From: Pseudoscleropodium purum
Lineage: Eukaryota; Streptophyta; Bryopsida; Hypnales; Brachytheciaceae
Length of the DNA stretch: 64,000 bases
Reading direction: 5' to 3'
Assembly: GCA_963969395.1 (NCBI GenBank)
Contig: OZ017796.1
Span: 18,044,501-18,108,500 of the forward strand
Positions within the stretch are counted from its first letter, which is position 1. Every line of letters starts with the position of its first letter. The notes under the pieces were generated by a model. That model ran no database searches. It saw only the letters and a list, made by a program, of their open reading frames with translations, and was not told the origin of the DNA. Positions 1 to 64,000 of the stretch are shown piece after piece. The position numbers were made by a program, and so were the translations under genes.

Positions 1-3000
1 GAGAAGGTTGGACAAGATGCTCAAGCTCGTGAACAACGTGGTGGCCGAGGTTAACACCAGGGCCATAATCGTTGCCCTAATGGGCGTCCCCGTGCGTTTG
101 TTAATATGTGCAAACCAGGGAGGGATCATATGCGTCCTTGCAATGTGGGTCACGTACCGCGCTTGGCTAACGGTGCAAACAAGGAGCACTGTGGTCATCC
201 CTTTGAGGGCTCCCAAAGCGATCAAATACTGTGCCCAGTTCCATCCAATGGACCGAAAGGCATACGAAAAGGGAGCGTTGGGATCAATGTCCGTGTACTT
301 CTGCATCAGGCAAAGGGTGAGCGCCATGAGGCAGTAGATGATGGTGACCAGGACCATGGAGCCGACGAGGCCAATGGGTATGTCGCGGGCGGGGTTCTTG
401 GTTTCTTCAGCCAGAGTAGCGACTGCATCAAACCCTAAATATGCAAAGTAGACAGTGGCAGAAGCAGCAAAGACGCCGCGTACTCCAAAGGGCATGAAGG
501 GCTCGTAATTTGAAATAGTGGAGTTGGAAAGGCCAGCGACAATGATGAAAGAGATGAGCAACATGTTGATTGTGGAGGCAATCCAGTTCACGGTGGACAT
601 GCCTCGTGTGCTGGCTGCTGTAATCAGGCCTGTTATCCACACCACCACAACAGCAATGGGGTCTAACATGTTGAAGTCTTGGGCAAGGTTGGTATGAATG
701 CGGAGCTCATCTGGATGTTTGTTGATGAGAGTTGCAAAATATGATGTCCATGCCCTGGCAACGGCTCCAGTCCCCACTGCATACTCCATCACCACATTTC
801 CTGCGGCTATGAATGCCACAAAGTCTCCCAACTCCACCCTCAGAAATGCAAATGACCCTCCTGCAACTCCAAGCCCCAAATTCAGCATATGGAAACTGGA
901 AAAGAAGCTCACAAATACTCCTCCGCAGATCAAGTTAGACCGTTGGTTGAATCAATGCAGGAATTGATCATGCAGCTAAGCAACTTGGTTTGCAAGTGTG
1001 CTGACAATCGAGTGACTATGATGACCTTGCCTGCTGACGGAACTTCCAGAGCAAATTCGGTGTAGATGAACACTGAAAGCATGGAAGAAAAACCTGCCCC
1101 CACGTAGGACAGGAGTATAGCTGGTCCTGCCACTGACTGAGCTTGCTCGCCTGTTATCACAAAGATTCCTGCACCCACCACGGCACCTGCCAAGAATCCG
1201 AGAATGCAATCCCGAGGTTGAGTAAATATTCTCTTAGTCTACTCATACGAAGGGTATGTAAGATCACAGAACTTCTGGGCTAGTTTCAGATTGTGATGAA
1301 TTCTCATGAGCTTGCGACTGAAATTGCAAGTTCATTTTGTGTCGCTAACAAGGACCAATTCTCTATCGAACTTTTCTGAAATGCCCGCAATAGTCTTGTG
1401 CATGTCAAGTACGTGAAAGTCAGTTTTTAGGGTTGTAAACGGAGAGGATGCTAAATCATTAGGGATCTGACCTAGTGACCCATGTTACCAACAGCGACTC
1501 ATCTATTCATACACTTAGTAGCAAGTGGTGCAAGCATGAAATCAATTGGTTAAATGTCTTCGATCACTGCTCTTTGAATGGAAACTCTGGGTTTGTCGAT
1601 TGTCAATTATAGTAGTCACTCTAGCCTACAACCTCCCACATCGAAATTGCATAAGAAATTCTCACATTGAGATAAAAATTAGTTCCAAGGAGATTTGGCT
1701 CTTGTACCCAAAGATCTCTGCACAAATCTCTGCATCTCTCTCTTAATATTGGTTAAAATTCTTAAAATTAGTCACAGATAATACCCGATAGTTTTTCTGG
1801 ACTAGTTTCATATTGTGATAAACTTTCATGAGCAATTACACAAATCTGCGACTCAAATTCCAATTTCTGTTTAGCTAATGGATAGAACGCAATGCAAAGC
1901 CGTGACTGAGATGATACTTTTCTGAAATGCAACAATATGCAAGTACAAATTAACTACAGTGCTCAGGGTTGTTAATTACCTATAGAAAACCACGTCAAGT
2001 CCCACCAGTTGAGGGTTCGTTTCATCTCATTCTTGCTTCTCTGCACCAATTCGGTTGTCTCCGACTGCAATATTCAAAGCCCACAATTGCTTAATCAAAA
2101 CCCCAACAGGGTGAAGTCAAGCATAACAGACGACATCACTTAAATTTCAATTCTTCTTTCTTACAAACATCATTGCAACGATCTATCACGTCGACTCCAG
2201 CCAATGTAGTATATGGAGGACACTAAAACCATTAAGGAAACCTGGCCCCTGTTACCGACACCAACTCATATCTTCCAAGACACTCGGTTGGCCCTCACTT
2301 AATTAGCAAGTTGGACTTGACCAGCTGATCTTACAATGAAAAACGGGACTGTTTACTATTCAAGACTAGTTTACAACCCCCCCCCCCCACTTCCAACAAT
2401 TGCATTAGAAGTTTACACATGATGATATATCAATAAAAATTGCCCTCGGTCAGGAGAGATTGGCTCTTGTGCACTAATTAAAGTGAGCTCTTCAGTGAGC
2501 TCTATTGAGTGATCTCGTAACGAAAGCACACTCATACACACGCTTAAAGTGACGGAAAGAGTATCCTCTACCTCATTCTTACACTCAGAAATACTTGCCG
2601 AAATTCCTACCGGAATTAACACTACAACAGGAAGTAGCAGTTGCAACACATCATCAATTATTTTGCAATGGTTCGATCTGTAGCGGTTCCCTTCTTTGCT
2701 CAAAGTTTATGGTCTCTTACGAACCTTTGCAAAAGCTCTGCAAACTTGTTGTAATTTAAGTCTTGGGCACGGAACCAGTGCATATATCTAGATGCCTAAC
2801 TGTATGTTGCAAAAACGCTTGCAATCGAAATAGTTGCAAATACGCACATTGCCCAAATGTTATACTAAACCACTGCAAAATTGTTAATAGATTTCTGACG
2901 GTTATTGCAAAACCACTACAAAAAACTGTTGCAGTATCAGCCTTCCGTTCTAGTGTAATGAAATAGCTAGGAGGTAAAATATAGCGTACCTGCACACTGG

Positions 3001-3115
3001 CACGAGCGAACACTCGCCCTCGGAAGCGAGGAACAGTCTGCAATAGCGCACCTCGATACGACTGCCAGCTCTGGAACGACGGCTCCGGCAACAATGCTTC
3101 CCGCAACTTCCCCAT
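1..3115 (-). CDS. CAT: Cationic amino acid transporter (CAT family, APC superfamily), 3' end missing
   Basis: A multi-pass membrane carrier expected to move basic or other amino acids with protons. Exons on the minus strand: 2990-3115 (42 codons from the ATG), 1980-2064, 1031-1186 and 1-860, the last running off the window. Joined in phase they give about 409 residues of a family usually 570-600 long. Seen directly: an N-terminal stretch with SWQSYRGALLQTVPRFRGRV, the pre-TM1 motif NEMKRTLNWWDL, the TM1 motif GAVVGAGIFVITGEQA, VPSAGGSFAFLRVELGDFVAF, AYLGFDAVATLAEETKNPAR and DIPIGLVGSMVLV. These are hallmarks of plant CATs. The start is the first ATG of exon 1; the codon before it is GTG. Exon 3 must splice at a GC donor (1029-1030), because the nearby GT donor gives a stop. 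Intron 1 holds a CACTA MITE. Whether it is plasma-membrane or vacuolar, and its exact subfamily, cannot be decided; the text is closest to the CAT1/5/8 type. Confidence 0.93.
2620..2955. mobile_element. Non-autonomous CACTA (En/Spm) MITE in CAT intron 1
   Basis: A 336-bp element begins CACTACAACAGGAAGTAGCA and ends as the inverse of CACTAGAACGGAAGG, the hallmark 5'-CACTA terminus on both ends. It is flanked by the 3-bp duplication TAA (2617-2619 and 2956-2958), the size made by CACTA transposases. It has no coding capacity. Its ends and inner sequence match the element at 32635-32864 in the opposite orientation. It lies wholly inside intron 1 of the transporter gene and leaves the splice sites intact. 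Confidence 0.85.
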
Positions 3116-3205
3116 CACTACAGAGATCTCCCTAGCCTTATCTTACACTTCCTTACACTCTCCGATTCAGACCTAATGAACTAGCTCATTGTGATTCAAA
3201 CATTC

Positions 3206-3220
3206 ATATATATATATAAT
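3206..3220 (-). promoter_or_regulatory. Possible TATA box of the CAT gene
   Basis: A TA-dinucleotide run lies about 90-105 bp upstream of the transporter start codon at 3115. That spacing would suit a TATA element with a short leader. There is no transcript evidence, and TA runs are frequent in this AT-rich DNA. Confidence 0.35.
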
Positions 3221-4178
3221 CCTCACGCAAGAATGGATCTCGTTCAAATCGTCTTAACCAGCGGCGCTTTTGGTGGGCGAAAATTCGCACCCGATCTCTG
3301 GCAGATTTGAGCCTGTCAGACTCCGCCCCTCCAGAATTGCACCTGTGCTGTGAATGCTTGTGGCAGGGACTGTTCCCAAAAAACATGATGGTCGTAACCA
3401 ATATATTGAGGTACGCTTCTGCGCTGGTGCCACAGTCAATCAATCATTCACGCAAATGCTTTAAGAACATGGCTTACCAGCTGGAGATTTCTGTATCCCA
3501 GGCTCTGAATCTGGACTCCTCTTGAACAATACCGACAGATTATTTAGGATTGTCCTGGCCGGCCCTTGCAGCTTTTAATTACGACTGCATGCAGTTTGCG
3601 ACAATGTAGAGCGACGGTGATTGAATCACTACTAATATGTAGTCAAGCTAAACAAATCGGTGATGTTACTGATCTCGTCTCCGACAATCTCCTCGCCAAT
3701 TGCATGTTCTTCAAGCATTTCACTTCTGGATCTGGCCATCCATCATCGGCCATGACAACATACAGGACAGACTGCAGGAATTAATGCTTCAATCGATTGT
3801 GCCAAAACGTTTGTGAAATCACTGACGACCCGAAGATTCTTCCTGTCGTACTGGTGAGAATGGCTCAAATGAAAGCGATAGAAAGATGAATTTCTCGGAA
3901 AAAAAAATTGAACCATTGGTCGTGAAAACGAGTGAAAACGTTTAGTGATCCATTACAAGAATCAAGTTGAGCAGATCATTCACATGAAATTCAAGTAATA
4001 AATTCATTCAAACGCCCAAGGTCCTTGCCTGAAAATTCATGGCTTCGTTAAGGGCATGTTATTATAAGGCTACCACAACGCCGGTTTAATTCAATGCGCA
4101 AATTGCCATGGAGAATGGATAATGGAGAATGTTTTTTTTTAAATGTAACAGTCATTCCTCATTTGGTTTCAAAACGAG
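3221..4178. other. Upstream region of CAT, no gene seen
   Basis: Part of this stretch (about 3240-3540) is GC-richer than the spacer beyond it, as expected of promoter or leader DNA. Short open frames here resemble no protein I recognise and lack splice or codon support. Confidence 0.5.
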
Positions 4179-4181
4179 TAA

Positions 4182-4536
4182 GGGGCGCTTCACACATGGG
4201 CCAACCAAGTCGAGAGGCCATAGGAGTTCATGGCCAAATTTTGGATGAGAGTCCAAAGAAATGGACAATAAATGGTAATAAATGGTAAAATTCAATGGAC
4301 TCTCGACTAAAGTTTGGGTCACGACAAAGTGGCGATCCAAACTTTGGTGGAGAGTTCGTCGCGAGGCTATCACCACGTAGGAGCTTGGGGCTGCCATGTA
4401 GGTAGTTTGGAAGGCAATGGACTTTGGAATATGCCACCTTGTATGAAGGGTCGAGAGGCCAAAGTCGGGATTTTCTTAAATGTGATTAGTGGAGGTTGAC
4501 AGATTCTTGACCTTTGGCCCATGTGTAAAGTAGCCC
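4182..4536. mobile_element. Tourist-like (PIF/Harbinger) MITE, copy 1
   Basis: A 355-bp element with terminal inverted repeats begins GGGGCGCTTCACACATGGG and ends with the inverse form GGCCCATGTGTAAAGTAGCCC minus its last base differences. It is flanked by TAA on both sides (4179-4181 and 4537-4539), the target typical of PIF/Harbinger. A second copy at 9399-9752 is about 85% identical by eye over its whole length. An internal inverted repeat near the middle (around ACTCTCGACT and its complement) gives a foldback structure. It has no coding capacity. Confidence 0.85.
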
Positions 4537-4588
4537 TAAGTGTGGAATATTTTAGTTTAGGGGTACCAGAAGTGAAGGTCAAATTTGA

Positions 4589-4725
4589 TATAAATTAAGT
4601 CTGTTTTATAAATAAAAAGTGCCACATGGCATCTAATGATTGGTGCAAGGTGATCTAGACTTGTCAAAATTTAACATGGAGATTCTATTTTGGCACCTCT
4701 TTACTAAATCCAACCTTCATGTATG
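4589..4725. repeat. Dispersed repeat, copy 1
   Basis: About 140 bp including AAAAAGTGCCACATGGCATC and GAGATTCTATTTTGG is repeated with moderate divergence at about 19160-19302. I see no terminal repeats or duplications, so the class is unknown. Confidence 0.6.
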
Positions 4726-4739
4726 GTATGAAAGTTTGA

Positions 4740-7250
4740 AATAACATGCACAAGATTGGGACAAATTTTTTTTTACATAGAGTTATCGGATGGCTTGCAT
4801 TAACCTTAGAACTATTGAAAGGGTGTAGAGGCCAAAAAGTGGTCAATGGATGACTTTCAAGATTCCTATAAGATTTTTTTTGGATTTGTTGGATCAATTA
4901 TGTGCATCATGAACTCTAGTCTTTAGACATAAAATTAAACCTACCAACACATTATATGATTATAAAAATTAAATTAGAATCATTGTCTAATTCAACAAAT
5001 ATTTCAAATGCAAGGGGCATTAAGATGTAATAGTGGTCCAAATTGCAACCTATACTTCCTCTACAATAGCTAATTCTATCCCATGCTCTCAATTCTAAAA
5101 AAATTCAAATATTGTACATGCCAACATCATTAATTTTGAGTATTTGTCTAATTATTGATATTTTCAATTTTATAAATGTCAATTTCCTTCAATTTTGTAT
5201 ACAACAATCTAAAAAGATGTATACCAACATGCCAAGGTACAAAAAGTTTTTTTTAGAGTTCTAAGAAAAAAAATGACAAAAGATAAAGTAATTCCATTTA
5301 TGTCGAACAAATTGACTGAGTTTTAGATATGACTAACTTTGAAATTATTATTTTTTTAAATCACAACTAGTTTTTTCTTCAAACTTCGATGGTAAAGTAT
5401 AATATATTGTACACTACAACTTTTGCTTATCTACTTGTAGACTTTGTGCATTGATGTTTATGGTATGGTTGTTTGAATGAAAACATTTCAAATTTGTAGT
5501 CAATTTTGTTTGTCATTACAATATTTTCTATCTTTTTATAAGAGAAATACCTGCATTTGATACTACTCATGATTTATTGAAGAAGCGCTTAACCCCTAAA
5601 TGCCTAAGGCCTATTTTGAGCTTCTTGGAATTTGCTCTAAATTGAACAAAATGCCAACATTTTGATAAGTTATATCAAATTTTTTTGAATTATAACCATA
5701 CAAATTCAAACTAGATATTTTAGAGATCTTTTAGGAAAAGAAAACTCAACAATATCACTTATGGAGTGATAGATTATAATGTTTGCCATTTAAGGGTGTT
5801 AAAACTGCAAAAGTAATGTAAAGTCTTTTAATCTTCTTTTCACAAGTCAAATCTAAAAAATTAGTGACCAAAAAAATTTGAAGTTACAAGGCCTAATATG
5901 TATAATCCCGATCAATTTATGGCTTCTTAAAATCTATTCTATAATTTTTTTAAAGGAATTTTGAATGTGATTTTTTCTCCAAGAATTAGTGTATTTGAGG
6001 CTCATTTCCAAGAGCTCTCAAGACTACAAGAAATCAAGATTGCAATGGGCATCCTTGCACAAAATCTTGAATAGAATAATCACTATTATTTATTTTCAAG
6101 ATTGGATTTTTGATGCTAAAACTAAACTTCAAGAAGAACTTTCTAAAAATATAATATATTAAAAATAGAAACTTGGTTAGGTTTTATTTTTAACTTCAAA
6201 GTTCTGCAAACATGAAATTTTGGTGCCTCAGGCATTTAGGAGTTAGTCCCTATGTGTCAAAGTAGATGTTTTTTGGATGTTGGGAAACATGAATTTATAG
6301 AATACCATGTTCATGAAATATTATAATCTTAAAATTTGCCCAGTGGGTTCACTTATAGATTTGCACTCATTAATAAGTTGGCTTCAAATTTCAACTGTGA
6401 AAACTTATTAAATAACCAAGTAGTTCTCAAGTTATTCCAAATTTTCTAGATCCAACAAAAAAAATCCTCACTTACACTATTCTCTTAGTGACGCACAAAG
6501 GTTAAGTGATCAAGTATTGGTGGTTTGACCTTATCACCGCAAATGTATCATCCTATGTATCCTAGTTGGTCCCATCCAAAGTTCGACAACTTTTATTGTA
6601 AACAATCTACAAAGAACTAAAGAATGTTATGAAGAGAATAATCTACCAAAGGAAAAAGGAACTTAGTATTAGTGCTTTTTTTTTCTTTTTTTTTTTCTTT
6701 TTTTTATAAAGTGTCAAAGTGTCTATAAAATGTTATAGTGTTGCCCCAAATTTCAGCATTCATCCACATACATATTGGATAAAAAACATCACATTAGCAC
6801 ATATCACATATCCTTAATTTTATTTTCATCTACAATTTGGCGATTTCATCCATGATTCTTCTTTGAATTAAAAGTTTTTGGGTGAAAAACTTCACGACTT
6901 TTCACCATTTTTAAGCTATTTTAATTTTTTAGGGTGCAATCTGGCACTGTTCCCCTCCCCCTGCAAAAAAAAAGCGTTGCTTAGTACTGCTCAAATACTG
7001 TCCCAAATTTTATCTCTTCGTGTAGTGGAACACAAAAAGGGACACCAACTTGTCCTTGTTTGATAGAGACAGACTTCAATTTGTCTATTTTAAAGCTAAA
7101 TGACTTGCTCAAGGGAAAAGCCAAAGACAGAAGGGGCCAGAAAACATTGCTTGCCTCATATTAATGTGATGGAAATGTGTAACCGACCATTGTACTGCAT
7201 GGGAATAACTGCGGTTTGGTACTTAGTTTATTTCAATTTGAATCTCACAT
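4740..7250. other. AT-rich spacer without genes
   Basis: The DNA is roughly 70% A+T with long A and T runs (for example about 6678-6708) and no credible exon or RNA gene. It contains the possible inverted-repeat element at 5592-6242, listed separately. Confidence 0.6.
5592..6242. mobile_element. Possible TIR element with TTA duplication
   Basis: The sequence after TTA at 5589-5591 reads ACCCCTAAATGCCTAAGGC. The sequence before TTA at 6243-6245 reads GCCTCAGGCATTTAGGAG, an imperfect inverse match over about 18 bp. The 651-bp interval would be a non-autonomous DNA transposon with a 3-bp TTA duplication. The inside is AT-rich and non-coding. Related TTAACCCCTAAA motifs recur at 8909, 29128 and, with one change, 51649. 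Confidence 0.4.
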
Positions 7251-7261
7251 CAATAGCAGAA

Positions 7262-7800
7262 AGATGGTCCACGTAGATCAAGGAAATGATCCACCAAAAG
7301 ATCTACATGTGTACATGATAGCATGGCTAGTTAGACCAATTTGTGTGACTACTCTTCTTGTGGGTCATTTTCCTAGTTAATGCAAACCAAATTTTCAAGT
7401 AGAACCAAGGAAATGACTTACAAAAAGACCCACAAAAAGATCTACATGTGTACATGATAGTGTGGCTGGTTAGACCAATTTATGTGATTGTCTTCTTGTG
7501 GATCATTTTCCTAGTCAATGCAAACCAAATTTCTAAGTAGAATTAAGGAAATGATCTACAAAAAAGATTTATATGTATACATGATGGCATGGTTCATTAG
7601 AGTAATTTGTGTGACTACCCTTCATGTGGGTCATTTTCCTAGTCAATGCAAAACAAATTTCTAAATAGAACCAAGGAAATGACCCACAAAAAGATCCACC
7701 TATATATATATCATAACATGACTAGGTATAAACTAATTTATGTGAATGTCTTCTTGCGAGTCATTTTCAATCCTAGTCAAAGTAGACCAAATTTCTAAGC
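7262..7800. repeat. Tandem array, about 130 bp x4, each unit an imperfect palindrome
   Basis: The motif AAGGAAATGA recurs near 7280, 7407, 7545 and 7672, giving units of about 127-138 bp. Within each unit, CCAAGGAAATGACCCAC-like sequence is followed by its inverse (GTGGGTCATTTTCCTAG). The array is therefore a string of foldbacks separated by CAATGCAAACCAAATTT-like spacers. Confidence 0.8.
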
Positions 7801-7911
7801 TTCCACTAGTTTGATAGCTATGCAAGTGGTATAGTGGAAAATGGTTTGCAAAATTTGAAGAGATTGGGTTTGTGGAATCAACATGCTACATCTAAGCTTA
7901 TAAGTTTAATA

Positions 7912-8103
7912 CTCCCTCCCATCCCCAAATGATCTTTTGGTTGAATAAAATATTCATGATTAAAGTTGAAAGTAATGTAATAATTTTTAAGCCCATTACT
8001 GAATATTTCAAAGAAGTTGTTGAATGTTATCCATTCACGAAATCTTTGATAACAAACATGATCATTTTTCAGCAACGAAAAAATTATTTTTGGATGGAGG
8101 AAG
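7912..8103. mobile_element. Stowaway-like (Tc1/mariner) MITE
   Basis: A 192-bp element begins CTCCCTCCCATCCCCAAATG and ends TTTTGGATGGAGGAAG, its inverse. It is flanked by the dinucleotide TA on both sides (7910-7911 and 8104-8105). The CTCCCTCC-type terminus with TA target is the standard signature of plant Stowaway elements. It has no coding capacity. Confidence 0.75.
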
Positions 8104-8109
8104 TACTAG

Positions 8110-9395
8110 CTTAACTTCACCTTTAAATAAAACTGTTACAGTTCCAAAGTGCACTCCTGTGGTACTTGCAATATGCAGCTGGAAGGTGTGAAACTCAATG
8201 TGTAAAACAGCAAGACAATGAAAGCACAAATTTATCTGTGCAGATTGTAAGTTACCCTCAGAGTAGTAGTTCTCAAATTCATTGCGACATCTGATGGACA
8301 TTGGTCGTAATGGGTCCCTAAGGATCAAACAAACTCAAATTGCACATCAACCCAACTTTGGGCATAAGGTAGGAACATCCAAATGTGTCATTGACCTTAA
8401 ACCACCATCTATACTATGTGTACATTTTCAAAATTAGTTTTGTACCTATGTGGAAGAAACATTTTTAGAATCAAACTTTGTTCCTTAATAACTTTTGTAT
8501 ACATTATCCAAATGCCATGTTCTTTGGTGTATTGGAACCTCCTTTCACTTGCCAATAGGAACATATGAAAATCTGAACAGTTTAATAATAGAAAATAGGC
8601 TCAGTAGTAAAAAGTGACGGTTTGGGGAGTACCCACCTTATTAACCCTAGAAGGACACCGAGGATATTTAATGTCCCATGGATGACAAAGAATCTTTCTA
8701 TGTAGAATAAAAGTATAGGTGTTCATTCTTAGAATTTTGTGCAGAAAGGGGAAGTCTTGCATAGTAGTTTAACCTCCAATGAGTGCTCTTGGATTTTTTT
8801 TAAGCAAATGATTTACATAATACCAAAAGGGATGGTTTCCATGGTGATCAATCTAGGGGGGGGGTGTAGTTAATAGAGATTTAGTTTTTTATTCTCTTCT
8901 TTCAACCCTTAACCCCTAAAGGACCGTAAGGCCACCCCATGGCTTTTGCAACCACATTTGTAGAAAAACTTGATATGTTAACCTCACTAATAGCTTATAA
9001 ACAACAAAGATACTCTAGATGATTTTTTCTATTTAATTCATTGGTGCAATCCAATCGAGAAATGATCAAGTATGCAATTTTTGGTGATTTTCTTGAGAAT
9101 GGAGAAGGCACTCTAGGTTATTACTTCACATTTTCATATCTTTTTATGTACAATTCAAAATTATTTGAAAAGAATTACACATCAATACCATGATGATATG
9201 GTCTCGAGGATTAAAAAAATCAAAGTTTTTAGAACACTTTAGAACATTCTCATTCCAACATTACCATTTCAGAGTTTTGTGGTGTATAAAGTGTTGTTCC
9301 TCTAAACATCTTTCAATTCATCAATCCTTTTAATAGTGGCATTTCCTCAAAATTTGTGTGATTTTATTGATCTTTTTTTTCATAGGAAAGCTACA
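8110..9395. other. AT-rich spacer without genes
   Basis: No exon, RNA gene or intact element is seen. A short G run lies near 8858-8868, and a TTAACCCCTAAA motif like the one at 5589 lies at 8909-8920. Confidence 0.55.
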
Positions 9396-9398
9396 TAA

Positions 9399-9752
9399 GG
9401 GGCGCTTCACACATGGGCCAACCAAGTCAAGAGGCCGTAGGAGTTCATGGCCAAACTTTGGGTGAGAGTCCAAAGAAATGGACAATAAATGGTAATAAAT
9501 GGTAAAGTTCGACGGACTCTCGACTAGAGTTTGGGTCACCATAAAGTGGAAACCCAAACTTTGGTCGAGAGTCTGTCACAAAGCCATTGCCATATACGAG
9601 CTTGGGTTTCCATGTAGACAGTTTGAAGGGCGATGGACTTTGGATTGTGCTGCCTTGTGTGAAGGGTCAAGAGGCCAAAGTCAAAGTTTTCTTAAATCTA
9701 ATTGGTGGAGGCCGACGGACTCTTGACCTTCACCCCATGTGTGAAGTGGCCC
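9399..9752. mobile_element. Tourist-like (PIF/Harbinger) MITE, copy 2
   Basis: A 354-bp sister of the element at 4182-4536, in the same orientation. It begins GGGGCGCTTCACACATGGG and ends CCCCATGTGTGAAGTGGCCC, with TAA duplications at 9396-9398 and 9753-9755. The internal hairpin is better preserved here: CTCTCGACTAGAGTTTGGGT is followed 14 bp later by its near-perfect inverse. The two copies differ by scattered substitutions, so they are not a recent local duplication. Confidence 0.87.
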
Positions 9753-9755
9753 TAA

Positions 9756-12159
9756 GTCTTCTTTTGTTTCAATGGTGGTAATCATCAAAATTATTCCACA
9801 CAAATGAAGAATTATCTTTGTTACAAGAGTTAGCTAGTCAAGAAAATAAGGAATATGGTCAAATACCTCAAGTCCTTTAGGGCTAAAGGATGGAGCCTAT
9901 AATATTGATGTTGTCAAACTCAATACCCTTTGCTTTGTAGATTCTATTACTTCACTAAATATCAATGGAACTTTCTAGTTTTTAATTTATTAGTAGATTC
10001 TTTTTTTTAGTGAGATGAATCACATGACTTCTATAAGTTATAAGAATCTCAAGTTTTTATGTGAAGATTTGAATTAGTAGGAAGATTGAAATTATTCTAA
10101 TTTTTTGAAGAAATGAGAAGAGATATTTATATCAAATAGAAAATATGCTTAAGAATCTAAAAAAATTCCCAAATGTATACACAATAGTATAAAACATCAA
10201 TTGAATGTGTTTAAAACAAAATTGCTCTAAGTCCCAACTATTGTGTTGTATATAATTTGAACAAAATAACATTAAATCAAGCATCTTTATATGCTCATTT
10301 TGTTCAAAGTGCCCCAAAGATATTTATATTTTGAATTTTTGACCCATGTTTTGATATATATTTTTCATATTGTATAATACATGAGAAAACTTGGGACTTA
10401 GAGTTCAAAATTTGATCTTTGCATTACAAAGCTCCAAATCCTACAATCACAAAATATTTATATTTGTTTCTACAACCCCCAAAAGTTGAAATTTGACTTG
10501 AACCAAGAGTTCAAGAAGTGGGAATTAGGATATACTAGTATGAAGCAACCAACAACGCTAGTATGTGAGCATGTGAGTCTAGAACCTAGAGCTTAGAAAT
10601 TTAGAATATAATGTAATTTCTAAATTTTTTTTGTTTAAATAGTTAAAAGATTGATGTTTTTTCATTAAAATTTATTATATTTAGAAAATATGACCTATTA
10701 CTATGGGACCCATGACCATGGATTTTAGATCTAGAAGCTTAAAAAGTTGATGTTGTTGCATGTTTTGAAATTTGTATTATGTTCTAAAAGGTCGTCATAA
10801 AGTGAGCTAATTAAGTGGGAGTACAAATAATTTAGAGGCAATTCTAAACTTGAGAGAAGGACAAATTCAATGGAAATATCACACTATTAGAAATGCATGA
10901 CCAAAACAATAGAAATTCAACTAATTTATGTTATTTGGGATAGTAGAATGACTATTTGTAACTTTTTGTGAAAATCAACAAAATGGCAAATTCTTTCTGT
11001 TGATTTGGATAATCCAATGACCAAATCAACAAATTTTTGTTGAATTTGGAATTAATTCAAATTAACATCAAGAACAAAAGAAAGACCAAAAAATTGAAAA
11101 AAATATGAAATGGAAAATAAAACTTGAGAAATGAACCTTAAATATGACTCCATTTAGAGCTTCAAAAGTGAAGTGAACTAAGTTCTTTACTGTGACTTTT
11201 GTTTGCCTTCAGCTACAATAAGATCTTGTTTGGAAACAAATTTTTCAAAATATGAGAACGGTTGCCTAGCAACACTTTGAATGTGATGAAGTTTGTAAAA
11301 AAGATTTATGAAAACATGGAAATTTTGGTTTCTTGTGGCAAGATAAGATTTATTGTATTATAATATGTGAAGTAAACATCAAACAAAACAAGGTAGAATA
11401 AAGACAATTGTAATGGTTCAAACCAAACAAGCTTTAGAAATTAAGAGATGAAATTTTAAAAAAATTAAAAATTAAAAATAAAGAATTACCAATTGACATT
11501 ATGTAATGTTACCAATATAGTTGCAATATATCTCTTGACCTCCAAAATAATACTTTCAATAATATAATGTCACATGAAGTCATTTACATAATTAGGTCTG
11601 ATAATAGGCAACCATGCTTGTAGACGATAGTTGCTATCCCACAATATAAATATCTTGTTAAAGAAAACTTTGAGATCTTTATTATTTTTCAATTCTTTCT
11701 CAAATGTGACATTTGCCTACACCTAGTTGGTATTCTACATTTCAATAATTAATATCATTTGTAACATCTACTATCTTCACTTCATTATTCTACAAAGCCA
11801 CATAGAAAACTCCATTTCCTTTGATATAACCATAAATAATAAAATTTGCAACTAAATCCATGGCATCATTCTTCAAAAAAGGCCTAACAACTAGCAAAAA
11901 AATCATATAATATTAAAGAATATTGATTTTTGATTTTGTTTTTAGTTGATACGTCGACCCCTCAAGACAAGAAGTGTTCATAGTCTCCTTTAAAAAGCCA
12001 TGCAACTCTAGCTGATCTTTAGAAAGAAGTTGAAGTATAGCATTTAATCTCTATGCTTGTAAATCTCTTTGTGTCAACATCTTTGAAATCAAATTTAAAT
12101 CAAGATTTAAAAAAATTCAGATTGTATATATGTATTGTACAACATGTAATTCAATGTAA
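9756..12159. other. AT-rich spacer without genes
   Basis: No credible exon or RNA gene. The CACTATTAGAAATG at about 10880 resembles a CACTA end but has no matching second end. Confidence 0.55.
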
Positions 12160-13750
12160 TAGTTATTAATGGCTATGCACTAGAAAAGCTCATAATTTTT
12201 AATATTTGACCAAATTCTAGCATATATTGTAAGTAAATTAGAATCTCTAAAACTATAGCCATTAATAGTTGTGCACTAGAAAGACCAATATAATTTTAGC
12301 ATTTGATCAAATTCTTGCACATGCTACAAGCAAATTTGAATCCTCCAAACTGTAAGCATAAATAGTTGTGCACTTGGAGGGCAAATTTCTTTTAACATTT
12401 GAACCAAATTTACGCATATGTTGCAAGCAACTTTGAATCCTTGAAACAGTAGCTATTAACGGTTGGGATCTAGGAAGGTCCAAAATTTTTTAGCATTTGA
12501 CTAATTCTTGCACATGCTAGAAACAAATTTGAATCCCCAAAACCATAGTTGTTAATGGCTAGGGGTCTAGGAAGGCCCAAAATTTTTTAGCATTTAACTA
12601 ATTTTGCATGTACAACAAACAAATTTGAATCCCAAAATTTTAGTCGTTAATAATTGGAGGTCTAAGAAGGCTAAAAAAATTTCAGCATTTAACTAATTTT
12701 TGCTTATACAACAAACAAATTTGAATCTCCAAAACCATAGTTATTAATGGCCGGGGGTCTAGGAAGGCCCAAAAAATATCAACATTTGACTCATTTTTGT
12801 ATACACACAAAACAAATTTGAATTTCCAAGACTATAGCCGTTAATGGCTGGGGGTCTAAGATGGCCCAAAAAATTTCAGCATTTGACTAATTCTTGCATA
12901 TGTTAGAAACAAATTTGAATCCCAAAGTTGGAGCCATTAATGGCTAGGGGTCTAGAAAGGCCCAAATTTTTATTAGCATTTAACTAATTTTTGCATGTAC
13001 AATAAACAAATTTGAATTTCCAAAACTGTAGCTGTTAATAGCTAGAGGTCTAAGAAGGCCCCAAAATTTTCATCATTTAACTAATTTTTGCATATACAAC
13101 AAACAAATTTGAATCTCCAAAATTGTAGTTGTTAACAACCGGGGGTCTAGGAAGGCCCAAAAAATTTCAACATTGCACTCATTTTTGCATACACATGAAA
13201 CAAATTTGAATCTCCAAAATTGTAGCCATTAACGACTGGAGGTTTAAGAAGGCTCAAAAAATTTATATATGTTGAAAACAAATTTGAATCCTCCAAACCG
13301 TAGCCATTAACAGCTGGGGATCTAAGTGGGCCCAAAAGAATTCAGCATTTGACCAAATTCTTGCATATACTACAAAAAAAATTTGAATCTCCATAATCAT
13401 AGCCATTAACAACTAGGGGTCTAAGATGGCCCAAAAAATTTCAGCATTTGACTAATTTTTGCATATGCTAAAAACAAATTTGAATCTCAAAAACCATAGC
13501 CATTAACGACTAAAGGTCTAGGAAGGCCCCAAAAATTTCAACATTTGACTAATTCTTGCATATGTTGGAAACAAATTTGAAACCCCAAAAATCTTAGCTG
13601 TTAACAACTAGGGGTTTAAGAAGGCCCCAAATTTTTTAGCATTTGATCAAATTTTTGCATATGCTACGAAGAAATTTGAATCCCCAAAACTATAGCCTTT
13701 AAAAGCTAGAATTTAAGAAGGCCCGAAAACATTTCAAGTTTTGACCACAT
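12160..13750. repeat. Satellite-like tandem array, about 97 bp x16
   Basis: The anchor AAATTTGAATC recurs at regular intervals (GAATC near 12241, 12338, 12435, 12531, 12627, 12723, 12820, 12917, 13013, 13111, 13209, 13287, 13385, 13482, 13579, 13678). The period is 96-99 bp, with one shortened unit of 78 bp before 13287. Each unit carries a conserved core like GTTAATGGCTAGGGGTCTAGG, then AAGGCCC and CATTTGACTAATTTTTGCAT. Units differ by 10-25%, and the first three are most diverged. It is non-coding. Confidence 0.92.
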
Positions 13751-13825
13751 AGATTTTAAAGCTACAAATTTTGAGTGATTCTAGAAGAGAAGACAAGCTT
13801 TTTATACAAGTGGAATGGTAAGAGG

Positions 13826-14345
13826 TAAAAAATCTATGTGGAATATGTAAATTAGGATTACTAGGAGCTCAATCGTTCATACCTAGTTAAGTTAAAAGTA
13901 AGAATTGTGTTCAATATAGAACTTTGGACCTCATTTTTTCATAGTAGAATAATTTTTTTCTTAAAACCTTGAACTAAAGAAAGTTTAAAAATCGAGTGAA
14001 AATTTCATTTAAAAAAATCCATTTGGGATTTCAAGTCTCTAAAAATAAGTTTTGGACAAAATTTAGAGAAGGGTTGGAAGTGACAATTTCTTTGACATTT
14101 TCAAACAATCTCTCAAAATTTTGTCCATAAATTTTTTTTGAAGACTCAAAATCACAAATAAATTTTTTGGAAAAAAATTAAGCTTGGTTTTCCAACTCTT
14201 CTTAGTTCAATGTTTTTTTTAAATAATCATTCCATTGTCCTAAAATGAGGTTTGAAGTTTTCTATTAAACACAATTCTTGCATTTTGACAATGAGTGGTC
14301 AAGCTCTCATCTTCAAATTTTTTCATATTCATTAAAGATTTTTAA
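13826..14345. repeat. Large imperfect inverted repeat (about 255-bp arms)
   Basis: Left-arm sequences such as AAGAATTGTGTTCAATATAG, AACCTTGAACTAAAGAA and TTTTGGACAAAATTTAGAGA reappear in inverse order and complement in the right arm (up to about 14345). The centre is near 14085. Arm identity is perhaps 70-75% by eye, and matching may extend to about 13790 and 14385. It starts just after the 97-bp array. No target duplication is clear, so it could be an old foldback transposon or a decayed inverted duplication. Confidence 0.75.
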
Positions 14346-14739
14346 AGACAATGGGTTTCATTATAAAAACAATTTCTCAATCTTTCAATCTCATTAAATG
14401 TCAATGAAGTAATTCTTTCATTCAACCATCAAAAAAAAAATTTGGTAGTAGATGGTCAAATGATATTTAATATATGGTTAGATGAATTGTTATTGAATTC
14501 TTTTGATTTTTGACAAACCATCTTTGCATTTTTTGTAAATTCAGATTTTTGGTCTTAGATTGAAAAAAAAATTGGCACTTGTTTTTTAGTATAATTAATT
14601 TGAACTTGCTATCCGAATATGGTATTTGTTTAAAATGATTGTCAATGGACTTGGAAGTAGAATTGATCTTGTAAGATAGATGCAACCAAGTGATGACCTT
14701 GAGAACAACTTTGTCATATTTGATCATGTGAAAAGGGTG

Positions 14740-15230
14740 AAATCATAGACAACTATCATTAGTCACATTTATGACTCTACTTATTGCAAAGTCATGACTA
14801 TTGTTGTTTGTGATATGCAAATTGCTTAGGATAGTAAAAGCTAGCTCATTTTTGGCATTATCATAGGTCATTATAGAAAATAGGGTGTTGGATCCAACCT
14901 TCAAAGGATTTATGTATGATAGTGTTCAAGACAACTTTAATATAATTCACATTGTATATAGGTCAACAGATTCATTTGTTACAATGGTAGACTATGAAAG
15001 GACTTGCTTGTTCTATTGGGCAACAAACATGCACAAGCTCACAAAAAAGCTAATCAACAAAGAATTCTTGAATGAGTGTATCTAACTCTACATGTAGCAC
15101 AAGTATACAACATAAATGTTTGAAGCGAACAAGATGTATTTAGAAATCAAAGCTTGATAGTATTCTTCTAATGTTGCATTAAAACTCGTAATTCATGAAC
15201 TTATTAGGGGATTGGATCACATTTTGATAT
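14740..15230 (+). pseudogene. Decayed transposase-like reading frame
   Basis: A 66-codon open stretch (14885-15085) containing DPTFKGFMYDSVQDNF and MVDYERTCLFYWATNMHKL continues in the same sense on both sides if stops are ignored. Upstream is YCKVMTIVVCDMQ-like text; downstream is MFEANKMYLEIKA. The pattern suggests a MULE/DDE-like or related repeat protein in ruins, but I cannot name the family. At least four stops or shifts interrupt it. It has no start or regulatory context. Confidence 0.3.
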
Positions 15231-15239
15231 TTTTGATAT

Positions 15240-16639
15240 GTTAACATCTTTTTTTTTTCTTCCTATTTTGTATCCTTAACTCTAAATTATAAACTATTTG
15301 AATAATGACTTTATTCATCATCTTTGCAAAAATTGAGAATAGAAGAACTAGTAGATGTCCCAACGTGCAACCTTAAAGAAATAATGCACTACAAATGGAT
15401 GCAAATTTCTGAAAAATGTAGATCTAAAATGTTAATTTCAACATGTGATGACTAGGTTTGAGTCTTTATGCACATGACCAACTATATAGCTTATCTTTGT
15501 GAGGGCCCTTCTAGAAAAGGCCCTTTAAAAAGGATTTGAAATTGAAGAAAGTTAAGGCATATAGAGATGGAAAGAAAATTGCAAACGCCATTAGTGAGAT
15601 TCTTGGAATAGAAGACATTTACACTCAAATTCCGCATTTAGAGATGGAAGAAGTATTCAAATCTAGCAAAATAAATTGAATCTTTTGATTGATTTTAAAG
15701 GTGATTCTCATCAACCCAAGAAGATTAACTTCTTTCATCTTTGGGTTCAAACTAAATTGGTCATTGCTAGAATGCATCTTTAGATTGTACATTTGAGGAG
15801 TTTAATACGGTCATACTCCATACTTTATCTATGGTGGAAACAAATAGCAATACATTGGAATGACACATAGTAAGAATTTCATACAAGTCAAAGAAACAAT
15901 ATCATACCATTTAAAAGTGCATACATGCCAAATGCAAGATATTGATTGTTAGGCACAAAAAATCCATTGTTGTCCCTACTTACAAAGGATAGAAGCATGA
16001 GAATAAGGACATGGCAATTCTAAGTAAGCCAATTTTTGGTTTTGCACAAACTAAATTACATGATACATCATGTAACCTAAGATTTTCCATATTTTTATCC
16101 AACTCGAGATCCCCACAATCTGGCATATTCTTAGTTCTTACTTATATCAACTTTATTTGTACCAAAATCATTAAGCTTCAAAAAGTTGGATTTTGCCTAC
16201 AGTCCACCAATCAAATGTCACCTTGACATTTAATCACTTTGTTTAGGATATTTGAACTTGTATTGTGAACTCATTCTTGACTAGCACATACTTAAAAAAT
16301 CTTCTTCATTTAAAATGGCAAGCAAGTTTGCCAAAGCAATAAGGCACCCATTGAAAATCACCAAAATCAGTGGAAGAGTGTAAAGAATGTTACCGTAAAT
16401 ATGATTAAGGTGAACTTCCTTTTTTGCCTTAGACTTAGTGCAATTATTACGCTTTTGTTTAGGACCAACCTTAATCAAGAGGTCTATAACATCACACTTT
16501 GCAATTTTCCATTTCATATTTGTCTTCATTATAGAAGTATGAATGGGAATGTTGCTCTATTATACATTACAATATTTTGTTTATTCTTGTACATCATTTA
16601 CTTTGTGCAACAAGAGTTGAAGAACACTTCTACTACAAT
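15240..16639. other. AT-rich spacer without recognisable genes
   Basis: Short frames at 16011-16226 and 16281-16529 resemble nothing I know and lack splice context. Confidence 0.5.
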
Positions 16640-16980
16640 CAGGGTTGACAGGATGGTCGGACGTCCGGGACGTCCGATCGAGGACGCTGTGTCCACAACG
16701 TCCGCTGACATTTGCAAGTCTAGCAGACGCAGCGTCCGCCTGGACCGCTTGACTGCTCTGACCGTTGACCATCTCCCCCATCCGCTTCCCCGACCGCCCT
16801 ATTCCAACCGTCCCGCGGTCGCCCGTCTGCCCATCCCGTCCGCCCATCTCGTCTGCCCCGCCCGTCCGCCGCGGCTGAGGCATCCGCTTTCCGACGGCGG
16901 AAACGACGCTGCGTCCGTGCGTCCGGACGTCCGGGTTACGGACGCCTTTTTCGGGCGGACGTAGAGATTCGTCAACCCTG
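16640..16980 (+). mobile_element. GC-rich hAT-type MITE, copy 1
   Basis: A 341-bp element with 11-bp terminal inverted repeats starts CAGGGTTGACA and ends GTCAACCCTG. It is flanked by the perfect 8-bp duplication ACTACAAT (16632-16639 and 16981-16988), the size made by hAT transposases. The inside is strikingly GC- and CpG-rich in AT-rich surroundings. It is built of palindromic GGACGTCC and GGACGC..GCGTCC motifs near the ends and degenerate CCGTCCGCC-like repeats in the middle. It has no transposase. Open frames that run into it are by-products of its base composition. Confidence 0.92.
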
Positions 16981-16988
16981 ACTACAAT

Positions 16989-19359
16989 TTAAGAAATTTT
17001 TGTGAAAAGTATCACAATTCATCAAATTAAACTCCAAGTGCAATTGATGAATGGGTCTCTAAAGTTGTTGATAGGATGAAGGTAGCTTCTCATTCATAAT
17101 TGAAGAAACAACTCTCAATAGCATATCCTAAGTACATCACAATTTTCTTAGAGCAAGTGAAGTGTCACTATGAAACTTATGATGAAAGTTTAAAGATGAC
17201 TTAAGAGAAGCTTTGGATGTTGGCAACTTTAACAATAAACACTTCTTTGAAGATCAAGTAACTAGAGATGTGAACAAGTCTTCTTCTTTTTGTAAGGCTT
17301 TCAAATTTCCTAAAGCAAAATTCAATGATATTGACTTTTCTAAGTAGCTCCATAAAGCTAAATGATTGATGAGCTCAAGTGAATACTTGTCTATTTTTAT
17401 TATTTAAATAATAATATTTTTGAACCTTTTTATTTAATCATTATATTATTCTAATTTAAATTCTGTATATGGTAGTTGGCTATTGAGACAAAAAAATCTT
17501 TTGATGTTGTGGTTGATCTGGGTGCATCTATTAACTATCTTTTAGATGGTATGGATCTTTTGTTCATTTTTTTGATTATATGGAGATAATGTATATATTG
17601 TTGTGGGATACTACATTCTTTTATAAATCGTGAGCCTTGAATCACACTTTATCACTAAACTTTATAAAATTCCATAAAGTGAAGTTTAACTTGGAATTAA
17701 ATCAAAATACTGCCATTTAAATTAATTATGTATATATACTATCTTTTAGAAATTATTATTATTTTTAAAAAAGGTAAAATTAAAAAAAAGACAATTAAAA
17801 AAAGAAAGACATTGATTAAAAAAATGATTATTTAAGTCATTTAGGATTAGTATGTTTATTTGGTGTATAACATATGACTACTATATTTATTTTAAATATT
17901 CAATATCCAAGATTTTTTATTTTTATTTTCAAGTATAGTTATAAAAATAAAATAAATTAGGTGGACCATTTTCATCCCTAAAATTTATATAAAGATCTAT
18001 AATGAAGACTACATTTATCACTTAATCATTCAAAAGCATTATTTATGATTTAGTGTTTATAATGTTTAAAGCCTTTGTTTATCACCATATTATATTCAGC
18101 CTTTACGATCTATGTTTGTTGCTCCTTCTATTTTAAACTTCATAAATGTCATTCCTATGATGTTGTTATGATGTATCCCAATTTTATATTTAAGTACTTT
18201 GTAGTGAGACATCTTAAACCATTACATTTATTTTTATCATGTACTTGCTTATAAACACTATTTATTTTGACTATATTTCAATTTTTGGAAATACATTTGT
18301 TCAATTTTTTGGTACAAAATTGCATTGTGGCATATTCATTTGTTGTTTATTTGGATTGAAAATCCTTATATCTAATTCCACAATCATAGGTTCTTGATGG
18401 ATATACAAACTCTAAATGGAACAAAAAAATGTAGGCTCATAGGCTCACAAATTCACGCTTACAAGCTCACATACTAGCATCCCCGTGAAGCAACCCCTAA
18501 TGTAGAATGACCCATTGTCATACCTTTGGTTGTAGCACATATTTAGATTGATTAAATTTACAAATTTTTTTTGCAATACAATGGTAAGTTGAATAATCCC
18601 TCTCATATATTTTGGTCAACTCATTTTTTAGTAGAAAAACACATATTATCGAGGGATCACCACAAGTACATATAGCTTTCTATTATTGATTTGCTAGGGG
18701 AAGACAATTTTCTTCTATGTAAATTCAAATATAGTTATTTTAATTCCCTATCTAGTTGACTAGAATGGTAATCCAAAAGTATACTTCAAGATTGTAGTAT
18801 AATGAATGATTGAACCTTTTGCCATGTATAGAAACCACATAGTGATATTCATTAAGGTTATAAAGCCATGACTTTTCAACCCCTCCAACCCCAATTCTAC
18901 ACTTGAGTTATAATAATGCCAAGCCTTTACAATTTGCACTACACTAGCATGCAATAGGGCACAATTGGAACCAAAAATAGTGATTGCAATTGGCCTATAG
19001 ATAATCTTGGATCTACATACCTTAATAAGAAGAATTGTGTTCAAATGCTCATTCAAACACTTAATTTTAGTGTAGTTGCCTGATTATAAAGATGTAGTAA
19101 TTACTATAGAACAAAATCATTATTATGAATTGAAATATCCTACATGGAGTTAGATTCAACATAAATCAAGTCATTTTTGTTAAAAAAAGAAAGTGCCACA
19201 TGTCATCTTGTAAATGGTATGAGGTGATGTGAACCTCCAAAAATTTGACGTGGAAATTCTATTTTGGATCTATGATAAAGTGCCACATTTAAACCTTCAT
19301 GTCTAAAAGTTACTTCACGTCTAGTTACTAAAAGCAACTACCTTGTGAAATACACACTA
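16989..19359. other. AT-rich spacer, possible unrecognised repeat debris
   Basis: No intact gene. The stretch 16990-17560 has fragments of open frame (for example VVVDLGASINYL near 17505) that could be retroelement protease-like debris. The evidence is too thin to annotate. Confidence 0.45.
19160..19302. repeat. Dispersed repeat, copy 2
   Basis: Counterpart of the repeat at 4589-4725, sharing AAAGTGCCACATGTCATC and GGAAATTCTATTTTGG in the same order and orientation. Confidence 0.6.
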
Positions 19360-19510
19360 TTGGTATGTACATTGAAGAAAGCAAAATATACTTGTGTGTT
19401 AGTAGAAGTTCAACTTTTCCTTCAACTACTTCTGCTTCAATTTATTGGGCTTTGAAGAAAGTAGTGCCAAATTATTAAAATCAATAATCTCAATACCAAT
19501 GCCCAAAGGG

Positions 19511-19757
19511 CATGGTTGACAAATCAGTATGTCCGCCCCAAAATAGCGTCTGTAACCTGGACGTCCGGACGTCCGTCCTCACGGACGCCAGAGGACGCAG
19601 CGTCCTTCCCGCCGTCGGAAGGCGGATGGGGCGGATAGGGCAGACGGGGTGGTCCTGGCGGACGCTGCGTCCGCCGGGACCGTGAATGTCAGAGGACGCT
19701 GCGGACACAACGTCCGCGTCCGGACGTCCCAGACGTCCCACCGTCTTGTCAACTTTG
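19511..19757 (-). mobile_element. GC-rich hAT-type MITE, copy 2 (internally shortened)
   Basis: A 247-bp member of the family at 16640-16980, in reverse orientation. The termini are CATGGTTGACA and TGTCAACTTTG, with a perfect 8-bp duplication CCAAAGGG (19503-19510 and 19758-19765). It retains the family 3' subterminal block (GGGCGGAC, AATAGCG) and 5' block (GACGTCC repeats). It lacks about 95 bp of the pyrimidine-rich middle. It interrupts the protease region of the minus-strand copia remnant. Confidence 0.92.
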
Positions 19758-21447
19758 CCAAAGGGTGTAAATTATCTTGTTTCTTAATATAATAGATCAC
19801 AAAGAGTGATGAATTTGGGGATTGGGTTTTGATAATACATGTATCATGTTGAAAAATAATAATAATGTGACTAGTTTTGGTGATTTGTGCGATTGAAAGA
19901 AGATTCCTAGTTAAACCAGAGACAAATAAAATGTCTAGAATAAACAAAGTTTGTCTTGTTGGGATTTATAAAAGGATGGAACCACATGTAGTGGCTTCAT
20001 ATGAGCAATTATCTCCAAGTATAATTACTCGAGGAGTAATAAGAGCTTGGTAATCCTACAATGGGGATAAATGGGGAGTCATATGTTGACTCGCACCAAA
20101 AATCCATGTACTAAAAAGATAATGATTGGGAATAGAGTCCATTGTACTAAAGAAGTAGCTTAGTGCATCATGGCTAAAGTGATTGCTGTGAGATTGAGTA
20201 GAGGGACTAGCTACTTGATCACGTTTCTTTTTCTTGTAGTCTGGTGACTTATGGCCAAGTATTCTGCAGTAGTGGTATATAATTGAGTAGGATGAATTTT
20301 GGGATGATGAAGTATTTGAAGTACTTTGAGAAGTAGGAGTGAATTTTAAAAGAGATGGTTTGCAACCTCATGAAGGTGGTTTGTTTCCAGACTGCTTTAT
20401 AAATTTTCCTTTCACATAGAAAGTGTAATTACTAGGTTTATTAATTTTGGTAGTGTTGGAATTATTAATCTCATCCTATTGAAGAATATTATATAATAAA
20501 TCCATAAAAGTTAGATTTGAGATTTTGCCTTGAGTTATAATAAATGGACTCCAACTATCAGATAAAGATGCTAGAAGAAAATTCACTTGTTGGGAATTAG
20601 TGAAATATAACTAGCAATGGTTGCTACTTGTAAGAGTGACTGCCAATTTTTCAAGAAAGACATAACATCTTTAATTTCAAACATTATTAGGCAACACATC
20701 TGCTTATGTAGGTTGACTTGACTGGCTTTGTTTGATTTTTTCATATACTTATTTAATGCAATTCCAAACTTCTTTGGAAGTTTTGAGTGGTCATAAATAA
20801 ATTAATTGCTTTTCTTTGCAATAAAGGAGTATGTCAGAGCGTACTTTTGAATCTTTCAGTTGCCAAGCTATGAGGCCCGCAACATTAGAAGAATCAATAG
20901 AAAATTCCAATCCATCTATAACAATCCAAAGCTCCAACCTTATAAGAAGCATTTGGATTTTTATGCTCTAAGTAGAATAATTGGCTGCAATAAGTGGGGG
21001 AATGTTGTATGCTCAAGATGCTCCATTTGAAGTTGTAGCCATTTTGAGGATCGATTGAAGATACTTTAAAGTTCTTGATTTAAAGATGAAAGAAGTGCTT
21101 AGGAATCTTCTTGAAAGAAGAACTAAAAATTAACTTCATTGCAGATATTTTCATAGGTTGCTAAAATAGTAAGATAACTAGAAGGAGCGTTAGAAATTTC
21201 ATATTCAATGTGTTCAACTTTTGGAGCAAATCTTGGAGTTAATTGTCCTAGGTCTTGAATTGGAATAGGATCTAAAGATATTTGAAAGAAGACTTCTACC
21301 AAGTTTCTATTTTGAATTGGAAGTGCTTCTTCCACTATTTCTCTTTCAAGCTCAAGAATTAAAAAATCATAGACATCCTCGCTTGTATTTTGAGTAGCAA
21401 GAGGAGTTGTAAGGAAGTACATGGTGCTTTGATACCATGTGAAGCAA

Positions 21448-21692
21448 CAGGGTTGAAGAATCTCTACGTCCGCCCAAAAAAGGCGTTCGTAACTCGAACG
21501 TCCGTCCGCACGGACGCCAACGGACGCAGTGTCCCTTCCGTCGTCAAAAGGCAGACGAGCGGGGCGGGGCGGACGGATGGGGCGGACAGGGCGGGACGAA
21601 CGGGCGGGCAGGGCGGACGGGGCGGATGGCGTCCGCGAATGTCTGCGGACACAGCGTCCGCGTCCGGACGTCCAACTGTCCTGTCAACCCTA
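21448..21692 (-). mobile_element. GC-rich hAT-type MITE, copy 3 (internally shortened)
   Basis: A 245-bp element in reverse orientation starts CAGGGTTGAAG and ends TGTCAACCCTA. It is flanked by the perfect 8-bp duplication TGAAGCAA (21440-21447 and 21693-21700). The middle on the plus strand is a run of G-tracts (about 21558-21630) with strong G-quadruplex potential. It sits within 10 bp of the LTR/primer-binding-site junction of the minus-strand copia remnant. Confidence 0.92.
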
Positions 21693-21916
21693 TGAAGCAA
21701 TAGTACTATGAAGTATTGATGAATATCAAGTAGAATGGTATATTAAATAATGATAATATAAATAACAAGTACAACCTTTTTTATAAGAAGGAGAAGACCA
21801 AGTTTTGATAAACAAAACGTTGTAATGCTTGAATCTATTTAATCAATTATTAGACTAATAGTAATCACTTTGAGAGCACCTTCCCTTATGTTGTGACTAA
21901 ACACCAATGCATATCT

Positions 21917-22326
21917 TGTTAAACAAACAAGTCACTATAGACACAGAGTTAAGGTTCACTAGAAAGAACTTGTATTTTTTTGGATTTTCCCGTCACTAAG
22001 TTGATTCGTTTTTCTAGACATCTAATGTAACAAGTTGTGTTTTTTTGGTCAACAATTTTGTCCACTATAACATGAAGATGTTATGGTGGACAAAATTGTT
22101 GACCAAAAAAACACAACTTGTTACATTAGATGTTTAGAAAAATGCATCAACTTAAACACGTGTTTCTTCTAGTGGTTCCATGTACATTACTCATCCATGA
22201 TGGCTAGTTAGGGTTAGTCTTATGATTTAGTTCTGTATATATTATGGGTTAATTCCCTTTTGTTAATTATCTTGAGCAGAAGCTCTAGTTAGAAATACTA
22301 GACAACATAGTTTGTAGTTTCCAACA
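21917..22326 (+). repeat. 5' LTR of copia element (interrupted by a MITE)
   Basis: Begins TGTTAAACAAACAAGTC and ends TAGTTTCCAACA. Removing the 218-bp MITE and its 3-bp duplication leaves 189 bp, equal to the 3' LTR. A TATATATTATGG motif that could be the promoter core is shared by both LTRs. Confidence 0.9.
21957..22174. mobile_element. CACTA-type foldback MITE inside the 5' LTR
   Basis: A 218-bp palindromic element starts CACTAGAAAGAAC and ends GTTTCTTCTAGTG. It is flanked by the 3-bp duplication GTT (21954-21956 and 22175-22177). The 3' LTR of the same retroelement has the uninterrupted site, which proves the insertion boundaries. The central stem (about 22018-22137) is almost perfect over roughly 58 bp with a 4-base loop, so a transcript would form a long double-stranded hairpin. 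Confidence 0.93.
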
Positions 22327-22341
22327 TGGTACCAAAGCTTG
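22327..22341 (+). other. Primer-binding site (tRNA-iMet type)
   Basis: TGGTACCAAAGCTTG directly follows the 5' LTR and differs in a few positions from the usual plant copia site TGGTATCAGAGC. Confidence 0.8.
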
Positions 22342-22445
22342 TAGACAACTTCTAGAAGTTAGAAAACACTAGAAGAGAGACAACTAGTTCTAGTTAGAAT
22401 CACTAGATTGACAATATGTCGTAATGTCTCAAACGTCACTTGTCA

Positions 22446-23740
22446 ATGAATTCGGAAAACATGGATCCCAATATTCAAGACATTGTTGAATTGATGAAGC
22501 TGGTAGGACCATCAAACTATGAGATTTGGAATTACAAAGTACGTATGATTCTGATGCAAGAGGGATTGTGGAGATTTGTAGAACCAAAAGCTCAAGAAGT
22601 CAATAGCGGCAATTCATCCGCAATAAGCTACACAACCACTGAAGCAAGGTTGACACGACGTCCGGACGCGGACGTCCGGATGTGGACGCTGTGTCCCCAG
22701 CGTCCGCTGACATTTGCGTCCCGGCGGACGCAGCGTCCGCCTGTCCCTCGTCCGCCCCGTCTGCCCGTCCGCCTGTCCGTTCGTCCGCCCGATTACGGCC
22801 GTCCGATCGACGCGCGGACTGATCTGGTCCGCACGATTTGGGTGTTCGCCTCGAGCCGTCCGCCCCGTCCGTCCGCCCCACCCCGCTTGTCCGCTTTCCA
22901 ACGGCGGTCGGGATGCTGCATCCGATAGCGTCCGGACGTCCGGAAAACGGACGCTATTTTGGGGCGGATGTTGACATTTGTCAACCCTGCACTGAAGTGC
23001 AAATCTTTGGACTTGCTCTTGATGTCGTTGTTAGTCAAGTCAATATGACATCTTCATGTACAAACAATGAACTACAATTTAGAGTTGGTCGCATATTCAT
23101 CTCCATGGTACATGACTCTACATTGTTGTCAATTATTCACCTCACTAATCCTCAGACTATCTAGCAACGATTGAGGCACATGTGCAATATTTGTAGTTCT
23201 TCATGTTGATTAGTTCTCAAGGAACAATTTTATTCTCTTAGAATGGCAAAAGGGAAGGCAATTAGTGACCATCTTCAAGAAATAAACTTGCTAGTTACAT
23301 AACTAGCAAATCTAGGCATCACTATTTTTGTCAAAGATATGGTAGACATCACTCTCAACAGTTTGCCGAAAAGCTAGGCTACATTCTACATAATTCAGAA
23401 AGGAAGAGAGTGAGTTCCAAACTTTCCAAAGTTGGAAGGTCTCTTATTACAAGAAGAATTGGGTAGATCATTAGAAAAGAAAAGAAACAACATTGAGGAA
23501 CTAAATATGATCCGAGAAAATTGGAATTCTAGTAGAGGACATGGATGTACCTCTCAAGGTTGTGATACTTATTGAGACAACCACCAATCGCATGAAGGTT
23601 AGTCTCACTTCAACGATACAAAACACGCTGTTATGTGCCACAAATGTGGCAAACCCAATCATTATGCCCACAACTGTGCTCACATCACACTTCAGGAATA
23701 GATCAAGAATCTTCAACTTCAGCTTATCAGCTTGAAATGA
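22446..23740 (+). pseudogene. gag: Broken copia gag
   Basis: The ATG at 22446 opens a frame reading MNSENMDPNIQDIVELMK and then GPSNYEIWNYKVRMILMQEG, typical of the copia gag polyprotein N-terminus. After about 66 codons the frame is cut by hAT copy 4. Downstream gag text continues with many stops to a CCHC zinc knuckle, CHKCGKPNHYAHNC, at 23636-23677. The knuckle has the proper C-x2-C-x4-H-x4-C spacing. Confidence 0.85.
22645..22989 (+). mobile_element. GC-rich hAT-type MITE, copy 4 (inside copia gag)
   Basis: A 345-bp element with termini CAAGGTTGACA and TGTCAACCCTG and a perfect 8-bp duplication CACTGAAG (22637-22644 and 22990-22997). It has the same orientation and full-length structure as copy 1, with many intact CpGs. 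It splits the gag region, so it inserted after the retroelement. Long open frames across it, up to 162 codons, are low-complexity artefacts. Confidence 0.93.
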
Positions 23741-23879
23741 AGTCATACCTCACCACAAATCAATCTTCTTGAGTTGATAGATCTTCAAGAACCAAGTCTT
23801 GACAACATACCAAAACACCTTCAACATTGTATTGAAGCTTTTGACAACGACATTAAAGCACTAGAAGAAGTAATCAATG

Positions 23880-26800
23880 CATGTATTATTTCAAAGGTCG
23901 AAGAAGATTGGTTCTTAGACTTAAGTACTTTTTTTCTTGTTATTGGTAATTCCAAGTTACTTAGCAAATTATCAGAGTCCAATATTGCCCAAATTTTGAT
24001 AGTTGATGGCTAAACAATGTCTGTAGCTGGCTAAAGTACTGTAAAGATCATTACTTCCTCTGGAGTAATAAAGGAAATTCATTGTGTTTTATATGCCCCT
24101 AGAGTAGAGACAAATTTATTTTTAGTGGAAAAACTTACCGATATTGGCTATTGAGTTTTATTTGAACCCACAAAATGCTTGATTTATGATAAAGACCATT
24201 GTACTAAAGTTTTCTTCCAAGGTATTTGCGATTCAAAAAGCAACCTATATTGTATCACAAATGGATTTTCATTTATTGGACTTACTTCAGTTTCATTTGA
24301 CCCTATACAACCCTTGTCAATAGGTCTCAATCCGACACAACTTCTTGAAGCACAGCCACTACTCAAATCCTGCTACAAACTACCAACTGAAGACATTCAT
24401 CTTGGGCATAAAAAATTGGAGATATCAATTATTAGAGTCTCTATCATATGATGTCAAGAAATCTTGTAGCAGGGGTACTTGCTATTCTACTTATCAAGCA
24501 TGTATGCTCTTTGTGTATGCACAACAAAATTTCACAAGCAACTATTCCCAAGGAACGTGGCACCAATATCATTGCCCCTTTGCACTTTATTCACACTAAC
24601 ATTTGCGGTCCTATACCAACACCATCCAAGTTAGATTGGAAATCAATATATCCTAATCTTTATTGACAATTTTTCCTACAAAACCTAGTTGTATTTCTTA
24701 GCTGAAAAATCGCAGATCCTCACTTTCTTTTACCATTTTTGAAACTTGTAGAGACTCCTTTTCTCCATATTCATATACTTTGCAACAATTGAGGTGGCAA
24801 ATATTTATCTACTTTTTGTATAGAATACTATCAGAAACATGGAATAGCACGACAGCTCACAACAAGTTATACCCCACATCAAAACGGATTAGTAGAATGT
24901 AAAATAGGACACTACTTGAAGGAATACAGAGTATGGTATCGGGCACACAAATCCCTAGATCTCTTTGGGAAGAAATAACAAAAGCAACAAACTACATACA
25001 AAATAGATCCCTAACAAAGGCATTACAACTGAAAACCCTTAAAGAAGCCTTTTCAGGAGTCAAACCTATCCTAAGCCATCTTCGAGTAGTCGATTGTATT
25101 GCCTATTGCCACATCCCAAACCAAAAACATCAAAAATTAGATACAAAAGCCATACCTAGTATACTCATAGGATATGATGAAAATAGTAGGGCCTACATGT
25201 GTTACAACTCCAAAACTAGAAAAATTCTAATCAATCAAAACGTTTGGTTTTGATGAAGGCAACTTACACTTACATATCTCTAAGACCACCAAAACATTAG
25301 ATGATTTAACTCTACTAGATACACTTCTAATTAGACCCATAAGCACTCCTAGTCACAATATAATTCCAAACACTATAGCACTCCAACCCGAATTTTGTCC
25401 CTTGTTACTTTCAACTACAGATCCTACTCACCTCAATCACAATTGTAATTTCCAAATAGTTTGCCCATCTCCACTATCAACTAATGGCCTTTCTATTTCT
25501 CCAACTACCTCACATATAGTTGAACCTTTCAACAATCCATCTCCACTATCTAGATGCTTGCAGTGATCACGACGCCAAAATATATGGCTCAAGGGCTACA
25601 ATCTATGTTTATTAACTGATTACTTTGAAACATGTATGTTGATATCTCACTCAAGCTCATTAGAACAACAACTTGAACCTAATTTCACAAGTATAACCTT
25701 CAAAAAAGCCATAAACGACCTTGGCTAGAGGAATGCAATGATAAAAAAAATGCAAGCAATCTAGCAAAATCAAAGGTGGGATTTAGAGCCTCTTCTGTCT
25801 AGAATCAAACCTATAACGTATAAGTGGGTATTCACACTAAAACCTGGTATTAATAGAGATCCACCTATCAAAAAAGCGCACCTAGTTGCTCGTGGCTTTA
25901 AACAACGTTTTGGCATAGATATCATGGAAACCTTCGCCCTTGTTATCAAATGGTCTATGCTTCACAACAATTGCATTAGCAGCTTCAAAATGTTGGGACA
26001 TACATCATATAGATGTATGTACGGCATTTCTAAATGGCATATTGAAAAAACATGTCTTTATGACACAACCTCTTTATTTCTGCACCCATGATTATGAGGC
26101 CTTTGTCTACCGTTTAAACAAATCACTATACTGGCTTAAATAGAGTCCCAAAGCTTGGTATGATAGAATTGACGCAACACTATTAAAAACCAGCCTTAAA
26201 CACAATAAATCTAATCCAAGCTTATACTATATGCACAAAGATGGCAAAACTATTATTCTTCTCCTATATGTCGACGATCTCTTCATCACAAGATCTAACA
26301 ATACTCTCATTTTTTGGCTCAAAATTTTTCTCAAAGTAGAATTTGATATAAAAAATTTAGACATTATAAAACAATACCTCAACATCTCATTTGAACAAGT
26401 ATCTTTGGGCAAATTTCTTCATCAACACAAATGTGTCGTATCTATCCTCCATGAATTTGGGATGCAAGACTGTAAACCTACATCCACCCCACTCCCCGAA
26501 GGACAAATCTCATTAAAAACACAAATTCTCTACTAATTGATCCCAATTACTATTGCCGTTTGATTAGAAAATTAATTTTCCTAACCATCACATGACTTAG
26601 TGTCGCATATGTTATAAATCAATTCAACAATTATATAGATGAACCTCAACAACAACACCTGGGCATGGCCAAACATGTGCTTCGGTACATCCAGGCCACT
26701 CTTGAATATGGAATCCTTTATCATGCACATGCACCATTTACAATTGTCGGATACACTAATGTGGATTGGGATACTTGCCCCGACACACATCGTTCAACAA

Positions 26801-27266
26801 GAGCATACCTATGTATCCTAGCAAGAGGCCCAATAACTTGGCAATCAAAATGCCAATTAATAGTCTCTCACTCTTCTACTAAATCCAAATATTGTGTCCT
26901 TAGTGATGGAGCTCAAGAAGTTGTCTAGCTACACCAACTGCTTCAAGAAATCAATCCGACAATTCTAGATAGTTTTGTCTCTCCATTGGCTTCCTCAATC
27001 ACAAAATTTTTGTGACAAATCAAAGTGCTCTCAAAATTTCTTACAATCATGTCTTTTATGCAACTAATGCAAGAACCAAACACATCGAGATACATTACCA
27101 TTTTATATGTGAAAGAGTCTTAGAAGAGGAAATAAACTTAAAATATATTAGCATCCATGACCAGTCCACAGATACATTGACGAAGCCTTTGGGCAAAGTC
27201 AAATTTCAACAACATAGAGCTTCACTAAGACTGCTTCGTCTCATCGACCTAGAACCAAAAACATAG
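23880..27266 (+). pseudogene. pol: Broken copia pol (protease, integrase, RT, RNase H)
   Basis: The domains follow in copia order with frequent stops and shifts. They are: a protease relic with WFLDLST (near 23908); a pre-integrase stretch; an integrase with TTSYTPHQNGLVE (24860-24898) and the SLWEEITKATNYIQNR region; a reverse transcriptase with HLVARGFKQRFGIDIMETFA and the catalytic YVDD (26267-26278); and RNase H with WDTCPDTHRSTRAYLCIL and TKHIEIHYHFI, ending at 27266. The longest uninterrupted pieces are about 100 codons. No active polyprotein can be made. Confidence 0.9.
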
Positions 27267-27837
27267 AGCCTTTTGAACTAAAACTAATTTTGTTTCAACA
27301 ATCTAGTATCACAACCCTAAAATCTCCCTCAACAAAAATCCATCAACCAGTTACAAGATCCCACCGTGAAATAGGTATTCTTTGGCGCCCTTGAGTGTTT
27401 TAAGACTTCTATGCTTGACTCTTTTGAAACCATTCACCTCGTGAGCATAATCTATCCAAGAAAAGTATAGTTCGGGACTCCGCCTATGCCTCACCACATA
27501 AAATTTTACGCCTACTTGGGTGACTCTTGAACTCATGATCGTTGTCGAGAAGCAACTTCACTTACACAAGCTTTAGCATCGACTTGACAAAACTCGTCAC
27601 CAACATTATTAGGACGTTTGCTCAATATCTTGTCTAACATGCTACAACACCATCACATCATCCATCTCAAGATATAACAAGTTAGCCACACATAAGTTTC
27701 GACTAATTGTAGTCCAAAGAAATTCAACCTACACTCACAAAACTACTCCCATCTCTATCAAGATTGTTTCGACCTCTATCTCTCAACTCTGGCCATGGTT
27801 CACAACTAGTTTGAGACAATCTTAGATTGAAGAGGGG
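27267..27837 (+). other. 3' non-coding part of copia element with polypurine tract
   Basis: This non-coding stretch ends in the purine-rich ATTGAAGAGGGG at about 27826-27837, immediately before the 3' LTR, as expected for plus-strand priming. Confidence 0.75.
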
Positions 27838-28026
27838 TGTTAGACAAACAAGTCATTGTAGACATAGAGTTAGGGTTCCATGGACGTTACTCATCCATGA
27901 CGGCTAGTTAAGATTAGTCTTATGATTCAATTATGTATATATTATGGATTAATCCCCTTTTGTTAATCATCTTGAGCAAAAGCTCCAATCAGGAACACTA
28001 GACAAGATAGTATGTAGTTTCCAACA
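27838..28026 (+). repeat. 3' LTR of copia element
   Basis: A 189-bp LTR starts TGTTAGACAAACAAGTC and ends TAGTTTCCAACA. It preserves the empty site of the CACTA MITE (AGGGTTCCATGG). Confidence 0.92.
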
Positions 28027-28031
28027 CATCT

Positions 28032-31000
28032 ACATCTACACCAACTTGGCAACCTCATTGCAAGAAAATTTCATTAAGTAACAGAAAAAATTTAGATCTT
28101 GGATTTTGAGGGCTAGCATTGTGATTTTTATGCATGAAACTCACTTTAAAAAATGACTTGCTTTTATTTTCACACATTAGAAATCTTGCTATAGACTTCA
28201 AAAATGTCATCTACTAAAGAATGTTAGTATTTGCAAAGTTGTAAGTTGCTAAGATCACTTTTATAATCAAGCTCTAGTCAAAAATCTAAAAACCACAAGA
28301 ACTAGTTCTTATAAACATTTTTACAATCTAATTTTGTTTCAAAAAAACTAAAAAATTTCTAAGAAATTGAAGGACACTTTACACTTGAAACTAAGTCAAG
28401 AAAATCAAAAGTTATAAGCACATTTCTTGGTCTAAGTATGAGACCAATGGGAGTGTTTTGAGTTTTTGTTTTTTTCACTCAATCCTAAGTTTCAATTGTA
28501 AGTGATTTTGAAAATTCCCTAAAAATTTTGAAAAAGAAAAAAATGATTCTTATTGAAGATATTTTAATGTGGAAAAAATTAAAAGAAATAAAAATAGAAA
28601 TAAAACCAATTACTTTTGAATGTTTTTACCATAGAACATTTGCATGATATTCTTGATTTGGGAAACTAGAAAGACCTACAATGTTACTATACCAAAAATG
28701 ATTCTTCTTACAATGACCTTCAAATCATAGGCAAGTTTTAATTCTATATAATTATATAGTGAAAGGAGCCTCCAATCATTGGTTGCAAAGAATCCCAACT
28801 ATGAAATTCAAGAATATTATGTGTACTTTAAGTCAAAACTTTTTTATAAGGAAATAGATGCTAAGGGCCTTGCCTTTTCTATGTTGGAGGTATATAAGAT
28901 TAGCTATACTCTTACTAAAAAACTATCATCAAAATCCTATCTAAAATTGATAGTGACAAATTATATATTTAAAAAATTATGTGAAAATTAAATGAAATCA
29001 CCAAAACATCACAAGTAATTATAAATTTGTCAAAATTTATATGATGCTTACAAACAATAGGAAATAAGGTGGATGGACATACATAAATGATATTTATATC
29101 CATCTTATTTCCTATTGTTTGTAAACTTTAACCCCTAAAGGACCATTATGCATTTTTTGGCTATGTAGCAATTTTGGAGAGGTATGTGTGATTGGAGATT
29201 TCCACATTTTTGGCCCAAATTTAATGGAAGGTAGGGAGAAGGAGTATCTTTCATATGCAATAAATTCCATGGCATTTGGAAATATAAGTCAAAAGTTATG
29301 GCCTAATATACTATTTTTTTTTTTTTTTTCATAAAATGGGCAAATCTGGACAAATTAGGACAAATCAAGAAATTTTATTTCTCTTAAAAATAAAAATTTG
29401 AAATTGGTTCTAAAATCATATATACATGGAAATCTTTGAATCATTCCATTTTGATCAATGAGTTAAAAGTTATGAGGATTTTTTGTTTGCAGGTATTTAT
29501 AAATTGTATTTACAAATTGTCTACTCTAAAATAAACTTTGAAGTCTTTTATCTTACTCAATTTTTAATATTTTTAGAAAAAATAAAATTATAGGATGTAG
29601 ATTATTTATTACAACATTGCAACCATTGAGATTGGCATTTTTCAATTCCATAATGGAATTCTTAATAATTTCATATTTTAAATCAATCTCTACTATTGTC
29701 TATTTATTACTTTTTTCCTATATGTTGTAAAATTCCAATTTCCAAATGATTTGGAAATTTTCAAGTATGTAAAAAACTTGTCTAAAAAAGAAATCCAAAA
29801 AAGCACTACCATTTAGGGCATTCTTTTTTTTTAAATAGAAAACTATAGCTACCTTGTTTTTTTATAGGGCCAAAAAAATGATTTTTGTAAATTTCAATGC
29901 TTATATTTTGCAATCCACATTGTGGAAATTTTTGAAATTTTTATCACATGTTCTCAAGTCAACATACTACAAGATCCCATAATCATATGTGTCATAAAAA
30001 GTTTGAAAAATAAAATTCAATACTTGTACTAAAAATGGCAATTTTTGAGCATTTTTGGTGAAAACATAGTCATAGAGCTTTAGAGATCAAACATCAATGG
30101 GAGTTTAATGAAAAATATATAATTGGAAAGAATAAATGATTATCCTAATCCATCAACATTCCTAGGTGCATATTATAGTATATGAAATCTTCTAAAGCAA
30201 TAATTTGCTCAAAATTGTGAAAAATAATACAATTTTTTTGGAGGAATTTAACTAAAGAAAAATATCTTGGTTTCCTTTGTTACTTTCTCAATCATGGATG
30301 AATTATTTTCAATTGCTACAAAATCTTGATATAGTATCTTTGGGGGATGAAGAAAAGACATTTCATTCATTTCTACAAGTTTCATCTATGTCCATGGTTG
30401 TAGTTAGCTCTTAAATGCTCAACCATCTATTCTATGGATGATATACGTTTGGAAAAGGAACTAGGGACCAAATAAAAGGTGACATTTTATGATATTTAGA
30501 ATAACTTTAACATCAATGAATTCAAAGAATATTCTACATGAATGAATGAATAAGATATTTAGGAGAGTTCTTCTTTTTTATTATAATATTTATGGGACTT
30601 TTAAAATATTTATTTTTACTCATTTCATCTAAAGAACACTTTCTATGTGGCCCAAATTAAAGTAAATAGAATCCTTCACTCTATCCAAAAAAGTATAAAA
30701 AAATCTCTTCTATTTATCCATTAAAAAGACAATTGTTGCAATAAAAGTCATGATGTGACATGCTTACACCAAATGTCCAAATTCAATGCAAAGCAAGGTT
30801 TGTAAGACTTTTTTTTTTTTTGAAACCTATGAACACTTTGTTGTTGTGAGAAACAAACTTTGGAGTACACAACTCCACAAGTTAGACTTTTCACTTTTGT
30901 CATGCCACAAAAATATTGCACTAAACACTCTCATTAGATCGCTCCACACTATTTTCTCAACATTTTACACTAATTTATGTAATCAATAAAATGATGAATG

Positions 31001-32390
31001 AGATGTTTTTGAGTTTCTATTATGTATCCAATTTGTAGATTTTGTAATTAAATTTTTTTCATGTACCTAAGTATATGGTGGATTGGAAAATATAATTAAA
31101 AGGGCAATCTAATGGAAGTATTTAGTGTAATAAAAGGGTGGTCTTTAGGCAACCCACCAATGAGTAGTGTCAAAGTGTGATGGCCAAGGCACCAAATTGG
31201 CACCAAATTAGATAGTTCCAATATTCTATGTTTTGTACTATTCTTTGATGCCTCAACTAACCACTCTTTCTACTACATTAATAATGATATATAGTATAAC
31301 TATATATAAGCTAATTGATTTTGAAATGCTTGGTAAGTTCTTATTTTTTATAAAGATTTTTACCAAGAGCACAAATATTTACAATATTCAAAGAGTGGGA
31401 TCTTTGTAATTATAATTAGTAAAAATACTCATAAAAGAGTCAAAACTTATACGGAGGAACATTTTAAAATCAACTAGTGTCATTTACACGAAAATATCAT
31501 TATTAGTGTGGTTAACATGGATGGATTTTAAATTATTCATTCAAATAAGAGAGGTAGTTACATCTTAAGCCGTTTTCTCCATCGCCAAATAGCGCCGCAC
31601 CCCAAAATACCTCACTTATGCATCCCAGACATGGGTGGCGACGATTCCATGTGTTTCACATTGAACTCCCATTCACGTGAACCCCGTCGCCTCCCGAGAA
31701 CTACGTCGCACCCTCATTGAAACTGCGCCTCTAAGTTAAGTTAACCATAAATTTACACCACTTTGATACATGCCACTGCCGCGTGCCACACTCTCCACGT
31801 CACGTACTCCAAAGTGGAACACAAAACTCCAAACTTGAACTAATATTTTGGCCCCATGTGATTCCTTTAAGGCAACGGCCGGACGGTTGATAAAGAATTA
31901 AGTTAGACATATATAGTATCCTTTTCAAGCGGCCCCAGGGTCTACAGTAGAAAGCTTCAAACCTTGAAAGCAAAGCAGCCAGCTCTCCGTCACAGTGCTT
32001 TTGTGATGCACGATTTTTCCCCAATTGGCTAACTGACATCCAAAAGATGTGGACCATCAGGAAAGTTTCTGTTTTTTCTGGGGCCAAAATAGCCAGATTG
32101 GCACTGCTGTATTTGAAGACCAATTATTAACTGGATCCTTCACCAAAATGATAAACAAAACACTGATCCGTCCGTCATCTTCAATCTGCGCGTGTTTTCT
32201 TATTGCGTTTCTATTTCGGGATATCGATCTAGCTGCGTGTATCATGCTGCAGGTCGGGGAGTCACTCAATCCGGAATCTGATGATCTTCTCCGGAAGCTC
32301 GATCTCCATCTTTTTACTTTGAAGATCAATTGTAGCCTAATACTCCAAACTTTGAATATTCACCACCTACAGTATCACCAGCACCTTTGA
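28032..32390. other. AT-rich spacer
   Basis: No gene is recognised. It contains the hairpin at 29048-29124. From about 31560 the base composition becomes more balanced, which probably marks the distal upstream region of the potassium transporter gene. Confidence 0.55.
29048..29124. repeat. 27-bp near-perfect hairpin
   Basis: TTACAAACAATAGGAAATAA and the following GGTGGAT are repeated in inverse after a loop of about 24 bases. The single mismatch would be a G-U pair in RNA. The size resembles a small foldback element or a short precursor-like hairpin. No promoter or other copy is seen. Confidence 0.7.
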
Positions 32391-32424
32391 TCGAACTTGA
32401 ACATCGATCTCCAACTGAACGATC

Positions 32425-32503
32425 TTCTAGGACCGACGTGGAAGTGATCTAGCTGCAATATGTGATCGAGCACATACTTTTTGATGACGCGTCGGTCCTA
32501 GAA
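32425..32503. repeat. 13-bp perfect inverted repeat upstream of KUP
   Basis: TTCTAGGACCGAC (32425-32437) and GTCGGTCCTAGAA (32491-32503) are exact inverses 53 bp apart, about 700-780 bp upstream of the KUP start codon. No target duplication is visible, so this may be a short foldback element or a regulatory cruciform. Confidence 0.5.
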
Positions 32504-32634
32504 TGAATCTTAGGTACTGCGCGGCCACTTTGGACGAATGTATCTAGCTAGCTTCCTGGTGCGTGCGTGTATAGCGCTGATTGCTTCAAAGGGTGTACGT
32601 CTATTTGTTTAAACTTGATTCATGGTTGAATAAT

Positions 32635-32864
32635 TACTAGTACGGAAGCTTGATGTTGCAATAGTTTAGGCGTAGCTACGGATTGTCTACGTGCTCATGC
32701 CAAGACTTTTGCAACAAGTTTGCAGTTCTTTTATTTGCAATGGTTCGCAATAGCTAAGGTAGATCATAAGTTTTAGCTAGGTTAGCAAAGTCCAAAACCA
32801 CTACAAAACCATTTCAAAATAATTGATGGTGTGTACGTTGCAGCTGCTACTTTCTGTTGTAGTG
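32635..32864. mobile_element. Non-autonomous CACTA MITE upstream of KUP
   Basis: A 230-bp element begins TACTAGTACGGAAGCTTGAT (first base changed from C) and ends TACTTTCTGTTGTAGTG, an inverted CACTA end. It is flanked by AAT on both sides (32632-32634 and 32865-32867). Its ends and inner blocks match the MITE in CAT intron 1, in opposite orientation. It lies about 340 bp upstream of the KUP start codon and could affect the promoter or leader. Confidence 0.8.
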
Positions 32865-33206
32865 AATACTGAGCGAATTTGGACTCACATTTGCAAGCTT
32901 GTGAAGAAGCTGGATAGTTAGTTGGGACTACTACTGCCCCAGCCTGTCAGTGAAGATTGAAGCTCTGACTGAAGCTCTTATTGAAGCACATGCAGGAGTT
33001 CAGTGTGTTGGATTTGAAGATGAATAATCTTCGGGTGTCGACGACGCTGAGGATGCTTCGTGTTCATGTGGCATGGGGCGAGCTCTAGGATCGAGCTACC
33101 GCGCGTGGGATTTGCAATTAATCCTTGAAGCTAGCCGGCCACCGACAACAACTATTGTTCGTGCTTTAAATTGCTCCGCTGTTTTTGGTGATTGGACGGC
33201 GGTATC

Positions 33207-36200
33207 ATGGATTCGGAGCCCGGAACCACCCGCACTCAGGTTTTGGTCTACCTTCATCCAGTCTTGTCGATCATTGCTCAAGCCAGCTAGCTCGGTTGTA
33301 TGTATTTATATACACATACTAGCCTCAAGTTTATCCTGATATATGGAAACAGCAAGCTAAGTACAGTAAGTCTCGCAGTGTCAGTCCACCTCCGAGTGGG
33401 TAGATATGCACTAGAGACTTTCAGTGGTTTCGATGTCTTGCTCAATAGTCGGGACCGACCTCGTGCCAGTTCCATGACTAAATTGCAGACGACGTGTTTG
33501 CAACGTGAGATTTGTGATGCTATGATTTTGTTGGGCACAGGAGAAATCTTATGAAATTCTTGAAGATTTCCATTGTCAATGTCTAGCGACGATAGAATAG
33601 GGTACGCTAGAAATGGGATTTGGACGCCTAAAAGGACGTTTCTTAAGTTTCCATACTGGATTTCTCCTGTGGGGGTGTTGGGTCGTGACTGATTGGAAAC
33701 GAGTACGGTGCATGATTCATGTCTGCAGGTGACGAAGAAGGGTTCGATTAACATTGCAGTGCTGTTAACACTCGCCTACCAAAGCTGCGGAGTGGTGTAT
33801 GGCGACCTCAGCGTGTCGCCTCTGTACGTCTTCCACGCCACTTTCGTGAAAATTCAGGCAGTGGACGCCATTGAAGTGTACGAAGTTTACGGCGTTTTGA
33901 GCTTCGTCTTCTGGACTCTCACTTTGATCCCCCTCGCCAAGTATTGCTTGATCGTTCTCAATGCCCACGACAATGGCGAAGGTACAAATTACAAGCACTC
34001 AATCAACCCTTGGCTGTGGAATTCGTGGTCGCAAGGGTTAATTTAGGGTTTAGCTATGCGTGTGTGCTGTATTTTTGAGGGTCTGTATATTCCTTACATC
34101 AGCAGTTTTCTGGCTAAGCTTTGTGCAAATGTAGGCCTGTCCAAGTTTTCTAAGGATTGATTTGATATCTATTTGTGCAAGAGAGATGGGTTGAATTGGA
34201 TTTTGTTAAATTGCATACAGGGGGGACGTTCGCACTGTACGCTTTGCTGTGCCGGCATTTGAAGCTGAGTATAATTTTGAACCAACAGACGGTGGATGAA
34301 GAGCTCTCCTTGTACAAGAAGGAGCCGCCGGCGTCGGAGACGCCACGAGGGGTGTGGTTTCGGAAGTTGCTGGAGAATCACAAGTTTCTGAAAAACGGGC
34401 TCCTGCTCGTCGTGTTGCTGGGTACGTGTATGGTTATCGGAGATGGCGCCCTCACGCCTGCGCTTTCAGGTACTTGGATTCCGAAACCCTAAACTTCCAT
34501 TTGAATGAAATTACATCAATCTTTCCACACATAGACTATCTTGTGCATTGACTTGCAGCTTGGGTAACTGAAAATTAGAAATTGATAGTCTCATTTGCGT
34601 TTCTGATTGCTATACACTGCGGGTTTTCGATTCTGTTCTTGAATGCTCTGTTTTTTAATGTTTGCTAACAAACATTTGTCGTTATTGGTGTTGAAAACAG
34701 TCTTGTCCGCCATAGATGGTATTCGCGTCGCTGTCCCCAACCTCCACAACAGTGAGTGAATCGGTCTTCAAACTTTGGAATGTTTTTGCAAATGATGGTT
34801 TATGCTTTTGCCTCAGATGATCTTTACCGTGGAATGAGAAAGAAATAATATCACCCGAGGTTCTCAACATTCTTATACCCAAATTAGTTAAAACGGCGTG
34901 TTCCAGCGCCAACATTGTGACTTTCTAGTGCCCAGAGCTCTGTAAACTAGAACTGGTATATATCTGAGGTTTTCAGAAGGGCGGCAATCCCTTGAATTTT
35001 CGCCAATTTTACAAATTTGACGATTCTTTAGCAATCTTGACATTCCACCTTTCTCGTAAGTCATCCTGGAAATGTTAGAGCCTCTGTAATTCTTGATTCT
35101 ATACCAGGAGAAGCACTTGACATTAGGTGATGCTAGCTCCACGACTGGCTCCATATTTATAATAAGTCTTGCCAAGTTTTCACCTAAATCATGGATTGTG
35201 ATTCCAGGGCTCTTCCCCGAGGTAGTTGAGAATGGTATTTTAAAGGTGAACCTTGAAAATGGACAAGGCTCTTGAAAATTAAATGCTTGCGGGGCGTGAG
35301 TGACTGGCTTGCAGATGTAACAGTAATCGTGTCCTGCATCATTTTGGTGTTACTTTTCGGTCTGCAATACATCGGCACACGTCGAGTGTCTTCATTGTTC
35401 GCACCTATCATACTGGCATGGCTGTTCTGCAACGCCAGCATTGGCTTGTACAACTTGATTAAATGGAATCCTAGTATATTGCGAGCGCTTTCTCCCTACT
35501 ACATGTACTATTTTTTCAAGAGGGATGGCAAGGAGGGATGGATTTCTCTTGGTGGCGTGCTTTTGAGTATCACAGGTTTGTTGCAATCTATTTTTCTTTC
35601 TCTCTTATCTGTGATATAGTACATCCAACTGCTGGACATCACTTGAATTCATCCCACTGATGGATCTAATCCCTTCTTTGATTTTTGTGAGCAGGGGCGG
35701 AGGCGATGTATGCAGATCTCGGCCATTTTTCGCGCACATCGATACAGGTGAAGCTTTTCTTTATTGGAAATGGTTAAGGTTTTTTACTTATATATGTTTT
35801 ATTCTCGATTCACGTTTCGTTTGGCATTGAAGCACGACAGCCTTTCTATTTACAGATGTGAGATACTGCAGTGTCTGACAAAATGATCATGTATGTTAAA
35901 ATGGCGTTTGAAAAAAGTGCCGTTGTATGGAATATGACAATCAAAGTATTATTCCTGTTTTGTTCTACGACCATTCATGTGCATATCTACGCTAACATGT
36001 TTTGTTTTGTTTTTTTCCAGATTGCGTTTACAGCAGTTGTGTACCCTTCCTTGTTGATTGGGTACATAGGACAGGCTGCCTATCTCTCGAAGAACCTTGA
36101 TAACATTGAACATGCATTCTTTAAATCTGTTCCAGGTTAGTTGTGCAGTTTAGTTCACTATGGTAACTAGACCATAAACTTTATTTCTCTGTGAAAAAAC

Positions 36201-39200
36201 ATCAAATTCAATGTCATCTTACAATTCTCTAAAGACAATTTGTCACTGACATACATGATGTCTGCTGGTTTCTTGCAGAGCCTGTTTTTTGGCCAGTGTT
36301 TGTGATAGCGACGTTGGCCTCAATTGTAGGGAGCCAAGCAGTCATCTCTGCAACGTTTTCCATTATAAATCAATGTATGGCACTGGGATGCTTCCCACGG
36401 GTCAAAGTGGTGCACACCTCCAGTAACATTTATGGACAGATCTACATCCCGGAGATCAACTGGATAATGTTACTACTCTGCCTAGCTCTGACTATCGGTT
36501 TCCAGGACGTCATTGAGATCGGAAATGCCTACGGTATATACAGTCCTTTTCTCTTCTTCCATTCAAGTTGCTTGATTTCTTTCAATACGGTAGTTCTCAT
36601 TTCAAATTGACGAAAGGTTTTCAGATTTGGTCCATGAGTGCCTGTCCTGAGTTCCCAAGTAGTTCACCACCCATATGCCAACAGCCTACACTCATCAAGT
36701 TTGTGCCAGAAAAGTATTCTTGTCATGTAGTACATCATTCATGCATAAACTAAGTTCTCTACAGTAGACGTTGTGCAATAGTGAGCTGGTCACCAGTTTT
36801 CAGAGCTCTCGGCACCTGGAAGTATTAGTTTTCAGATTTTTGAGCACTTGGAATGTCACACTCTGAAATCGGTCGTTCTAACCCACCCTTTTTTAACTCC
36901 CAAATCCATTTTCGAATATTGCATAGTTTTTACTTTACATATCTCTTAGTTCAAATATATTACTTACCTCAATTCATCACATTGGCTATTAAAGAAAGTT
37001 GCTTTTTACAGATACAAGCATCTCTTCGGATTTCTTTAGACGAAACGTCACCCCGAAGCACAATTTTCCAGAATATGGAACTTGGGGCGCTTAGGGGTTA
37101 ACAAGTTTACTCCTACAGTGAATTGGTTCATCTAGTCCTCATATTCATTTGAGTAAAATATTTTCCCTGACCGAGACCCATGCTGCGGCACTCAACACTA
37201 ATCTATGAGGTGTGCACAACCTCGTAATTATATATTCGTCAAAGTAGTAGATTTCAGTGAGATTTGCACAGTTGCAGGTGTCTGACACAGGAAATTCATA
37301 TGGTCCTGTGGTGAGCTTTCTTTACAGAAAAGATCAATATGGCCATATTCTGAGCTTTGAAACAGGAAAAATCAATATAACCATGCGCTGAGTTTTGAAG
37401 CAGGAAATTCATATGACCACATGCTGAACTTTCTTTACAGGAACTGCAAATAACCTTATGTTGATAAACTGTCGTCTATTTGGCTGCTTGTAGGTATCGC
37501 CGTGATTATAGTGATGCTGGTGACGACATTTCTGATGACCCTGGTGATCATAACAGTCTGGCAACGCAGCACCGTCCTGGCTTTGCTGTTCTGCTCGGTG
37601 TTTGGCTCCGTGGAGCTTCTGTATTTGTCCACTGCACTGAACAAGGTCCCTCAGGGAGGCTGGGTGCCGCTGGTGATTGCGGGTGTGTTCATGACGGCCA
37701 TGTACGTGTGGCATTACGGCACCATCAAGAAATACGAGTACGACCTCCAGAACAAGGTTTCCATGAAGTGGTTGCTGGAGCTCGGTTCCAGTCTGGGCAT
37801 GGTGCGGGTCCCGGGCATTGGCTTGATCTACACGGACCTCGTCAGTGGCGTGCCTGCGATTTTCTCCCACTTTGTGACGAACTTGCCCGCGTTTCATGAG
37901 GTGCTGGTGTTTGTTTGCATGAAGTCGGCTCCTGTGCCGTTTGTTACACAAGACGAACGATATTTGATTGGACGCATTGGACCCAAGGAATTTCACATGT
38001 ACAGGTATGCCGCAGTATCACTTACAGCTAGGTAGAACCTCAATTCTGTTAAATGGGAGTTATTCCATGCGCCATTTTGATATTTACAATAGCTTGCTGT
38101 GCCGATAGATATGAAAATTGTTATGAAAATTTCATTTAATGCACAACATTGTGCACCGAGATGCTAGGATATCCACCCCTCCCCCCATCCCAGAGCCCTA
38201 AAACATCTCAATTCCTCCTTGGCTTGAGGGTCTCTGCGCCATTTCAATGGAATAGAGTCAATTCAACGAAATTGGCGTTCTAGATAAGTATACCCTTGGG
38301 AATCATCTAGTATACATTCTCAGAATAAAAGCTTATAGATCCAGATTTTTACTATGTTAGTTTGAATAAACTGGACGAGCTGCATTTAGGAGGCAAACTA
38401 CTGACACGCTCGTGCAAACCCCTTCTTGAAACAACATCAAACAAACAACGGCTGGATGCATGTTGGTTCCTCAAGGGATTTGCACTTGTGACATAAAATG
38501 AAGGCCGTCAATTACATAGAGTTGGCGTGATTCTGGGCGTCAAAAACTGTGGAATTCGTCTGGCCAAAGCTCTGCAAAACTATTGGTATAGATTTACGTT
38601 TCGTGGAATTCCGCCAATTTAACGAATTGAAGTTGAAAGCTAATAACGCAATGCGGTTCTCTAGAAGCCTGATATTGCATAACCTTTGGGTCATAATTAC
38701 CACCTCTTGATTTTACTAGGAGTAAAGTAAGTATTCATAGACTGGTGCATAGTTTAACTCTTGTTAAAACAAAATTTAATAAATAACAGATGGATGTTTT
38801 TTCTACAGAGCGTTTACACGAGGGACATATCAATAAAGTAAAGCAATGTAGCCTAAACTTAATTGCGTAACATTTGGTCCTTTGTTACCAACTCTTGACT
38901 TACAGATGACCATGGTTTCTGTTGCTTCATGAAAATTGTGGGCATGGGAAAGAGAAGATGCATCCTCTTCACAGCTAGCTAATGAATGCGATGCACATGT
39001 CACCGGATTCGATTTGATTTTAATCATCTTCTACACAACTTTCTGTTCTTTTGTTTTGTTTTCTTATGTTGTTGTTCATGCTTCCCTGCAATTTTGAGAA
39101 TTCTGTGCACAACGAATGAGCTCTAGGGATATGATCATGCAGGTGTGTGGTGCGGTATGGATACAAAGATGTACGCAGGGACGAGAATGACTTTGAGAAC

Positions 39201-40585
39201 CAACTGGTAGCCAATCTGGCGGAGTTCATCCAAAGCGAAGAGACCGTCATGGAGTTCAGCCAAGAGTTGGATCCGTTTTCCAGCAACGAACTGAGTTACG
39301 AAGGGCACTTGATTGTCATGGGGACGACTCCTTCATTGCTTCGGAGACAAGAGTCTGTCACAATGGAGGACAGCATTAGATCCATGAGCATATCCGACGA
39401 TGGCGATCGATTGCAGGTAACCAATAAATCCTCACTCTTTAATAAATTTATTCAACATTTTAGAGCATCATTTGGCCCCAGACTGAAGGGGACGAGACCA
39501 ATTGCATCAACACAACCCCCATCTAATATGAAACAAACTTTGAGTACATTCCTATGTACAATGTTTTCTGCTACTCAAAAATTGAGCCTTCATCCCTAAT
39601 GTGAAATCAACTACTTACTCAAAGCAGCTACACAATGAGCTCAAAAGAGACACTAAGTGTCTCATCCACTATGAATGCACTACCTTACAAAGTCTCTCGT
39701 CGCTCCGTAGTTGAACAACAGAAGGATAGAGTCGCTTGTAAGTTGCGTAGTTGATTGTTTCATTAGTGTTGTAGACACAAGCCACAGTTATAGCTGAAGT
39801 GACAGTATGCTCATGCTTTTTATTTAAGAATGGGGTCTTAGGATTGAGTATAGATACTTTTTTGGACTGAAGTGTGTTACCTTTACTTTAGTTTGAAAGT
39901 ACCTTGAAATGGGTTGAGTTGGTTCGTATGCAGAGTGTTTCTGCTACTCAATAAGTTAAATCTACAGTGCAGCTACACAATGAAATAAAGCTACAAAACC
40001 TCTTATAGTCTCGTAGCTGCAACTACAAGGACACAACCTCTTCTAGTGCAGCTTCTTGTTTCATTTGACACGTCACAAAGTTAGTGAAATGAGCCAGTTT
40101 GAGTAGGTTCTTATGAACAGTGCCGTGTTGCTGTTCAACATCTTTTGTAAAGCTACATGATTGCCTCACGTAGCTTTGTAGCTGCACCACAAAAGGTACA
40201 CAGATGTTAGTTTCATTAGTGTTGGTGACTTCTGAACATGTCTTTTTTGTGGCTTCTGCAGTCTACAGATTGGTTTCAGTCATCGCCTGGTTTTGTTCCC
40301 AAGAGAAGGGTGCGGTTTGACATTCCTATGAGCGACTCTGATGATGAATCCACCCGGATGGATGTTCACAAGGCACTGATGATTCTTTCCAAAGCAAAAG
40401 ATGCAGGCATTGCTTACATCATGAGCCATCCGTATGTGAAGGCAAAGAAGTCATCCACCCTTGTGAAAAAGTGTACTATTAATTATGTATACACTTTTTT
40501 GAGGAAAAACAGTCGAGACCCAGCTATTGTCTTCAATATCCCACACACCAGCCTTATAGAGGTGGGCATGTTTTACTATGTTTAG
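33207..40585 (+). CDS. KUP: HAK/KUP/KT potassium transporter
   Basis: A plant K+ uptake or redistribution transporter with about 12 membrane segments, at the plasma membrane or tonoplast. Exons: 33207-33239, 33729-33981, 34221-34469, 34701-34751, 35315-35575, 35695-35747, 36021-36135, 36279-36533, 37494-38004, 39143-39416, 40262-40585. They sum to 2379 nt, giving 792 residues with consistent phases, normal for the family. Signatures: [15 protein letters not shown] (residues 32-46), [82 protein letters not shown], and a C-terminal [12 protein letters not shown] followed by a cytosolic tail ending [11 protein letters not shown]. The short first exon ([11 protein letters not shown]) is the least certain; it fits splice phase and is the only suitable upstream ATG I see. 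The gene looks intact. Confidence 0.95.
37280..37450 (+). repeat. Short tandem repeats in KUP intron 8
   Basis: Segments like CAGGAAATTCATATG, then CTGAGCTTTCTTTACAG, recur three times at about 50-60 bp spacing just before the acceptor of exon 9 (37493). They carry decoy TTTACAG acceptors. Confidence 0.6.
39440..40250 (+). repeat. Diverged repeats in KUP intron 10
   Basis: Blocks containing TTCTGCTACTCAA and GCAGCTACACAATGA recur near 39570-39640 and 39940-39990, with a further relative near 40110. TTTCATTAGTGTTG recurs near 39759 and 40210. The intron seems to have grown by internal duplication. Confidence 0.5.
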
Positions 40586-41264
40586 AAATAGAATATACTT
40601 ACAATTGTATAGTGGTAAGCAGGAGTAAGAATTTTGCCCCATTAGTTTTCTTGAATCACCCTGAGTGCATACATAGTTTACATTTTGTGACTGTTCTGAA
40701 CAGTTTTTTGGAACCCTGGAAGTACACCGGCCTGTGACAAAGGTAGGCACTCTAAGGTGATTTGTAAATTTTTGAAGAAAAAGCAAAGGTCATTCATTTC
40801 ACAAAAACATTCATCCAGACCTTGCTAACGCACTAATGTGTACTGTGTCAGAATTCATATATATGCTGAACAGCTCCAAAGTCCTTGTCTTGAAAACCTA
40901 AGTTGCACAATGGGTAGATCTGGTACCCACATCATTGTGACCACTGATTTCTCCTATTAGTGTGGGTGACAGAAAGTCACAAAAGTCATAGTAATGTAAA
41001 TTAATGCAAGTTGAAATTAGAACTGTTGAAAACTCATTTTTCATGTTAATTAATAATTTATAGTGACACAAATTTGCAACCTCCCTCATTGGAATGGGGA
41101 AATCCATGTACCTTACTTGTGGGAGTTATCGAAATTAATGCATCCAAGTATCTGAAATCATGCTTTGAAGGGATTCTCAGCACATGAATTGTCAGGATGG
41201 GCTGAACTGATTTTCTCAATCACGTTGGGCATGCACTGCCAGACAAGTTACTTGCAACATACTG
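40586..41264. other. KUP 3' flank
   Basis: The presumed 3' UTR and downstream DNA; no clear AATAAA close to the stop codon and no other gene. Confidence 0.45.
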
Positions 41265-41266
41265 TA

Positions 41267-41795
41267 CTCCCTTTGTCCCATTTTACTAGACAGTCCCTTT
41301 TGTTTTTTTCATTTGTCCCAAGTTACTTGATCCCTTGACTTCAGACCTGATTTTAGAGTTGAAAATGATTTTTTTTTTCCACACAAGAAGTCTAGTTCAT
41401 TATCCATTTTATAGATTAAAAAAACTTCAAAAACTGAATTTTTAATAGCAATTTGAAGTTGACTAGGTCAAACACCCAAAGACATTTGAAGTTTTTATTG
41501 AATCTATTGAATTCCAAGCTGTTCTTTTGCATATTTAAACACACATTCATAGAGGGCAAGGTAGTTGCATAGGAAGTATTCCTTCTTTACAAACCCTATC
41601 CTTGCTTATATGTGGCATTTTGTATCTATTGCAACTTCCTATTTTCTAATCTTTCCTTCATTGTAATTAATAGTAACGCCCACTCGTTTTACAAGAAAGT
41701 GGATACATTAAACATTCACTATAAAATCATTTGCCAAATCCTTAATAATTTCAATACTACAATAAAGGATTAGTAAACTAATGGGATGGAGGGAA
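41267..41795. mobile_element. Stowaway-like (Tc1/mariner) MITE between KUP and MDH
   Basis: It begins CTCCCTTTGTCCCATTTTAC and ends CTAATGGGATGGAGGGAA, imperfect inverses of the common plant Stowaway terminus. The left flank is TA (41265-41266); the right flank is CA, a likely mutated TA. At about 529 bp it is long for a Stowaway MITE and may hold other sequence. It is non-coding. Confidence 0.6.
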
Positions 41796-42766
41796 CATTG
41801 ACACGCCTATGGAATTATGGACCACACCTAAGAACTAGATTACCTTTGAAAATCTTGAGGCTTGTAAATTCACAATCAACAACTTGGCATTATGGGACAT
41901 AATGTAAAGTCATAATAATACATCACAAATGTCCATAACTATACTTTTTACAAATCTAAGGATGCAAAAAGAAGAACAACATTAAAAGGTACAACATTTT
42001 TTTTAATTATAAAAAAGAATGATGAAAATTCGCCTTGAAAACCAAACTTGACATTATATTTGTTGTCAATTATATGCATTGCAAATTTCTGTAATATTTG
42101 TGAATTTATAAAGTGAAGACTTGAAAATTTCTTGAAGTGCCATATACATTAGGCACATGTTTGAATTGTTTTCCAAAAGATCCAAAACCATTTACTCAAA
42201 GTCATGGTTAAAGTTGGAGATAACAATGACAGTTTAAGATCACCTTAGTCAGCACTTCAAAAACTTTGTATGCTGACAATATTGAACGGAGACGGGAGTT
42301 GCAAACGGTTCTAGATAAGCTTCAGTTGATTAAAGGGCATTCGCTGAACAAATGGGTTATAGACGAAATAACCTTCAAAGCTAGCCGAGAAGCTTAAGAT
42401 CGGTATAGAACACCAGGTCAAAGTTATTTCATTGAATCTCAAACATCTGAATCTGTACTTTTTGGTTGGTTGTGCCATGGGCTCACATTCTGCAGAAAGG
42501 TAATGGCTTTGACCTTCAGTTCACCAACCAAAAAGAAAGCGAAATGTTTGAGTCAACTTGGACCAAGGTATTATGATTTGCGAGTTCCGCAATTTCAGCG
42601 AAAGTGGTGCGGCAATCATTTATGAAATGATATCAGTCCTCAAGTGGAACCCATGTGCAAGAAGAGCATTTTGCTTCAATTTCTAAAGTAAGGTGACCAT
42701 ACACACCCTATACACCGGATTGGCGGATTGAGAGGCCAACAATGAATCCTTACAACTGTAATAAAC
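41796..42766. other. Spacer downstream of MDH
   Basis: AT-rich with no recognisable gene. It lies between the ends of the convergent KUP and MDH genes. Confidence 0.5.
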
Positions 42767-42772
42767 TTTATT
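42767..42772 (-). terminator. Polyadenylation signal of MDH
   Basis: On the minus strand AATAAA lies about 135 bases after the MDH stop codon, a usual distance for a plant poly(A) signal. Confidence 0.6.
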
Positions 42773-42906
42773 CACTTACCTCGTGGACAAAAATTGTTAC
42801 ACCTTGACAAGGTGCAGTTAGTGCTAGAATAAGCAATCCATCCTTGGAAGAGGATGGTGCAGGTGTGATATAAGAGGCACCAAAGCCTTATGGAAAAGTT
42901 TCTCAA

Positions 42907-45130
42907 CTACTCGCTGATGCAGGTGTAGGCCAAGGCCTTCTCCTCCACAAGTTCATCAGCTGTAGCGTCAAGCTTGGCCCTTGACTTGGCATCAATGGTG
43001 AGCCCTACACAGCAACATGAACGATAAAGAATTTAAAGACTCTGATGTGCGAATTCAAAGTCACACTGACAAATACTCAAACCTAGCATATAATTTTAGG
43101 AAATAATCAAGCGTATTTCTAAAATTGGGTAAGAGAGATACCTTGCACGATGGTCCAGTCTCCGTTGGCACATGTCACAGGGTAAGAGTAGATGATACCA
43201 GGTGGGACGTTGTATGATCCGTCAGAGTAGACTCCCATCGACACATATGATCCCTGCAAAAATTAGAGCATCCGTTAGCTTAACTCAGTCATGTACTCAG
43301 AAGTAATGAGTCCATTGCAAATGTCAGCATTCTAGTTGCCCACTGGAAGGTGCCATTCCTACTAAGTGCAGTTCAAATGAAGGAAGCCATTCCATTACAA
43401 GACTCTATCCGCAGACAGTGCTCTTTGACAGGCAATCCTCACATGTCACACATATATATGAAATAATGTCACTGTGAATGTAATACCTCAGGAGTGCCGA
43501 GAACCCAGTCACGAATGTGGTCACATGCGGAGCTAGCTGCAGAAAGGGCGCTGGAAAGCTTGCGAGCCTTGATAATAGCTGCGCCACGCTGTTGCACCAC
43601 CTTGATAAACTCCCCATCTAAGTAAGCATCATCAGCCACAGCCTCGCGCACGGGCTTGTCACCAACCACAGCATGGTTGACATCAGGGTACTGAGATGAA
43701 GAGTGGTTTCCCCAAATGATCACGTTCTTCACTGTAGACACAGGCACATCCAATCGCTCCGCAATTTGGCCTAGCGCCCTGTTGTGGTCCAGCCGGGTCA
43801 GGCACGAAATGTTCTTCTCTGGAATGGAGGGGGCAAACTCCTTCAATATCAAGGCGTTTGTGTTGGCTGGGTTTGCGACCACCAGCACCTGTGCATAAGG
43901 AGCACCACATTACATTCTTGAGTACTAGTAGCATGGCACACCATTTGAGACAATTGCCGCCTAAACGTTATTTAGACCAAAGTCATGTCAAATCAAAGCA
44001 TATAAAGTAAGATTGAAACTCTGAAATACACTCGCATGTGAAGACAAATGGCATATTAGCTTGAGGAGAGCTCTATTTGAGCTCAACTTTGCAAAACAAG
44101 GTGTCAGGGATTTCTTTTCCTAACAATTCAACGGGTGCTCAACAACGATTCTCTAGAATGTTATAGTTCTCACAAGAAAGGAAAAAGGAAAAAGAAAAAG
44201 AAAAGGGTCCTTTTGGACTTCCCGGACCCTACCTTTACATCTTTGGCAGCATGCTGCTCAAGAGCCGAGGCCTGGGCTTTGTAAATGGAAACATTCTTCG
44301 ACATGACATCCTTTCGCTCCATGCCTTCCTTGCGAGGAAACCCTCCCACCATGACCGCGATGTTCACACCCTTGCAGGCCTCTGCAACGTCGGTTGTGGC
44401 TACCACACCTACTCCATCGACAGTAAAGTCACATCATCAGGTCCATCGTCACAAATGCAGCCATCTGATAAAACATCTAAATAAACGATTGATTCACAGC
44501 AACACTCCTATAGAACAAAGGAAACTAGCTCTCCATTCATAACTCCAACAAATTCAACACAGAGCCTGTAGAGCAAATTTCCCAAGACATCGTGGATCTA
44601 CATAGACCACAATTTCGTTCCAAGAAAGGAGAAATCAAATAAATTTACACAACCTATACCTTTCAGAAGCGGAAACGCAGCATCCGTGAGCTCCATCTTG
44701 ACCCCATTCAGAGACTCCGCAGCAGGTGCAATATCCAGCATATGCAGAATGACAGGCTGATCAGGCCCCAGCATGACACCGCGAGCAATCATGGGAACCA
44801 AAGCATACCCAATTTGTCCTGCAAACAAACACACACAAAACCTTAACCAAACTTTCAAACCTCAATATAGTTTCCACAATTCGGTGCAAGCAACCACCCC
44901 TGTAAGACATCCATCACGACGATCGCCACGCACACGGATCAATCCAAATTTGTGGATACAACAGTATTCAAATTCTGTTTTGTAACGATTTCATAGTAAC
45001 CACAAGCAAAAGAAAGAGTGACAAGCAAAACCCAGAAATCGTTCAAGATTAGTATTGACGAGACGAGAAAGCGGGGGAATGTGGTACCAGCGGCTCCAGT
45101 GACCAAAACGCGCACTGGATCCTTGGCCAT
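42907..45130 (-). CDS. MDH: Cytosolic NAD-dependent malate dehydrogenase
   Basis: Interconverts malate and oxaloacetate with NAD(H) in the cytosol, as a homodimer. Exons on the minus strand: 45088-45130, 44660-44818, 44233-44408, 43487-43888, 43142-43253, 42907-43004. Together they are 990 nt, or 329 residues, close to the family norm of about 332, and all GT-AG phases agree. Seen: the NAD-binding glycines in [19 protein letters not shown] (residues 10-28), the substrate loop [38 protein letters not shown], the catalytic Asp in [11 protein letters not shown] and the catalytic His in [18 protein letters not shown], and [17 protein letters not shown]. There is no transit peptide or C-terminal Cys extension, so it is cytosolic rather than mitochondrial, peroxisomal or NADP-plastid. 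The gene appears intact. The second residue ([12 protein letters not shown]) and the first intron inside GAA|G match other plant cytosolic MDH genes. Confidence 0.97.
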
Positions 45131-45380
45131 GGCTTGTGGAATCAGGGAATCCAGAAGCAGAAATTGGAGGAGACGATGGATTTCCTGCGGGAGGTGGAGG
45201 TGTGGGGAGAAGAAGAAAGCTGGGGAAGGCGCTATAAGACGAAGAAAAAAGGCAACCGGGTCGGGCCGGGTCCTCAGGAATGGGAACGCCCAGTTTTGAT
45301 ATACCCGGTCCGAGATGGAGACGGTGCCGTCGGGGATGGTCATCGCTGACCTTCATCGTGCCCCTACAGAAACTACAATA
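45131..45380 (-). promoter_or_regulatory. MDH leader and proximal promoter region
   Basis: This GC-richer stretch upstream of the MDH start drops abruptly to AT-rich spacer near 45370. CTTATAGC on the minus strand near 45230 is a weak TATA-like candidate. Confidence 0.4.
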
Positions 45381-47400
45381 TAAAATAAAATAATATAAAA
45401 TGAAAATAATTAATCATATAATAAATAACCGGAAGCTCCCAGTGTAACACTATAGCGCACCAAACGGGGCTAAGCTTACACCAACTCTTGGCAAGCCTTT
45501 AGTAAAATCAATGTCTCATTGTTATTTGGGCAACAAAAACAAGGACTATGGGCTCTTCAAAATGAAGCCCATCCATTTAGTAGTTTAAGGTCTTCTCAAT
45601 TGTTGCAAAAGTGTAAATTCTAGAGAATTTAGTCAAAAACAACTTGGTCCATGTCAAAAACAAACATAAGCACTCCTTGTTTCTCCCTCTATAGAGTCAA
45701 GTAGCGGCAACCATGTGGATAGTAAAACAAGAGAAACAAGAAAAAATGTACAACAACAAGCCTCTACCATGAAAAGCGATGATGAATTTTGTTCCTCGTT
45801 CAATGGAAATGAGACCTCTAACAAGATCTCCACAACCCCTATTGCACATCAAGGTGTAGGTACTTTGATATGTAATTTGTATCATATCACTTGTATAGTC
45901 AATCATCCTAATCCCCTTAATCATCAAATTCCGACATCTACAAGACCTTCCTATTTGCATGAGTCTCCCATTCATTTTCATAGAGTATGTAAGACATTTT
46001 CTTTAGGCAAGCAATTGGATGCTATATATTGTCAAAGAATGGCATTGAGTTCACATTTGTTTATAAATAGTTTAAGGTTGATAAAGATGCAATTCAATAA
46101 GTGTTGGTTTAGGTGGGCTTAATTGTAAATAAATACTTGTCAAATAAGTTTAAGCTTTAGCCAATAAAGGAAATGCTTTTAGCTAATGTTGAACTCATAC
46201 TTTTAAAACACTCATTAAACAAGATTAGGATTGTAAATTATTGATTTTGAACCTTTTTAAGATGGTCATGACCTCCATCTATTAACAATTTTATATTTTT
46301 GGTTTGAAAATTCATATCAATTTCAATTCTTACCAAATTAATATGATTCTACTTGTATTTTAGTTAATTCAATATACTAATTCTTTCTCTAAAAAGTACA
46401 TACAACAACCAATATATTGCAAATCTAGGAGGTTATAGGTTGCTCTACCTTAATGCAAGAAACAACATTGATCCCATTAACTGAGGGGCTTTTAGTTTTT
46501 CAATATAATAGAAGTACCTATTTCAAACAACCATTCTATAATGGCTTTATAGGTTGACCTATTGTGCACAAATATTGGATGTAGTGGTCATTGAAAAAGA
46601 TTCTTTGTTTGTACCTTCTCTTCCATTCATTTCTCTTCTATCTTGGCTTAGGGAGAAGTGCCAAAGCTAACTGTAATTGCTGAGTCTATGAGACCAAAAT
46701 GAGTTTAGATGAAAAATCCACATTTATTAATATTGAATAAAATATTCATTCTTAGTAAAAAAGAATTTTTTACTTTATTTTATTTTATTCTTCCTTGTCC
46801 TTCTATTTGCACACATTGACCTCAATTTCTCAACAAAAATCCCATATCCTATTAGCTGAAATACGTAGGTTATCACAAATACGTCCTTCTAAGAAATCAT
46901 TTCAAAGCAACTAACAGCGGCACCAAGAGAGCTCCTTGCCAACTGAAGTCCCTGCCGTTGTTCCCAGAATCTTGTTGAGATCTGTCAGAGCTCACTCATT
47001 TGCAAAGATTACGGCACTGAGCCAGGATGCACATTCAAGAGAAAGACTTCGGCTCTTGAAACAAAAAAGGACACACTATAGTAGTCTGCTCTAAAAGTGC
47101 CCATGCTCTAAAAGTGATCATGACATAGAGGTACGTTTTGCTTTTTTCAATGTACTGGTAGTGTACATTTCAGGATGTGATCGCTTTTAGTAACCACTGC
47201 ATTTCAACTTCTAAAATTTGTAACTAATTCCACAAAGGTCCAAAAAATATGAAACAACTTGGATTAGATACCATTTTCATTTTTCTTCCTCTAAAAATTT
47301 GCTGAAAATTGTTTCAAGGAGTTTATCTTCCCTCCAAAGCAATCAGTTCTTAAATGGTCGCTTTATGAGCAAATTACCTTCATAGAATTATTCAAACTAG
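45381..47400. other. AT-rich spacer
   Basis: No gene supported. A 135-codon plus-strand frame at 45715-46122 and its reverse counterpart show no family I can recognise. A short more GC-rich patch at about 46910-47070 has no identified match. Confidence 0.45.
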
Positions 47401-47409
47401 TGTCTTGCC

Positions 47410-48000
47410 ATGGTCAAAAGAAAAGAAAAAATATATTTTTTAATTTTTTTAATTCACAATAACTTTGAAATTCAATAACTTTCACATTGTATATCCAAAC
47501 ACCACAAAACAAAGCCTATATATCCCTCCTCGCCAAGCGCATTTCAATGGTACTAAAAATGCAACCAAGAGATCTCAATGTAACAACAAAACAAAACAAA
47601 TAACCTAACTAAAGGTATGGACTATAGTGTCTTGTGCCATTGCCACAGTCAAAATAAAAATAAAAGAAATTTTTTAATTCATAAAAAATTCAAAATTCAA
47701 TAACTTTTACGTTGTAGGTCCGAACATCATGAAACAAAGATTGTGCACCCCTCCTTGCCGAGGGCTTTCCAATGGTATTAAGAATGTGACTAGGAGATTG
47801 CAATATAGCAAACAAAACAAACAATCTATTCTTTAATTTCAAAGATTTTATGAATCGAAAAATAAAATAAAATAATCATTTGTTTTGAAAATTTTATAAA
47901 TTCTACATTGTATGTCTAAATGCCACAAAACAAAGTCTCTGCACTCCTTCATGGGTAAGGCTTTCTATTCATGCCAATTTCGTGGCATTTGGACTTATGG
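47410..48000. repeat. Three-unit tandem repeat (about 200-230 bp)
   Basis: CACAAAACAAAG-like anchors recur near 47502, 47729 and 47925. Each is preceded by TTCAATAACTTT, then CATTGTA, and followed by CCCTCCT, then GCCAAGCGC- or GCCGAGGGC-like text. Units are diverged; the third is shortest. Confidence 0.65.
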
Positions 48001-51000
48001 TGTAGAAGTTATGGATTATTTTTAATTGAAAAATTCAATTATTAAATTTCAAAAGTGTGAAAATGATTGAATTACAATTTACAAATTTTGATTGGGTTAA
48101 AAAAATGAGAAAATTACTTTTACATTTATTTTGGTTGTGGCAACTGTACAAGACATGCTAGTCTTGAGGTATGGATACTTAATTAGCAAAACATGTAAAT
48201 AAAGGTAATTGTACCCAAAATCAAGAGTGTACCCATTGCCAAACCAATACTATACATAATGGTCAAGTTCAACATTCTCTCTTGAATAACCAATAGAAGT
48301 TGGCAAATGGGATCTAGTAGATGTCTAAAAATAGAAAGCTTTTGTTTTTTCCATATAAAAATCTTCTTTTCAAAAAAATAATATTTCAAAAACTCCAACA
48401 TCTATTTGAACCTCTAAAGGATTGAGGTGTGGTTTTTAGGTTTAAAACTACTTGAATTTTTCATACTCAAAGCAAGGCTAAATGCTCATATATGTTCATT
48501 CATTAACAAATCCAACCATAAGATCCTTTTAGTTAACTTGTTCGAGTACATTGTCCTAAATTTTTAGAATAGGAAACCTTACCACTTGCAAAGTCAAGTC
48601 GCTTGAATTTCAGAAATGAGTATTTTTCAACTCTTTCCAAATGGTTACTTAGATTTCATCTTTCAAATCTTTTACACAAAAATGTGTGGATTGATCCCAC
48701 AACTTGATACTCTCTATAATATATTTCATATTCTTACTTGAAAAAATTAGTAAGAAAAAAGAATTAGAATATGATTTAAAATAATAAATTGTAAAGAATT
48801 TAGATATGGAATTGAAAAATGCCAATTCCAACAGTTGTAGTGTTATAATAAACAATCTACACCCAAATTTTTTTTTTTTATTCAAAAATATTGAAAATTG
48901 AGTTAAATAAAGGACTTCAAAGTTTATTTTTAGAATAAAGATTCTATAACTATCGACAAACTAAAACTCCTCATAACTTTCATCTCATAAACCTAAATTG
49001 AATTATTCAAAGCTTTCCATATAAATATAAAACTAGATTACTAATTTCAAATTTTTATTTTTTGAAAAAAATTATTTTTAAAGAAATTTTTAGAGCTGCT
49101 TGGTTTGCCTTCAATGAAATTACATATCATACAATAACTTTTAAACCATGTTAGTAGTCAAAAGTTATGAAATTTTTTGGGCCTTAAAGCTACTCCTTGG
49201 GCACATGTTGTGTGAAAATTTTGTCAAAAAAAATGAAAATTCCGTTCATAATGGGTTGCCCACAATCGCTACATTGCCAAATAATGCAGTTTAGTCTTTT
49301 ATACGACAAGAAATGTTTTTTTGCTAGTTCAAGACTCCAAGTATGGTACTATGTGTTATTATTATACATGTGATATCCCTAAATGTAGGATACTAGTTTA
49401 TAGTATCCATTTTGTTAGCTTGTTGATTTGAGGTCTAGTTACTAACCCCTACTATCAACATTCCAAAGTCTATATTTAGAAAGTTGACCAAAGGATTTTA
49501 CAATGATGTGTTGTTCCAAATAACTTCTCATTGAATGACTAATGAATAGGAGAGTACACTTAGTAAAATTCATTTTAAGATTTGTGCACAAAATAATTCA
49601 ATTGAGAGGTGACTATCTGAAAGGCTAAATAAATCAAGCAATATACAAAAGAAGTAACAAAAAAACTTGAAATTTCATTAAAAACTTAAAATTAATCCAA
49701 ATTCCATTAAAATCTCTACTTAAATCAATTTAATGGCCATGTATTGGTACCTGTAGTTATTTAATTCTAAATTTATTTATATTTTGCCTTGGACAAAGTT
49801 GGTCAAGTTTTGAAAATGGCAATTCAATTGTTTCTCATTTAAGAGAAGATTAAAATTTTCTTCTTTGAATCAAACTCATTTACTTTGGATGTATATGATT
49901 GTAGATTAATTAAGTAGCAACATAGTAAAGTATATTATTCTTTTGATGTTTCTATTTTCCTTGTCCATTTGCAAAAGATGTGCATCAAGAACTACAAATT
50001 TCATATATTCATGTTGTATTTTACAAAGTTTGTATTGACTTCAATGCTCTTCAAAGAAACATACACTTTCTTTAAAATTTGAGATTTAGTAAATGTGATT
50101 TGTAATTTATATGAATTTTCTTGACCAAAAAACTTTTAATAATTCACAATAATTTCAATTTTTCTAAAAATAGGCTTTAAAATTTATTACTTTACTGAAC
50201 ATATAGATATAACTAATGATTTTGTACATATTTCACATGTAATTCATTTGTAATGGTCAAATCAAGTTCAAAAATTGCATTCTAAAATAATCTACCAATT
50301 ACTTAGTCCTTGAAATTTTTTTAGCAATTTAATAATAAAAATGAAATTCAAACCCTTATTCAAACAAATTTTGGTGTTATTACTTGAGTCTTCATAAAAT
50401 AATTGTTAAAAGACATTCCATATTCTCACTTGGTCAAACTTCATTAGATTTCTATATTTAAATGCACCTTTCAAAAAATTGATATTTTCTTTGTATGGAA
50501 ATATATATGAAACATTTCATTTTTTTCATAATTAAATATATTAAAATGAATTTTTAATGAATTAAAAAAATATTTTTTTGGTATAAATCATAGTGATTAG
50601 AAAAATGTTGAGAATAATATGATTTTCTTAGAAAAAATGGAAGTGATAGTAATAAACATCATGGTGTAATTGGTGTACTCGTAGAGTTTACTATATGAAA
50701 AATTCCATAGAAAAGTTTAAAAGTGGTGTTTATTAAGCTTTTGAAATGCCACCTTTAAAGTGTCACAAAAATTATAATTCAACATTTTTTGAAAAAATTG
50801 AAATGGATTAAAAAGTAGATTATTAGAATTGTTTTTTTAGTCAAACTTAAAATGTTTAAAATCAAGAACTATATAAAAATCAAGTTTGACTTTTTATTAT
50901 GCCTCTTGGAGGCTTGGTTTATCCTTAGAGGTTAACTCCTAATTGATCAGCATGATGCTTGACCTTGGTACAGATAGGATTGTAGATTTAGAATTTTAAA

Positions 51001-51390
51001 ACTACCAACAAAGCCCAACAAAACTTAAGTAGTCTTGGGTTTAGTTACCATCTTTATTTTGGCAATAGTGCTCTATTGGTGCTCTATTGAATGATGTGAT
51101 CTTGAGAGGTGAATATGACTCCATTTTTTAATTCAAGTTGCTTCAACTTCTACTTTAGCACCAATTTTCTACTAAAGTAGGTTCTATGTGACTATTTGCA
51201 CTACTTCATGATTACCCTAAACTAATAAAGTACATTTTCCATTTTTCAATGTAAACTACTAATACATACTCAATACAAGTAGGGTGAGTTTTGAATTGTG
51301 CCGCAAACAGGGGCTCCTACCTTATTTGCTTAAAAAATACATGCTACTCCTTCATTCAATTCCTAGTTAGTTATTGTTTAATCTTTAAAC
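48001..51390. other. AT-rich spacer
   Basis: No exon, RNA gene or bounded transposon was recognised in this stretch of roughly 70-75% A+T. Confidence 0.55.
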
Positions 51391-51394
51391 ACTA

Positions 51395-52095
51395 GGCTGG
51401 TTACCATGGAAATCATCCTTTCTTGTATTACGTGAATTATTTCTCTAGCTATCATCCATCAAACACTTGGTGTCCCCAACAATGTTACAAAGTTAACCTC
51501 GAAATACTAGAATGTTCAAAAGTGTCCAATGATTGACCTTCCAAATTACCGTGGAAATGAAGAATGTCCCTATTGGTTCATAAATCAAATATTTTTTTGG
51601 CAAAGTACCTTGGTCATAGGTCTAACCTACTCTTATTGGAATTAACCCTTAACCCTTAAATGTTGAAGAGGTGACCCTCGAAATCATCATTTTCTATTAC
51701 TGAGTGAATTACTAGCCTCCAAAATTGCAAAAGTAGTCATTGCAAGTCAAACTACTATAGGAGATCTTTCCTTTCCCAAACAAATTTTGACGATGAATAG
51801 TTGCACTTTTGTCCTATATAGTTTGATTCTTTGTCATCCATTGGACACAAAATGTCCGTGTCGATGTTCAAGAGTTAAAAGACAAATCGGTGAGCTTGGA
51901 AATCATCCCTTTTCATTACCTTGTGAATCATTGGCTTAAAATATTACAAAAGTATTAACTGAAAGTCAAAACTACTACAGAAGACATCCCATGTAACAAC
52001 AAAATTTCAAGGATGAATAGTTGAACTTCTGTCCTACTAGAAGAATTCCATGTCTTCCATCAGACACCAAACATCTATGTCGATGTTTAAGAGTT
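51395..52095. repeat. Three-unit tandem repeat (about 220-270 bp)
   Basis: The anchor GAAATCATC recurs near 51409, 51680 and 51899, each followed by TTTTCTATTAC-like text and GTGAATTA. Units two and three also share GGATGAATAGTTG- and TGTCGATGTTTAAGAGTTA-like blocks. It is non-coding. Confidence 0.7.
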
Positions 52096-52109
52096 AATTG
52101 CCTATTGCA

Positions 52110-52400
52110 GTCAATTTTCATCAACTTCCTCGCAAGCAAGCCTGGCTCCCAGGACAGTGCCTGGGGTCCCAGTGGTGTCTGGAAAATTCAGTTCACCAAG
52201 TCCAAAGTCGCAGGGACTTGACTACGCTACCCAGACCTGTCAACTGTTGACTCAGACTCGGACCAAGTGAAATGTGAGTCAAGAGAGGAAAGAGAGGAAG
52301 TAGTTCCCCGCCCGGAAGTAACGTACTTCCAGAACGGGAAGTCCGTTGCAGAAGCTCTGGAAAATCATTCAGCCTCGGCCACAAGTATTGGACTGTAATA
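52110..52400. other. GC-rich island of unknown origin
   Basis: About 290 bp of balanced to GC-rich DNA, including TCCCCGCCCGGAAGTAACG, lies in AT-rich spacer. It begins directly after the tandem repeats. The short frames in it match no family I know. It could be an exon relic, a regulatory island or a transposon fragment. Confidence 0.4.
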
Positions 52401-53385
52401 ATGTACAGCTAGGAGTCGCATGCTTGGAATATGAGTGGAGTGATCAAGTAGTTGGTGGGGAGGGTTTGCAAGCGTGATTATTGCAATTTTCGTGTCAGAC
52501 AATTGAAGAAAAAGCAAGGAATAATATGCTCTTCAATGATAAAACCAAGCGTGCGTTTGTTTTGAAATTATGTCTGGTATATACGTCTTGCAATACTTGT
52601 GTTACAAGACTAGTGTAAGCTTGTGATTGGAACCTTAGTATTGCAAACTTCATCACACCTATGGAAGTAGCGAACCCCCTCGAAAGGGGCGTTGAATGAT
52701 CATATGGTGATAGTGATTCTCATGTAGATCATTCTCGAGTAACTTGGGTTCAATGAATACAACTTTGGATTCTTACTTTCATAGTCTAAATAGAGATTAT
52801 ACCATGGAATCACGTACGTAAGAAAAATCCATGGGAACCTAAATACTACATATTTTAATGTGTTGGAATCCTCTGATAAATGAGGAGCTGAACCACAAAA
52901 AAAAACATTCTCATATTAGTAACCACTCAAAACAGCTGATAACCATGGAAATCGGGGACCCACGAGAAGCGTCATGAAATACAAACGGACTTCCAAATAG
53001 ACTAATTATGTAAGCAGCATGTCCACCTGCATCAAGTCCCCTCAATTACACGAGCGCACAAGATACAGATTGACGAGCAAAAGACGGACATATGACCAGC
53101 ATAAGACGAACTCTACTATCACGCCTGTGGAACTTATCAGTCTTTCGTCACCATGAACAAACAAAATGCAAAAGAACGTTGAGAATGAACCCAAATGAAC
53201 GAGTACTAAAAATTGATGCAGAAATGATAAAAATCCAGCATGTCTCCCCGGACAAGCAAATGTTATTTACAAATGGCCAGGCTTGGCAACTTCCAAAGGG
53301 TCCATCCCCCCTGCTCTGGTCCTTTTAAAAGCGAATCATAAATGAAGTCACATTGATCGATCGTCCTACAAAATTCGGCCACAAC
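52401..53385. other. 3' flank of the CHD3 gene
   Basis: The presumed 3' UTR and downstream DNA of the minus-strand gene; no clear poly(A) signal or other gene was seen. Confidence 0.45.

Positions 53386-64000
<10,615 letters not shown>

What the first reader, a model, noticed from the sequence alone, without database searches (positions are those of the whole stretch)
16640..22989. A GC- and CpG-rich hAT MITE family, four copies in 6.4 kb of AT-rich DNA
Copies at 16640-16980, 19511-19757, 21448-21692 and 22645-22989 share CAGGGTTGACA-type ends and each has a perfect, different 8-bp duplication (ACTACAAT, CCAAAGGG, TGAAGCAA, CACTGAAG). All belong to one hAT-mobilised family. MITEs are normally AT-rich. 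These are dominated by GGACGTCC palindromes, GGACGC..GCGTCC pairs and CCGTCCGCC-like pyrimidine repeats. CpGs are retained, although the host retroelement LTRs show many C/T and G/A changes. The family therefore looks young, unmethylated, or selected for its motifs. The dense subterminal palindromes could be transposase-binding sites, or islands that recruit or repel chromatin factors.
Basis: partly seen in the sequence, partly recalled or inferred. Interest (0 to 1): 0.75.

Follow-up and report, generated by a model that had tools for sequence, protein, structure and literature searches.

The report
GC-rich offshoots of kinase-bearing transposon
The four GC-rich repeats are real, and are shrunken copies of a jumping gene from a moss-like plant that, besides its own transposition enzyme, carries a protein-kinase-like gene, which is unusual for this kind of element.

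Summary
All four copies, ends and 8-bp duplications are where stated; a search of the rest of the window found no more. The host is a 313-Mb land-plant genome, probably a moss. It holds 4165 exact CAGGGTTGACA ends against 41 for the reversed pattern. Of 68 sampled ends, 58 pair with an opposite end and a duplication matching at 7 or 8 of 8 bases, against 0-1 in shifted controls.

The autonomous-type source was found. Nine of nine 9.5-9.8-kb elements checked have the same ends and 8-bp duplications. They carry two divergent genes: a hAT transposase and a protein-kinase-like protein. The MITEs are the two ends with the middle deleted.

GC-richness comes from a CGGACG/CGTCCG repeat, about 10 per MITE. 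In the element it is confined to both ends and to blocks upstream of both genes. This fits hAT subterminal transposase-binding repeats, perhaps also autoregulation.

'Young or unmethylated' is not supported: copies are about 77% alike, and CpG transitions run at twice the non-CpG rate. Novelty lies in the kinase-bearing partner.

The parts
16640..16980 (+). MITE copy 1 (341 bp). 16669-16820 matches the kinase-side end and 16836-16980 the hAT-side end of autonomous-type element E1
16632..16639 (.). 8-bp target duplication ACTACAAT, left
16981..16988 (.). 8-bp target duplication ACTACAAT, right
19511..19757 (-). MITE copy 2 (247 bp), reverse orientation; 19511-19630 matches the hAT-side end, 19611-19728 the kinase-side end of E1 (the two matches overlap in the shared repeat)
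19503..19510 (.). 8-bp target duplication CCAAAGGG, left
19758..19765 (.). 8-bp target duplication CCAAAGGG, right
21448..21692 (-). MITE copy 3 (245 bp), reverse orientation; 21448-21608 matches the hAT-side end, 21574-21672 the kinase-side end of E1 (the two matches overlap in the shared repeat)
21440..21447 (.). 8-bp target duplication TGAAGCAA, left
21693..21700 (.). 8-bp target duplication TGAAGCAA, right
22645..22989 (+). MITE copy 4 (345 bp); 22645-22779 matches the kinase-side end, 22856-22989 the hAT-side end of E1; the 76 bp between have no collinear match to E1's ends
22637..22644 (.). 8-bp target duplication CACTGAAG, left
22990..22997 (.). 8-bp target duplication CACTGAAG, right
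22659..22668 (.). CGTCCGGACG palindrome just inside the TIR of copy 4 (two CGTCCG/CGGACG units head to head); the same site is a perfect palindrome in 4 of 7 long elements checked

Best explanation
The four copies belong to a family of probably several thousand non-autonomous hAT elements (MITEs). They are internal-deletion derivatives of a 9.5-9.8-kb autonomous-type hAT element. That element carries two divergently oriented genes: a hAT transposase (DUF659 + Dimer_Tnp_hAT, with a weak BED-like N-terminus) and a protein-kinase-fold protein (505-codon open frame). Each MITE is little more than the element's two subterminal regions of about 150-180 bp. These are built of a CGGACG/CGTCCG repeat, partly in palindromic pairs, so the MITE is GC- and CpG-rich in an AT-rich host. 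Shown: shared TIRs and subterminal sequence, 8-bp duplications, linkage of both genes to the ends. Inferred: the transposase binds the CGGACG repeats, as BED domains bind subterminal repeats in Hermes, and mobilises the MITEs in trans; and the same repeats upstream of both genes let the transposase regulate its own element.
Against: No binding or transposition data. The BED finger scores below Pfam's cut-off (14.8 against 20.6 bits). In E1 the transposase reads as two open frames: an intron or damage. 50 of the 85 listed kinase hits carry stops, and many hAT hits do too. Copy 4's middle has no collinear match in E1's ends, so another subfamily may be the direct parent. Of 68 exact ends sampled, 10 had no short-range partner with a duplication; two of these are ends of E1 and E2. 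In Hermes, mutating the inner putative BED sites left ~70% activity and the right end is bound by no BED domain (and abstract), so not every repeat need be a working site.
Confidence: 0.85

Rival explanations
1. The GC-rich CGGACG repeats are CpG-island-like promoter or chromatin elements, selected to keep the DNA open or to recruit host factors; transposase binding is secondary.
For: The same repeat blocks lie upstream of both genes of the element. Pooled CpG o/e is 1.32 in MITEs against 0.47 in flanks.
Against: CpGs decay about twice as fast as other C/G positions, which suggests methylation. The repeat sits at the element tips and forms palindromes close to the TIR more often than shuffled sequence, the layout reported for Hermes and Tol2 ends.
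Confidence: 0.2
2. The kinase gene is a passenger: a host gene captured once and copied along, with no role in transposition.
For: No hAT that I know of needs a kinase of its own (recalled). dN/dS between 7 copies is only moderately low, 0.28-0.86. No hAT homologue in the 71 listed bears a moss name, so linkage in a named second moss is not shown.
Against: Divergent orientation and near-constant spacing in 22 of 23 pairs. Forty homologues (P0001 and relatives 26-80% identical to it) keep K217, E236, D334, N339 and D357. One of the two clusters named from Ceratodon has 126 member sequences, as a mobile gene would. It has the same repeat-bearing upstream block as the transposase gene.
Confidence: 0.4
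3. The copies are an independent GC-rich family that happens to share hAT ends, not derivatives of the two-gene element.
For: Copies align to E1's ends at only 68-84%, and copy 4's centre has no collinear match.
Against: Similarity runs well past the TIR (99-161 bp per side), in the same order, in all four copies.
Confidence: 0.07

Closest known systems
Ac/Ds of maize (hAT; PMC3260210 seen in a search listing only, rest recalled)
   Same: Autonomous hAT plus shorter elements sharing an 11-bp TIR and some subterminal repeats; 8-bp duplications
   Different: Ac has one gene (recalled); here a second, kinase-like gene is present and the repeat is the GC-rich CGGACG
Hermes and Tol2 (hAT), subterminal repeat/BED recognition (PMC10368747, passages seen)
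   Same: Palindromic repeat pair just inside one TIR; end requirement of ~150-220 bp
   Different: Their repeat is AAGT/C; here it is CGGACG and binding is not tested
CGG-binding proteins from hAT transposons (PMC8097297, abstract and opening text seen)
   Same: hAT-type DNA-binding domains that usually prefer CGG or CGC trinucleotides
   Different: Those are domesticated host proteins, not an element's own transposase
GC-rich PIF/Harbinger MITE in Setaria Sh1 (PMC6060267, passages seen)
   Same: A plant MITE with 66% GC, so GC-rich MITEs have precedent
   Different: Different superfamily; one insertion is described there
Two-gene DNA transposons (MuDR, Spm/CACTA, PIF/Harbinger; recalled)
   Same: Transposase plus a second element gene
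   Different: Their second genes are not protein kinases, and the superfamilies differ (recalled)

Membership tests
hAT superfamily | 8-bp target-site duplication | tested here: met
   58 of 68 sampled ends; 9 of 9 long elements; 4 of 4 window copies
hAT superfamily | Short TIRs of the CAGGG... type | tested here: met
hAT superfamily | hAT C-terminal dimerisation domain in the partner transposase | tested here: met
   PF05699 36.8 bits and PF04937 77.3 bits, both above cut-off
hAT superfamily | BED zinc finger at the N-terminus | tested here: inconclusive
   14.8 bits, below the 20.6 cut-off
hAT superfamily | Catalytic DDE triad | not tested
   Likely residues seen by eye only in the translation
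MITE | Short, non-coding, high copy number, TIR and duplication shared with an autonomous-type element | tested here: met
MITE | AT-rich body (usual, not defining) | tested here: not met
   Median GC 0.654 of 61 elements
Protein kinase fold (second gene) | Sequence profile match | tested here: inconclusive
   E1 copy 21.0 bits, below the PF00069 cut-off of 31.7; 39 of 40 homologues match at E<=0.01
Protein kinase fold (second gene) | Kinase fold | tested here: met
Protein kinase fold (second gene) | Kinase catalytic residues | tested here: met
   K217, E236, D334, N339 and D357 invariant in 40 homologues; their roles assigned by eye
Protein kinase fold (second gene) | Phosphotransfer activity | not testable with these tools
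   needs an assay

The most novel reading that the evidence does not exclude
A hAT lineage of mosses carries its own protein kinase as a working part of the transposition system. Transposase and kinase genes sit behind upstream blocks that contain the same CGGACG repeats as the ends, so transposase level, phosphorylation state and end recognition form one self-regulating circuit. Thousands of GC-rich MITEs then act as decoys for the same DNA-binding protein.
Probability: 0.3. Interest if true: 0.82.

Novelty: new variant of a known kind. Interest (0 to 1): 0.62.

Why it matters
hAT elements are usually one-gene transposons (recalled). A high-copy hAT with a linked, conserved kinase gene would be a new architecture and would make transposon-encoded control by phosphorylation testable. 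It also gives a simple reason why a MITE can be GC-rich: it is nearly all binding-site array. Five searches for a kinase-bearing hAT gave no title or abstract start describing one; the 16 papers listed were not opened, and only the open-licence PMC library was searched.

Tried and rejected
Taking the 30 highest-scoring hAT loci as partners (L009-L038): no TIR pair with a duplication, but these loci have only ~1.5 kb of flank, too little to hold both ends. At one mismatch only L033 and L036 show an end; the L033 match lies inside a coding stretch and was taken as chance.

Reading the internal GC-rich blocks of the long element as nested MITEs: rejected, because flanks are collinear between copies and no end pair with a duplication was found. 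TIR-like matches with 2 mismatches occur in 4 of 10 upstream regions. In E3 a + and a - match flank the block, but without a duplication, and the + match lies in a TTTAGGG-like stretch that the other four also have.

'CpGs retained because unmethylated': rejected. Against a consensus the bias is weaker (C->T 11.7% at CG, 9.6% CHG, 8.4% CHH; G->A 12.4, 11.1, 6.4%), an estimate confounded by subfamilies.

Selection on the kinase: dN/dS 0.28-0.86 among 7 copies, all picked from hits without stops; variable codons 88 nonsynonymous to 44 synonymous. The neutral ratio ~3.4 printed there is my estimate, not computed. Suggestive only. 35 of 85 listed kinase hits have no stop.

Species: among rbcL hits of normal length the top one is a cluster named for the moss Fissidens schmidii (95%). 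A 713-aa fusion from an unnamed eukprot record is 96% identical, and the seed-plant hits of normal length that I looked at are 91-93% (best 120 rows listed). 'Moss' rests mainly on two kinase clusters named Ceratodon purpureus. No hAT homologue has a moss name. Species not identified.

Rows dropped or chosen: 3 of 61 elements with GC below 0.5, and L001 as a duplicate of copy 1, were left out of the alignment; L068_646 (53% identity) was left out of later counts. L001-L008 came from a search with copy 1, so they lean towards it; the others were anchored on exact ends. Of the 100 places listed, regions up to about C1:2.95 Mb were fetched. One search used 126 of the 150 hAT hits, leaving out 24 of the higher-scoring ones. 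Of the 64 kinase homologues, 40, mostly near full length, were aligned. Ends were fetched for 9 of the 22 divergent pairs. The VIA-align rows span residues 169-499 at most; the helical N-terminal part was not searched alone.
Full report
Observation. The four copies are real and exactly placed, with perfect 8-bp duplications. Their GC is 0.64-0.67. In 61 elements with duplications from the fetched loci (one of them window copy 1), median GC is 0.654 and pooled CpG o/e 1.32; their flanks have median GC 0.333 and pooled CpG o/e 0.47. Copies 1 and 4 lie in one orientation, 2 and 3 in the other. With the copies masked, no other copy was found in the window at E<=1e-3.

Family size. The host assembly is 313 Mb in 52 contigs. 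The exact 11-mer CAGGGTTGACA occurs 2063 + 2102 times; the same pattern read backwards occurs 26 + 15 times. In 40 fetched C1 regions, 58 of 68 exact ends belong to an 80-700-bp element with a duplication of at least 7/8, and 49 of 68 with 8/8. Moving the compared flanks by 1, 3, 8, 12 or 20 bases gave 0, 0, 0, 1 and 0. Two of the four window copies have no exact end, so exact counts miss part of the family. A 25-base hAT-side end occurs 328 + 327 times exactly, control 0. Duplications lean to T at position 2 (24 of 51) and A at position 7 (23 of 51), the pattern I recall for Ac-type hATs.

The autonomous-type partner. A hAT hit on C1 lay near two exact ends. The element E1 runs from C1:2680608 to 2690152 with duplication GGCGGGAC and is itself inserted in a MITE-like copy. 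It contains a transposase (DUF659 77.3 bits; Dimer_Tnp_hAT 36.8 bits), split over two open frames, and divergently a 505-codon open frame with a weak protein-kinase match (21.0 bits). The kinase frame has 85 listed matches and the transposase core 125; both lists are capped. Of the 85 kinase and 126 hAT hits compared, 23 pairs lie within 15 kb where about 1 is expected, and 22 are divergent. I fetched the ends of nine of these: 9 of 9 have both TIRs and an 8-bp duplication, 8 perfect and 1 with one mismatch; lengths are 9496-9797 bp. Two of the nine (E1, E8) sit inside MITE-like copies. On C1, whose 25-mer ends are all listed, such an end lies at a near-constant distance and in the right orientation for 10 of 27 hAT hits and 8 of 13 kinase hits, with 0.12 and 0.11 expected. 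This test overlaps the former in E1, E2 and E5. The misses may be mutated ends or broken elements; I did not check them.

MITEs as deletion derivatives. Each window copy aligns, in order, to both 200-bp ends of E1 over 99-161 bp at 68-84%. The middle of the element is missing. In copies 2 and 3 the two matches overlap in the shared repeat; in copy 4, 76 bp in the middle have no collinear match.

Why GC-rich. The strongest 6-mer is CGGACG/CGTCCG: 620 in 60 copies, about 61 expected from a first-order Markov model. In E1 it occurs 7 times in each terminal 200 bp, 7 times in a 200-bp block upstream of the kinase gene, 6 times in one upstream of the transposase gene, and 0-1 times per 200 bp elsewhere; apart from these blocks GC is 0.21-0.48. 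The ends of other elements hold 5-6 copies on the kinase side (5 ends) and 4-9 on the hAT side (7 ends) in up to 200 bp. Upstream regions of five elements hold 7, 14, 12, 14 and 15 copies (kinase) and 7, 6, 4, 3 and 8 (hAT), in a GC-rich block with collinear flanks. Just inside the kinase-side TIR lies CGTCCGGACG, two motif units head to head, perfect in 4 of 7 long elements checked. A perfect palindrome of at least 8 nt starts in the first 60 nt of 43 of 60 MITE copies on the kinase side and 35 of 60 on the hAT side, against about 14 each after shuffling. Hermes and Tol2 are reported to have such a palindrome of AAGT-type repeats next to the left TIR (PMC10368747), and hAT-derived DNA-binding domains usually prefer CGG or CGC (PMC8097297). 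I infer that CGGACG is the transposase's subterminal binding site. Binding was not tested, the BED finger is below cut-off, and in Hermes not all such repeats are needed.

CpG. The o/e is high because the repeat contains CpG. CpGs are not spared: in 14 disjoint nearest pairs, transitions hit 205 of 1104 CpG positions (18.6%) and 135 of 1396 other C/G positions (9.7%). The one LTR pair in the window shows 15 of 26 and 31 of 160, so the bias there may be stronger, but numbers are small. Copies are not very young (median pairwise identity 77%).

Novelty. GC-rich MITEs have precedent (Setaria, 66% GC, PMC6060267). Searches for GC-rich MITEs or MITEs in mosses otherwise listed nothing that by title looked like this family. 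Searches for a kinase-bearing hAT listed 0, 2, 0, 6 and 8 papers; none looked like it by title or abstract start, and I did not open them. Subscription papers and repeat databases were not searchable. I rate it a new variant of a known kind.

Noticed in passing
12165-13745: Degenerate tandem array with a 97-bp unit and higher-order 194- and 388-bp periods.
   Followed up: no
7284-7699: Tandem repeat with a ~138-bp unit, about 3 copies.
   Followed up: no
21997-22154: Near-perfect palindrome (77-nt arms, 95% complementary, 4 nt between), possibly another MITE type.
   Followed up: no
4179-4541 and 9396-9757: Direct repeat pair, 85% identical, probably LTRs of one element; 46 of 54 base differences are C/T or G/A.
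   Followed up: partly
29386-29692 and 48765-49062: Inverted pair of ~310-bp dispersed repeats, 78% identical.
   Followed up: no
22425-22928: MITE copy 4 interrupts an open frame that looks by eye like a Copia-type gag; identity not tested.
   Followed up: no
37454-38035 and 39135-39599: Open frames that look by eye like exons of a HAK/KUP potassium transporter; not tested.
   Followed up: no
L005:2868-3155: A 288-bp element with similar ends, perfect duplication CCTAAAAC and GC 0.49: a less GC-rich relative or another family.
   Followed up: no
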